Shown: positions 1 through 64,000 of the stretch, piece by piece
Position numbering within the stretch: the stretch's first letter is position 1
How the letters are laid out: each line of letters begins with the position of its first letter
NCBI GenBank assembly: GCA_030407315.1
Contig: JALQPE010000239.1
Location: 1-64,000, forward strand
Reading direction: 5' to 3'
Source of the DNA: Asparagopsis taxiformis
Taxonomy: Eukaryota > Rhodophyta > Florideophyceae > Bonnemaisoniales > Bonnemaisoniaceae
DNA: 64,000 nucleotides
The notes under the pieces: model-generated
Seen by the model: only the letters and a program-made list of their open reading frames with translations
What the model was told of the DNA's origin: nothing
Databases searched by the model: none
Translations under genes and position numbers: made by a program

Positions 1-1
1 A

Positions 2-300
2 ACGGTGTTGGGAATGAAAAAAGACAGTAAATTACTGTCTGAGACAGTAAAAATTACTGTCTGGCCAAGACAGTGCGCGGAGACAGTAAAATTTACTGTC
101 TGGAAATTTCAGAATACTGCTGCAGCAATAAACTGGCACGAAATCTGGACAGTACCAAAAACAGTAAAATTTACTGTCCCGAAACAGTAAATTTTACTGT
201 CCGGAAGTGTTGCCGCCAGACAGTATGTGCAGACAGTACATTTTACTGTCTGAGGCAGTGCATTGTATTGTATTACTGCACTGTCTGGGTAAATCTGTAG
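2..300. repeat. Left subterminal palindromic repeats of CACTA copy A
   Basis: About ten copies of variants of the 16-bp palindrome ACAGTAAATTTACTGT, often with flanking G and CTG, are packed into 300 bp directly inside the element end. In CACTA transposons such subterminal repeats bind the element's accessory DNA-binding protein and bring the ends together. That role is inferred here. The same array is repeated at 34858-35140 in copy B. Short open frames in this stretch are repeat artefacts. Confidence 0.85.
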
Positions 301-1249
301 ACAGTAGTGTAGATAGCAATTGTATTGTCTGCGGGTAGTACCGTGTATTGGTTCACAACACTGTCTCGTGGAGTGGACTTGAGAGGAAAATATGGAGCAT
401 AGTGTTGGTGTGAAGGTAAATATGGAATGGTGTAATGGTGTGTGGTATACGAAGATAGTAATTGTGGTCGAGCTTTACAGATATTTGTAGGTAGCGAAGT
501 TAGTACGAGGGAGGATAAATGAAAGAGGATAGCAGATCGACCGACCTAGAATGGGATTGAGGTTCTAGTCTCAGTGAAGCCTATTGCCAATAGAGAATAG
601 AATCATGTTTATGTCAGTTGGGATAGGAGATGACACTATCGATTTTAGTGCGATGACAATTAGAATCGTGCTGAAGGGCTGCAATCGCTGAGGAATGTGA
701 CGTCATATTCCTCAATTTCCGAACGGAAGTTGGGAATAAATAGGAGTTCACGAATGGGAGCAGCGATGCACAAAATTGGTGCAGAAAGAGCTTTTCGAGC
801 TAATCACTGAGGCTTCCGTGAAGGAACTGAAACAGATACGGAAGAGTGTTCCATAGTTGATTACTTTCTCAATTCGAGAGCTATTTGCGATCATAGTCGC
901 GATGCGCCGAGTGAACCAAGCGTAAACAGCTGTTATCTCCTCTGGTGCCGTCTCCATGTTGAATCCTGCGACTTGTACATGTGTGAGAGATGCTGACAAT
1001 GTGAACATCGCCGGTATGCGAAACAGCCAATTGTCGAGCAGAACGTGTGTGTTGAGACAGCTGTTCGGAAATGGGTTTTTCTGGCGCACAGAAAGGCTGA
1101 TTGCAAGTTTTCCAAACGCCTCACACCACAAAACACACGCTTTCAACAAATATCCAACAAAAAATTTCATGGATCAAGCCGCCAACCACAATTCATGACA
1201 ACCAATCATCAGTTCACTCTCGCCAATGTGCAAGTAGCATTAATGCTAG
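301..1249. other. Left cargo of copy A, upstream part: no gene recognised
   Basis: AT-rich sequence follows the subterminal repeats. The first 240 bases or so match copy B near 35140-35350, after which the two copies diverge completely. A 140-codon minus-strand open frame lies at 748-1170, but its composition and lack of motifs do not let me call it a gene. Confidence 0.5.
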
Positions 1250-1474
1250 TGTGGTCAATTGACCACACTCGACCGTGGCAAACAAGTATCGCAAGCGGAT
1301 CGTTATCTCATCGCCTTGCGTAGTTGGCAATCCGCACAGTCCATACGCACGCAATTGATTGACACCAATGCGACGCCACACGCGCTTCTGTTCGTCGCTA
1401 CCACGCTGCATCGTCGCTTCCAAACCGATTGGTTGATGTTCACCGATGACGCACAGCGCATTGACGCCTTTTGA
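1250..1474 (+). pseudogene. Captured exon of an importin-beta family nuclear transport receptor (N-terminal IBN-like region)
   Basis: This 70-75-codon frame has the pattern of the first two helical repeats of importin-13/transportin-3 type receptors: QADRYL, then an SAQSIRTQL helix, then HALLFVATTLHRRF followed by W. In the family this region binds RanGTP. There is no ATG at the start (the frame opens after a TAG at 1247) and the frame stops 70 codons in, where a full receptor has about 900-1000 residues. The rest of the receptor is not visible downstream in any frame. The piece is therefore best read as one exon captured by the transposon. It is absent from copy B, which has other captured genes at the same place. 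The family call is by eye and moderately sure. Confidence 0.5.
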
Positions 1475-2114
1475 ATCCCGCTTCTCGCGCTCGCGCTCCC
1501 CCTTCACCACCTCCGGGCTCTTTTTCTTCGCGCACGCGTGCCACTTTGCGATGGCAAATGTGTGATCGTCACTGCGCGACTCTAGGTGGCTCGACCTCCG
1601 TCGCGTCTTCTCTGAGGAACACGTGCACATTTTTCACGTCATGTCGGCGGTCGTGCTCGAGTTTCGACACGCCGAGACACAGCTTTTGCACCGCTTTTGT
1701 GCACAAAATGTCCACGTTGTTCTGCAGACCTCCCTGTTTATGCTGGCCATTTTGCATGTCAATCTTCCCGCCTGTCTCAACCGTGCGGCGTTGCGTAATG
1801 CGCGTGCCGTTCTCACTTTTTTGCAAGCCTGGAAGGCCTATTCGAGCGACCCGGCAGTTCTTCCAACTGTCATTGCAATCCGTTTGTACATGCATCTTTA
1901 CTGGTCACACATTAATCTCACACGTGTTATTTCAACGATATGATTACGATGTCACTAGTTACGGAAAGATTGATACGTCTGCTCGCTTTCTCACGAGTCA
2001 ATTCACCCATTTCGGTCTCGTGCCTACTGCCGAAGAGGAGCCTAGCTTTATGGACAAACATTAGGACTGAAAAATGTATCTAATTCAAGTAAGCTTCCTA
2101 GAATTTCACAAGCT

Positions 2115-2279
2115 ATGCTCGATACTAAGCGAGGGGATGGCGATGAGCTCTACACAGTCAACTACGATGACCCCGATGTGGTTCACATTCGTCACAGTAC
2201 CAGTCGGGGAGACTCCTACCTCTCAGATGGTGTCCCGGTGACTCCAAGACGCCACTGCTTTGTCCAATCCTGGTCCTAA
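2115..2279 (+). other. Small open frame, 54 codons, possible captured gene fragment
   Basis: It starts at ATG and encodes a polar, acidic peptide (DTKRGDGDELYTVNYDDPD, then HIRHSTSRGDSYLSDG) that ends in VQSWS. The frame is open further upstream. The composition is protein-like, but I recognise no family, and a chance frame cannot be excluded. Confidence 0.25.
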
Positions 2280-3175
2280 GAAGATGACGGGTTACGCTAT
2301 GTGTGACGTACATGAGTACCATGGAAACGTGAGTGGGAATGGTGATAGGGGATTACTGGAGTGATGGGAGATGAGTCTGGGGAGAAATCATACAGTTTCT
2401 ATACACCTGACGGGTATTGGTGGAATATAATTGAATGGAATGATGTGTGATGTCTGCACCACGTCGACCTCCTCTCTCGCCCCAACATCGCGCAGCACTC
2501 TCAATGCAACACAGTGTGCATCTTTGTTGGCGTTACATGTGCGCCTAGTTCTTGCATCGCTGCTTCCCTCACATCATCATCTAACCGTCTGTAACGCAAC
2601 AACATGCCACCGCATGTCGCTCACAGTCACATATGTATTTCTTAATACGCTTGTTGAAACACGGAACGCTCTTATTCACCACAGCGGCAGCTCTACACAA
2701 ACTAACACTGAAACCAAGATGGAGGCAATATATCGGTGGCATTTCATTACAAATGTACTTTTTCTTTCTGCTGCTGGTGTGGCCTTGTGTTTGAAACTTG
2801 CTTGCAGGTCCTTTCCAACAGCTTAGTGTCGTAACCATTGCAGATGCGTTGCTGCTAGAATCACCCGGAGAGCTTCAATCAAATGGTTGTTGTGGACTAG
2901 TTGCGCTCGTTGTGAATCAATCGCCAGTGCGTGCATCTGTATTTGTGCGTTCGTGTGCGCGCTTACTAGATGCGATGCAATGCAATGCTCACGTACACTG
3001 TATACTACTGACTTTTACAAATATAGCTTTGTATGAGAAGCGTCGGTATGTATCCGACACCTTACCATTGCCTCACTCTGTAAAGCTTCTTTCCCAGTAG
3101 CAATTTGTATCGCATTGCACCATGACGCAGGGCAGACTGCGAGTGAAAGCAACGAGTAAACAAACTTTTCGCTCA

Positions 3176-3400
3176 TCATTCACCACACGCTGTTGTCGTT
3201 GAAGTCATAACCATATCCACATCCCATTCTGGAAACTCTTGGAAGACAGACGAGCCCAGTCCACCACTGGTGCTTGTAGATGTAGCATTTTTAAGCTGTT
3301 CGTTTAGATAGTAAGGGATAGATGGTGTAGTGCGCAACACTAGAGAACAACGCTGTGCAGGACAACATGTTTGTTCGGCGTAAATCGTCATATGTTCCAT
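3176..3400 (-). other. Small open frame, 74 codons, possible captured C-terminal exon
   Basis: An ATG-started frame with a Ser/Thr/Gly-rich middle (NATSTSTSGGLGSSVFQEF) and an acidic end. It has no known motif and sits in cargo that copy B lacks. Either a captured 3' exon or a chance frame is possible. Confidence 0.2.
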
Positions 3401-4294
3401 TTGGACTATTTTGGCAGCTCACATGCATCAACCTGAATATTAAGACTCTGGACTGGCACACTCAAGTATCTGGATACGCTTGAGCAGTGCAGGGGCGCAA
3501 GAGCCGGTCCAAGTTTTTGTACAAGGCACGTTGACACACTGCATTCACTTGATTGACACCCGAGTGCAACGACTGGCTCGCTGTCCAGGGATGGGGGACT
3601 GCTGTGCAAGTGTTCAATACATCTCAAGATGCAGTTCAAGAATAAACATTTCAACGTTTATCCGGCTCACGGTCTCAGTTGGTCAAGTCATGGATCACAG
3701 GGTGTGGTGAAAAACCTCTTTGTTTACATTGTCTCAATAGCGAGGTCGACGATATTGCGACCTCGTTACTGGGACGGATTGGCATCACCGAGTGTGACAG
3801 ACTGGAAGATGTGATTGGGCAGGAGCGAGGTGTGTGTGAAGGATAGTAAGAAACAGCGGGTGGGTGTGTGGAAGGTGCGAATGGCGTCAAGTGATTGGCA
3901 CAAGGGAGTTGAGCTCATCTGCGGACAGAGTATGGATGGCATCGTATGCCCGTTGGGACAGCCCGGGCGGAAGTGATCATGGGAAGCTCGTTTATGTATG
4001 TGTGCGGCAGTTGGGATTGGGCGCGACTGGACGGCGAATGTGGTCGAAGAATGGGCGCGGCGACTATGGTCATGCTAAGTGGACCAACGCGGTGCGAGTC
4101 GAACCAGTTGATATATGAGGGATGTCAAGGCAAGGGGGCATTTAGACGGGCGAAAGGGTGCGTGTGACGCGAGTGGAAGGCGGTGAGGGAATGCATGCAT
4201 GAATTGAGCGTGTGGGCGGACGAGGATTTGAGAAAACCTAATATGACAGTACATTGCGTGTGTGGTAGGCGCGTTGAAGTGTTACGGCGCATAA

Positions 4295-4420
4295 ATCATC
4301 GGCGCCGATGGCTACGTCACAAACGGTGTAATCACCGCTGTAATCGGCGCCAACAGCATGTTATGGCTGCAGACGCGACAGAATGTCGACTTCATCCTTA
4401 GAATGAAGTACGCTAATTAG
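4295..4420 (+). other. Short coding-like fragment in copy A cargo
   Basis: A 41-codon stretch between two stops, without an ATG. It starts IIGADGYVTNGVITAVIGAN and ends with a run of charged residues. The Gly/Val/Ile-rich beginning looks like part of a folded or membrane protein. I do not recognise it. It abuts the junction where copies A and B become homologous again. Confidence 0.2.
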
Positions 4421-4545
4421 CCATTCTGCCCAGCACCAGGTACGAAACTTGGGACTGGGCACGTCATTAGAGCTCTAGGGTAGGTAACAGAATATAAACT
4501 TATGTGGGAGGACGGGTTTTCAGGACAAGCTGTCGGAACTGTAAT

Positions 4546-4925
4546 TACTGTGTTTTCTTACAGCAAAGTCATCGTTAAGGCGGATTTGCTTTCTCAGGAC
4601 AAGCTGTCAGAACTGTAAGTACTCTGTTTTCTTACAGCAAAGTCATCGTTAAGGCGGATTTGCTTTCTCAGGACAAGCTGTCGGAACTGCTATTCAGTTT
4701 TCTTACAGCAAAGGCAGTTTACCCCGGTTGCTTACAGCAAAGTCATCGTAACGATGACTTTGCTGTAAGAAAACAAAACATTACAGCAAAGTCATCGTTA
4801 AGATGACTTTGCTGTAAGAAAACAAAACATTACAGCAAAGTCATCGTTAACGATGACTTTGCTGTAAGAAAACAAAACATTACAGCAAAGTCATCGTAAC
4901 GATGACTTTGCTGTAAGAAACCATG
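4546..4925. repeat. Palindrome cluster A1 (39-bp dyad units)
   Basis: Two half-sites are followed by four near-perfect dyads whose arms read CTTACAGCAAAGTCATCGT and its inverse, with a centre of one to three bases. Units are joined by AAAACAAAACATTACAG linkers. This is the simplest cluster, lacking the ACCCGGT spacers of the others. The matching cluster in copy B is at 40507-40770 and has fewer units. No gene is present. Confidence 0.9.
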
Positions 4926-5029
4926 GTAAACCAACTTCTCTGTAAGCATATGAGAGGGACTGATGTTTCTCACTCGGGAAGAAGAAGGAGACGATTTCAG
5001 ACCTCGCGAAAAAGGCTGCAAAGTGGTCT

Positions 5030-5720
5030 GAAACGGTTGGGGTGGTTCTAGGGAGCACTAAAACTTGTTTTAATTGCACTCAAGCTTTCTCGCTTGCGTG
5101 GAAGGGTTGGTATAATTCATCGATTTTGGTCATCAGATTCTCACAACTGGAGATGTGATGGTCAAAATGGAACTTTGTCCGAATGATGTGCAAGTGGTCT
5201 GTAAGGGTTGGAGTGGGTCTAGGGAGTACGGAAAAGTGTTCTATGAGTTCGTAAAGCTGCTGGCTTGCGCATTAGGGCTGACAGAATGCATCGAGTTTTG
5301 GTCACCAGATTCCCACAACTGAAGATGTGATGGCCAAAATTGAACTTTGTCGGAACGAAGTGCAAGTGGTCTGTAAGGTTGGAGTGGGTCTGGGGAGTAC
5401 TGTAATGGGTTTTATTTGCCCTGAAAGCTGGTGGCTTGCGAGGTACAGCTTCCGGAGTTCACTAATTTTTGGTCACCAGATTCTCACAACTGGAGATGTG
5501 ATGGCCAAAATTGAACTTTGTCGGAACGAAGTGTAAGTGATCCGTAAGGGCTGGAGTGGCTCTAGGGAGTACGGAAAAGTGTTTTATGTGTCCGTAAAGC
5601 TGTTGAATTGCGTGGTAGGGATTCCAGAATGCATCGACTTTTGGTCACCAGACTCCCACAACTGGAGATGTGATAGCCAAAATTGAACTTTGCAAGAACG
5701 AAGTGCAAGTGTTCTGGATG
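5030..5720. repeat. 172-bp tandem satellite, four units
   Basis: The marker AGATGTGATGG recurs at about 5151, 5323, 5494 and 5666, giving a period of 171-172 bp. Each unit also carries TTGGTCACCAGATTC and TTGAACTTTGTC blocks. The same satellite is present at 40860-41545 in copy B, and one further diverged unit lies at 8170-8360. Apparent open frames here run through the repeats and are not genes. Confidence 0.88.
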
Positions 5721-6587
5721 CCTTCAAGTGGCCTGGAAGCGTACTCTGGACAAGTTTTCGGACCTTGAAGAGGCTCAACTGCACAATGCTGATATTGAAA
5801 TGAAACATTCATATAGTCCATTTTTAACTAGAACTGCTGGAATGGATTGCGTAGCCTATAGAGGAGCAATGTAGTTATATAATAGAGCTAGAAGCATGCC
5901 TCAACAACCTATCTCTCATGCCTCTAGTTCTCCTTCATCATTCCAGTCTTCCTTCCTGTGACGCACCGCGCCTCTGGTGTCACTTCACACGCCCCTCCTG
6001 TGCATTAAATACCTGTCTACCACTTCCGTATTCTACTCATACCACCACCTTCATTTACCCCATGCCTACCATCCTATCCTTTACCTTCTGTCCTTCAGTC
6101 CTAGGCTAACCTACTTCATAACCATCGATGTAAGGTGAATATCTAGATTCCTACCTACTTGAGAGTATAGTTTATTATAACGGAAACGGACGGTTTTGTA
6201 TAGTCAATGTGCTACACAGCACCAGGAGTAGATTTTGCGCACCGATAATCTATGCTTGATATTGGAGAGACCGGCTTCTTGTAGCCTCGGAAAATGTGCA
6301 GGTAGTACCTTTCCAGAGGTCCTGGAGGTGTTCACACCAACTCTAGTCCATTTTAACGAGTTTGAATTTCGACCGCCAGAATCTCTGTCGTGAGAAAATG
6401 GTGGTCGAAATTTACCGTGCTGCTCTCCCAATACTGAACTTTTTAGGTAGTTCAGCCCGGGTGAACAAGACACAGATTGCTCTTCAAAGCCGCCCGAAGC
6501 CGTCGAAACCATCCTTCCACAATGTTCCCGACTTCAAAATTCCTATCTCACCCTTCCCAAAGTGAGAGAGGGACCAAGGTACCAGAC

Positions 6588-6970
6588 GCTTACAGCTGAG
6601 GCAGTTTACCAGGGATGCTTACAGCAAAGTCATCGTTACGATGACTTTGCTGTAAGAAAAGAAAACATTACAGTGGGCGAAGGATTTTACCGGGTGAAAA
6701 AATCACCAAGAATTTTTTTACCGGGTAAAAAATCGTGGCTACTGTAATGAAACGTTTTCTTACAGCAAAGTCATCGTAACGATGACTTTGCTGTAAGAAA
6801 AGGAAACATTACAGTAGGCGAAGAATTTTTACCGGGTAAAAAATCACCAAGAATTTTTTTACCGGGTAAAAAAACGTGCCTGCTGTAATGTTTTCTTTTC
6901 TTACAGCAAAGTCATCGTAACGATGACTTTGCTGTCAGCACCCGCGGTAAACTGCCTCAGCTGTAAGCGG
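6588..6970. repeat. Palindrome cluster A2 with nested symmetry
   Basis: Three 39-bp dyads alternate with spacers that are themselves dyads (CATTACAG ... TTTACCGGGTAAA ... CTGTAATG). The whole cluster is bounded by CGCTTACAGCTGAGGCAG on the left and its inverse on the right, so it folds as palindromes inside a palindrome. Confidence 0.9.
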
Positions 6971-7662
6971 TCTGGCTTCACCCTCTCTCTCATGTCTCTT
7001 GTCTTCCTCATCCCAGCCTATCCCAACCTCCCTTCTATGTCGACTCCGGTGTCACTCCAGCCGACCCTTCAGTGAGTGCAATCCTTCTCTACCACCGCCA
7101 TAATCTACTCATACTATCCCCTTCATGTTGCTGCATACCTACCCTCCCATCCTTCCTGATTTTCCTACAATCCTAGGCTAGCCTACTTACCAACTATGTT
7201 GGTATTGAAGGCAGCTAGATTCCTAGTAACTCAAATCTATAGTCTGCTAAAAAGGGCGATTTGGTGTGGTCACTGTGCCACACGGCACCAGGAATAGAAT
7301 CTGGCCACGGATACTCTATGCTTGATCTCAGAGAGAACAGCTGCGCCAATGCTCCGAAAATGTGCTGTCAGTACCTTTCCAGACGTCCTGGAGGTGCTCA
7401 TGCCAGCTCTAGTTCATTTTAGGGAGGTTGAGTTTCGACAATCAGAATTTCACTCTTGAGGAAATTGTGTTTGAAATTTTGTGCACTCCTCCCGCCGTAC
7501 CAGGCAGGGCACCCAGCCCAGACTGGGTTAGCACGACGCAGAGTGCTCCCCAACACCGCTAACAGCCGTCCAAACCATCCCTCTGCCATGTTTTACGGCT
7601 TCACAATTCCTTGCTCACCCTTCCCAAGGTGAGGGAGGGACCAAGCTCCCAGCCGCTTACAG

Positions 7663-7868
7663 CTGAGGCAGTTTACCAGGGATGCTTACAGCAAAGTCAT
7701 CGTTACGATGACTTTGCTGTAAGAAAACGTTTTCATTACAGTGGCCAGGAATTTTTTACCCGGTAAAAAATCATGGCTACTGTAATGAATTGTTTTCTTA
7801 CAGCAAAGTCATCGTAACGATGACTTTGCTGTAAACATCCCTGGTAAACTGCTCCGTCTGTAAGCCGT
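7663..7868. repeat. Palindrome cluster A3, smallest fully symmetric unit
   Basis: Two 39-bp dyads flank one TTTTACCCGGTAAAA spacer, with outer arms CTTACAGCTGAGGCAG / inverse (degenerate on the right). The geometric midpoint (about 7765) falls on the ACCCGGT core, so the entire 206 bp is one hierarchical inverted repeat. Confidence 0.9.
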
Positions 7869-8099
7869 TGGTCTCAACCCTCGATCTCATGTCTGTTGTC
7901 CTCCTTCATCATCTCCACATCCCTTCCTGCTAAGCATCACTTCTCTAGTGTCACTCTACCAGTCCTTTTCGTGCATGAAATACTTTTCTACCACTGCCAT
8001 AGTCTACACATACTATTGCCTCTATACTTCTGCATGCCTACGCTTCCATCTTTCTCTCCCGTGCTAGGCTTAGAGAATATCCTACTTCCTGAATATCAT

Positions 8100-8167
8100 T
8101 GTACAGTGAGGCAGTAAAAATCACTGTCTCACCGTACTGTCTGAGGCCCTCTTTTCAACACCGTAGT
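8100..8167. repeat. Relic right end of another CACTA element
   Basis: About 65 bp ending CAACACCGTAGTG match the terminus at 14643 but lie inside copy A and are followed by satellite sequence. The same relic is at 44065-44132 in copy B, so it predates the split of A and B. It marks an old nested insertion or recombination junction. Confidence 0.8.
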
Positions 8168-8392
8168 GTATAAGGGCTGGAGTGGCTCTGGGGATTACAG
8201 AAAGGTGTTTTATCTGTCCGTAAAGCTTCTGGCTTGCGCATTAGGGCTGGCAGAATGCATCGATTTTTGGTCATCAGATTCTCACAACTGCAGATATGAT
8301 GAATTTCGGCCATGGCCAAAATTCAACTTTGTCGGAACGACGTAGATTTGGACTGGATGCCTCCAAGTGCATGCACTTGAAAGTGCACTTAG

Positions 8393-8460
8393 TCCAAAAA
8401 ATTGTCCAGAGTACGCTCCCAGGCGATGGCCTGGAAGTGTACTCTGGACAAGTTTTTGGA
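8393..8460. repeat. Hairpin formed by inverted duplication inside a satellite unit
   Basis: Arms of about 31 bp beginning TCCAAAAAATTGTCCAGAG pair around a GATG loop with a few mismatches. The homologous satellite unit near 5725-5765 has only the right arm, so the left arm was added as an inverted copy. The same hairpin is present in copy B near 44357-44425. Confidence 0.75.
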
Positions 8461-8995
8461 CCTGGAAGAGGTTGAATTGCACAATGCTTGTGTTGAAATG
8501 AAACATTTATATGGCCCATTCTTTACTTGGACAGCTGAAATCCTATCTACTCGAGAGTAAAGTATATAAAAACTGGAAACAGACGGTTTTGTATTGTCAA
8601 TGTGCCACAAGGCACCAAGAGTAGATTTTGCCCTCCGATAATCTATGGTTGATTTCAGAGAGGATAACCGCGTGCAGTCACAGGACATGTGTTACCAGAT
8701 CCTTCCCAGAGGTCCTGGAGGTGTTCACACCAACTCCAGCCCACTTTAACGAGTTTGAATTTCGAAAGTCAGAATCTCTGTCGTGAGAAAATTGAACCAT
8801 TTCCGACCACGTGGTAGAAATTTCGTACACTCCTCCAACCATACTAGACACAACACCCAGCTCAAACCGGGTGTAAACAACAAAATGTGTTACCTAATGC
8901 CTCCTACAGCCGTCCATACCATTCCTATACCCTGTTTCCTGACTTCATAATTCCTTCCTCACCCTTCCCTAGGTCGGAAAAGGACGGAAGTCCCT

Positions 8996-9466
8996 GCCGC
9001 TTACAGCGGAAGCAATTTACCAGGGATGCTTACAGCAAAGTCATCGTTACGATGACTTTGCTGTAAGAAAATAAATCATTACAGCAGCCATGATTTTTTA
9101 CCCGGTAAAAAAATTCTTGGCCACTGTAATTGAAACGCTTTCTTACAGCAAAGTCATCGTAACGATGACTTTGCTGTAAGAAAATAAATCATTACAGCAG
9201 CCACGATTTTTCACCCGGTAAAAATTCTTGCTGATTTTTTACCCGGTAAAATTTCTTTGGCCACTGCAATGGAAACGTTTCCTTACAGCAAAGTCATCGT
9301 TACGATGACTTTGCTGTAAGAAAATAAATCATTACAGCTGCCATGATTTTTTTACCCGGTGAAAAAATTCTTGGCCACTGTAATGGAAACGCTTTCTTAC
9401 AGCAAAGTCATCGTAACGATGACTTTGCTGTAAGAATCCCCGGTAAACGGCTTCCGCTGTAAGGGG
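8996..9466. repeat. Palindrome cluster A4
   Basis: Four 39-bp dyads are separated by spacers containing TTTTTACCCGGTAAAAA-type cores. The middle spacer has two cores, and the cluster midpoint falls between them. Outer arms are CCGCTTACAGCGGAAGC and the inverse. Confidence 0.88.
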
Positions 9467-9890
9467 CTGAGAGTTCCGTCCCCCTCCCACCTAGGGAAGG
9501 GTGAGCAAGGAATTGGGAAGTCAGGAACATGGCTCAGCAGAACGTTTGTACGGCTGTGAGTGGCTTCCAGGAGCATTCTGTGTCATGTGTTATCTCAGCA
9601 ACGTCTCTTATAGTCGAACCTCACGGGTTGTCAAGGTCTAAAACTAGTCCCCCCTACGGTCTAGCTAGTGAAATCATGTAAAGTTGTAGACTAATACAAA
9701 AATGTAGCAATCAATAGGCTTAGTAGCACTAAACTATGACATGAAGGTCAGATGTATAGATGAAAATAGAAAGGTGGGCTAAGCGAATAATGTTGAGATG
9801 AGAAGGACAGAACTTCATAGCAGGGAACAATAGCATAGGTTTTAATACTTCTCGTATGCTATCTATTGCTCCTGTCATACTTTTAATATT
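9467..9890. other. Spacer between palindrome cluster and dioxygenase pseudogene
   Basis: No gene seen. It is nearly identical to 45289-45737 in copy B except that B carries a 36-bp perfect palindrome at 45496-45531 that is absent here near 9670. Confidence 0.6.
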
Positions 9891-12215
9891 CGACGGTGTG
9901 GATGTGGTCCGTGAGGACGTCCTTCTCAGTCTTCAAGTAGATGTGGCCGCGCGTGGGCAGACCATAGACTAAATTCTGCTCCCACAGGAAGATCTCCTCA
10001 CCTGAAGCCGACCCCGTAATGGTAAAGGTCACCGCGATCAACTAAGACGGAATAGGGTGGCACATAAAAGTGGTTAACGGGAACCTTCCACATGTCGGCG
10101 TCCGTATGGACCAGGCATACATGACTATAAGGTGCAGCTACTATAAAGAACCCATCGGATCCGCTCGACATCATGAAATAGGATGGGGATTGGGTAGGTC
10201 CGACTCCTCAAAATTGGGATACTCAGAAGTCCGTGTGCCCATCCTGGTCCGCAGCCCCATCTGTTTTAAGAAGCAGCCGTAATCCTGTCTTCGGGAAAAA
10301 GACAGGATCCTCACCCTCCATTCCCAACTTCAAGAAATCCGCACAAACACCAAGAGCAAGCTCTGCCACCAACTTGTTCCTGTACATATCCAAATTCCCC
10401 TCCTCCAGCTTGTCGCACAATTCACACCGCGGCAGGGGGAGTCGCCCACGACCACCATCTATGCGGTCCTTCGCAGCACCCACGTTGTGGATGAAATGCC
10501 ACGGCGAAGGATCAAAACCGGGCTTGGCGAAATCTGGGGGCTCGTCCTGTGGTTTCCTGTCTTCATAATCAGAATCAGACTGCTGGGAGGGCTTCTGTGG
10601 CTTTTCAACCTCCTCAACCAGCTGGAACTGTCGAGAAAAGTGACTGAAGAGGTCATGCGTCGCGCTACCAGCCGTGGACGACTGCAAGAGGCCTTCCACA
10701 ACAACCACCCCCATGTTGTCCAGCAACGCCGCTTCACCGCAAAGTACTATTCCACCACCGAGTCCTCAGCACCTGGCGATGCAGCTGCCAGGAATGCTGC
10801 CGCCTTTATTTCCGCCCGCACCGTCTCTACCGTCGTAATTTCCATGTAGTACTTCATCGGGCTACCAGACGCAATTGCGCTGGGGAGAACGGCGGCCACA
10901 TTCTCATCGACGATACTGTCGGGAATAGGATTTTCATGGGCGTCGTCGAACTGGAGAATCGGCTCCCGAGAACGTCCTCTGGAAGCCGACTTGGATTTCT
11001 TTGACGACGACTTTGATGAAGTCTCACTGAGCTTCCTCTTTTAAAAGTACCAAATTTGGTAGAGGGCTCGGGCGTCGCAGAAGCGGTTTCCCAGTTGCGC
11101 TTCCCAAGGATGGAGCTTTTACCCGCATCCTTGGGTGCGCTCTCCAGCTCGACGACCTGAACAGGGCTCGCACCACCCGCCGTCGCTGTTCCACCACGAC
11201 CGGAACGACTCTCTTTCAGGCAGGTACTCCTTTTGGGCATCACTTTCCCAGAAGTTTCCACTCCGGACGATGCAGACACGACAGGGGTAGTGGCAGAAAC
11301 AGAGGCAGCCTCGGAATAGCTGGAAGAATCTAATTGAGGTGGTACTACCTCAATTGGATTCTTCAAAGGCAAAGAATGGAGGATGAAGGGATGGTCAGGG
11401 AAATGGAAATGGAAGGGGAAGGGATGGCGGAATCATGACCACATGTGACTGGGAGCGCAGCATGTGGGATGTGTGGGTCCACCACGTAAAATTGTTTCCG
11501 CATTTACATGTCGCGGTAGCCAGTTACGCGCAGGAGCATTTTCCTGGCGTCCTTTCAAAACACAGACTTCCGTTTGGGAAAGATGTTCTCAAACTTGGAG
11601 CCATCTGGAGGGCCTTCCCTGGGATGTAAGTCCGCTCAGAACCCCTTCTTGGGCACCATCGGCGCAAAAACTTCGACAACGCGTGAGTGAATGTCGAAGC
11701 TCTTGCTCGGGTCACCCACGCTGGAAATGGAGCCATCCAGCATCCTCAACACATCCGAAACGTTCCAATACTCGGCCACCTCCTTCACGTACCCGAAGAT
11801 TTCCAACAAACCAGCAATCCATTCCTGCCCAATGGTACCAACCGAGTTCGGTTTCAGCCCGGCCCACCAACGGCTACAAGTGTAGTACGCCGTCATCTCG
11901 AGGTTGACACAATTTTGGACGTCCGGAGCACCCCTAAACGATCCGTTGAACAACAATTTCACCGTACACCCAGCCAGATTCTCCGTCGAAGAGAACTGCA
12001 CGAACTCTGGCCTGTTCGGAATAGTTTTCTGCAGCCAAATCCGTTTTCAAGAATTGCTCCATCGTTGCAGACTTCTTCAACCACTAGCCAACGACCTCTG
12101 ATATTCACTTTGCGAGGTTCAACTTGCACTTCAGACGAACTATACTGGGCAATATTGATGCATGTCTCGCTTGCTGAAGGAGATTTACTCTTCTCCGCTA
12201 CTTCTCCGCTATAGC
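9890..12215 (-). pseudogene. Broken and rearranged copy of the ParB-dioxygenase gene (copy A)
   Basis: Several frames together match the intact gene at 15303-17972. They include RNKLVAELALGVCADF, TGLRLLLKTDG and the HTD iron-ligand block, then SPSYFMMSSGADGFF and VPPYSVLVDRGDLYHYG near the 3' end. The part matching the ParB-like domain has been deleted and neighbouring pieces are rearranged. A stop follows directly after the HTDF block, another lies a few codons on, and a frame change occurs near 11040. It cannot make the enzyme. It lies minus-strand between a palindrome cluster and the right subterminal region, as in copy C, but the transposase that should follow upstream is gone. Confidence 0.8.
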
Positions 12216-13940
12216 GCAGAATTATATTTCTCCGCCACTAAATTCAACCATTAAGAAACCTTTCCTGGCTTTCATTCGATCCAATGAACTGTTTCACCAC
12301 AATGATTTTTCCTATGCTCATTACTTTATGCACAATGATTGCTATTTCATCCGGGCTCGACCTACTCAATATCGTTTTGCTATCTTGTATCGCATTCCCT
12401 AAACACCATCCTGGCCAAGACGTATCCACTTCCGTTTGTTACGCAGTGATGCTCTAAGCACTAATACTGAATCTGATTTTCTCATGCACGTAGTTCCTAC
12501 TCGTATACTCTACCATATTCTCGGCCCTATTCACAAGGTGAAAACACGATGTCTCGTTGAATCGTACTCGGTGTGATATCTTAAATTAGGATACATTTAT
12601 ATATTGCAATGCAGACTCACTGCTCGCTTGAAACATGAAAATTATAAAATTCTTCGACACTGCTGTTTCCTAACCGCCACCATCCACGTGGCCCGCTTTG
12701 ACTGCCTGCCAAGTGTACTCGGAGCATACAATGACGTTATCGATATATACCATCCAAATCATCACTGGAAGCGCGGACTCCTCGTCCAGGAAAGTGCGCC
12801 ATTTTTCTTACTCTTCACCTCCGCCTGTCCTGTAGGCCCCATATGCTAGTGTTTTTCCTATATTTCTGTAGTGATGACGTCATTCTAGACAATAAAAGGC
12901 GGTAGAAGATACGATAATGTGCGCCTCCTCTGCCAGATCATGTGCTTCCAAGCGTAATTCGCAGCCTAGGTATCGTTTTTCTGGGCCTCCCATCGCACCG
13001 CTCCGTTTCAAACTCATCCCTCTATTTTTCTCCTACACGTCATTTCCGCCCGTAGAGTACTACTTAAACGAAAGATTCTGGAAATCCCTGTTTCCATCTT
13101 CATATCCGTCGGAAACAAAGCAACAACCCTGGCCGTGGAAGCCGTATAGATCATCTAAACTGCTTCCAAAGCGTAAGTTTTAGATCATCAATACGGCTCC
13201 CAAGGCCAAAGTTGTTGCTTTGTCTCCGACGGATATGAACCATGATGGTACGTTTCCACAACTCACGCCACTAACCCAGTTTTCTATTCGTTTTCTCTTT
13301 CTCAGGTTTCCAGTCGGTGAGTGTTCCACTTCTACTTTCATTTATCTTTCTCTCTTACCACTTCTCCACTAATTTTCTTTTCTGCCTGTGAGTACATATC
13401 TCAATTTGGGATGCAATGGTATTTGTTAAGGTACGTTAGTCTCCTAATCACCATCAATTTCCCTCTCCAATTCAACGTCACTAACTTGTTTCCTTTCTAT
13501 ACATCATTTTTTCTTCTTCTCTTCATTTCCTAGCTTATTCATGCAGCTCAATCAGTTGATAGATTTCTAGACTTTTCTAGTAGTTTTAGTTTTACTCGTC
13601 GGAATAGTGTTAGTTGTAGTAGCATTTTTAACATAGGGATTGTTTATTCTCAATGTAGCCTGCGCAAATAAACAAATCCAGAGTGAAGCTTCCCATATCG
13701 CACCCTCTTAGATTGCTACCTATCCTACCGCGTATACCTCTCGCTAGCTCATAGTCACTACGAAATAAAAATTCCTAGCCGTACTATTCTGTCCATTCCC
13801 ATATGAATACCGTCCATGCCCCATCCTCATAGCGCTAGAACTGCCTTCCTCTACCCCAGAAAGATGCCCACGACAGCGTGACGCTCCATCTCATCCACCA
13901 CTCCCAGACACCGAATTTTACTATATCAGGACACTACTTT
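12216..13940. other. Right interior of copy A: shared non-coding block
   Basis: It matches 23340-25042 in copy C, where it lies just upstream of the transposase start, and 48050-49703 in copy B. In C it would contain the transposase promoter or 5' leader. In A and B the transposase and about 5 kb around it are missing, leaving this block joined straight to the pseudogene. No gene is seen. Confidence 0.6.
13102..13236. repeat. Long foldback hairpin, about 60-bp arms
   Basis: Arms starting ATATCCGTCGGA and containing AACAAAGCAACAAC pair with the inverse at the right side with few mismatches around a short loop. It is present in copy C at 24204-24338. In copy B the same spot has unrelated smaller palindromes. 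Confidence 0.88.
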
Positions 13941-14290
13941 TACTGTCTCCAGGTGCTGCCCAGGGCAGCACGAAATACTGTCTCCAGGTGCTGCCCAGGG
14001 CAGCACGAAATACTGTCTCCAGGTGCTGCCCAGGACAGCACAAAGTACTATCTCCAGGTGCTGCCCAGGGCAGCACAAAGTACTGTCTACAGGTGCTGCC
14101 CAGGGCAGCACAAAGTACTGTCTACAGGTGCTGCCCAGGGCAGCACGAAATACTGTCTACAGGTACTGCCCAGGGCAGCACAAAGTACTGTCTACAGGTA
14201 CTGCCCAGGGCAGCACAAAGTACTGTCTCCAGGTACTGCCCAGGACAGTGAAAATCACTGTCTCCAGGTACTGCCCAGGACAGTGCACCG
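13941..14290. repeat. 35-bp subterminal minisatellite, ten units (copy A)
   Basis: Units of exactly 35 bp begin TACTGTCTCCAGG. Most include the 19-bp dyad GTGCTGCCCAGGGCAGCAC, and later units drift to GTACTGCCCAGGACAGTG. The number of units differs between elements: ten here, six in C, eleven in B. Open frames over this array are repeat artefacts. Confidence 0.92.
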
Positions 14291-14643
14291 TGTTGGTTCC
14301 ATCTATTGTCCCAGGCAGCGTATTTCACTATCCGGCCATGTTGCCTTGGCCAATACAAAACACTATCCGCCAACACTGCCCAGTACAGTAAATTACATCA
14401 TATCCAGCTATTGAATAAATCATTAATTTTTACTGTCTCCATTCACTGCCTCAGACAGTACTGTGAGACAGTGTTTTTTACTGTCTGCAGACAGTGTTCC
14501 GTACTGTCTGCCAGACAGTGCAAATCACTGTCTCCAAGTGTGGCATTAATTTTCATTTGCCGCATAGTGATTTTTACTGTCTCAGACAGTAAAAATCACT
14601 GTCTCGCAGTACTGTCTGAGGCCCCCTTTTCAACACCGTAGTG
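14291..14643. repeat. Right subterminal repeats and terminus of copy A
   Basis: Scattered TTTTACTGTCTC, CAGACAGTG and related half-palindromes lead to AGGCCCCCTTTTCAACACCGTAGTG-type sequence; the last 13 bases are the terminal inverted repeat. The next bases, AG, begin internal sequence of copy C. Confidence 0.85.
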
Positions 14644-14792
14644 AGGTAGTGCAGCCAGCGCAAACCAGGCTTACACGGCCCAGAGTGCTCCCCAGAGCCG
14701 TCAACAGCCGTCCAAACCATCGTTGTACGATGTTCCCGGCTCCACACTTCCCTTCTCACCCTTCCCAGGGTGGGAGACGGACGAAACTCCCA

Positions 14793-15083
14793 ACCGCTTA
14801 CAGCCGAAGCCGTTTACCCGGGATGCTTACAGCAAAGTCATCGTTACGATGACTTTGCTGTAAGGAAAGGTTTGATTACAGTGGTGAGAAAATTTTACCG
14901 GGTAAAAAATCAGCAAGAATTTTTTACCCGGTAAAAAATTGTGGCCGCTGTAATGATTTGATTTCTTACAGCAAAGTCATCGTTACGATGACTTTGCTGT
15001 AAGAAATCAAATCATTACAGCAAAGTCATCGTAACGATGACTTTGCTGTCAGCACCCCAGCGAAACTGCATCATCTGTAAGCC
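14793..15083. repeat. Palindrome cluster C1
   Basis: Three 39-bp dyads (two nearly adjacent) and one ACCCGGT-type spacer lie between outer arms CCGCTTACAGCCGAAGC and a degenerate right partner. It lies about 220 bp beyond the 3' end of the dioxygenase gene. Confidence 0.88.
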
Positions 15084-15302
15084 TTCCTCACCTCAATGTT
15101 GCAACCAAAGACGACTGCGATATTACCTTGTTCTATTCTAGTAGTGCCCACCATAGTTTCCTCCCCTTCTCATATTAAATTGAGTATTGTATATCTCCTG
15201 ACCCGTCTACATACGCAAACGTCATGTACTAGCCTAACTTTCATCGTTTACTTGAAGGCGGCCTTGATGCCTGCCATAGAATGCTATTAAGAACTAATTT
15301 CA

Positions 15303-17972
15303 TCAGATATCTAAACGCTCCCAGTAGTTGACATTGAAGGGAGGCTGTAGCAACTTCTCCCTGGAAGTTCGCAGTGATAGATGGGACCGGATAGGATGCT
15401 GGTACCTCACCGAAGAACGACCCTCTGCGAATCCCATTCCTCCGTGATACACGTCCGTTCGGCATACAAGCAGGGAATACGGTGGGATGCGCACGTTCGT
15501 CACTGGCACGCGGTACTTGTCTTTCGCTGGATGACTTAGGCACACATGGCTGAACTTGGCGATACGAATGATGAACCCATCCGCACCAGCAGCCATCATG
15601 AAATATGATGGCGAGTTGAGAGGACCAGTTCCAGTTCCCTCACGGACGGGAACATCGGTATGCATAAGTTGCTCCTGACTACCTTCTGCGGTCAAAATCA
15701 GACGAAGACCCGTTTCTGGAAAGACCACCGCTTCTTCTCTTCCAAACCCGAGCTTCAGGTTCTCCGCACAAATCGCCTTACCTAGCTCCAGAATCAGCTT
15801 GTTCCTGTACTGCCGCGCGCTTTCTTGCTCAAGGTCATCGCAGATGCTTTTCCGGTCCGTCTTGAATACACCAGTGCTGTCTTTCGGTCGAAGTGGTTTC
15901 CACGGGTTCTTCTGACTTGCACTTGAGCCACTTGTAGTACCTTGGAATGTGCTGGCCATCTGTGTGAATAACTCGTGCGTAGCTGCTCCCACTGTAGTAG
16001 AAGAGAAAATGTCTTGCAACACCACGTAACCAAGCTCGTCGATCATTCTTCTCTGGTAGCTGAAGTATTGTTGGCTTTCACAAGAACCGAGGGGACATAC
16101 CAAAGTAGAGTAGCCTGCAGCTGCTTCCATTATCTCCGTCCGGATTGTATCAATGTCTTCTTCTGTGATATAATACTTCATTCTCGAGTTGGAAGGAACG
16201 CATAAAGGCAGCTTCTCAGGTATCTCCTCTGCGAATGTGCGGTCTGGAAGGGAGTTTTCTTGCTCGTCAGTGAAGAGTGGTGCTTCTTCTCCAGTCGTTC
16301 GTTTTCTTGCATTGACTCTACTCTTCTTTTCCCGGGGAGGCCCAATCTCAATGTTGTCATCCGGCGTATTGGGCTCAGAAAACTTCGCGCTAGTATCTTC
16401 CCTTCTTCGCTTCTTATGCAACCTGGACTCGTTTTCATCGCCGCTTCCACCAGAACTCCTGCTTCTTCCCGAATTCTCCTTGTCCACTTCGGCCGGGCTA
16501 GTGCTGTAAGTTTCTGGTGTCCTGATTCGAAGTTTCAATATCACAGAGCGGTTCTGCGCATCTCCAGCTTGTTGTCCAGGCGTGTCTATGTCCATGCGAC
16601 CACTATTGTCCACGTTGATATCCAGACTTTGCGTATCGCCGCTTTGTTTCCTTCCCTGAGGAAGATCTTCTCTGACAATCCTTCCCGGCGAATTATCCCT
16701 GGCACGACTTTCCCGCTCTGCCCTTGAAGCTGAAAGACGTTCCTGTTCTTTTTGGAGAACAGCAAGACGTTCTGCTGCCCTCTTCTCAGCTGCTGCAAGA
16801 CGCGTGGCAGGACGTTCCTGTACATCCTCTTTTGCTGCGGCAGGACGGTCTTCTGCTTCTTTCGGGGTGCTCAGAGGTGCCTCTTCTATTGCTTTCGTCG
16901 CGACAGCAGAAATCACTTCTTCAGCCACCAATTCCTCCATCGTTGCAGAGTTCAACCATTTGCGGACGACCTCTGCCATATCATAGATGGCCAACAGAGC
17001 CAGTAGCCAAGTGCGCATCGTGAACGGACTTCCGCTTCCGATATTTCTGACAAGTCCTCTCTTCCTCCTCATCCTTGTCCACGACGCTGTCATCTCGAGC
17101 ACAAACCATTGGAACCACTCCTTATCGCGCGTCCCTCGTCCGTCCGTGCCATTGCGGAATATTGCGTTATTGACAAGATCGAGCACGCACCCGTACATAT
17201 CAACAGAGTCAATTCGAGAAAAGTCCGGATCTCTTCCCTCGGTTCTTGCATCCTCGATTTCTCTGTTCCTATCCAAAGCATTGTAAACGCTAGGGATAGA
17301 GATCCAGTACACGAAAGCAACGCTGTCTGTGCGATTGAACTCCTTCGCAATGTTGATGTACTGCCTATACGAGTTCTCCGAACGGTTCCTGTCGGACGGC
17401 AGAATATAGCTCACTTCTTTCAGAATAGGAATAAGCCGGACAACAGGAAGATCCATCTGGTTGGAAAACCTGAGAAACTCTATGACCGCACACACATTGT
17501 CGGCAATGCTCACAGAAGCGACATCGTGAGTTTGTATATTGGCTTCGAGAGACAGTTTCAGAACCTCCAGCGCATCGAAAATTAGACGCCCGTTCGGCGC
17601 AATCAACTGTTGTACCCAAACCAATTCCAAGGAATCCCTGTTCTTTCCTGAGTACTTCTCCAGGCATAGTTGCAGAGCAGCTATGCGATGAGAGCCATCG
17701 ATGCAGTAAAACTCTTCTCCTTCGTTATCTTCCATTTTGCAGACTGTAATCATAGTTCCAGTGGTAGAGAAACCTCTATCCATGAAAATGCTGGCCAGTT
17801 CGTTTACACGACCCGGTCGCACCAAACGGGAGGTCACTGTCGGAAATTTCACTTTGCGAGGATCAACTTGCACTTTAGAAGAGCTATACTGAGCAATAGT
17901 GATGCTTTTCTCTTCAGCAGAAGGAGAATTGCTCTTCTCCGCTGTACTATTCATGATACTATTGTCTCCCAT
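15303..17972 (-). CDS. ParB-like domain fused to a putative 2-oxoglutarate/Fe(II) dioxygenase
   Basis: 889 residues from the first ATG; the frame is open 24 codons further up without an ATG. Residues about 36-105 look like a ParB/sulfiredoxin-type fold, with VDPRKVKFP leading in and the signature IDGSHRIAAL at 91-100. The middle (about 400-600) is Lys/Glu/Arg-rich and probably disordered, with NLS-like KKRRR. The last 250 residues resemble a double-stranded beta-helix dioxygenase. His771-Thr-Asp773 is the HxD ligand pair, SYFMMAAGADGF is a core strand, and IPPYSLLVCRTDVYHGG supplies the distal histidine at 843. Such enzymes oxidise substrates using Fe(II) and 2-oxoglutarate; JBP/TET members act on DNA bases. 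The substrate here is unknown. It shares strand and element with the transposase, flanked by palindrome clusters. Two broken copies exist in A and B, so this is the family's active version. The ParB call is firm by motif; the dioxygenase call is moderate. Confidence 0.68.
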   Translation of the reverse strand: MGDNSIMNSTAEKSNSPSAEEKSITIAQYSSSKVQVDPRKVKFPTVTSRLVRPGRVNELASIFMDRGFSTTGTMITVCKMEDNEGEEFYCIDGSHRIAALQLCLEKYSGKNRDSLELVWVQQLIAPNGRLIFDALEVLKLSLEANIQTHDVASVSIADNVCAVIEFLRFSNQMDLPVVRLIPILKEVSYILPSDRNRSENSYRQYINIAKEFNRTDSVAFVYWISIPSVYNALDRNREIEDARTEGRDPDFSRIDSVDMYGCVLDLVNNAIFRNGTDGRGTRDKEWFQWFVLEMTASWTRMRRKRGLVRNIGSGSPFTMRTWLLALLAIYDMAEVVRKWLNSATMEELVAEEVISAVATKAIEEAPLSTPKEAEDRPAAAKEDVQERPATRLAAAEKRAAERLAVLQKEQERLSASRAERESRARDNSPGRIVREDLPQGRKQSGDTQSLDINVDNSGRMDIDTPGQQAGDAQNRSVILKLRIRTPETYSTSPAEVDKENSGRSRSSGGSGDENESRLHKKRRREDTSAKFSEPNTPDDNIEIGPPREKKSRVNARKRTTGEEAPLFTDEQENSLPDRTFAEEIPEKLPLCVPSNSRMKYYITEEDIDTIRTEIMEAAAGYSTLVCPLGSCESQQYFSYQRRMIDELGYVVLQDIFSSTTVGAATHELFTQMASTFQGTTSGSSASQKNPWKPLRPKDSTGVFKTDRKSICDDLEQESARQYRNKLILELGKAICAENLKLGFGREEAVVFPETGLRLILTAEGSQEQLMHTDVPVREGTGTGPLNSPSYFMMAAGADGFIIRIAKFSHVCLSHPAKDKYRVPVTNVRIPPYSLLVCRTDVYHGGMGFAEGRSSVRYQHPIRSHLSLRTSREKLLQPPFNVNYWERLDI

Positions 17973-18778
17973 TGTAATCCCTGCAATCTCAGTTCGTTCA
18001 ATCGGTTCTCTGTTCAAATGTTGTGTAGACGATGAAATCCACAATTGTGGTACCTCCGAGTGCGCTTCCCGTCTCTCAGCTTCCTCTCATATACTGTCCG
18101 GAGAAGACATTCCCTACCTACCTTCAGTCCTGATGAACCTTACGCTGCACCCGCTCAGCACCTCTGACTCTACCTGATCCTGATACCTCCACAAAGCGTT
18201 TAGCCCTTTCCATCAATCTACACCTAATAGTATGTACCTCTAGCGCATATAATGCAATCGAACCCGTTTACCTCACCACGTCAATTATCATTCATATTCC
18301 AACAACCTATTTCATCCATACTCTCCACCTCGCTTCTTCTTCCGTACCATTGATTCCTATCAATCGATTCTACGTGAGTTTTATACATTTACTACGATCC
18401 ACCTCTCCTACAAGTCTGAAAAATTCATTTCTACACTAACTTTTGCTACTCACAAATAAACGGTTCCCGTGCAGGCCACTGCTTGAATTTCTTCCTATTG
18501 GCGTACTCGGCTGCAAAGGATTCATAGACTATTTAAACGGTGATCATATAAATGGTTTTCAATGTGCTCCAATGGACAATACACCAAAGAACATCAATAT
18601 GAATTCATTTCAACTACCTATTCACTACTGCGATTCAGTTTTCTTGCATACCAAATCTCATTGCGTTCCTACCCTAGTCGATTCAAAATGCTTCCTCTTC
18701 GTCAGTTGATCAATATTCCTTACAACGAGCAGGTCCTCTGGACATCCTAAAGTTGGTTACTTAACCTTAACAATCGAT
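17973..18778. other. Upstream region of the ParB-dioxygenase gene
   Basis: AT-rich, pyrimidine-biased on the plus strand, and without a convincing gene. It probably contains the promoter and 5' leader of the minus-strand gene. Short plus-strand frames at 18443-18750 show no motif. Confidence 0.5.
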
Positions 18779-19320
18779 GAATTTGCTGTAATGAAACGTT
18801 TTCTTACAGCAAAGTCATCGTTACGATGACTTTGCTGTAAGAAAAGAAAACATTACAGCAGCCATGATTTCTTTACCGGGTAAAAAATTGTGGCCGCTGT
18901 AATGAAACGTTTTCTTACAGCAAAGTCATCGTTACGATGACTTTGCTGTAAGAAAAGAAAACATTACAGCAGCCATGATTTCTTTACCGGGTAAAAAATT
19001 GTGGCCGCTGTAATGAAACGTTTTCTTACAGAAAAGTCATCGTAACGATGACTTTGCTGTAAGAAAGCAAATCATTACAGCGGCCACAATTTTTTTACCC
19101 GGTAAAATTTCTTGCTGATTTTTTACCCGGTAAAAAATTCTTCGGCCACTGCAAGGAAACGGTTCCTTACAGCAAAGTCATCGTTACGATGACTTTGCTG
19201 TAAGAAAGCAAATCATTACAGCTGCCACGATTTTTTTACCCGGTAAAAAATTCTTGGCCACTGTAATGGAAACGTTTTCTTACAGCAAAATCATCGTAAC
19301 GATGACTTTGCTGTAAGCAT
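18779..19320. repeat. Palindrome cluster C2, largest cluster
   Basis: Five 39-bp dyads (two with single arm mismatches) alternate with ACCCGGT-core spacers. One spacer unit with its flanking dyad is duplicated almost exactly in tandem (18790-18900 and 18902-19012). It lies between the dioxygenase gene and the 3' end of the transposase gene. It is absent from A and B together with the transposase. Confidence 0.9.
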
Positions 19321-19437
19321 ACCTCCCTCCATCCTCTCAGATCCTCTCCCCACTACTTTGCACCAATCCACCACCGCCCTAGAGTGTACAATTCATATGT
19401 GATGCATCTGGTTATTCATTTTATTCTTCCCTAAAAA

Positions 19438-22400
19438 TCATGCAGCCCTCGGTGGAAATCCGTCTCGCCTACATAGTGCATATATCTCTCCACCCTCCAG
19501 CAGTCCGGGTCCGTGCCTTACCTCCCTCATGTTCTCATCATATTCGCATACACTCCCCTTGCAATAGTGCATACCAAACACCTCAGTGACTCCCTCACTC
19601 ATCTCCACAATTACTGTTCGTCGCCTTTCTTCGACCTTGAACACTCCTTCATCAGTTTTTTGCAAACCCAGGCAAACTCCATAAGCTGTACCTTGCTCAT
19701 CTCTCGCACTCTCGTTCCTCAGGATAAAGAACGCCAGAACAATAAAAAACCGCGGTTCATAATTAATTCTTCCCCGCATTATCTCTGATGTGAGACGAGA
19801 CGCCGGGTACAGAATCGCTTGTGAAGTTGCACCATCCTCACATGTCATCTGTTCAGGGCAAACAGCATGGATGATAGCTCCTGATTCTAGAGAGCCAGAC
19901 CTCTGCACTGTTTTCCTTCCCCACTCTGTCGTAGTGCTTCTAGAAACTCTTCTCACCCATTCGGCATACTTTCCACACCCGCTTGTTCCGCTTCCGTACC
20001 TTTCGGTAAAGAACCGTTTGAAAACACCTACAGCACCCTCTGCCATATCACATTTTCCATTCATGTACTCCTTGACCTCGTCAATAGATATACCTCCATG
20101 CCCTCTCCACGTCACAATTTCACCATCCGCCGACAATATCTTTCCTCGACGCTGGGAGAGAAGCTGGAGAACCGGTTCCTGGAAGCAGTTTTTCACTACC
20201 TCGTCTTCCACATCTATTTCTCTCCCTAGCTCCTGTGAAAGAACGTTGACCATTTGAGAGCATTCGGACGAGGACCAATGTTGTGGCTCCATGCCGATTT
20301 CGCGCAAAACAATGGCCACTCTCGTCTGCCAGTCATCCGCAAGAACTAATTCCAGCGCTGAAAGCTGTTCGCTTTGGTGATTGGACATTCTCACACCTTT
20401 CTTCAGCGGCTGATGCATCCGTTCGAATATAAGCTCCTGCACGTGCTTCACAGAGCCGTAGGCAGGAAGCGTATGAACACAAAACTCGACAAGACGATGA
20501 ACATTAGGCTTGTCCAAATGTGCTCCTGCTCCCTTCACTTTCCGACAATACTCATTCAACGTCTCCACGTAGTCTACAGTTCTTCCCAGAATGTATTCAT
20601 TCCTGCCACCTTCTCCGTCAGCCGTCTCTACTTCATGGGGACCGTCTTTCCACCATACGGGCATGAAACTAATACACGAAACCAGCTTCTGAAACATCAC
20701 TACTAGTTTGACGGCCCCATCAAATTTTTCACGATGACCTTCCCCTTTCCCATCCATCATTCGAGCTGCGTTTTCGAATGCCATAGGTGCTATCAGAAGC
20801 ACACTGAATATGTCACTCATGTTCATGGAAAGCAGATTGTTGTTTCCAAATAAACGGTTCTGCCTTCCCATCCTGAACTTCTTCAGAGCGCCCAGAATTT
20901 GCAATTCGGCTACCTCTCGAATTCGTGGGCTGGCAGCTGAAATACAAGCGTTCAGTACATCTTGTGCCAGTCCAGACAATAGATGGTCAGGTGCTATCAC
21001 TGCGGAACGGTACGGGTCAAAAATTGCTGGGACAACTGAAACTCCGTTTTCCGTCTTCGGTACTTCTTCCTGCACTGCTTCCAAGGAAGTGCTCAGGACA
21101 TGAAATGGTAAATCTTCCCCTTCTTCTGCAGCCAGTCCGAGAGTGCGAAGCTGGGTTTCTGTGGCATCCTTACGTGTCGATGCATTCCGATACTTGCTCC
21201 TGGCATGCGTCGATGTTTGCCCGTTCACTACCGAAGTGTATGCATTCTTCGTGCCACCAGTACTGCTCAGGTCATATTTGCGGAAACTGCAGATGTGGCA
21301 CGGAGAGTTTGATGTGTGTCCAAGAACATCCAGGGTATGTGAAACTGCAGGATAGTCTCCAATGCTCCCCACTGGGTCTAGAAATACCACAACATCTTCT
21401 CCCTCTGCATTTTTCGTTGGGAAACCCTCTGTGCTTCCTCGCACTATATCTTGAACGATATATCGCAATACACAATTTGTGGACACTCCCGGAGGTGGCA
21501 AACCAATCACTCGAACGGCTTGGTAGCTTCCCCTTTTCCGAGGCGGTAGATTGAGAGGTAACATATAGCATCCACCAAAACTTCCCTTCTTGCTTGTGAA
21601 TGGTTCAAAGTCATCCGTGTAAAGGAGAAATCGGTAAACAAAGTAGTTTCGACCATCCTCCAGCTTTCCCCAACATGGTGCATCTTCTCGCGGAGACGCT
21701 GGGTGCCATTGCGACCTGTGGTCTCCGAAACCATCCGAGAACACCCCTGAAACACGAATTTCTTCATAGTTGGGGCTTCCTAGTCTATCGGGCGGGTTTC
21801 TGGCTTCAGCAAAGCTCGCGCCCGGTGAAAAGCAAAGTAACATGGTGGATGCTTCTCCGACCTGCTCTTTCAAATACCTGTTCACCAATACGACGTGTGG
21901 AACAATATCACCCTCTTCCATTCCAATTGGTAATAGAACGGTTATCACGTCCCCAGCTCGTGTTCCTTTTCCCTTGGCTCCTGCTCCGATTACACATTGC
22001 GATATCGCTCGCAGAGCATGCTGCCTCTCCCATTCCAATAGATGTGACATTCGCGGCTGCAGATATTTTTCGACATGCACATCATGCTCACCGTCGTGTC
22101 GAGCCTCATAGGTAACTATGGTCCTAGCATGAAGTTCCCACAACGACGTAACCGCCACTCTTCTCCTCTTCGGTTTCCCACCATCTCTGTCATTCTTCCT
22201 GAACCCTTTTGCTCTTTCGATGACGGCAACCTGACGAGCTCCTGGATGACATCGGATTCGAATTGCTGTTCCATCAGGTACATAAATGTGCTTCAAACCC
22301 TTTTTCCCATCGCTGTCAATGGGAACAACTGCTGTGCGAACGAATGGGTCGCTCAAAACACCCCTCCTGCACTTTGCAATGAACGAATCTTCAATGCTGC

Positions 22401-23241
22401 ACTCTGCGGTTGATTTTTCTCCTTCCGAGCTTCGATTGTTCGCATCACTGCGGAATGCTTCAAAGATTGGTCGAGTCTGGACATCTTTCAGAGCCCATGT
22501 GCTTGGGAGTACAATACGAACTTTCGCCATTCCTCCACAATTGTCTCTGTCATCTGTTGTTCCACGGGTTCCTACTGCACCTCGATGCTGTGCAGCTCTT
22601 GCTCCGCTCTTTCGAAGGTCTATCGGAAACTCGATGTCACAGCTCTTTGCATAGCAGTGTTTCCTCAAGAATGGTAGTATCTTCTGTCGCATCACAGAGT
22701 CCGACGGGACGTGCTCACTTGGATCTCTGCGGAAATTCATTCCGAACAGGGTACCTTCATAGTGGGCTCTTGTCATTCTTTGAGTTCCACTCAGCTGAAG
22801 AGCCCCATACATCGCAGGCCATTGTAGTAATGCCTTGAAATCACCACATGCTTCATCCCCAGCATTTCGGTCTATCGGGCCTCCAGTTGAAATGGAATCA
22901 GAACCTCGTCCGGTTGCTTCTTCCGATTCCATTAGCGTGCTCGATGCTACGTAGATGTCACTTCCAGCTTCATCGTTGTTGCTGTACACATCAATACAAC
23001 CTTCTATTGTGTCACCCATAGGGATTGGGGACTCCAATAGGTCATCTGTGGTACACTCACGTCGTAGCTCATTACCTCTCGGGATTTCTTTGTTCATGCA
23101 GGCTGCATCACTGCTGCGGATTTCTCCCTGCAGTTTCCCAGGAAGCTGTTTACTGGTACTGGCCACATTGAGTGAATCGAATCTCGCCTTTGTCCTACGA
23201 CTTGTGGTTTTCTTTCGAATAGGAGTCCGTCTCGGAGCCAT
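19438..23241 (-). CDS. CACTA/Plavaka-like transposase (DDE type)
   Basis: 1267 residues from an ATG. The core matches the layout of CACTA-superfamily (Transposase_21-like) enzymes. LYTDDFEPF at about 541-549 gives the first catalytic Asp. PLNLPPRKRG and VIGLPPPG follow, and GDYPAVSHTLDVLGHTS at about 628-645 gives the second. The CHIC zinc-type motif comes next, and NVHRLVEFCVHTLPAYGS ... FERMHQPLKKG around 910-950 contains the candidate Glu940. The enzyme would cut the CACTA ends and insert the element. Its N-terminal 500 residues contain basic patches (PKRRRV) suited to nuclear import. It is uninterrupted and therefore potentially active. Copies A and B lack this gene although they share the flanking sequence, so they probably depend on it. 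The exact clade is not certain without alignment. Confidence 0.78.
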   Translation of the reverse strand: MAPRRTPIRKKTTSRRTKARFDSLNVASTSKQLPGKLQGEIRSSDAACMNKEIPRGNELRRECTTDDLLESPIPMGDTIEGCIDVYSNNDEAGSDIYVASSTLMESEEATGRGSDSISTGGPIDRNAGDEACGDFKALLQWPAMYGALQLSGTQRMTRAHYEGTLFGMNFRRDPSEHVPSDSVMRQKILPFLRKHCYAKSCDIEFPIDLRKSGARAAQHRGAVGTRGTTDDRDNCGGMAKVRIVLPSTWALKDVQTRPIFEAFRSDANNRSSEGEKSTAECSIEDSFIAKCRRGVLSDPFVRTAVVPIDSDGKKGLKHIYVPDGTAIRIRCHPGARQVAVIERAKGFRKNDRDGGKPKRRRVAVTSLWELHARTIVTYEARHDGEHDVHVEKYLQPRMSHLLEWERQHALRAISQCVIGAGAKGKGTRAGDVITVLLPIGMEEGDIVPHVVLVNRYLKEQVGEASTMLLCFSPGASFAEARNPPDRLGSPNYEEIRVSGVFSDGFGDHRSQWHPASPREDAPCWGKLEDGRNYFVYRFLLYTDDFEPFTSKKGSFGGCYMLPLNLPPRKRGSYQAVRVIGLPPPGVSTNCVLRYIVQDIVRGSTEGFPTKNAEGEDVVVFLDPVGSIGDYPAVSHTLDVLGHTSNSPCHICSFRKYDLSSTGGTKNAYTSVVNGQTSTHARSKYRNASTRKDATETQLRTLGLAAEEGEDLPFHVLSTSLEAVQEEVPKTENGVSVVPAIFDPYRSAVIAPDHLLSGLAQDVLNACISAASPRIREVAELQILGALKKFRMGRQNRLFGNNNLLSMNMSDIFSVLLIAPMAFENAARMMDGKGEGHREKFDGAVKLVVMFQKLVSCISFMPVWWKDGPHEVETADGEGGRNEYILGRTVDYVETLNEYCRKVKGAGAHLDKPNVHRLVEFCVHTLPAYGSVKHVQELIFERMHQPLKKGVRMSNHQSEQLSALELVLADDWQTRVAIVLREIGMEPQHWSSSECSQMVNVLSQELGREIDVEDEVVKNCFQEPVLQLLSQRRGKILSADGEIVTWRGHGGISIDEVKEYMNGKCDMAEGAVGVFKRFFTERYGSGTSGCGKYAEWVRRVSRSTTTEWGRKTVQRSGSLESGAIIHAVCPEQMTCEDGATSQAILYPASRLTSEIMRGRINYEPRFFIVLAFFILRNESARDEQGTAYGVCLGLQKTDEGVFKVEERRRTVIVEMSEGVTEVFGMHYCKGSVCEYDENMREVRHGPGLLEGGEIYALCRRDGFPPRAA

Positions 23242-25042
23242 CTTGATGTTTTTGTTATTTTCTTCTTCGCTCAGTTTTGTTGCATAGAATACAACTCTAA
23301 ACTTCTATGACATGACTACTATCTCAATACAGTACTACTACTTTTAACCGTTACGAAACCTTTCCAGGCTTTCATTCGATCCAATGAACTGGTTCACCAC
23401 AATGCTTTGCCCTATGCTCATTGCTTTATGCACATTGATTGCTATTTCATCCGGACTCAACATCGTTTTGCTATCTTGTATCGCATCCCCTAACCACAAA
23501 CCCAGCCAAGATGTATCCATTTCCGGAAAACGGCCGTTTATTTCGCAGTGATGCTCTAGGCACTAATACTGAATCTGATTTTCTCATACACGTACTTCCT
23601 ACTCGTATACTCTACCATTTTCGGCCCTATTTACAAGTTGAAAGCACAATCTCTCGTTGAATCGTACTCGGTGTGATATCTTAAATTAGCATAAATTTAT
23701 ATATTGCAATGCAGATTCACTGCTCGCTTGCAACATGAAAATTATAAAATTTCTCCCACACTGCTGTTTCCTAGCCGCCCACATCCACGTGGCCCGCTTT
23801 GACTGCCTGCCAAGTGTGCTCAGAGCATGCAATGACGTCATCGATATATACCGTCCAAATCATCACTGGAAGCGCGGACTCCTCGTCCAGGAAAGTGCGC
23901 CATTTTTCCTACTCCTCGCCTCCCCCTTTCCAGTAGGCCCCATATGCTAGTGTTTTTCCTATATTTCTGTAGTGATGACGTCATTATAGACTAGAGAAGG
24001 CGGTAGAAGATACAATAATTTTGCGCCTGTTCTGCCAGGTCATGTGCTTCAAAGCGTAATTCGCACCCTAGGTATCGTTTTTCTGGGCCTCCCATCGCAC
24101 CGCTCCGTTTCAAATTCATCCCTCTATTGTTAGAGTACACGTCATTTCCGCCCGCAGAGTGCTACTTAAACAACAGATTCTGGAGATCCCTGTTTCCATC
24201 TTCATATCCGTCGGAAACAAAGCAACAACCCTGGCCGTGGAAGCCGTATAGATCATCTAAACTGCTTCCAAAGCGTAAGTTTTAGATCATCAATACGGCT
24301 CCCAAGGCCAAAGTTGTTGCTTTGTCTCCGACGGATATGAACCATGATGGTACGTTTCCACAACTCACGCCACTAACCCAGTTTTCTATTCGTTTTCTCT
24401 TTCTCAGGTTTCCAGTCGGTGAGTGTTCCACTTCTACTTTCATTTATCTTTCTCTCTTACCACTTCTCCACTAATTTTCTTTTCTGCCTGTGAGTACATA
24501 TCTCAATTTGGGATGCAATGGTATTTGTTAAGGTACGTTAGTCTCCTAATCACCATCAATTTCCCTCTCCAATTCAACGTCACTAACTTGTTTCCTTTCT
24601 CTACATCATTTTTTCTTCTTCTCTTCATTTCCTAGCTTATTCATGCAGCTCAATCAGTTGATAGATTTCTAGACTTTTCTAGTAGTTTTAGTTTTACTCG
24701 TCGGAATAGTGTTAGTTGTAGTAGCATTTTTAACATAGGGATTGTTTATTCGCAATGTAGCCTGCGCAAATAAACAAATCCAGAGTGAAGCTTCCCATAT
24801 CGCACCCTCTTAGATTGCTACCTATCCTACCGCGTATACCTCTCGCTAGCTCATAGTCACTACGAAATAAAAATTCCTAGCCGTACTATTCTGTCCATTC
24901 CCATATGAATACCGTCCATGCCCCATCCTCATAGCGCTAGAACTGCCTTCCTCTACCCCAGAAAGATGCCCACGACAGCGTGACGCTCCATCTCATCCAC
25001 CACTCCCAGACACCGAATTTTACTATATCAGGACACTACTTT
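23242..25042. other. Transposase upstream region, shared right block of copy C
   Basis: No gene seen. It is homologous to 12240-13940 (A) and 48075-49703 (B). It should contain the transposase promoter, since the gene starts at 23241 reading away from it. Confidence 0.55.
24204..24338. repeat. Long foldback hairpin in copy C
   Basis: Practically identical to the hairpin at 13102-13236 in copy A: about 60-bp arms beginning ATATCCGTCGGA around a short loop. Confidence 0.88.
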
Positions 25043-25252
25043 TACTGTCTCCAGGTGCTGCCCAGGGCAGCACGAAATACTGTCTCCAGGTGCTGCCCAG
25101 GGCAGCACAAAGTACTGTCTACAGGTACTGCCCAGGGCAGCACAAAGTACTGTCTACAGGTACTGCCCAGGACAATGAAAATCACTGTCTCCAGGTACTG
25201 CCCAGGACAGTGAAAATCACTGTCTCCAGGTACTGCCCAGGACAGTGCACCG
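25043..25252. repeat. 35-bp subterminal minisatellite, six units (copy C)
   Basis: Same unit as in copy A, with GTGCTGCCCAGGGCAGCAC-type dyads in the first units and GTACTGCCCAGGACAGTG in the last. It has four fewer units than A and five fewer than B. Confidence 0.92.
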
Positions 25253-25535
25253 TGTTGGTTCCATCTATTGTCCCAGGCAGCGTATTTCACTATCCGGCCA
25301 TGTTGCCTTGGCCAATACAAAACACTATCCGCCAACACTGCCCAGTACAGTAAATTACATCATATCCAACTATTGAATAAATCATTAATTTTTACTGTCT
25401 CCATTCACTGCCTCAGACAGTACTGTGAGACAGTGTTTTTTACTGTCTGCAGACAGTGTTCCGTACTGTCTGCCAGACAGTGCAAATCACTGTCTCCAAG
25501 TGTGGCATTAATTTTCATTTGCCGCATAGTGATTT

Positions 25536-28163
25536 TTACTGTCTCAGAAAGTAAAAATCACTGTCTCGCAGTACTGTCTGAGGCCCCCTTTTCAACACCG
25601 TAGTGCTCACCTCTCTGCCCTCCTCATCGATTTCCACACTCTCCAATAACAACCTGAGCTCAATCGGGGGCAGACAGCCAACCCTCACCGATGCGATGAC
25701 GTCCGCGGGACGCTGCGCCAGATGATGCCCTTCGGCTCGGTCTTTGACTTCGAAATCGTCGGGAAGAGATGGCATACGGTCGTCGAACAGGAGGTCGTGT
25801 TCAGAAGGAGAGTCACGAACGATGTAACCGTCTTCATCGACTTCGACTCCTTCCGGAACAGTGAGTGTAATTGTCACTTCGCGGACCCCCTTGCTTTCGA
25901 CTTGGCCCTCGTCTGCACCCTGTTTGTCTTCCTCGTCCGAAGCGGTATGGACAGATGCTTGGTTGGAGGGAGTCGCACCAGCACGTTGGTTATCTTGGGG
26001 GACAATCTCAACGGCAGAATCGGGGGAACGGGCGGAGTCTTCGTCAACCTCATCACCGGAAGCAGTGGCTTGTTGTTGATCGGTGGGTTTATCAACAACG
26101 GCCTGCTCTTCTTCCCCGGCGGATTGTTGTACCACAACCGGCTCTTCTTCCTCGAGGCGTGTGCTCCCCGTCGAGCGAAGTCGCTGTGAACGGCGGCGGA
26201 TGCCATGCGAAGCAGGCTCATGTTCGACATTCCGCTGCTTCTTGTGAGTGAGTCTCACATTGGCAGCAGAAGGGCGGCGTTTGCGTCGAGCCTTAGTCTT
26301 CTTCTTCAATGTCGGATTGAAAAACTCTTTCAAGTTCGTTTCCAAATCCTGTAAACGCGTGGTTCTCCGTCGCATTCGAACCTCACTGCTCCGGTCGTCC
26401 CCTCTATACATTGCAATGGCATTGGTGAGATGCCATTGCAACTCCTTCGGCTGCTTAACCGACCCAATTGCCATCTCTGTGCTCAGAAATGACTTGCGCA
26501 TAATACTCTTTGGGCGCCCATACGCAGCGTACAGAGAATTTGCTATTGCAGTCACGCGGCGGACGTATGTATAGAAGTCGTTCACGTCAAAGCGTCCATC
26601 CGGACGTCCACCATGAGCAGGGTTCAAGTACTCCGAAAGACCACGCAAGACGAAGACAAAGTTTTCTTCCAGCAACTCGCGCACTATCTTGTGGTCCAGG
26701 TGCGTTATCCCAATCTCGTTGCGGCGCTCGGAATTGTTCAGCTCACGCAACACTTCGTCGAGAACAGGATGCTTCAGCGTTGCTATAGCCAAACGCGTCC
26801 ACCGCCGGGCCGTGTTCGTTGAATTCATCATCCCCATGAACTGCGCCTCGAACAATGTTCGGATGACATCAGACTCACGCAAGTCGCCAGCGTTTTCCAC
26901 GTTATTTGCAACAGCAATCGTACGGATGAACTGCTGGATGGACGACAAGATTCGAACCAGGGAGCGCTCCGTCAGTTGCGTCCCAGTCGTATGGTTCGAC
27001 TCTGCACTCTTGTGGATGATCTCATGAGGCTGAAGATCACTGTCGTCCTTGCGGCGAAGGTAGTACACATCCAGAGGCTGAGTAACCCAGCGCAAGCGGT
27101 TTGCGTCCTGTGGCAGCTTGGTTCTGTGCATACGGGTGAGGCGCGTGAAGTCATCCGCAATGCTATGCATAGCATTGAGACGATGCAGTCCGTCGATCAC
27201 GGTCACGTTCGCATTGGCATGGAATTTGCCATTCTGGAACAGACGCGTGTCGGCGGGCAGATGCGTGTTCTGCGACCTCAGCACCGTCACAGTGATACGC
27301 GAAGAGCTCACATACCCCACAGCCAACATATTGTTGCGCAGGTCCTCCACGTGGTCTTCTTTCACATCCCGAAGGGTCACGGCCGGTTCCACTAGCTGCC
27401 TCACCAACACAGTCGCTCCTTCTCCGACGTAATCCGACGTCACAAACTTGGGCACCGTAATTTGCGTCCCCTGCTGCTCACGAATGCTCTCCGCCACCTC
27501 CGGTTCGTCGTCCACCTCCGTTACGTCCTGCGTAGTAGCTTCGGTGACGTTGGAGCGAGCAGGGTGCTTCGTGCCTCCACTGGAGGGTCTTGCAGAGCGA
27601 GCAGGGCGCTTCGTGCCTCCCGAAACCGGAATGGAGCGTCCTGGATGCTTCGTACCCCCCGAACCAGTGATTTCGCCTGCCGGACCGGTACTGGGCATCC
27701 GTCCCGAGCTGGCCTGGTTCGTCGCTGCGTTGAAGTTTGACGCTGCAGCAGGGATACGAATGTCGCTAGGGCCATCCTCCGCAGCGGGGCGCATCATCCG
27801 AGTATCCCAAGGGTAAAACGCCGCGGCGTATGCTCCACCCATCGTCTCCGGCGGTCCCTCGGCGCCATCAAACATGTACGGGAACGGGAGGTCCTTGAAC
27901 TTGTCCTTAGTCGCAATGTTGCGCACGACGATGTGGTCGGTCTCGTCGGTTTCCGGCAGCTTGTGGTTGTGCAGCGTGCGCGGAAGGCCAACATCGCCAC
28001 CAGCAGTGCTCACCGAAGCCGTCCCAATATGCACAGCCGCACCGTCCACGTCCGCAAACAAGTCAACATCGACGCCGCGCTTGAGTCCGCGCGACTCCGC
28101 TGACGCGCTCACTTGATCGCCGCAAACCGTTGAAAACAAACTGCTGAAATGCGTATCCGCCAT
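25536..28163 (-). CDS. ParB-like domain protein with basic/acidic tail; 3' end supplied by a transposon terminus
   Basis: 875 residues from an ATG in a strong context (ACCATGG). Residues about 160-205 hold three SGGTK-P-RS repeats. A ParB/sulfiredoxin-type domain spans about 261-336, with VTLRDVKEDHVEDLRNNML and the signature VIDGLHRLNAM near 322-332. A helical region runs to about 590. Then come a basic NLS-like block (KKKTKARRKRRP) and a long acidic, low-complexity tail. The last 23 residues are translated from the CACTA terminus of copy C, where the frame meets a stop, so the natural C-terminus has been lost. It shares only the ParB-like core with the protein at 15303-17972. Possible roles are DNA binding or DNA modification, unproven. 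Composition is more GC-rich than the CACTA elements. It is counted as a probably truncated gene. Confidence 0.6.
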   Translation of the reverse strand: MADTHFSSLFSTVCGDQVSASAESRGLKRGVDVDLFADVDGAAVHIGTASVSTAGGDVGLPRTLHNHKLPETDETDHIVVRNIATKDKFKDLPFPYMFDGAEGPPETMGGAYAAAFYPWDTRMMRPAAEDGPSDIRIPAAASNFNAATNQASSGRMPSTGPAGEITGSGGTKHPGRSIPVSGGTKRPARSARPSSGGTKHPARSNVTEATTQDVTEVDDEPEVAESIREQQGTQITVPKFVTSDYVGEGATVLVRQLVEPAVTLRDVKEDHVEDLRNNMLAVGYVSSSRITVTVLRSQNTHLPADTRLFQNGKFHANANVTVIDGLHRLNAMHSIADDFTRLTRMHRTKLPQDANRLRWVTQPLDVYYLRRKDDSDLQPHEIIHKSAESNHTTGTQLTERSLVRILSSIQQFIRTIAVANNVENAGDLRESDVIRTLFEAQFMGMMNSTNTARRWTRLAIATLKHPVLDEVLRELNNSERRNEIGITHLDHKIVRELLEENFVFVLRGLSEYLNPAHGGRPDGRFDVNDFYTYVRRVTAIANSLYAAYGRPKSIMRKSFLSTEMAIGSVKQPKELQWHLTNAIAMYRGDDRSSEVRMRRRTTRLQDLETNLKEFFNPTLKKKTKARRKRRPSAANVRLTHKKQRNVEHEPASHGIRRRSQRLRSTGSTRLEEEEPVVVQQSAGEEEQAVVDKPTDQQQATASGDEVDEDSARSPDSAVEIVPQDNQRAGATPSNQASVHTASDEEDKQGADEGQVESKGVREVTITLTVPEGVEVDEDGYIVRDSPSEHDLLFDDRMPSLPDDFEVKDRAEGHHLAQRPADVIASVRVGCLPPIELRLLLESVEIDEEGREVSTTVLKRGPQTVLRDSDFYFLRQ
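25593..25605. repeat. Right terminal inverted repeat of copy C
   Basis: CAACACCGTAGTG, the inverse of the left terminus at 34842. It lies inside the 3' part of the adjacent minus-strand ParB-like gene. Confidence 0.88.
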
Positions 28164-28509
28164 GGTTGTTGAGTTGGAAAGGAATAGAGATGGTTGACGT
28201 TGACGTATTGGAGTGATGTGGATGGTATGTTTCACGTTGAAGAATGGTCGTGAACGCCAATCGCTGGAAATAATAACACAATAGAAACGAAATTTTGTTA
28301 GGTACACACCTATCGTGACCGCTGGAATGCAAGAGAGGCAATCGAGATGTGAGTGTCCGTTCGGAACGGGCCCGAGTCGGGCTCTCGAAACCTGACGAGG
28401 TGGCGTGAAGCAGGCAGTGTCCTTGATGTGTAATGTGTTAAAATTACAGCTGTCAAGCTAGGCGGCTTTTGGGGCGGCTGCGAGCACCCCGTTTATCCGG
28501 GGAACACCC
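28164..28509. other. Upstream region of the ParB-like gene
   Basis: No gene seen. It lies between the ATG at 28163 and the first inverted-end repeat at 28510 and presumably contains the promoter. Confidence 0.5.
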
Positions 28510-28690
28510 TGATTTGAGTTAAAATTTGGGCTATTCTCAAAAACATGCACATGTGAACATGTTTTTGAGATGGGGGTGTGCCGTACGGCACAAACGACCC
28601 GCTGAAATCAAGGTTTTTTACAATATTTTTGCTGCCCGAAATTCTACAATTTCTGGGCTGGCCAGTAATGCAATAGCTATCTGCTCTAAA
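28510..28690 (+). repeat. Solo copy of the methyltransferase-element terminal repeat
   Basis: It starts TGATTTGAGTTAAAATTTGG, like the element left end at 29693, and contains the same two internal palindromes (an AACATG...CATGTT hairpin and GTGCCGTACGGCAC). Being in direct orientation to the copy at 29693, it may be a remnant of an earlier copy or an alternative left end of a larger element ending at 33840. Confidence 0.75.
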
Positions 28691-29692
28691 CCGATTCTAA
28701 CAAGCAGAAAGAATCCTCTCCTTCATGACCATGCTCTCGAATTGAGTGCAATGCAACGGACTCCCTCCAAGAGAACGACAAAGCTTCGTCTTTTGCAAGG
28801 CATTTCCGTACGAAAAATAATCGAAAAACATATTTGACTTTTAACCTAACAGCTATCGCGAGCACCGTACTCAGCTATATTTCCTCTGTAATTTCCTTCC
28901 TCCAACCAATCAATAGCCGCTTGGTCACAGGCTTAAAAGCCTTCCACTATCTGTCCTATCCATCGAAGACCCTCGGAGGGTTCGATCCAGGCCTTGATCA
29001 CCCATGATGGGTGTGCAACCCGAGAAATTGAAAATGGAACATATTGCGACAGGGACGAGATATCATTCAATGAAAGAGAAGTTCTCTTTCGTTTACTTTT
29101 TTCTAACAAGATTCTAAACGTCTACAAACCCTATGTCATCCGTCCGTTTTCATCCCGGAGAGATGTGGATGTGAGGTAAGACGCAGTGGTGATGTTGTGT
29201 TGATTCCCACAGACGGAGGTGGAGGAGGTGGCTACGGAGGAAGCCTGGAGAACTTCTCCGGTACTGACATCTCACATGTTGAGAACATGTGAGATGTCAG
29301 TACCCATGGATGAGAAGAAACACATGTTCAGGTCCGGTTCGGATATTCTTTCCATTAACGGAGGTGGAGGAGGCTATGGTGGAAGCCTGGAGAAGAATAG
29401 AATATTCCTATACCCATGGATCACAAGAAAACGTTGTTGGGCTCCTTTTCGAAGCCCATTGGTCTCTTGAATAAATTTAGCACCCAAATCATATACGATT
29501 GCCGAGTTGACACCCCGTATGTCTCGTTGGTAGAAATAGCAGGGGTTCCACCACTCAGCTGGCGGGAAGTAGTTACTGATTATATGAGATATGGCTTAGC
29601 TCCCGCCAAAACCGATAGCTCTGGGCTCAGGTTCTCCAAATGTGTTTATACGAATGTGTTCTGACAATGCTAGAAGACGAATATCTGCATCC
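28691..29692. other. Spacer with degraded glycine-rich coding fragments
   Basis: No intact gene. Around 29213-29250 and 29360-29395 two plus-strand pieces both encode GGGGGGYGGSLE-type peptide, as if one glycine-rich reading frame had been duplicated or interrupted. Between them lies the perfect hairpin at 29260-29304. Confidence 0.4.
29260..29304. repeat. Perfect hairpin, 21-bp arms with 3-base loop
   Basis: The left arm GGTACTGACATCTCACATGT(T) is repeated exactly as its inverse after GAG. It sits within repeated glycine-rich coding fragments and is itself free of mismatches, so it is probably young. Confidence 0.9.
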
Positions 29693-30117
29693 TGATTTGA
29701 ATTAAAATTTGGGCTATTCTCAAAAACATGCACATGTGAACATGTTTTTGAGATGGGGGTGTGCCGTACGGCACAATCGACCCGCTGAAATGGATGTTTT
29801 TTGCAATATTTTTTTCTGCCCTGAATTGTAGAATTTCTGGGCCGGACAGCAATGCAACTGAGCTGGACATCCACCGGGCGTCCATTTCAACTTCGTCGTG
29901 TATTTTGCATCTGCACGCATAACAGCATCCAAGCAGTCAGGTTCACTGCTCGGACGAAGTGCACCTGGAGTGTGAACGATTGGTTTTTGACAGGCGAGTA
30001 CTGCTCAATAGGTTTCACCCTGGACTAATGGTGGCTGGACATGCTGCATTATATGATATACTTCAACTCTGGAACGTAGCTTTATTTGTAGTCGAAATGA
30101 AAACATCTTTCGTGACC

Positions 30118-33100
30118 CTAATTCCATGCTCTAAACGCTGTCCCATAATGAACGTAGAGCTCCTGCCCCGGACGGATATCGCGGATTGCACGTACTACAA
30201 TGATCTTCGGATTTTCTAGGTCCTTCGCCTTGAGCTTCTTCCCCGTCGAACCGCTGCTGTAGTTCTCGACAAACTCGACGTTGGCCATCCGCCTGGTGTC
30301 TTCCGCCGGAGTGTCCTCACCTCGCAAATACCGCGGGTCGTTGATGAACTGCGCCGAACAGAACGGAGCCGGAACAATCCAAATTGGATGCTCGATGTTT
30401 TCGTCGTCCTCCGCTGTTGCATACAGCTTGATGGCATACATCAAGAATGTTTCCTTCGTTATCGCCATGTGACCCTCTCCGTACGCGAACCTCATCGACT
30501 CCTTGCTCATATCAGAGTACACAACAGTTCCGTAGTATGCACATACTTCGTCGCCAACATTAAATGTCTGTTCAGCGAAGAGCCCTCTTCCTGCATTTGG
30601 ATGCTTAATCAGCGATGGTCGAACGCTCAATTTTTTCGCAACACAATCGTGTGCCCGCATCACGCGAGGGTTTTCAGTTTGCAACCAGCGGCGCAGGGAA
30701 GGTGGCCAATAATGTACCGGTTTTTCCATGTGCTCGTGCGACGCAATCGACTCTGGGCACAGCTGCCAGAGGTACTGCCGAATATATTTCGGGAACCTCT
30801 GGTACAGGGGAAGGCCAGGTGGGGGTTCGATGATCTTGCGTTCCCTCTGTGTACGCATCGTGACAGAGGGGGACCCCAAGAACTTCTCAGCACTCTGTTT
30901 CGCTTCTGTCGTGACCCTCATGTCAGTGTTGTTTGAAAGAATTACACGTGACATGACTGCACACAGCTTTGGAAGCAATCGTGCCACACACAATTTGTCC
31001 ATGTCACTGCCGACGAAAACACGGTGCTCAGGCAAGCTCATAGCTGCTTTTCCCGTTGCGAAAGTGCCAGAGAATGGATCGACAACAATATCACCAGGCT
31101 GTGAATGCTGGCTGATCAACTCCATCATGAGAGCGACGCTCTTCTGCTCTGCACGAACTCTGACCGTAGCACCGGTTGTGCTCCTTGTTCGCCACACCAT
31201 CTCATTCGAATCGATGGCGGGAATATTGATGGTGACGTTGCACCACGCCGGGTACGTGCCGTCCATGTATCCGTGGTTCCTATAGGCCACCATCTCGCTT
31301 CCAGTCTTGAACGGAACACCTCGCTTCCAGAAGTGGATAGCGACCTCTGCCATGTTCATGCGTTGGTACCTCTTCCGCCCCGGCATTTGATAGAGGTGCC
31401 CAGGTAATCGGACAAACAACAGAGGTACCTCGTCAACGAAGAAAACTGAATTCCGAACGACGTCCTCCTCCTCCTCCTCATCCTCATCCGCACTTTCTTC
31501 GTCACTGTGCTGCGATGCTTCGGAGTCCGAATTCATGGACGTAACCTCTTCTTCATCCGGCCCGTCATCACTGGCAGCAGCATCGGTTGGGCCTTCTGAC
31601 TGCGGTCCTTTGTACGTTTCCAAGTAATGGAACCATTCGTAGAACTGCAAAACGGAGCAGAACACGATGCCGTGGCCACCGGGGCGCAACAGCTCGTCAA
31701 ACACTTCGATGCTAGCCTGCATATCTTCTGCAGTTAGCCTGTCGTACGAAGAGTTGGAATCGTTCCTCTTACGACGAACATTGTAGGGCGGATCAGTCAG
31801 AATGAGCTGAACGTTGCCCGTGATGGGCACGTGTTCTCGGCTCTCGTCGGCACTGACCAAATCTTCGAAAGGGATGTCGTACACCCGGCAATACTGACTC
31901 ATTTTCGAAAGAAAGTCCTTTGCGAGAGCCTGCCCTTCACTTTCCTGCTCTTCTATCGCATAGGGTGACGGTGACGGGGGAGACGGCCCTTGGGCAGTAA
32001 GACTGGTCCTCCCAGGTCCAAGTTGAAGCCTGGTTGTGTGTCTTGTCGACGGAACCAAACCTCTCCCTCCTGTGTTGCGACGAGTGGGAGTGTCATCAAC
32101 CGGCTTGGGGACCTTTTCTGCGTCCGCGGCTTGTGGTGCCGGGCGGAGGACATCCATAACGTCTTCGTCGAGGGTGTCAAAGTACGCTGGCAGCTTGTCC
32201 GGATTTCCGCTTGACAAGTATATTTCCAGCGCCCCCCAGCGGTCGGACTCCGGCCAAGTGTACAGGTCCGGGTTGACGATAAGAAACTGCAACCGGTCGA
32301 AGAACTTCCTCACAAGGTCCCTAAATGCACTGTGCTGCGCACTGGTTCTTGTCTCTACTTTTCCACCATGTCCATCAGGATGAGATAGGGGAGCTTTGTC
32401 GTGGTAGAGATCTAGCTTCTGCTCCATCGGTGCGAATAGACCTTCATCGAGCACGTCAAACCAATGCTCACTGCTGTCGAAAATGATGTACGGCGCCATC
32501 AACTCTTCGAAGCTGGAAAACTTTGCGGCGAAGGCCACATCGGTCCAAGCATGGTATAAAACTTGAACCACGTAACAAGCTCGATTAGTGCTTTTCCGAT
32601 GGGCTGGGACGCGTGCGGCTTCGTTCCCCTCTTCGGCCGCGTCGCCTATTCGGCGACGCGGCAGGTTCTTGTTGTGATTTCGGATGATAGACAACGCTTG
32701 GAAATACATCAATACCTCGAACGTTTCCGGTGGAGCAAGAACGAAGGCGCTTGGTTCCCCGCGCTGCGGCGCCTGTAGTGGCGAAGGAAGCATGTTACAT
32801 CCAATAAGGAAGGTCTGCGGCACGATCCCAGAAAGGATGCAGTGCTCAACCCATTGCCCGATACGCTCATCCTGTCTTGAAAACTCGGCAATCGGTAATG
32901 CCAGACGAACAATCTGCTTGGCTCGCTCAACGTTCATCTCTGCCATGACGATTTCGGCAACATCCGCCTCGACTCCAGTATTCTTCGAACGACCGCTGAA
33001 GGCCATGCTGAGTCGACCTTGCAGCGCCGCAAATTGTTCTTCCGTGCCCTGCGCAACCCAAGCGCCAAGGTCCGCGTATGTGAAACCTCCCGGCTTGTCC

Positions 33101-33213
33101 GTCAAGTCTGCGAAACTTGAGTGGGCGAACAAATCCAGCAAGAGGCGGAGGAAGTCTTTGCCAGCGAGAGTAGTTTCGCGGGCGGCGCGACCTACGTTTC
33201 GACGTGTACCCAT
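30118..33213 (-). CDS. Fusion of a beta-class (bacterial-type) DNA methyltransferase and a SET domain
   Basis: 1031 residues from the first ATG (GACATGG context); the frame is open about 55 codons further up without an ATG. Residues 1-430 are unassigned. The methyltransferase half has LILTDPPYNV with DPPY at 474-477 (catalytic motif IV). GDIVVDPFSGTFATG follows, with the AdoMet-binding DPFSGT at 712-717. Motif IV preceding motif I is the beta-class order found in bacterial N6-adenine or N4-cytosine enzymes. An acidic insert (about 535-575) separates them. The C-terminal 170 residues form a SET-like domain: HPNAGRGLFAEQTF near 870, INDPRYL where NHSC is usual, and GQELYVHYG at the end. SET domains methylate protein lysines. 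The pair could couple DNA and histone methylation in the nucleus, which is an inference. The changed SET motif may affect activity. Confidence 0.75.
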   Translation of the reverse strand: MGTRRNVGRAARETTLAGKDFLRLLLDLFAHSSFADLTDKPGGFTYADLGAWVAQGTEEQFAALQGRLSMAFSGRSKNTGVEADVAEIVMAEMNVERAKQIVRLALPIAEFSRQDERIGQWVEHCILSGIVPQTFLIGCNMLPSPLQAPQRGEPSAFVLAPPETFEVLMYFQALSIIRNHNKNLPRRRIGDAAEEGNEAARVPAHRKSTNRACYVVQVLYHAWTDVAFAAKFSSFEELMAPYIIFDSSEHWFDVLDEGLFAPMEQKLDLYHDKAPLSHPDGHGGKVETRTSAQHSAFRDLVRKFFDRLQFLIVNPDLYTWPESDRWGALEIYLSSGNPDKLPAYFDTLDEDVMDVLRPAPQAADAEKVPKPVDDTPTRRNTGGRGLVPSTRHTTRLQLGPGRTSLTAQGPSPPSPSPYAIEEQESEGQALAKDFLSKMSQYCRVYDIPFEDLVSADESREHVPITGNVQLILTDPPYNVRRKRNDSNSSYDRLTAEDMQASIEVFDELLRPGGHGIVFCSVLQFYEWFHYLETYKGPQSEGPTDAAASDDGPDEEEVTSMNSDSEASQHSDEESADEDEEEEEDVVRNSVFFVDEVPLLFVRLPGHLYQMPGRKRYQRMNMAEVAIHFWKRGVPFKTGSEMVAYRNHGYMDGTYPAWCNVTINIPAIDSNEMVWRTRSTTGATVRVRAEQKSVALMMELISQHSQPGDIVVDPFSGTFATGKAAMSLPEHRVFVGSDMDKLCVARLLPKLCAVMSRVILSNNTDMRVTTEAKQSAEKFLGSPSVTMRTQRERKIIEPPPGLPLYQRFPKYIRQYLWQLCPESIASHEHMEKPVHYWPPSLRRWLQTENPRVMRAHDCVAKKLSVRPSLIKHPNAGRGLFAEQTFNVGDEVCAYYGTVVYSDMSKESMRFAYGEGHMAITKETFLMYAIKLYATAEDDENIEHPIWIVPAPFCSAQFINDPRYLRGEDTPAEDTRRMANVEFVENYSSGSTGKKLKAKDLENPKIIVVRAIRDIRPGQELYVHYGTAFRAWN

Positions 33214-33639
33214 GTCACTAGAATCCTCCCAAGGGCTAGCGGGTTCGCGCAGAATTGGCACGGTTGCGTCGTCAACGATCGGATTGCTGTTGCGCCTGCG
33301 CTTATTCGTCAGAATGGAATGAGTGGAAATTCGGTACAGGATGGCGACCGCTCGGCGAGACAGTCAAATTTGACGACGTATCTCGTGACGTTTGCACTCT
33401 TTCGTAAGGAACACTGGTTGATATCGAACGGAACAGAGTATACGGGTACACAGCACTGGAAAGGTCTTGAAACCCGTAACCGGTGTAGGTAATAAGTTGT
33501 GACGGATACGTGGTAGAGAAAAATTTTAAAAAGATTGTGATTCCCTGTCTTTGAGTGTTGTACTGCACGGCCGCCATGGCGGCTGTGACTGCAGTCACAT
33601 AGGTTGTCACAGGTGCATCACGCTTACCAGGTGAGCGAC

Positions 33640-33840
33640 ATCTGGACGGCCACTGGACATGGGGATGTCCAGCTCAGATGCATTGCTGGCCAGCCCAGAA
33701 ATTCTAAAATTTCGGGCAGAAAAAAATTGTGAAAAATCATCGATTTTGGCGGTCGAAAGTGCCGTACGGCACACCCCCATCTCAAAAACATGTTCACATG
33801 TGCATGTTTTTGAGAATAGCCCAAATTTTAATTCAAATCA
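33640..33840 (-). repeat. Right inverted end of the methyltransferase element
   Basis: Inverse of the left end at 29693-29885, including TGATTTGAATTAAAATTTGG at its outer edge. It is preceded inward by GGACATGGGGATGTCC, related to repeats near 34030 and 51240. Confidence 0.8.
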
Positions 33841-34841
33841 TGGTGTCTAATTTGGCCACAACGGCCCCAGGAACCGGCCGCCGCCCCGATCGGGGCTATC
33901 ACTGGCTTCTATAAGCACCAACTGTAAGCCAAAATCGCGTCTCACGAAGGGTCGATTACAGGCTCAACACGCCAGGGACAGGTCTTGGTCCTTGTTCCAT
34001 CATAGTCCCGCCCCACTCTCTCACGACCAACCTGAAATGGACGTCCGGTGGATGTCCAGCTCGATTGCACTGCTGGTCAGCCCAGAAATTCTAAAATTTC
34101 CGAAAAATCAATTTGGTGGCCCAGCATCTCCTGTGCCGAAAATTCCCGCACTCACTTCTGATATACTATATCGTAGTAGTAGTAGTCTAGACGTGTTTCG
34201 CACTTGTACGCATCAGGGAAAGCGTCACGGAAGGTTGAGACTACGCTACTTGTGTACCGCGTCGTCTGAAATAGCGAGTAGTGTTTGTTGTATAGTTGTG
34301 GAGTATGCGTCTAGTGGTTTGTAAAGCTTGCAGAACGGGATAGGGATGTGGGTGGCCCTATTTTATGAATACATGAGTACCAATATTCAGTGATGACAAA
34401 GCGGAAAGGCATAGGCTCATACAAGTTTGAGATTGCATAGTGGAGAAAATATTTACATCGAAATTTACATGGAACAGATGGAGGTTTTAAGGATGAGGTA
34501 TGAGAGGAAGAAAATTCTTCTGTGGTATGAGGATGTGTTCTGTGGAGGGATGCAATCTTGGGATGGTACAGGGGGAGGTGGAAATGTACCGAGTGCGGGT
34601 TTAGATTGGAGTGTGATTCGGAGAGGAGTGCCGACAAGCATATTATGGGGATTGGGGAGACGCTGCGGGGTGTTGGGGTAGTGAGGGCGGAGGAGGTGTT
34701 TAGGTGGGACCGTAGGAGGGTGCGGTTGAAGGCGCCGAGAGGAGGGGGTTTTAGGAAAGTGAGGAGAAAGAGGGGGAGGGGGTGGCGTCTGTTCTGGCTG
34801 TGGTGAGTGGGGATGTGATGGAGAAGAAGGGGGTTATTGTA
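33841..34841. other. Flank between methyltransferase element and CACTA copy B; no gene called
   Basis: It contains a partial copy of the methyltransferase-element end (34020-34110) and a purine-rich plus strand after 34430. Two overlapping plus-strand frames (34427-34806) are Gly/Arg-rich and lack motifs. The same purine-rich character resumes after copy B at 50443, so B split one composition domain, and possibly one unrecognised gene. Confidence 0.4.
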
Positions 34842-35140
34842 CACTACGGTGTTGGGAATGAAAAAAGACAGTAAATTTACTGTCTGAGACAGTAAAAATT
34901 ACTGTCTGGTCAAGACAGTGCGCGGAGACAGTAAAATTTACTGTCTGGAAATTTCAGAATACTGCTGCAGCAATAAACTGGCACGACATCTGGACAGTAC
35001 CAAAAACAGTAAAATTTACTGTCCAGAACAGTAAATTTTACTGTCCGGAAGTGTTGCCGCCAGACAGTATGTGCAGACAGTACATTTTACTGTCTGAGGC
35101 AGTGCATTGTATTGTATTACTGCACTGTCTGGGGAAATCT
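34842..35140. repeat. Left terminus and subterminal palindromes of copy B
   Basis: The 13-bp terminus CACTACGGTGTTG is followed by repeated ACAGTAAATTTACTGT palindromes, almost identical to 2-300 in copy A. Confidence 0.9.
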
Positions 35141-35914
35141 GTAGACAGTAGTGTAGATAGCAAATTGTATTGTCTGCGGGTAGTACCGTGCATTGGTTGA
35201 CAACACTGTCTGGTGGAGTGGACTTGAGAGGAAGTATGGAGCATGATGTTAGTGTGAAGGTAAATATTGGAATGGTATGTGGTTTACGACTAAAGTGATT
35301 TTGATGGAGCTTTTCAGATATTTGTAGGTAGCAAAGTTAGCACGAGGGAAGATAAGTTCTATAGGAGAGCGTATCGACCGTATTCGGATGGGAATCATGG
35401 TTTATATCACACATAAGGAAAATAGAACCATCTTTGTAACATATGGAATGAATCACTTTTGATGCACGTTGGCAGTGACAGCGACAGTTCGAGTTTGAGA
35501 TTTAGTTAAGTTGATGTAGTAGTTCTGTTAATAGTAAAGTTTTCAATGAGAATAAAGACAATGAATGCCATGAACAAGTACTACACTGTGCTGCTTTCGC
35601 CGCTCAGCCCCACAGAGATGCGGCACGAACATCCTATCAAACCACCCTTTCATTCCTTTGCAATCTTCCACAATCTCATGCCGCCATCATAGACCTCCAC
35701 TCTGACTCTTGTCAGGCACTGGAAAATCTGCTAGTAGTACGTCTCCACGCTACAATCACCTACGCCGAACATGCACCCGATCAACTCTTGTCCCTGCACC
35801 ACAAAACATCACCTTTTTCCCGAGCTTCTCATTCTCGTCATTGCACACCCGAAGAGCTGCTAGTCCTTTACAAACTCTGTGACATTACCCCAATTACTCA
35901 CCAACTAGCTATCC
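35141..35914. other. Start of copy B cargo; no gene called
   Basis: It matches copy A to about 35350, then is unique. A plus-strand frame without ATG (about 35580-35949) encodes a His/Leu-rich peptide and overlaps a more convincing minus-strand membrane exon, so it is left uncalled. Confidence 0.4.
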
Positions 35915-36106
35915 TCACACACCGGTTGACACGAGGACATCCAATATAATTCCGGCAATCAAGAGCTCGTTGTTGGCGTCGGTGCAGCTTGGATAGGCCA
36001 CGAGGCTGTAAAATTGGAGCGCTAGCAGCACGTAGATGCTGAAGAAGAACTCGACTGCGCTTGTTAGGGTGAGGAGCCCGCTTGAGATCAAGAAATAGCC
36101 AATTGC
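35915..36106 (-). pseudogene. Captured exon of an unidentified membrane protein
   Basis: A 63-codon frame between stops, without an ATG, has a long hydrophobic run (LLTLTSAVEFFFSIYVLLAL) followed by an extracellular-like piece with PSCTDANNELL and a second hydrophobic stretch. That is one or two transmembrane segments. The family is unknown. It lies on the same strand as the next fragment, possibly from the same source gene. Confidence 0.35.
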
Positions 36107-36273
36107 TTAACAGTCCATTCCCACTGATTTCAGTCATGACATGTTTCAAAGAAACACCCATTCATCCACCTCTCTTGAAGAAACTTTCCATAACGTCTTC
36201 CACACGTTCAAAAACTCCGCGGAGTTTTTGCGCGCACCGTGCCATGTTTACGCGTTTCCCGCCACGTGTACCA

Positions 36274-36440
36274 TCATCCCATGGGCCCAATAACCGATGC
36301 ACACAAAATCACAGTAGCCAGAGCTCCCACCAGAACCGACGAACTGTGCTCCCTCAACACCACCGGAATGTGTGCCATATCTCCGGTGCGCAGCGCCTTG
36401 CGCCTTTTTCAACAATATCAATCTGCTGGAAACCTACGTC
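36274..36440 (-). pseudogene. Second captured membrane-protein exon
   Basis: A frame without ATG contains LRTGDMAHIPVVLREHSS followed by VLVGALATVILCASVIG, a typical transmembrane helix. The end falls at a TGA. Source gene not recognised. Confidence 0.3.
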
Positions 36441-37261
36441 ACACGAATCTGCCCACTCGCGAAAAATTGACTTTTCCATCACGCAATACCTTGTAAAACA
36501 TCTCAAAGATGCCGCACATCGACGACATCTCTTTCATTCACCCGCGTTATCATTGTTCACTGATATTGTATAAACAGTATGATACGCGCTGTTTGCCGCA
36601 CCACAACCCCCGTAGATACATCTCATTCAAACAACATAGCGCCCAACTCTCCCTGCTCCACCATACACACTTTCTCAACATTTTCTGAGAACCCCTCCGT
36701 ACCACCCCATAAAACATATCATGAAGTTCTTCGTCGGCTCCTTTCAAACAGCGAAGTTCGCTGCCTTTCGTCCTTGTTTCCTTTTCTCTACGCACTCTTC
36801 GCCTACAACCGCCGCCGCCGAGGATGGTAATATGTGGCCAATAAACAACTCAGCACAATGCACCAGACAAACAATAGAGTACACAAAGAAATTGAAATAG
36901 TCTACGCTGATCTCATGTCGATATGTATCCGCATCGTTGGCGTCATTCATTGTTTACAGTTGTTGATTGCGAATGACAGCAAAAAAACCCAAAAAAACGC
37001 GCCCCTAGACGACTATCGAAACCGTCAACACAGCACAGGTACATACGGCTGCATGTGCACACATCACGCCGCCGCTCATCCTATCGGTCGTCATGACGAT
37101 TTGATGCATCAACGTGAGCAAATACGGCGCACCAAAATGTCCACCAATACTCTACAACCATCGCATGTTGCACCGGCAGCATCAGCCGCCAACAAACAGA
37201 AACAATATACGCGATCTACGACAAACGAGCCGCGTGCTACTCCTGTTTCGCATCTTTCGTA
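36441..37261. other. Copy B cargo with no recognisable gene
   Basis: Short frames on both strands show no motif or consistent coding character. Composition shifts to GC-rich toward the TRIC-like pseudogene. Confidence 0.4.
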
Positions 37262-38221
37262 GCGTCATCCCAAACTGGAAATCGAATGGCGCGCGAATAC
37301 GTGACGCCCCTTGCAAGCACTGCGACACCTACACCAGCCTCGACGCGGGCGGCGGGATGCAGCGACAGGTTGCGCACGAAGAGATACGTGGAGGCACCCG
37401 CAGCCGCTGTTGATGCCTAAATCTCCGAATGAATATGCAGAATATGCACATCACGTTTATAAAGCGCGTTGTGAACGGCGCCGACAAATGTAGCGGTCGC
37501 CATACCGCATAGCACGCAGATGAGCGGGTTGAAGCGTGCGCGGAGTCCGTCCTAGGGCCGCGCAGCTGTACGCCGATGACGCAGAAAGCGCCGACTCCCA
37601 GCGCGTCGGTGGCGACAAACGGCGCCGCGTCGGCGTCGTATTGTCGGCATCGTATTGGCGCGGCCAGACCGTGAATGGCGCCAATGATACCAGGATTGAT
37701 TGGGTGAGATACTCCGGTTCAGAGGTCCGGAACGGACGTTTGCAGATGATTAGACCGTCGCGAATCGTGCCGCCGCCCAGCGCGGTCATCGTTCCCAACA
37801 CCACCGCACCCAGCATGTCCAGACCGGTCGCGGCCAGGATACCGCCGGAGTGCGCGAAGAATACTGTGCCGAGATAGTCGAGCAGGCGCAGCGTGCCTAG
37901 CGAGGTGGTGGTGGGGAAGCGCGGGAGACTGTCGTTGATGAACGGTGAAGGCGGGGGCGTCGTGGCGCTTGGGGTGGAGGACGCGTTTCGGGCGGGCGTG
38001 AACGTTTGCAAACGCCAGATTGTCCCTGCGCCATGGCGCAGGGACAATCTGGAGAGGAGGGGCGCGAGAGACGGAGACGCTATATCATGTTTGGAAACTA
38101 CGGTCGGTGAGATTGGAATCTCGATGCGCTGGTGCGGATCCGGGTGGTTGGGTGCTGCGAGTTGTGGGCCGCTTGTTGGATGAGTCCTATGGGGCCTGAT
38201 TGCTGTTGTGTAGCGCTGCAC
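37262..38221 (-). pseudogene. Decayed TRIC/UPF0126-family membrane channel or transporter gene
   Basis: The first family repeat is clear: LRLLDYLGTVFFAHSGG, then GAVVLGTMTALGGGTIRDGL and SEPEYL. After a frame change the second repeat begins with VATDALGVGAFCVIGVQ. After another change come FNPLICVLCGMATATFVGA and the C-terminal helices. A TAG replaces a sense codon near 37414, and no ATG lies upstream. The family forms trimeric cation channels or small-molecule transporters with seven helices in two repeats. A long Ser/Pro/Thr-rich N-terminus suggests an organelle-targeted eukaryotic version. GC content is much higher than in the surrounding transposon, as expected for captured host DNA. A perfect 38-bp palindrome (38015-38052) interrupts the N-terminal part. 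Confidence 0.7.
38015..38052. repeat. Perfect 38-bp palindrome in the TRIC-like pseudogene
   Basis: Arms CCAGATTGTCCCTGCGCCA and its exact inverse with no loop. The low divergence points to recent inverted duplication. Confidence 0.92.
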
Positions 38222-38508
38222 TAAATCGTCTTTGGTGTGGCAGCAAAGCGCTGATTTACGGTCTGTACGAAGAGCAATTGAAATTTATATCAACTCGCCG
38301 CATTCATGCAAAGAGTTGCATCTCGCAATCTTCTTCACGCCCCGTTCCTGCCCTGCATTCAACTAAACCACCTTGACTCTCAACACGTCACTCCAACATA
38401 AAACATTGCCACACAATCCACCAATCCCCCCATTCGCTTGGTGAATAACACAACATCTAATTCTTTCAAAAACATAACATACCCGCTAATCGCACTCTAA
38501 ACTTGTAG
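38053..38508. other. Spacer between TRIC-like and EF-hand fragments
   Basis: It contains the 5' part of the TRIC-like frame up to 38221, then AT-rich sequence. No further gene seen. Confidence 0.4.
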
Positions 38509-38766
38509 TATACATATTCAGACGCTCCAGCGTCGTCGATCGACACAGACCGCTCGAAACAAATTTCGCCGCTCGAGTTGAATAAATGCCTAGCCGGCCT
38601 TGGAATGGACCTCTCCATGGATGAGGTCTCCGCCATGAACGATCTTGCCGTGCTTTCTGGCCGCCCCGGTGACGATATTGGCCCCGATGATTTCCGTGGC
38701 CTTTACAAACGTGTTTCAGACTTCAGGAAGACTAGTACTTTTATAGATATTAATGAAGAGCAGTGA
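38509..38766 (+). pseudogene. Captured EF-hand (centrin/calmodulin-like) exon
   Basis: An 85-codon frame begins after a TTGTAG that could be a splice acceptor, and ends with a natural-looking stop. DTDRSKQISPLE fits a canonical 12-residue EF-hand calcium loop (Asp1, Asp3, Ser5, Ile8, Glu12). ELNKCLAGLGMDLSMDEVSAM then matches the linker helix of calmodulin-like proteins. A second, degenerate loop around SGRPGDDIGPDDF follows. Intact EF-hand proteins of this type have four loops, so this is a C-terminal exon. It has no start codon of its own and is unlikely to be functional inside the transposon. Confidence 0.6.
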
Positions 38767-39101
38767 CTTTTTATGTATCTTACTGCGCTCTGTTCATTGC
38801 CCTGTCGCCTCAATATTGAGGTGTTTTGTACAAAACACCGGACGCTAACTGCGCCGGATTAGTAGTAGGTATCATCTCTGCTCATCGTTTCATGAATTTA
38901 CTCGATAAATCTTGCCGAGGCTTTCGCCGCGCAAATGACCTTAGCAAAACCCTCTTCTTCTACTATATCTTCCACACCCTCCCTTTCTTCATCCCCACTA
39001 CTTCTATTCCTTCCATTTTTCTGCCTTTCTTCACTCCCATTTTCCATATCCATATGTCGCCTCTTCCGGCCTTTTGGTGACTCCTGGTCTTGTTCAACAA
39101 T

Positions 39102-39952
39102 TTATTCCTGTTCATCCATACTGTCTCTCATATCTTTATCTACTACGTTGTCGCCATGCAAACATGATTCTGTCTCAATTGCCCCATCGGTGTCACTCTT
39201 CCCCATCAACACTAACACGTCTTCGTGCGGCACTACAACCGCATCGTTATTGCATGGATCATCACCTCCGTGATGACCACCATTCTCGTGTTCTAATTCC
39301 TCATCGCCGCCTCCCCATTTTACATATACTTCTTCATCATTAGATCTTCTAGTTGCCCCAGTTTCATCACCAAGAATTTCATTACCTTGTACGGTTCCTT
39401 CTTCTTGACAATCGACATCATCATCAACAATTGCAACATCTTCTTCATTCACACTGTTTGCCTCCGGAACACGATCAGCATCAACACCATGTACATCTCC
39501 TGTTACCTTTCTTCTCTCAGGCAACACCTCCGCTTGAGCGAAACCGATTTCAACTACTCTCTCATTAATATCTGCGTTTCCATCAACACTTGCAACGGCA
39601 TTTTCTTTCATATATGCATGCTCCTCAACGCGCTCAGCATTCGATTCAACCCCATCAACGATCGTTGACAACACTCGAGTGCTGCGTCTACAGCCCCATC
39701 AACATCAGGTTCTACATGGTCTTCTACGGGCGCCTGATCGATATCTCCCATATTCGCAACGTCTTCCGACGGTTCTACATCAATACCATTCCGGTTGGCG
39801 ACTACATGCCCATCTCCATTTCTTACTACTGTGTCGTCAAGATGAGAACGCGATTCCCCCTCCGTGAACGACGAGCGAAGGTACTTCATGCTGTTCGTCA
39901 GTTTCAGCGTTTCGCTTATGCTCTTGAATCTAGTCATGGCTCCCTGGTCCAC
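39102..39952 (-). pseudogene. Acidic low-complexity reading frame, frameshifted
   Basis: An upstream part (ATG at about 39937) begins MTRFKSISETLKL and is rich in Asp, Glu and Val. After a frame change near 39660 the same style continues (VDGNADINERVV, then DDDVDCQEE) to a stop at 39102. No domain recognised. The shared composition across the frameshift argues for one broken acidic protein. Confidence 0.35.
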
Positions 39953-40039
39953 CGCTCAGTTCCTGTTGTTCCTCAGCTTCCTGATCGGCATGCTCATATT
40001 GCACAGTGGCTTCATCGAGTTGCGCAGCCTCTATGAGGA

Positions 40040-40410
40040 CGTCCTCAACTGTACAGTTGCCCCTTCACCGTCCCGTGCGATACTTTTCGCCAAATAAATC
40101 AGTCTTCGTTAGCAAACCCTCCACTGCCTTAGCTTGCAGAGACAATTCTTCGTTTACATGCAATACAGCGGCACCACTGGCCAGAGCACATATGAAGTCA
40201 TTCGTTGACGTATCTCCATCAACTGTGATTGCAATTCATGAATTGAAAGACGTTTCTACGGCTCTATTCAGCATACGTTGCCACAACGTCAGTTCAACAT
40301 CAGCATCACAGGTGAAAACGGCGAGCATCATTGCCATGTTGAGATGAATCATTCCGAATCCCTTACACATACCACCGACAGTAATCTTTGTGCCATTCAC
40401 GACATGCTCC
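40040..40410 (-). pseudogene. argJ: Decayed ArgJ fragment (glutamate N-acetyltransferase / ornithine acetyltransferase)
   Basis: KITVGGMCKGFGMIHLNMA, then SFN, a stop codon, ITVDGDTSTNDF and finally IARDGEGATVQL follow the order of the ArgJ core. ArgJ is made as a precursor that cleaves itself before the conserved Thr of the MATML motif, and that Thr is the nucleophile. Here the motif reads MAMML, so the catalytic Thr is gone. An in-frame stop, a frame change and missing N- and C-terminal parts confirm a dead fragment. The normal enzyme makes ornithine and N-acetylglutamate in arginine synthesis. The fragment ends almost at the junction where copy B again matches copy A. Confidence 0.75.
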
Positions 40411-40506
40411 TATGCCACTTCTTTCAAATTCCTCTGCGGGGAATGATCTGGAGTAGTTGCAGGACTTCGGGTGACGGTAACAGACAATAAACTTGTGCGG
40501 GAGGAC

Positions 40507-40770
40507 GGGTTTTCAGGACAAGCTATCGGAACTGTAATTACTCTGTTTTCTTACCCCAAAGTCATCGTTAAGGCGGGTTTGGTTTCTCAGGACAACCTGT
40601 CGGAACTGCTGTTCAGTTTTCTTACAGCAAAGACAGTTTAGCCAGATTGCTTACAGCAAAGTCATCTTAACGATGACTTTGCTGTAAGAAAACAAAACAT
40701 TACAGCAAAGTCATCGTAACGATGACTTTGCTGTAAGAAACCATGGTAAACCAACTTCTCTGTAAGCATC
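40507..40770. repeat. Palindrome cluster B1
   Basis: Counterpart of cluster A1 with half-sites and two dyads instead of four. One dyad has a changed centre (TCATCTTAACGATGA). Confidence 0.88.
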
Positions 40771-40859
40771 TGAGGGGGACTGATGTTTCTCACTCGGGAA
40801 GAAGAAGGAGACGATTTCGGACCCCGCGAAAAAGGCTACAAAGTGGTCTGGAAGAGTTG

Positions 40860-41545
40860 GGGTGGTTCTAGGGAGTACTAAAACGTGTTTTAATTGTACT
40901 AGGAGCTTCTGACTTGCGTGGAAGGGCTGGTAGAATTCATCGATTTTTGGCCATCAGATTCTCACAACTGGAGATGTGATGGCCAAAATTGAACTTTGTC
41001 CGAATGATGTGGAAGTGGTCTGTAAGGGTTGGAGTGGCTCTAGGGAGTACGGAAAAGTGTTCTATGCGTTCGTAAAGCTGCTGGATTATGCGTTAGGGCT
41101 GACAGAATGCATCGATTTCTGACCATCAGACTCTCACAACTGGAGATATGATGGCCAAAATTGAACTTTGTGGGAACGATGTGGAATTGGTCTGGAAGGG
41201 ATGGAGCGGCTCTGGGGAGTGCGGAAAAGTGTTCTATGCGTTCGCAATGCTTCCGGCTTGCGCGTTAGGGCTGACAGAATGCATCGATTTTTGGCAACCA
41301 GATTCCCACAACTGGAGATGTGATGGCAAAAATTGAACTTTTTCGGGACGATGTGGAAGTGGTCTAGAAGGGATAGAGTGGCTCTAGGGAGCACTGAGAC
41401 ATGGTCTAATTGTACTCAAAGCTTCTGGCTTGCGTGGTAGGAATGCCAGAATGTATCAATTTTTGGTCACCAGATTCTCACAACTGGAGATGTGATGGCC
41501 AAAATTGAAATTTGTCGGAACGATGTGCAAGTGGTCTGGATGCCT
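40860..41545. repeat. 172-bp tandem satellite, four units (copy B)
   Basis: The marker AGATGTGATGG or a variant recurs at about 40972, 41144, 41316 and 41488, a spacing of exactly 172 bp. Homologous to 5030-5720. Confidence 0.9.
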
Positions 41546-42386
41546 TCAAGTAGCCTGGAAGCGTACTCTGGGAAAGCTTTCGGACCTTGAAGAGGCTCAA
41601 CTGCACAATTCTGATATTGAAATGAAACATTCGTATAGTCCATTTTTTCTTGGACTGCTGGAGTCGATTGCCGTAGCCTATAGAGGAGCAATGTAGTTAT
41701 GTACTGGAGCTAGAATCATTCCTCAACAACCCATCTCTCAAGTCTCTACTCCTCCTTTATCATCCCAATCTCCCTTCCTGTGACACACCGTGCCTCTGGT
41801 GTCACTTCACACGCCCCTCTTGTGAATTAAATACCTGTCTTCCACTGCCATAGTCTACTCATACCACTGCCTTCATTTCACTCCATGCCTACCCTCCTAT
41901 CCTAGCCTACCCTGCTTCATAATCATCGATGTAAAGTGAATATCTAGATTCCTACCTAATTGAAAGTAGGGTGTATTATAACGGTAAACGGACAGTTATG
42001 TATAGTAAATGTGCTACACAGTACCAGGAGTAGATTTTGCGCATCGATAATCTATGCTTGATATTGGAGATAACAGCCTCTTGTAGCCTCGGAAAATGTG
42101 CAGGCAGTACCTTTCCAGAGTTCCTAGAGGTGTTCACACCAACTCTAGTCCATTTCAACGAGTTTGAATTTCGACCGCCAGAATCTCTGTCATGAGAAAA
42201 TCGTGGTTGAAATTTTGCGTGCTCCTCTCGCAGTACTGAACTTTTTAGTTACCTCAGACCGGGTGAACAAGACACAGATTGCTCTTGAAAGCCGCCCGAA
42301 GCCGTCGAAACCATCCTTCCACAATGTTCCCGACTTCACAATTCCTATCTCACCCTTCCCAAGGTGAGGGAGGGACAAAGCTCCCA

Positions 42387-42740
42387 GCCGCTTACAGCTG
42401 AGGCAATTCACTAGGGATGCTTACAGCAAAGTCATCGTTACGATGACTTTGCTGTAAGAAAAGAAAACATTACAGTGGGCGAAGGATTTTACCGGGTAAA
42501 AAATCGTGGCTACTGTAATGAAACGTTTACTTACAGCAAAGTCATCGTTACGATGACTTTGCTGTAAGAAAAGGAAACATTACAGTGGGCGAAGAATTTT
42601 TACCGGGTAAAAAATCACCAAGAATTTTTTTGCCGGGTAAAAAATCGTGTCGGCTGTAATTTTTCCTTTCTTACAGCAAAGTCATCGTAACGATGACTTT
42701 GCTGTAAGCATCCCTGGTAAACTGCCTCAGCTGTAAGCGG
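42387..42740. repeat. Palindrome cluster B2
   Basis: Three 39-bp dyads with ACCGGGT-core spacers, bounded by CCGCTTACAGCTGAGGCA and its inverse. Counterpart of A2. Confidence 0.88.
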
Positions 42741-42771
42741 TCTGGCCTCACCCTCTCTCTCATGTCTCTTG

Positions 42772-42798
42772 TCCTCCTAGGAGGATGAAGCTTCATCC
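42772..42798. repeat. Pair of overlapping small perfect palindromes not present in copy A
   Basis: TCCTCCTAGGAGGA and GGATGAAGCTTCATCC overlap by three bases. Copy A near 7001 has only single-copy CTTCCTCATCCC at this place, so inverted pieces were added in B. Confidence 0.75.
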
Positions 42799-43438
42799 CA
42801 GCCTATCCCAACCTTCCTTCCTGTGTCGACTCTGGTGTCACTCCAGCCGACCCTTCGGTGAGTGCAATCCTTGTCTACCACCGCCATTACCTACTCATAC
42901 TACCCCCTTCATGTTGCTGCATACCTACCCTCCCATCCTTCCTGATTTTCCTACAATCCTAGGCTAGCCTACTTACCAACTATGTTGGTATTGAAGGCAG
43001 CTAGATTCCTAGTAACTCAAATCTATAGTCTGCTAAAAAGGACGATTTGGTGTGGTCACTGTGCCACACGGCACCAGGAATAGAATCTGACCACGGATAC
43101 TCTATGCTTGATCTCAGAGAGAACAGCTGCGCCAATGCTCCGAAAACGTGCTGTCAGTACCTTTCCAGACGTCGTGGAGGTGCTCATGCCAGCTCTAGTT
43201 CATTTTAGGGAGGTTGAGTTTCGACAATCAGAATTTCACTTTTGAGGAAATTGTGTTTGAAATTTTGTGCACTCCTCCCGCCGTACCAGGCAGGGCACCC
43301 AGCCCAGACTGGGTTAGCACGACGCAGAGTGCTCCCCAACACCGCTAACAGCCGTCCAAACCATCCCTCTGCCATGTTTTACGGCTTCACAATTCCTTGC
43401 TCACCCTTCCCAAGGTGAGGGAGGGACCAAGCTCCCAG

Positions 43439-43831
43439 CCGCTTACAGCTGAGGCAGTTTACCAGGGATGCTTACAGCAAAGTCATCGTTACGATGACTT
43501 TGCTGTAAGAAAACAATTCATTACAGTAGCCATGATTTGTTTACCCGGTAAAAAAATTCTTGGCCACTGTAATGAATTTTTTTCTTACAGTGGCCGGAGA
43601 ATTTTTTACCGGGTAAAAAAATCATGGCTACTGTAATGAATTTTATCCTTACTGCAAAGCCATCGTTACGATGACTTTGCTGTAAGAAAACGTTTTCATT
43701 ACAGTGGCCAGGAATTTTTTTACCCGGTAAAAAATCATGGCTACTGTAATGAATTGTTTTCTTACAGCAAAGTCATCGTAACGATGACTTTGCTGTAAAC
43801 ATCCCTGGTAAACTGCTCCGTCTGTAAGCCG
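43439..43831. repeat. Palindrome cluster B3
   Basis: Counterpart of A3 but expanded from two to three dyads, with two additional ACCCGGT/ACCGGGT spacers. One new dyad is imperfect (TACTGCAAAGCCATCG), so cluster size changes between copies. Confidence 0.88.
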
Positions 43832-44064
43832 TTGGTCTCAACCCTCGATCTCATGTCTGTTGTCTTCCTTCATCATCTCCACCTCCCTTCCTGCTAAGCA
43901 TCACTTCTCTAGTGCCACTCTACCAGTCCTTTTCGTGCATGAAATACTTTTCTACCACTGCCATAGTCTACACATACTATTGCCTCTATACTTCTGCATG
44001 CCTACGCTTCAATCTTTCTGTCCCGTGCTAGGCTTAGAGAATATCCTACTTCCTGGAGATCATT

Positions 44065-44132
44065 GTACAGTGAGGCAGTAAAAAGCACTGTCTCACCGTA
44101 CTGTCTGAGGCCCCCTTTTCAACACCGTAGTG
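44065..44132. repeat. Relic right end of another CACTA element (copy B)
   Basis: Same relic as 8100-8167, ending CAACACCGTAGTG and followed by TATAAGGGCTGGAG as in copy A. Confidence 0.8.
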
Positions 44133-44960
44133 TATAAGGGCTGGAGTGGCTCTGGGGAGTACAGAAAGGTGTTTTATCTGTCCGTAAAGCTTCTGGCTTG
44201 CGCATTAGGGCTGGCAGAATGCATCGATTTTTGGTCATCAGATTCTCACAACTGCAGATGTGATGAATTTCGGCCATGGCCAAAATTCAACTTTGTCGGA
44301 ACGACGTAGATTTGGACTGGATGCCTCCAAGTGCATACACTTGAAAGTGCACTTAGTCCAAGAAATTGTCCAGAGTACGCTCCCAGGCGATGGCCTGGAA
44401 GTGTACTCTGGACAAGTTTTTTGACCTGGAAGAGGTTGAATTGCACAATGCTTGTGTTGAAATGAAACATATATATGGCCCATTCTTTACTTGGACAGCT
44501 GAAATCCTATCTACTCGAGAGTAAAGTATATAAAAACTGGAAACAGACGGTTTTGTATAGTCAATGTGCCACACGACACCAAGAGTAGATTTTGCCCTCC
44601 GATAATCTATGGTTGATTTCAGAGAGGATAACCGCGTGCAGTCACAGGAAATGTGTTACCAGATCCTTCCCAGAGGTCCTGGAGGTGTTCACACCAACTC
44701 CAGCCCACTTTAACGAGTTTGAATTTCGAAAGTCAGAATCTCTGTCGTGAGAAAATTGAACCATTTCCGACCACGTGGTAGAAATTTCGTACACTCCTCC
44801 AACCATACTAGACACAACACCCAGCTCAAACCGGGTGTAAACAACACAATGTGTTACCTAATGCCGCCTACAGCCGTCCATACCATTCCTATACCCTGTT
44901 TCCTGACTTCATAATTCCTTCCTCACCCTTCCCTAGGTCGGAAAAGGACGGAAGTCCCTG

Positions 44961-45288
44961 CCGCTTACAGCGGAAGCAATTTACCAGGGATGCTTACAGC
45001 AAAGTCATCGTTACGATGACTTTGCTGTAAGAAAATAAATCATTACAGCAGCCATGATTTTTTACCCGGTAAAAAAATTCTTGGCCACTGTAATGAAAAC
45101 GTTTTCTTACAGCAAAGTCATCGTTACGATGACTTTGCTGTAAGAAAATAAATCATTACAGCTGCCATGATTTTTTTACCCGGTAAAATTTTTTTGGCCA
45201 CTGTAATGGAAACGCTTTCTTACAGCAAAGTCATCGTAACGATGACTTTGCTGTAAGAATCCCCGGTAAACGGCTTCCGCTGTAAGGG
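44961..45288. repeat. Palindrome cluster B4
   Basis: Counterpart of A4 with three dyads instead of four; one double-core spacer of A4 is missing. Confidence 0.88.
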
Positions 45289-45495
45289 GCTGAGAGTTCC
45301 GTCCCCCTCCCACCTAGGGAAGGGTGAGCAAGGAATTGGGAAGTCAGGAACATGGCTCAGCAGAACGTTTGTACGGCTGTGAGTGGCTTCCAGGAGCATT
45401 CTGTGTCATGTGTTATCTCAGCAACGTCTCTTATAGTCGAACCTCACGGGTTGTCAAGGTCTAAAACTAGTCCCCCCCCTACGGTCTAGCTATAG

Positions 45496-45531
45496 CTTTA
45501 CATGATTTCACTATAGTGAAATCATGTAAAG
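45496..45531. repeat. Perfect 36-bp palindrome unique to copy B
   Basis: Arms CTTTACATGATTTCACTA and its exact inverse. Copy A at the same place (9664-9683) has only the right arm, so the left arm arose by local inverted duplication in B. Confidence 0.93.
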
Positions 45532-45737
45532 TTGTAGACTAATACAAAAAAGTAGCAATCAATAGGCTTAGTAGCACTAAACTATGACATGAAGGTCAGA
45601 TGTATAGATGAAAATAGAAAGGTGGGCTAAGCGAATAATGTTGAGATGAGAAAGACAGAACTTCATAGCAGGGAACAATAGCATAGGTTTTAATACTTCT
45701 CGTATGCTATCTATTGCTCCTGTCATACTTTTAATAT

Positions 45738-48050
45738 TCGACGGTGTGGATGTGGTCCGTGAGGACGTCCTTCTCCGTCTTCAAGTAGATGTGGCCGCGC
45801 GTGGGCAGACCATAGACTAAATTCTGCTCCCACAGGAAGATCTCCTCACCTGAAGCCGACCCCATAATGGTAAAGGTCACCGCGATCAACTAAGACGGAA
45901 TAGGGTGGCACATAAAAGTGGTTAACGGGAACCTTCCACATGTCGGCGTCCGTATGGACCAGGCATACATGACTATAAGGTGCAGCTACTATAAAGAACC
46001 CATCGGCTCCGCTCGACATCATGAAATAGGATGGGGATTGGGTAGGTCCGACTCCTCAAAATTGGGATACTCAGAAGTCCGTGTGCCCATCCTGGTCCGC
46101 AGCCCCATCTGTTTTAAGAAGCAGCCGTAATCCTGTCTTCGGGAAAAAGACAGGATCCTCACCCTCCATTCCCAACTTCGAGAAATCCGCACAAACACCA
46201 AGAGCAAGCTCTGCCACCAACTTGTTCCTGTACATATCCAAATTCCCCTCCTCCAGCTTGTCGCACAACTCACGCCGCGGCAGAGTGAGGCGCCCACGAC
46301 CACCATCTATGCGGTCCTTCGCATCACCCACGTTGTGGATGAACTGCCACGGCGAAGGATCGAAGCCGGGCTTTGCGAAAGCTGGCGGCTCGTCCTGTGG
46401 TTTCCTGTCTTCATAATCAGAATCAGACTGCTGGGAGGGTTTCTGTGGCTTTTCAACCTCCTCAACCAGCGGGAACTGCCGAGAAAAGTGACTGAAGAGG
46501 TCATGCGTCGCACTACCAGCCGTGGACGACTGCAAGAGGCCTTCCACAACAACCACCCCCATGTTGTCCAGCAACGCCGCTTCACCACAAAGTACTATTC
46601 CACCACCGAGTCCTCAGCACCTGGTGATGCAGCTGCCAGGAATGCTGCCGCCTTTATTTCCGCCCGCACCGTCTCTACCGTCGTAATTTCCATGTAGTAC
46701 TTCATCGGGCTACCAGACGCAATTGCGCTGGGGAGAACGGCGGCGACATTCTCATCGACGATACTGTCGGGAATGGGATTCTCATGGGCGTCGTCGAACT
46801 GGAGAATCGGCTCCCGAGAACGTCCTCTGGAAGCCGACTTGGATTTCTTTGACGACGACTTTGATGAAGTCTCATTGAGCTTCCTCTTTTTGGTAGAGGG
46901 CTCTGGCGTCGCAGAAGCGGTTTCCCAGTTGCGCTTCCCGAGGATGGAGCTTTTACCCGCATCCTTGGGTGCGCTCTCCAGTTCGACGACCTGAACAGGG
47001 CTCGCACCACCCGCCGTCGCTGTTCCACCACGACCGGAACGACTCTCTTTCAGGCAGGTACTCCTTTTGGGCATCACTTTCCCAGAAGTTTCCACTCCGG
47101 ACGATGCAGACACGACAGGGGTAGTGGCAGAAACAGAGGCAGCCTCGGAATAGCTGGAAGAATCTAATTGAGGTGGTACTACCTCAATTGGATTCTTCAA
47201 AGGCAAAGAATGGAGGATGAAGGGATGGTCAGGGAAATGGAAATGGAAGGGGAAGGGATGGCGGAATCATGACCACATGTGACTGGGAGCGCAGCATGTG
47301 GGATGTGTGGGTCCACCACGTAAAATTGTTTCCACATTTACATGTCGCGGTAGCCAGTTACGCGCAGGAGCATTTTCCTGGCGTCCTTTCAAAACACAGA
47401 CTTCCGTTTGGGAAAGATGTTCTCAAACTTAGAGCCATTGGGAGGGCCTTCCTTGGGATGTAAGTCCGCTCAGAACCCCTTCTTGGGCACCATCAGCGCA
47501 AAAACTTCGAAAACGCGTGAGTGAATGTCGAAGCTCTTGCTCGGGTCACCCACGCTGGGAATGGAGCCATCCAGCATCCTCAACACATCCGAAACGTTCC
47601 AATACTCGGCCACCTCCTTCACGTACCCGAAGATTTCCAACAAACCAGCAATCCATTCCTGCCCAAAGGTACCAACCGAGTTCGGTTTCAGCCCGGCCCA
47701 CCAACGGCTACAAGTGTAGTACGCCGTCATCTCGAGGTTGACACAATTTTGGACGTCCGGAGCACCCCTAAACGATCCGTTGAACAACAATTTCACCGTA
47801 CACCCAGCCAGAAACTCCGTCGAAGAGAACTGCACGAACTCTGGCCTGTTCGGAATAGTTTCCTGCAGCCAAATCCGTTTTCAAGAATTGCTCCATCGTT
47901 GCAGACTTCTTCAACCACTAGCCAACGACCTCTGATATTCACTTTGCGAGGTTCAACTTGCACTTCAGACGAACTATACTGGGCAATATTGATGCATGTC
48001 TCGCTTGCTGAAGGAGATTTACTCTTTTCCGCTACTTCTCCGCTATAGTG
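45738..48050 (-). pseudogene. Broken and rearranged copy of the ParB-dioxygenase gene (copy B)
   Basis: Very close to the pseudogene at 9890-12215, sharing its main lesions: the stop after the HTDF block, loss of the ParB-like part and the same rearranged order. One difference is that a 15-bp-scale insertion near 11040 in A is absent here, so the middle frame (46595-47206, including KKRKLNETSSKSSSKKSKSA) stays open. Both are descendants of one already defective ancestor. Confidence 0.8.
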
Positions 48051-49703
48051 CAGAATTATATTTTATATTTCTCCGCCACTAAATTCAACCATTACGAAAC
48101 CTTTCCTGGCTTTCATTCGATCCAATGAACTGTTTCACCACAATGATTTGTCCTATGCTCATTACTTTATTCACAATGATTGCTATTTCATCCGGGCTCG
48201 ACCTACTCAATATCGTTTTGCTATCTTGTATCGCATTCCCTAAACACCAGCCTGGCCAAGACGTATCCACTTCCGTTTGTTACGCAGTGATGCTCTAAGC
48301 ACTAATACTGAATCTGATTTTCTCATGCACGTAGTTCCTACTCGTATACTCTACCATATTCTCGGCCCTATTCACAAGGTGAAAACACGATGTCTCGTTG
48401 AATCGTACTCGGTGTGATATCTTAAATTAGCATACATTTATATATTGCAATGCAGACTCACTGCTCGCTTGAAACATGAAAATTATAAAAATTCTTCGAC
48501 ACTGCTGTTTCCTAACCGCCACCATCCACGTGGCCCGCTTTGACTGCCTGCCAAGTGTACTCGGAGCATACAATGACGTTATCGATATATACCATCCACA
48601 TCATCACTGGAAGCGCGGACTCCTCGTCCAGGAAAGTGCGCCATTTTTCTTACTCTTCACCTCTGCCTGTCCTGTAGGCCCCATATGTTAGTGTTTTTCC
48701 TATATTTCTGTAGTGATGACGTCATTATAGACAATAAAAGGCGGTAGAAGATACGATAATGTGCGCCTCCTCTGCCAGATCATGTGCTTCCAAGCGTAAT
48801 TCGCAGCCTAGGTATCGTTTTTCTGGGCCTCCCATCGCACCGCTCCGTTTCAAATTCATCCCTCTATTGTTCTCCTACACGTCTTTTCCGCCCGCAGAGT
48901 GCTACTTAAACGACAGATTCTGGAAATCCCTGTTTCCATCTCCATATCCGTCGGAAGAAAAAGCATCAGTAATTATAATTACTGCTCCGGAAGCGTATAC
49001 GCTTCCGGAGCAGTGTACATGGTACGTCACCACATTTCACGCCACTAACCCAGTATTCTATTCGTTTTCTCAAGTTCCCGGTCGGTGAGTTTTCCAATTC
49101 TCCTTTCGTTCATCTTTCTCTCTCACTACTCCATTTTTGTTGCTCTGCCTGTGAGTACAGATTTCGATTTGGGATGCAATGGTATTCGTTAAGGTACGTT
49201 AGTCTCCTGGTAACCATCAGTTTCCCACTCCAATTCAACGTCACTAACTTGTTTCCTTTCACTACATCTGTTTTTCCTCTTTCTCTTCATTTCCTAGCTT
49301 ATTCATGCAGCGCAATCAGTTGATAGATTTGTAGACTTTCTGGTACTTTTAGTTTTATTCTTCATAATAGTGTTGGTTGTAGTAGCAGTTCTAACATAGG
49401 GATATTTTACTCTCAATGTATCCTGCGCAAATAAACAAATCCAGAGTGAAGCTTCCCATATTGCACCCTCTTAGATTGCTACCTATCCTACCGCTTGTAC
49501 TTCTCTCTAGCTCATAGTCACTACGAAATAAAAATTCCTAGCCTTACAATTGTGACCATTCTCACGTAGATACCATCCATTACCCATCCTCGTAGCACTA
49601 GAACTGCCTCCCTCTACCCCAAAAAGATGCCCACGACAGCATGACGCTCCATCTCATCCACCACTCCCAGACACCGAATTTTACTATATCAGGACACTAC
49701 TTT
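48051..49703. other. Right interior of copy B: shared non-coding block
   Basis: Homologous to 12216-13940 and 23340-25042, with more divergence after 49020. No gene seen. Confidence 0.55.
48969..49014. repeat. Two perfect palindromes replacing the long hairpin of copies A and C
   Basis: AGTAATTATAATTACT (16 bp) overlaps by four bases a 34-bp perfect palindrome with arm ACTGCTCCGGAAGCGTA. Left flank (CATATCCGTCGGAA) matches the outer arm of the A and C hairpin, so the same site holds different palindromes in different copies. Confidence 0.9.
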
Positions 49704-50088
49704 TACTGTCTCCAGGTGCTGCCCAGGGCAGCACAAAATACTGTCTACAGGTGCTGCCTAGGGCAGTACAAAGTACTGTCTACAGGTGCTGCCCAGGGCA
49801 GCACGAAACACTGTCTACAGGTGCTGCCCAGGACAGCACAAAATACTGTCTACAGGTACTGCCCAGGACAGTGAAAATCACTGTCTCCAGGTACTGGCCA
49901 GGACAGTGAAAATCACTGTCTCCAGGTACTACCCAGGACAGTGAAAATCACTGTCTCCAGGTACTGGCCAGGACAGTGAAAATCACTGTCTCCAGGTACT
50001 ACCCAGGACAGTGAAAATCACTGTCTCCAGGTACTGGCCAGGACAGTGAAAATCACTGTCTCCAGGTACTACCCAGGACAGTGCACCG
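49704..50088. repeat. 35-bp subterminal minisatellite, eleven units (copy B)
   Basis: Starts as in A and C, but the last units alternate between ACTGGCCAGGACAG and ACTACCCAGGACAG, a two-unit (70-bp) higher-order pattern repeated three times. Confidence 0.92.
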
Positions 50089-50442
50089 TGTTGGTTCCAT
50101 CTGTTGTCCCAGGCAGCGTATTTCACTATCCGGCCATGTTGCCTTGGCCAATACAAAACACTATCCGCCAACACTGCCCAGTACAGTAAATTACATCATA
50201 TCCAACTATTGAATAAATCATTAATTTTTACTGTCTCCATTCATTGCCTCAGACAGTACGGTGAGACAGTGTTCCGTACTGTCTGCCAGACAGTGTTCCG
50301 TACTGTCTGCCAGACAGTGCAAATCACTGTCTCCAAGTGTGGCATTAATTTTCATTTGCCGCATAGTGATTTTTACTGTCTCAGACAGTAAAAATCACTG
50401 TCTCGCCGTACTGTCTGAGGCCCCCTTTTCAACACCGTAGTG
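50089..50442. repeat. Right subterminal repeats and terminus of copy B
   Basis: ACTGTCTG/CAGACAGT half-palindromes lead to the 13-bp terminus CAACACCGTAGTG. One GTTCCGTACTGTCTGCCAGA unit is duplicated relative to A and C. The flank after the end begins TAT. Confidence 0.88.
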
Positions 50443-51159
50443 TATTTGGGGAGGGAGGGGAGTGGGAGGAAGGGTGCGAAGTGGGGGGTTGATATGTGTT
50501 TCAGAGCGGGGAGGTTTCTGGGGAGACGGCGGGGGTGCCACCCCGCAGTGCGGGAGCGTGGGCCGGTTGTGGTGGTGTATACGGTATCGAAGATGCGGAT
50601 GGCGTGGGGGCATGGAGCAGCTGAGGGAGGGAGGGGTGGAGCAGGTCGGGTACGGGATGGGGAGTGAGAGGTTTTGGAAGAGTAAGCTGCAGGGGAAGTT
50701 TGTGGAGAGGGCGAAGGAGAGGGGTTAAGGTAGAGGAGAGAGGGTATTGAAGAACAATACGTTGCAAAGGTGATGGGGGAGAGCATGGTCGAGGAGACAG
50801 GGGGTGTTTTTGCCCTATTCTGAGGTAGTATGAGGACTGGCTATACGAAATCTGTACGGTAGAGCAGAAAAGAAGGTATGGAATGGAGGTGTGCACCGTG
50901 GAAGCGGGGATAGGTAGCTGAAAATGCGTGCTAGAGTGGTATTGGGGGTGTTTGAGGTACAGTACGGGGGAGGTGAGCACCAACAGGAAGGGGGTGTGAG
51001 CGAGAGGATGAAAAAATTAAAGACGAAATTGGAGTCGACCGACAAGGAAAAATAGAGTGGTCGCCGTGATGGATGCGGACATCCATGTCGAGCACGGCGG
51101 CAGAAATTTCTGGGGTCGAAATTTTTGAATTTCTGAACCGGCGCCCGTCCTAGGTGGAC
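50443..51159. other. Purine-rich flank of copy B; no gene called
   Basis: A strongly G/A-rich plus strand to about 51000. Minus-strand frames are Pro/Ser-rich and without motifs, as such composition produces by chance. Near 51040-51130 is a piece related to the methyltransferase-element ends (GGACATCC and GAAATTTC blocks). Confidence 0.4.
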
Positions 51160-51360
51160 ATAGACATGGTGGAAGTCCATCCCGAGGGGGACATCCGTGG
51201 TACTAGAAACAATGAATGTCGTCCTAGTAATACTAGACGTACTAGACCGCATGGACGTCCGGTTCTAGGCGGACATCCAAAAATACTGGAGAACATGGAC
51301 GTCCGCCTAGTAATACTAGGTGTACTAGAGGTTGTGGACGTCCGCGTCCATTTCCGAGAA
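51160..51360. repeat. Tandem GGACGTCC / CTAGTAATACTAG units
   Basis: Roughly 40-bp units each carry GGACGTCC-like palindromes followed by CTAGTAATACTAGGTGTACT-type sequence, three to four times. They replace the 3' half of the adjacent copia element. Related GGACGTCC pieces occur near 29870, 33650 and 34030. Confidence 0.75.
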
Positions 51361-53624
51361 CACAGACGTAGTGTGGTAATGGATGGTGGGTGGCCATGCC
51401 AAAGGGTGTATGGGAGTTGACCGGTGGTGGCGTGCCGTGTAATGTTATATTTGAAGACAGCGTCGCGAAGAGCGTCCTCCCAGTATTCTGGAGGAAGCTG
51501 ACTGTGGAAAAGTGCGGCGCGGGTGGCATTGATGAGTGTGGCGTTGATCCTCTCTGCGATTCCATTCTCTTGTGGGGAATATGGGACGCTGAGGTTGTGT
51601 TGTATTCCTAGAGCCTTGTATAGTGAATTTGCATGCTGAGATATGTATTCTCGAGCATTATCCGTCGTGAATATTTGCGGTGAGATCCCGATTTGATTTT
51701 GAATGTATTTTATGATGTCTCTGATTGTGTTGGGGATGTTCTGTCGATTGGGGAGGAATTCGACGATAGCGTGTCGGGATGCAGTGTCGACAAATGTGAT
51801 GAAGTAGGCATTGCCTTGGATGGATTGCGGTGAGATGGGACCACATATATCGGATAAGAGGGATATTCCGATTTGGTATGTGTGCGTGGTACGTTTGTGT
51901 GGTTTCGGTCTGAGTTTCCCATGGTGGCAACCGGAGCATGTTAGTTTTGGTGGGGTTTCTTTTAAGATGTCCGGTAGGGGGATGAGTTGTTGAATGGCCA
52001 TTTGTTGAAGCGTGCGTGGGTCTATGTGATTGAAGATGAGGTGCCAGAAGTGGAACGCAGTCTCCTTTGGAGTGAGGCTGTGCGATGTTGGTGGGTCAGC
52101 GTTCGGGAGTGGGGGTTGCAGGGTTTGTGCTGTTGGTTGTAGCCCAACGCGGGTGGGCGCGTAAGTTTTGGGTGTGGCTGCTCGTGTTTTCGTGGTGCGC
52201 TGGTTAGACGGGGTTGGGCGCGGGATGGTTCTGGCTGACAGGGCTGTTGATAATTGGTAGGATCCGTTTTGGAAGGGTGCTGTGCCTATCACGTGTGGTT
52301 TATTGGGTTTCGTGTTGATGATGTATGCAGCTTTGGAATCAAATGCGACTATTCCACATTGTTTGGCGATCGATCGGACTGATAGAAGGCTTGTTGTGAG
52401 CGATGGGTTATACACTGCCGGTAGTTTAAGCTTGAATCCTTGATCAGTCTGAATATGAGCGGTTCCTCGGTGGGTGGAGTGGGTGTTAGCGTCGGTTGCT
52501 GTAATTGTTGGGATAGGGGAGGATAAGGGAGTCATGTTTTGGATGGGGTGGTTGAGGTGTGTGGGGTGGGCGCCGGAATCGATGGTATACTTACGTTCGT
52601 CCGAGGTGTTTTCTTCGGAGCTTTCGCTTGAGTATCTTCTACGAGCGTTGCCTATGGACTCGAGTATGTTGTCCGTGTTTGGTAGGGTGGGACTCGCTGT
52701 GAGTCGGGCGTGATGCTTCGGCTTTGATTCTCTGTCGGGTCGTCTTGAGTAAGGGCATCCTCTGCGCGGGTTGGTAGACGGCGGTGTGCCATCGGTAAGT
52801 GAGCTGAGTAGAGAGCTGATTTTCATTATTGGGTCCATGTTGGATCTGTAGTTTCCTTGTTGGCGGTATCTCGGTGTCCAGTTGCGTCGGAATGAGCCGC
52901 GATACGCTGAGCGCGCTCTGGAATGTTGACGGGGTGTTGTTGTGAATGTTTGCGCTGCTGCGTCTATTGCACCGATGTCTTCTATGTCCTCTAGGCGTCC
53001 TTGAAGGTCAGTGATTGAAGCTGGTAGGCCTGCAATGCGCATCTGGCGAGGGATGTCGTGGAATAGTGGATGGGAAGATAATCCGTCAATGATGAATCGG
53101 ATTGTAGTACTTTCGTTTTCGATGTGCGGGTATTGTGCCGCTACCATGCGCTGTCGCAGTTGAATGTGTTGTGATACATATTCCTTAATGGTTACGCCTA
53201 CGGTGAGTTTCAGTCTGTGTGCTTCACGCCCCAGTGACCTCTGCTCGTGTTCCGATGGGTTGGTGTATAGCGCGTGGATTGCGTCTACAATTTCATTCGG
53301 TTGTGAAGAGTACATATCGACGTTTAGTTTGTCGCTGATGCGGTCTGGTATGCTGGATGTTATGATCTGACGGGCAATAACAGTTGTTTTTCGGAAGGAT
53401 TTAGCTTCTTCAGCAGATGCGGTAGGGCGGAGGCTATGGGAGGGATCCAGGGTATCCTCTAAGTCGCGTATTATGAAGACATCGGTCAGGGAGCTCCTCC
53501 ATTCGGTGTAGTTTGTCTCAGACAGCGTGGGGAGGGTCGTGTTGATTTGACCCATAGGTGTGATCTCGGTGACGCAATTGGGATTTGCATGCAGTTGTGG
53601 ATTGTTGTTTGACGATTGTCCCAT
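51361..53624 (-). pseudogene. Truncated Ty1/copia polyprotein (gag, protease, integrase)
   Basis: The reading frame from ATG at 53624 holds a UBN2-type gag, with TLSETNYTEWRSSL at the start and LKLTVGVTIKEYVSQ later. A protease motif YTIDSGAH follows, then a pre-integrase zinc region with HFWHLIFNHIDP and SGCHHGKL. The integrase has Asp in LLSDICGP, Asp in FTTDNAREY and Glu in YSPQENGIAER. The order protease-integrase is diagnostic of copia. The frame runs off into the tandem GGACGTCC repeats just after YTLWHGHPPS, so the C-terminal integrase, reverse transcriptase and RNase H are missing. A TTG upstream would lengthen the frame, but the ATG with MGQSS is the better start. The element cannot complete its cycle. 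Confidence 0.85.
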
Positions 53625-53820
53625 TTTGCGGGTGTTGCTGGGTTGAGTTTCGCTGTCTTCTGTTTCTGAAAGTTGGGCGCAGCGCCACAATTCTGACCAG
53701 ATGGCGGCTGTGTCTCGGTAGCGGAGCCTTTTGGCTCGGGCTGTTTCGAATGGTGTCGGTATTGTGGGGGAAAAGGGGTCGTTGCGGAGCTAAGGCTCTA
53801 CGCTGTGTTGGTAGTTGTGA

Positions 53821-53834
53821 CTGGGTCCATAACC
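53821..53834 (-). promoter_or_regulatory. Putative primer binding site of the truncated copia element (half initiator tRNA type)
   Basis: On the minus strand GGTTATGGACCCAG lies directly after the LTR-like CA end. It is close to GGTTATGAGCCCAG, the complement of the initiator tRNA-Met anticodon stem-loop that copia and Ty5 use as primer. Two mismatches. Confidence 0.45.
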
Positions 53835-54167
53835 TGTGATTCCCGTAACTCGTTTATTGTCTTTCTCGCTTGATCACTGAACTCGGTTATTATATTCTTG
53901 CGCCGCTCTCCGTGTACGGCGGCGTGCGTGTGACAGTCTGTCTCTATTTATCTTACTGTTTGGATTTTGTTTAGCGGGTTCAGTGTGCGTAGTGGCAGTT
54001 AGAGGTGGAGATCCTCGGACAACTTTTTGTTCAGATTAACATATGCAACGTGGACACGTATTGAGCACAATCACGTGCTGCTGGAATTGTCATATCATTT
54101 TCGGAGTTGTCCTCCGCCGTCGCTCATTTGGCCGCCGGCGATCGTCCGTGTACTGTCATGTCTTACA
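53835..54167 (-). repeat. Putative 5' LTR of the truncated copia element
   Basis: On the minus strand it begins TGTAAGACATGACAG and ends ATCACA next to the primer site, giving TG...CA ends. A TATA-like GATAAATAG lies near 53945 and an AATAAA near 53858. The second LTR is lost, so the outer boundary is a guess. Confidence 0.35.
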
Positions 54168-54692
54168 GTACACGTGTGTAGCATTGAATTGAGATGGAAA
54201 CTATTCATACGTAATCTCGTTATCGGATTACTGCAAAGTGTGCGACTGGAAAATAGAAAATTTTTTCAATTGAGGAAAAACATAAATCATATTTTGTGTT
54301 TGACTTTTCTCGTTATCAGGATGCTAATACAAGACAGCCTGCCATACGCACCGCCGGCGATCTCAAGGCTCAATGAATAGATATATACTGCCAAGTGAAA
54401 GACGAAAGAAAGAGAAGGCGAGGAGCTACCATTGTCCAACACTCGTGGCAGTCCGATCTGATACTTCTGTACCTTTCTTTATTGTTCTCTCAACCCACAT
54501 CCTATTTATCCTTCGGCCGTGCGCTTCCGCCGCCGTTCTTCTATTGACATGTTGTCATGCCGTCGTATGCTGTGCTGCTGGCGCAGCAAGCGTAGTGGCA
54601 ATCGTTAGCATGACGTAGCGCAGGCCGCTCGGAGTGGAGCATTGTCTGTTTGGAGGTGGTTGTGGAGCGTCACAGATATTTCGGAGCTGAGC
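54168..54692. other. Spacer between copia and DIRS elements; no gene called
   Basis: Small plus-strand frames without motifs. No tRNA or repeat recognised. Confidence 0.4.
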
Positions 54693-54962
54693 TGTGGTGC
54701 TTCCATCATGGAAGACATCACTTTCCTCTATTCTCAAGCAGAAGAGTCTTGTCTTCTGTCAATGTTAATGCCTCTGTATCATAATTAATAATATAGTCTT
54801 ACGTAATGCAGTAGTGCCTCTATAGAATAGCATATATAGATCATTCGATACACTTTTTCTGTGATGGCTCCATTTCAACTCTATGTGCTCGGCCAATCAT
54901 TGGCCTCCATCACTTGCTGATGCAACATCAATCTGTTCTTCTGGATAACAGTAATCCAATAT
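54693..54962 (+). repeat. Left inverted terminal repeat of the DIRS element
   Basis: The inverse of 60392-60672 with moderate divergence. Shared landmarks are CTTCCATCATGGAA, GCCTCTGTATCATAATTAAT, TCATTCGATACACTTT and CGGCCAATCATTGGCC. Some landmarks are themselves palindromes. Confidence 0.85.
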
Positions 54963-55285
54963 CCAGATTAGGTTTTCAAGGCACGCAGAAAGTATTTTAA
55001 CTTCGGAACGTCAAGCTTCGAAACGAATATTTGGCGGATGGAATGGTATTTCGGTACAGTATGCGCTCCGCATGAACAGATTGGATGTGACAAGAAATTG
55101 ATCTATGCTAGCGGCTGTATAGCTCGGCCACCGAGCAGCGCCGGCGGTTCACGCACTACCCCATCCTCCATCCGAGGCTTGCTCTACTCGTCAGATCGAT
55201 ACCATATGCCTTGAGAAGCGCAGCAACTTTCAGTGCCGTCGAAAGAACACTATTTTGATCATTTCCGTCCCCAGCTGTTAACGCA

Positions 55286-56185
55286 ATGGTACCTACGCCT
55301 GGTCAAGCCGGCCCTGCAAGATCTGGAGTAGCTCGAAGATACCCAAGGTTTACTGAGGGAGTGGAAAGGCCTGCATCGAGGCAACGTTTGGATCCAGGAA
55401 CTGCAGGAACCGGCGAAGCGTCTACCGGGGGAAACAGCGCTGGGAATCCATCCCCAGTTCCTACATCTAACCCACCTCTACACTATTCGACCATAAGTAC
55501 AACTGACGTATCACATTTTCTCAGCCTCACAAGTGAGCAGCTGACTAGTCTATACCACACTGTACCGCCCTCGGTACAGCAGAAATTTCCCTTAAACAAA
55601 TCCAATCCACTTGAATCGATTCTGAGAATCCGAGATGAATCTCGACAGCGGACTAATCGCCAGAGATCCGATGCAGACCACGAGAGAGATTTTGAAAAGA
55701 TAATGGAGATGACACCAATTGAACTCCAAAACCTCTCGGAGAGTAACCCGGCACATTTAGAATCCCTAATTCATTCGGCGCGGAACGCTAGAGACAACCT
55801 TCCGATACTCACTGGGGGTAACTCCGAGCGCGCTGCAATGGCAAACCTATCCACCGCACTCGCTTGGAAGGTGAATGCAGTCAGCGATTTATTAGTACTT
55901 CAGGAGGAAAAGTGTGATAATCTGCAGTCGAAGCTTGATAATAATAATCCGACCTCGGTACACCCGACTTATGCTCCTAACTATACTAATGGCACACTCC
56001 CTATTCGAATCGACGAAAACACGCCCTCCATTGGCGGGGTTCCACTCTCGGTGACCCCTGCTCAGCAACTGGAAGGAATGGATTTTCAGGGGGGCGGAAG
56101 AGCGCTGTGCGGCTTCCGTCTCAGATCCCATTTTATCCAACGCATGGCACAACACCGGTGTCCTTGGCTGTCACCGAAATTCTAG
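55286..56185 (+). CDS. DIRS ORF1, gag-like protein
   Basis: 299 residues from ATG. A Gly/Pro/Ser-rich N-terminus (to about 75) is followed by a helical region with VSHFLSLTSEQLTSLYHTV and an Arg/Gln/Asp-rich section. No zinc knuckle. By position it is the nucleocapsid/gag-like ORF that DIRS elements place before the polymerase. Its last 79 bases overlap ORF2 in another frame, the usual compact arrangement. Confidence 0.7.
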   Translation: MVPTPGQAGPARSGVARRYPRFTEGVERPASRQRLDPGTAGTGEASTGGNSAGNPSPVPTSNPPLHYSTISTTDVSHFLSLTSEQLTSLYHTVPPSVQQKFPLNKSNPLESILRIRDESRQRTNRQRSDADHERDFEKIMEMTPIELQNLSESNPAHLESLIHSARNARDNLPILTGGNSERAAMANLSTALAWKVNAVSDLLVLQEEKCDNLQSKLDNNNPTSVHPTYAPNYTNGTLPIRIDENTPSIGGVPLSVTPAQQLEGMDFQGGGRALCGFRLRSHFIQRMAQHRCPWLSPKF

Positions 56186-58845
56186 GCCCGTCAATTCTGT
56201 ACAATTTCATAAAGCACGGACAGATGGTGGAAACATACGTGCGCTCTCGTCCATATTGGCAAAACCAACAATATCCAGAGCAAATCGAGCTCGAAGCATT
56301 GACGCATGCCAGAGCGATCCACCTCACGTTGATGCAGTACCCCTCACCCTCAGCAGCAATATTGGCTTGTCCATGGATGGAAGTCGTACTCCGCCGCCTT
56401 TACACACTTCTAAAGGTAGATGAAACCCATGCCAAATATCCCCACCTGTCGCGAACAACCATATGGGAAGGCTACAAACCAGCGCTAGAATCCCAGCGCG
56501 ACGATGGTCTGATCGTACCAGTACTCGAAAATACGAGAATACAGCATATTGCAGCAGAAACACGAACGAATGCGGCAATGTTGCGGATGAATCCTGGCTC
56601 AAGAATGACAAGCGTACCTCAGGGACGACAAAGGAGAATAATAAATCGACGCAATGGGGAGGAAAGGACAGCAGAGGACCTCAGACCAGAGGGGGGGGCA
56701 TCAGAACCGATGACGGAAGGTTCCTGGGTCCGGACGTTCCCAATATATCGCCTATCTTCTACCCCGCCAGACGGTACCGCTATGCATGCAATGAAAGCAC
56801 TAGACTTTTTGTACAATGGAAAGAAATCGCTAACTGCCACTGACGTCTCACGCAGAGAGATATCCCAGAGAGCTGCCAACTCGATAATCAGACGACTAAC
56901 TGACCTACGTGACGAGGTCGGTGTGCACGTTTTCGATAGTCTAACCCTGAGCTCCCGAGCAATCCAACCACCTGCTTCTTGCCCTGGCGAAGATGCTGAC
57001 TGGAGCATGGTGATGCAGCTAAAGGAAATCACCTCCCCTAATGCCGACTCGCGCGGAAAATTTACCCTCCTTGATACCAACCGCATCGATCTCCCGGAAG
57101 TACCTGTCACATCAGAGCCTGTATGGGTTGAAATGATGCCGGAAGAAATACAGCAGAAGTTTTCAGATCCCCATCTAAAGTTTTTCTACGATCCGATGAT
57201 GGAAGCGTTGGATGCGTCGATAGAATCTCCAAGATCTCGAGTACACTCGCTCAAGGGCCACTACCCGCGAATTCTGGAAAAAGCCTATCGCGTAGGAGTA
57301 GTCGACTGGTCAGATCTGAAGACGGTGTCCATTGAATACTCGAAACTTGCCAAACGACTAACTATGACGTCCTTCGCTGTTCGCAAAGACGAAAAGAAAG
57401 ACAGGATGATTAGCTGGCCACGTTTCCAGAACATGATCCTTCCTGACCCCCCTTACACTGAGCTGCCAACACCAGATTTGTTCTCTACTATACGAATTGA
57501 GAAAGAAGCGAAGCTTGAAGGTTTTTACTTCGACATAAGCAACAGGTTTCACAACATTAGGTTACCAAAAGCGCTGGCAAAACTCATGCCGCTGACCCCA
57601 GTGACAGCGAGTTCACTGAGCGAACGGACTATCGCTGGAATCGAAGCCAGTTTTGGCAGGTCAATACAACCTTCTGAAAAGATTCGCCCAATACAAGCGA
57701 CACTGCCTATGGGATTCAAATGGGCAGTCTATATCGCCCACACTCTTGCTGCTCGATGCATGAAGCGTGCGTTCGACATAGTGCGATCTGCACCGGTCGC
57801 AAGCCAGCTTCCATCCGATTCAAGACTTGTTCAGTTGCATCGCAACGATAGACTACAACATGTGAGAGCCGGAGACGTTCTGTTGCTCCACATCATCGAT
57901 GACGTGAACCCAGTGTGTATCAACTGGAATCCAGACGTAACAATTCTCTTCAATCACGTGTGCTCAGAGGTATTCGAGGCGCACGGACTCCCTCGAAAAA
58001 CAGGCAAGTCCTCCCCGCTGAATACAGTAGTGACTGACAAAATGCCGTTCATGGGCTGGTCATTCGACTTCACCAGACAAATATTCCGTCCGTTGCCGAG
58101 CAAAATGCACGCCGCAATTGCAGACGCCGGGAGAGTCCTGGCCAGCAAGACCGTATCGCCAGAAGCACTCAAATCTACTATCGGTCGTCTCATCTGGATC
58201 GCCCTCGGCGCCCGACCAATATTGTCATCACTTCTCCACGTCTTCCACGTCGCAGAGAAACTAAGCATCCTCAAACCATCTCTCGCTGCAGTGGCGAAGC
58301 GAGAGCTATTCACAATCACTCGCATTTTGCCCCTGTCACACATACGCCTGCAACGACCTACTTGGGAAATTATAATCGCATTTGACGCGTCGAACACCGC
58401 CGGAGGTGTATGCTTCGCGACGCTACCTGTTCAAATGATAACTGGTTTCGAGAAGTTTATGTACGACAAGCCGGACGCAAGGTCAGCAAAAGAAGTGTTG
58501 AAATTAACCGCCCTTGTAAAAAGTCTCTCGTGGGAAACCGCCTTCTGCCATAAATGGAGGCGGTCCCGGCATATTAACTCACTGGAGTGTAATGCAGCTG
58601 TTTTAGCTATCGAATGGGCCGTCTCACATCCAATCACAGGCCATCGGGTGATACTGCTTTCTGACTCATTAGTCACGATAGGTGCACTTCTGAAAGGCCG
58701 CTCGTCGTCCGTCGAGCTCGCACTACCATGCCGCCGATTTGCTGCAGTCGTTATGGCATACGACTTACAGCCAATATTGATCCATATACCATCAGAACTA
58801 AATCCTGCTGACGGACCTTCCAGATTGCGAAACACATGGGAATAA
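56107..58845 (+). CDS. DIRS ORF2, reverse transcriptase and RNase H
   Basis: The frame is open from 56107 and its first ATG is at 56224, giving 873-912 residues. The reverse transcriptase palm is visible. FYFDISNRFHNI supplies the first catalytic Asp (57532), then comes TLPMGFKWAVY, and HIIDDV supplies the Asp pair (57898-57903), replacing the usual YxDD as in other DIRS. RNase H follows with IIAFDASNTAGG (Asp 58384), SLECNAAVLAIEW (Glu 58585) and LLSDSLVTIGAL (Asp 58663). No DNA adenine methyltransferase domain, found in some DIRS, is visible after RNase H. It copies the element RNA into DNA for circular integration intermediates. Catalytic residues look intact. Confidence 0.85.
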   Translation: MRLPSQIPFYPTHGTTPVSLAVTEILGPSILYNFIKHGQMVETYVRSRPYWQNQQYPEQIELEALTHARAIHLTLMQYPSPSAAILACPWMEVVLRRLYTLLKVDETHAKYPHLSRTTIWEGYKPALESQRDDGLIVPVLENTRIQHIAAETRTNAAMLRMNPGSRMTSVPQGRQRRIINRRNGEERTAEDLRPEGGASEPMTEGSWVRTFPIYRLSSTPPDGTAMHAMKALDFLYNGKKSLTATDVSRREISQRAANSIIRRLTDLRDEVGVHVFDSLTLSSRAIQPPASCPGEDADWSMVMQLKEITSPNADSRGKFTLLDTNRIDLPEVPVTSEPVWVEMMPEEIQQKFSDPHLKFFYDPMMEALDASIESPRSRVHSLKGHYPRILEKAYRVGVVDWSDLKTVSIEYSKLAKRLTMTSFAVRKDEKKDRMISWPRFQNMILPDPPYTELPTPDLFSTIRIEKEAKLEGFYFDISNRFHNIRLPKALAKLMPLTPVTASSLSERTIAGIEASFGRSIQPSEKIRPIQATLPMGFKWAVYIAHTLAARCMKRAFDIVRSAPVASQLPSDSRLVQLHRNDRLQHVRAGDVLLLHIIDDVNPVCINWNPDVTILFNHVCSEVFEAHGLPRKTGKSSPLNTVVTDKMPFMGWSFDFTRQIFRPLPSKMHAAIADAGRVLASKTVSPEALKSTIGRLIWIALGARPILSSLLHVFHVAEKLSILKPSLAAVAKRELFTITRILPLSHIRLQRPTWEIIIAFDASNTAGGVCFATLPVQMITGFEKFMYDKPDARSAKEVLKLTALVKSLSWETAFCHKWRRSRHINSLECNAAVLAIEWAVSHPITGHRVILLSDSLVTIGALLKGRSSSVELALPCRRFAAVVMAYDLQPILIHIPSELNPADGPSRLRNTWE

Positions 58846-58945
58846 CCCCAACGACGTTCCCGGGCACGCTCCTTCCATCAAACGTTTCCACACAGACCTC
58901 CCGCACAAAACGTCCCTAAGCATTACCTCGGATACAGAAGCAAGT

Positions 58946-59942
58946 ATGGATGGGCCTACCTACAGAAAGCAAACAAAGTTGCAGAAATGCGCTCAAGAAT
59001 ATGCTGTTTCTGCAAACCAACAAATTGTCCTCTTGAATCACCGTTTTCTCCAAAGCATCGCCACAACAGCCCCCACTCTCTTCGATGACTACCCTTTAGT
59101 ACGGGACACGCTTAAACCCAGTACACGCACCAAATATCTCTCTGCCTTCAACAGATTCGCAGAAAGCACACCTGAAATACCCACAGATCCATACGAGCTA
59201 GATCTGCTTCTTCGTGATTACATCCACGATCAAGCTTTGGATAATCCGTCCGCAGGACGCAAACAGGATATGCTAAACCTGTTATCTCACCTTACCCTTG
59301 TGGCACCAGAGCTCTCAAGAATCTTACCCCGTTCCAGGAGAGCACTCAAAGGATGGAGCAAATTGACGCCCTCCAAATCTGCGCTACCTATAACCCGACA
59401 TGTTATGCTGGCTATAGTACATTACCTTCGATGTATCAGGGAACCAGTCGTGGCGGCAGCACTCGCAACTCCTTGGGGAGGATATCTCAGGGCATCCGAA
59501 GTACTTAATCTCTCCTGGAATGATATTGCACTAAAGGGCGATACTCGCACTCGTCACCTTTCCGAGTGTATTGTCGGCTTGAACATCAAAGATGCCAAAA
59601 CTGGTCCGCTTCAGTTTACATCTGTCCGAGATACTGCTGTTCAGGACATTCTCCACCGATATTCATTAGGGACTCAGAGCACTGGCAAAGCCTTTCCAAT
59701 TACATACTCTAGATATTTGGGCAAACTGAAGGAAGCAGCACACTTTTTCGGGCCTTCCCGGAAGTCTCACACCCCATTCAGCGCGGATTGGCGGCGCCCT
59801 ACACGACTATTGCAACGGAATGGAAGCAGCTTCTATTGCCATTCATGGAAGGTGGGAAAGTCTAAAGTCCCTGCGACACTATTTGTCTAATGGAAGAGCC
59901 TTCATTCAAGCTATTCAGCTGACCAATGAGCAACAAAAATAA
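58946..59942 (+). pseudogene. DIRS ORF3, tyrosine recombinase with a one-base frameshift
   Basis: From ATG, a core-binding region (TLKPSTRTKYLSAFNRF) leads to the catalytic region with the first Arg in GYLRASEVLNLSW (codon at 59489). The frame then runs to a stop at 59890 without motifs. In the +1 frame from about 59775 the rest of the active site appears: HSARIGGA (His and second Arg), HGRW at 59844 and the nucleophile Tyr in RHYL at 59879, ending at 59942. A CCCC run at 59772-59775 is the likely site of the extra base. The enzyme would join element circles to the genome. As written it lacks the second Arg and the Tyr. Confidence 0.8.
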
Positions 59943-60391
59943 TCTACGAATATGCGTCAGCTACCACGGACCTCCTGTGAACGGATACAGCGTTCTTTTC
60001 CCAGGCTTTTGCAGGTCGATTACAAAGCCGTTCAGCCCCAGAATTCCGCCCGAATCATGCCAATAACCCATTCCAGAACAGCACTTCAGTATCTTTCTAT
60101 GATTATACTGTTCACAGTCCCGGAAAGGCCCGGAGTCGAGAAACTCACCCGCATAACCAGCCATTCACAGTGCAGAACATGGAAAGGAATTCTTGCAGCG
60201 TTTCACTTACGACGAGTAGGAATATTGGTTACTCCCTGCGCCCCAAAAGCGTCCCACGAAGAAGAGATTGGAGGATGGCTTGCAGATTGCGTAAGGATCA
60301 CCGCCATTCATTGAAACAACGAGAAATTTGTGTGCAATAGCTGATCGATCTAGATGTATTGCATGCGCAATAGCTGGTCGATCCAGATGTG
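59943..60391. other. 3' untranslated part of the DIRS element
   Basis: No gene recognised. A 120-codon frame at 59952-60314 lacks motifs. Near 60330-60395 two copies of a GCAATAGCTG-TCGATC-AGATGT unit stand in tandem, possibly part of the internal complementary region. Confidence 0.45.
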
Positions 60392-60672
60392 CTGCAATCT
60401 GGATATTGGCTTACTGCTATCCAGACGAACAGATTGATGCAGCAGCAGCAAGTGATGGAGGCCAATGATTGGCCGAGCACATACAGTGGAAATAGAGCCA
60501 TCACAGCGAAAGTGTATCGAATGATCGATATATGCTATTATATAGCAGCACTGCATTACGTAAGACTGTATTATTAATTATGATACAGAGGCATCCTCAT
60601 TGGACGAAGACATGAATCTTCAGCTTGAGGATAGAGCAAAGTGATGTATTCCATGATGGAAGCATCACAGCT
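60392..60672 (+). repeat. Right inverted terminal repeat of the DIRS element
   Basis: Inverse of 54693-54962. It ends shortly before the copia LTR that follows. Confidence 0.85.
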
Positions 60673-60737
60673 ACAGGTTCACTCTGATAGAGAGCTTCCA
60701 CTAGTACGATGACTAGGTTAGGGTTAGAGTGGAACCT

Positions 60738-60953
60738 GTTGTTTGTTGGCACTTTAGAAGTACCTACAGCGTGCGGCATCTGCCTATAAATAGTGCGACA
60801 AGATGTCGTGCAAGGGGAGGAGAGGGCAAGCAAGAAGCAACGAGCAAACCCAAGCATCTCCAGAAACCCGGCCTTTGTGGCTTCCTGTTATCGCCTCTAG
60901 TATTTCCCTCTATTCCTTGGGTGTCCATGTCGACAAAGCCATTTTATTCCACA
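60738..60953 (+). repeat. Putative 5' LTR of a copia-like element
   Basis: It could start TGTTGTTTGTTGG and ends TATTCCACA at the primer site, giving TG...CA. It contains the TATA box TATAAATA at 60785-60792. The 3' LTR is outside the window, so the left boundary is a guess. Confidence 0.4.
60785..60792 (+). promoter_or_regulatory. TATA box in the copia LTR
   Basis: TATAAATA about 180 bp upstream of the gag start, in the expected LTR promoter position. Confidence 0.5.
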
Positions 60954-60966
60954 GTTATGGGCCCAG
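60954..60966 (+). promoter_or_regulatory. Putative half-tRNA primer binding site of the copia element
   Basis: GTTATGGGCCCAG directly after the LTR-like CA. It differs at one base from the complement of the initiator tRNA-Met anticodon stem-loop (GTTATGAGCCCAG). The ATG at 60957 lies inside it and is therefore an unlikely start. Confidence 0.5.
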
Positions 60967-60971
60967 GAGGC

Positions 60972-62189
60972 ATGGCCCCGAAGAAAGCGCTTGAGGAAAT
61001 GAACGCAAAGCCCACTTCACTACAGGATCCACCCCCGCTTCGTTCCGGTCAAGATCGCCAGAAAGGGCGAAGAGATGTCAACTCCTGGATGGCCTATATC
61101 ACCAGGCGAGCATCTGTTGGTGAGAAAAAGTCACTTGCAACCCAGGCAACGCTGTGTTACGAGCTGTACAATGCCTTGGACGCAAGTTATCAGAGTGTAA
61201 TCAATCATGCTAAAATCAACAAGTCAATTTCATTTGATGTTGAGCCGCACCAACAAGAAGAAACAGTGCTGAAGATTGTATCGCTAATTGGCGCTGATAC
61301 ATCACTGGAAATTATCGATCGAGCCCTGAATGCTTACAAGAATGTACATATGTGTATAAGATCCAACTCAGAACAGCCTTCCGAATTTGCAACTCGTTTT
61401 CGGGGGCTTGTTTCACAGTATATGTCACTTATTGGTATCAGTGTCACTGAGACAGAGTCACAGCTCATGGCAATGATAATGTTGCAGAATTCTCGTCTGC
61501 CATATGACACTCAAAACGCAGTGAAGTTATTACTTGTCACTCAAGTGCAGCAGAAAAGAGCTTCAAAGATAACTAAGGCAGTGAAGCTATCTGTGCATGA
61601 TACAGAGAATCTCAAGAATTACGTACGAGACGCAAGTGACATATACGGCAAAGCAGACAGCATAGAAGTTCCAGGCAATAATGGACAGAGTGAACAACGT
61701 AGGACGTTTTCTGAAGCAGATCTGTCTAGATTAATTGACATTGCGACAAACATGACGCATTTGTTGCAATGTGTCACTCGTGAAGGGGACTCTGGCCATG
61801 ATATATACGTTGACGATGTATTTAACGCACTGCAGTCCTTGGATTCCGATCCATCGCATCAAAAACATCAAAGCACTTCAAAGAGGCCCAGTGGAGATGA
61901 TTTTCATGCCGCCGTTCAAAAGGCGACAATGATGGCTATGCAAAATCAAAGAGAGTCCTCTATTGGAGCACTAACTATGCAACCGCGACGTCAGTTGACG
62001 AAACTGGCAGAAAGAAAGATGAACAGTCGATGTCATCGCTGTAAGCGTAAAGGACATTGGAAGGGTGACGCAGAATGCCCCATGACGAAGCGTCGTAAAA
62101 TAAGCAATGTCTCCCCTAAAGACGGAGAGGCTGGTGAGGCCATTGAAAAGCCTGCGGAAAATGAAGACAGACTACATTTTCAGAAGTAG
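60972..62189 (+). CDS. Copia-like Gag with zinc knuckle
   Basis: 405 residues from an ATG in strong context (GGCATGG), just after the primer site; the frame is open 243 bases further up through the LTR. An alpha-helical gag core (residues about 40-260) includes EFATRFRGLVSQYMSLIG. Near the end CHRCKRKGHWKGDAEC fits a nucleic-acid-binding knuckle (CX2CX4HX6C, slightly longer than the usual CX4HX4C), followed by a basic KRRKIS. It forms the particle and binds RNA. It ends four bases after the start of overlap with the pol frame. Confidence 0.75.
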   Translation: MAPKKALEEMNAKPTSLQDPPPLRSGQDRQKGRRDVNSWMAYITRRASVGEKKSLATQATLCYELYNALDASYQSVINHAKINKSISFDVEPHQQEETVLKIVSLIGADTSLEIIDRALNAYKNVHMCIRSNSEQPSEFATRFRGLVSQYMSLIGISVTETESQLMAMIMLQNSRLPYDTQNAVKLLLVTQVQQKRASKITKAVKLSVHDTENLKNYVRDASDIYGKADSIEVPGNNGQSEQRRTFSEADLSRLIDIATNMTHLLQCVTREGDSGHDIYVDDVFNALQSLDSDPSHQKHQSTSKRPSGDDFHAAVQKATMMAMQNQRESSIGALTMQPRRQLTKLAERKMNSRCHRCKRKGHWKGDAECPMTKRRKISNVSPKDGEAGEAIEKPAENEDRLHFQK

Positions 62190-64000
62190 GGTCAGATGAG
62201 CTCCGATCTGACCCTAACCCACTGTTAGACAGCGGAGCACCGAACAGCATCGGTGGCACAGAAAGTGCTGCAGCACTTTGCAATGCTATTGGAATTCGGT
62301 TGATATTTAAACCTCCTAAAGAGCAATTCATGCATGGTTGGGGGCCAAATATGCTCGATGCAAAACCAGTATGTTGTTTATGGAGTCTGCCTGTCAGAGA
62401 CACAGGCGGCATTACAGGGTACCTGCATTTCCACTTAGTTGCCGGTACTGAGCCGTTGTTGATCGGGGATGATGTGCTGAAATGCTCGATGACTGATAAC
62501 AAGTCTGATCGTCTGCATTTATTCCAACCAGATGGCACGCGTCTGACCTACCATACATACTGCAGCCAGGGTGGGAATCGCCGACGCCTGTCAGTTGTAC
62601 CGCCACCACAGGATTTTGAGCTTGAGTTGTCATCTGACATGCGTTCTTACATGTCTAGCCATATCAGATATCTCAATAAGCATGGTCCGATGAAGTTTGC
62701 ACAGCGGTTACATAACTACTCACATGCGACAAGTGATGACATGAAGCGAATATGCAAGATGGCAAATATATTAGACAGACGTTTACAGAAATGCATTGAC
62801 AATGTGCACTCCGCATGTCATGTATGTTGCCGTACCGGCCGACCGAAAACGTCAAGAAAGGTGTCATTGAGTCATATAGCCTCGACGTTTAACCAATCAG
62901 TGCAGGTCGATTTCTTTTTCCCAACGATTCGTGGTATACGTCGTACGTTGCTGCACATGCGCGATCGCGGTACAGGATACTCCGAGATGGAGGCTTTACC
63001 GTCACGGGATCTCGATGACGCTGCAGTATCACTTGATCGCACCTGGCTATCCCGTCATGGTGCACCTGGCACCATTAGCGGTGATCAAGAGTTCAACAAA
63101 GGGCCGTTCAAACGCCTTCCAAAGGGTCATGACATATTATTTGAAGCGCGCCCCGCCCGTAGACACAACAAGGTTGGCTCTGTTGAAAGAAAAAACGCTG
63201 TGCTACGTGTCATACTAGATCGTATTGCGCAAGACTGTGACGAACTCACAGTGTCATCTGTAATTGCCAGAGCGAGCTTTCTAAGCAATTTGTTCAGCGG
63301 TTCCAAGCTGACCAGCTCATTTGAACAAGCAAGAGGATATACTCCTGGAATTTGTGGCTTTCGTGGTGCGTTGGTGTCGCCTGAATTAATACGCGCTCAC
63401 GAGGAGAGAGTCGCACAACGTGCACTACACCGTCTACTGTCGTCAAAATCACCCAAAGTCCTGTCACCCCATATATTACCGAAGGGTACAAAGATATACG
63501 CGCTCCTGCAGAAAGGTGACTGGGAACCTCTGACAGTTTTTGAAGCACAGCCACATATTGTGCTAGCCCGACGTAATGACCGTGGACCAAACATAGCCGT
63601 TGCGTATGAGGACGTTCGCATCGCACCATCACAGGATATAAACAAGTCATTGGTGCATATTGACGACACGAACACGGACAGATCGGAGGATGAGGGGAGT
63701 GAGATGGACTCCGTTGCAAGCTTCGACAAGTCAAATGCATTGTCTGCAGATCATCCTACTCCTGTCCAGAAAAATATACCTTCCATGCTTACACATAGTC
63801 GAAGTATAGGCGATGCATCGCGAGATGTTGGTCAATACATCGCCACAACCCCTCCTCGTCCGGGCACGCTTCTGGAGACCAATGAGCAGCAAGTTCTTGA
63901 AAAGATCAAATCTGTCATTGGCAATGCACAGGTTACTGTCAGCAAACTCAGCTTTGCACCTGAGTGGGCAGTACAGAATGCTTTTAATGCAGAGCTGGAA
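62186..64000 (+). CDS. Copia-like Pol, protease and integrase (cut by window edge)
   Basis: The frame, offset -1 from gag, is open to the window end. LLDSGAPNS (Asp codon at 62228) is the aspartic protease site and LLIGDDVL closes that domain. An integrase zinc region follows, with HNYSH and CHVCCRTG. The integrase core has Asp in QVDFFFP (62909), Asp in ISGDQEF (63083) and Glu in SVERKNAVL (63185). Protease followed directly by integrase is the copia order; reverse transcriptase should follow outside the window. There is no ATG at the start, so expression probably needs -1 frameshifting in the last eight gag codons. I see no classical slippery heptamer there, and a simple indel is the alternative. 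Confidence 0.75.

Follow-up and report, generated by a model that had tools for sequence, protein, structure and literature searches.

The locus examined here raises the question of whether a single protein carries the enzymes for marking both DNA and chromatin proteins, and whether its gene belongs to a mobile element. The locus lies in a window of 64,000 nucleotides from the red alga Asparagopsis taxiformis (the window being the whole stretch of DNA that was analysed), where a gene on the minus strand encodes a methyltransferase joined to a SET domain (MTase-SET). The explanation that we favour, and consider fairly probable, is that the protein represents a deeply diverged fusion family in which a bacterial- or phage-type beta-class methyltransferase and a eukaryote-type SET domain would couple DNA marking to histone marking, with the gene most likely borne on an element. 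The fusion lies in an intact frame, its folds are predicted, its motifs are conserved and the divergence of its parts is correlated. The gene and its parts are as follows.

30118–33213, minus strand: MTase-SET gene, 1031 aa from an ATG start; the open frame extends to 33363
32062–33213, minus strand: N-terminal helical region; coordinates as in the structure model, which starts at the ATG
30994–31812, minus strand: beta-class amino-methyltransferase domain (N6_N4_Mtase), residues 484–756 of the 1047-aa frame, with DPPYN and then DPFSGT
30142–30591, minus strand: SET domain, residues 891–1040 of the 1047-aa frame

Positions 30118–33261 of the minus strand form an uninterrupted frame of 1047 codons from a GTG, and the ATG at 33213, which is the only one among the first 100 codons when the frame is read from stop to stop, gives the 1031 residues that the sequence-only reading had described. 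Its two enzyme assignments were likewise borne out. Pfam recognised N6_N4_Mtase (E 3e-15, 57.2 bits against a curated cutoff of 26.7) and SET (E 9.7e-07, 29.6 bits against 22.4), and at E up to 1 the frame matched only these two and UPF0020. DPPY (motif IV) stands ahead of DPFSGT (motif I), the permuted order of the beta class, with a long acidic insert separating the two motif parts, and the methylase domain has a predicted AdoMet fold. The best sequence matches of the methylase in the PDB were adenine methyltransferases, and DPPY is the usual motif of such enzymes; because of both, the predicted product is most likely N6-methyladenine (6mA), with N4-methylcytosine (4mC) less likely.

The SET domain aligned in Foldseek with SUV420 and SET7/9 chains (E 5e-5 to 1e-4), at a target-normalised TM of only 0.32–0.39. 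When the single window sequence was compared with the PDB, SET chains appeared only at E 0.25 or worse, and the VIA-align structure list for the protein was occupied by methylases. Both the active-site Asn (in FIND) and the Tyr (in ELYVHY) are present, and the canonical NHSCxPN motif is absent. Because FINDPRY followed by ANV stands in its place, with IND replacing NHS, the domain reads as a non-textbook member of the SET superfamily, outside the canonical KMT families. The closest solved SET sequences were those of KMT2C/KMT2D and SETD8, a proximity that is suggestive only of a histone substrate. The N-terminal region was modelled as a helical module (mean pLDDT 71.9, pTM 0.73) and had no recognised fold, with no solved relative and no viral relative (BFVD) in the fold searches.

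Homologues were sought among 5.8 billion proteins; 7993 candidates were scored, and 16 proteins were retained at E ≤ 0.001. One of them (P0001) is 98% identical to the window protein over its full length and represents a cluster of 13 member sequences, while the other 15 share 27–34% identity across 41–89% of the query. With profiles at E up to 0.1, N6_N4_Mtase was matched by all 16 members and SET by 15, and both were matched by P0001 and by 14 of the 15 diverged homologues. Precomputed Pfam annotation shows SET for only 7/16 members, the profile match being weak in much of the family. The pairing of the predicted methylase and SET domains is kept by distant relatives and is not a one-off, and the N-terminal helical region is common to most of the family, P0009 being without it.

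Motif counts were read from the alignment of the 16 members. DPP[YF] is kept in 14 (P0003 has EPPS and P0013 DPPL), the Gly-Thr pair of motif I in 16/16, the SET Asn in 15/16 and the C-terminal SET Tyr in 14/16, with Phe in P0010 and the motif gone in P0016. P0003 and P0013 retain SET with altered methylase motifs and P0016 retains the methylase with SET lost, so that in some lineages one activity may be able to persist without the other. P0001 itself retains DPPY and FSGT in the methylase and both the Asn and the Tyr of SET. Across 1065 aligned positions the window copy departs from it at 27, a single-residue gap included, and it has no stop. The first 470 positions contain 15 of these differences and the methylase region 8, the linker and the SET region have 2 each, and none touches these four catalytic motifs. 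This distribution, which is not a dN/dS test, fits constraint on the predicted enzyme domains. Pairwise identities were then correlated between domains across 14 of the 16 members, leaving out P0009 (no N-terminal domain) and P0016 (no SET), with 5000 permutations. The correlation was r 0.48 between methylase and SET (0/5000 permutations as high), r 0.585 between the N-terminal domain and the methylase (0/5000) and r 0.369 between the N-terminal domain and SET (6/5000). The three predicted parts have diverged in step.

The sequence-only reading had placed this gene in a transposon-like unit framed by inverted repeats of about 200 bp. The repeat copies in the window are listed below.

29688–29900, plus strand: left inverted repeat, with outermost bases TGATTTGAATTAAAA at 29693
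33663–33846, minus strand: right inverted repeat, pairing with the left repeat
28504–28673, plus strand: third repeat copy, in the same orientation as the left copy and about 90% identical to both the left and the right copy
34022–34100, minus strand: partial (inner) repeat copy, a sequence match to the repeat

The framing itself held, positions 29693–29872 and 33840–33663 being inverted relative to each other at 91.1% identity over 180 columns (E 4e-66), and the pair tightly encloses the single MTase-SET gene, in the manner of the terminal inverted repeats of a TIR DNA transposon. The window contains three matches to the terminal 21-mer (≤3 mismatches), compared with 0.00 on average when it was shuffled 100 times, and two palindromic stretches can be seen inside the repeat. 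The proposed start of the unit had to be moved from 30118 to about 29690, and the third copy makes the pair non-unique. Since the three copies are about equally diverged from one another (90.0–91.1%), the framing pair may be incidental. The transposon-like character was upheld by the framing repeats, and two other marks of transposition were not found. No target-site duplication was found at 16 offsets (-3 to +12) in two pairings, which gave only one 2-base match. Pfam found no transposase domain between the repeats, the scan covering the MTase-SET frame and, of the other frames within or next to the unit, 10 of the longer ones; a transposase inside the unit is needed only for an autonomous copy. 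The 13 member sequences of the P0001 cluster fit a multicopy gene, but they may come from several assemblies. Because of the third copy, the lack of a target-site duplication and the lack of a transposase domain, we describe the gene as probably element-borne and stop short of calling the unit a transposon.

The surrounding stretch is crowded with transposons. Two CACTA-type elements flank the MTase-SET interval, one with its right end at 25605 and the other with its left end at 34842, and the window also contains a copia-like integrase (rve). The integrase, these elements and the affinity of the SET domain suggest a eukaryotic genome. A retroelement-like frame gave a sub-cutoff match to DNA_pol_viral_C (E 0.024). 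One neighbouring frame deserves mention.

25536–28163, minus strand: neighbouring ORF that carries a DGLHR motif and looks ParB/DndB-like by eye

This ORF lies about 2 kb from the MTase-SET stop on the same strand, and its motif resembles what we take to be that of ParB/DndB-type proteins. Sub-threshold Pfam hints of DndB and GmrSD_N belong to another ORF of the window. Since the CACTA-type element that ends at 25605 takes in the last codons of the DGLHR ORF, the ORF has probably lost its original C-terminus. One family member (P0011) has a DGAHR region ahead of its methylase, which resembles the ORF weakly (E 0.22) and hints at a functional link between the ORF and MTase-SET. The ORF is possibly a partner gene.

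With regard to origin, a giant virus had been offered as an alternative source, as such viruses carry both enzyme types. IMG/VR gave no match when scanned with the window protein; with the family profile it gave 23 viral loci, matched in the methylase region only. An HMM search of these viral stretches found the family SET or N-terminal domain in none of the 23 methylase loci, a result bounded by the collection and by the sensitivity of the scan. Foldseek against BFVD returned separate giant-virus and phage methylases (Pandoravirus and a Megaviridae sample) and separate giant-virus SET proteins, with no fusion, and the best PHROG match was a DNA methyltransferase family (7.4e-17). No viral hallmark gene scored above the Pfam cutoff in 12 window frames. 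A giant-virus origin was rejected on the IMG/VR and BFVD results, and a prokaryotic source of the whole fusion was rejected likewise, a GTDB scan with one peptide pattern having given 33 matches and no relatives. A tree was built from the methylase domains of all 16 family members, together with 21 viral rows picked by a shared peptide pattern; the length filter removed two of the 23 viral loci (L020 and L022), and two others (L019 and L021) are represented by a second, weaker frame. The family methylases all fall on one side of a branch with 100/100 support, and several viral branches are long. Because of the way in which the viral rows were picked, the tree does not identify the methylase donor. 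From these comparisons we infer that the fusion arose within eukaryotes, when a phage or bacterial methylase became linked to a SET domain of eukaryote type.

Several other explanations have to be weighed against the favoured one. The locus could be a host gene, or a long-domesticated one, encoding a dual chromatin writer in a repeat-dense region, with the repeats as independently dispersed copies and the gene immobile. The missing target-site duplication, the unit without a recognised transposase domain, three repeat copies that are all about 90% alike and domains that diverged in step would suit such a gene; the inverted pair that closely encloses one gene, the transposon ends that flank the interval and the size of the P0001 cluster (multicopy, or possibly several assemblies) argue against it, and we consider it doubtful though worth serious attention. 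Part or all of an integrated giant virus or virus-like element is a quite improbable source. The separate viral methylases and SET proteins found by fold and the PHROG match speak in its favour, but the window protein itself had no IMG/VR match, the 23 profile-matched loci showed neither the family SET nor the N-terminal domain in the viral stretches searched, and the 12 frames held no hallmark above the cutoff.

It is also conceivable, if unlikely, that one of the domains, or each of them, has no catalytic activity and acts as a DNA- or histone-binding module, as the replacement of NHS by IND and the altered catalytic motifs of P0003, P0013, P0010 and P0016 might suggest. Against this, most members retain the catalytic motifs, P0001 keeps all four, and the window differences spare every one of them. 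A gene-model or assembly artefact that merges two genes, in favour of which nothing was found, can be given hardly any credence, since the frame is single and open in the raw sequence and homologues (14 of the 15 diverged members, with P0001) carry both profiles; the two-gene artefact was rejected on the homologues with the same fusion.

Considering all the above results, we return to the fusion family with a probably element-borne gene and propose a plausible model for its action. The N-terminal domain (in P0011 also the fused DGxHR region) would bring the protein to DNA, where the methylase would write N6-methyladenine or, less likely, N4-methylcytosine. The SET domain would methylate a nearby lysine, most likely of a histone, on the nucleosomes around the bound DNA, and the protein would in this way place its DNA and chromatin marks together. 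A single molecule may thus be equipped to modify DNA as well as chromatin proteins. The gene would most likely travel on a mobile element, which could benefit from the double mark by having its DNA protected or its expression state set. A wider version of this model, which we put forward only tentatively, is a widespread eukaryotic transposon-borne dual writer that modifies adenine in the element's DNA and a lysine on the surrounding nucleosomes and gives the copies of the element a coupled state; a ParB/DndB-like partner, fused to the writer in one relative, may guide it. If it is true, the element would escape silencing or control its dosage through a coupled DNA-plus-histone state.

Crosstalk between DNA and histone marks normally runs through separate writers and readers, and a conserved protein with both catalytic domains would couple them physically, in a form testable in one purified molecule. 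The family would also enlarge the short list of eukaryotic systems for marking DNA that were acquired from bacteria and, the gene being probably element-borne, would provide a new case in which mobile DNA brings along chromatin-modifying tools of its own. Among the matches listed in the open-licence literature, there was no report of a DNA-methylase/SET fusion.

Among the closest known systems are the bacterial beta-class adenine DNA methyltransferases of the CcrM, M.BceJIV and DpnA type, to which the window protein adds the long acidic insert between motifs IV and I; to our knowledge, they have neither a SET domain nor the N-terminal domain of the family. In primates, SETMAR joins SET to a transposon-derived domain, a mariner transposase, without a DNA methylase. 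The bdelloid rotifer N4CMT is described as a captured N6_N4 methylase that writes 4mC and serves the host against transposons; its partner is a chromodomain, a histone reader, whereas the partner here is SET, a presumed writer (PMC8885841). A C-terminal chromodomain of the N4CMT type is absent from the window protein by Pfam at E up to 1. MetB of fungi is, as the window methylase probably is, a bacterial-type N6-methyltransferase acquired by eukaryotes, and it writes asymmetric 6mA, but it belongs to the PF02384 family and is a host gene, the account consulted mentioning no SET (PMC13297926). With regard to mobile DNA, the HarbingerS and MuDR (Phytophthora) transposons carry a SET histone methyltransferase gene, as may be the case here, and the introduction that cites them mentions no fusion to a DNA methylase (PMC12730594); in contrast to these transposons, the window unit has no recognised transposase of any kind. 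DIRS elements with a Dam-like adenine methyltransferase and LINE and DIRS elements with DNMT also mobilise a DNA methylase, but these are retroelements with other methylase classes, and no SET is noted in the passages describing them (PMC5890265). TET/JBP dioxygenase transposons, including EnSpm and ESTA, carry an enzyme that modifies DNA and is believed to work against silencing, but this enzyme is a different one, which removes a mark rather than writing one (PMC12730594). Mobile elements with SET or with a DNA methylase are already known separately, and among the matches listed none described the two fused.

A possible partner gene lies beside the MTase-SET gene, which encodes a DNA methylase and a SET domain in one frame:

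25536-28307, minus strand: frame of 923 codons with a DGLHR motif

When 7995 candidates were scored, no relatives of this frame were found at E up to 0.001. In P0011, one of the diverged database homologues of the MTase-SET protein, residues 24-100 form a DGAHR region, located ahead of the N-terminal domain, the methylase and the SET domain.

Every full copy of the inverted repeat, two of which frame the MTase-SET gene, contains TCTCAAAAACATG...CATGTTTTTGAGA, which is nearly palindromic, with the palindrome GTGCCGTACGGCAC coming after it:

28535-28570
29718-29753
33780-33815

These palindromic stretches are possible hairpin or protein-binding sites, as judged from the sequence.

The window also holds retroelement-like frames:

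51150-53789, minus strand
55990-59890, plus strand
60717-64000, plus strand

A copia-type integrase is backed by Pfam rve (5e-13) in one of the three, and the remaining two were assigned by eye only.

Three spans were classed as CACTA/EnSpm-type elements from their ends, the termini in the window being CACTACGGTGTTG...CAACACCGTAGTG, with numerous subterminal ACTGTC repeats:

1-14643
14644-25605
34842-50442

Window base 1 falls a few bases within another such copy, and the left end of the 14644-25605 element was looked for in the window and not found. The following frames were located within these spans:

10223-11432, minus strand: short frame, dioxygenase-like relative by eye
15303-18086, minus strand: open frame of 927 codons, DGSHR near its start and HxD...H near its end
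19438-23304, minus strand: transposase-like frame of 1288 codons, by eye, SPCHIC motif
37460-38284, minus strand: Gly_transporter frame (PF03458, 5.8e-16, Pfam)
46595-47266, minus strand: short frame, dioxygenase-like relative by eye

The transposase-like frame lies close to a 2.3-kb end block, present in three copies in the window, and its Pfam scan gave zero matches at E up to 0.5. The DGSHR of the 15303-18086 frame is a ParB-like motif, and its HxD...H end looks by eye like a 2-oxoglutarate dioxygenase; the whole frame had no match in Pfam, NCBIfam, PHROG or PADLOC, and its end had none in PDB. The two short frames, each within a different further copy of the CACTA-type element, look like interrupted kin of this frame on visual comparison.

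The Gly_transporter frame, within span 34842-50442, may be a captured host gene or a hint that this span is not a single element. Position 44132 is an alternative candidate right end, also with TA directly after it. The span itself is flanked by TA on the left and right, which resembles the 'ESTA' lineage described in PMC12730594.
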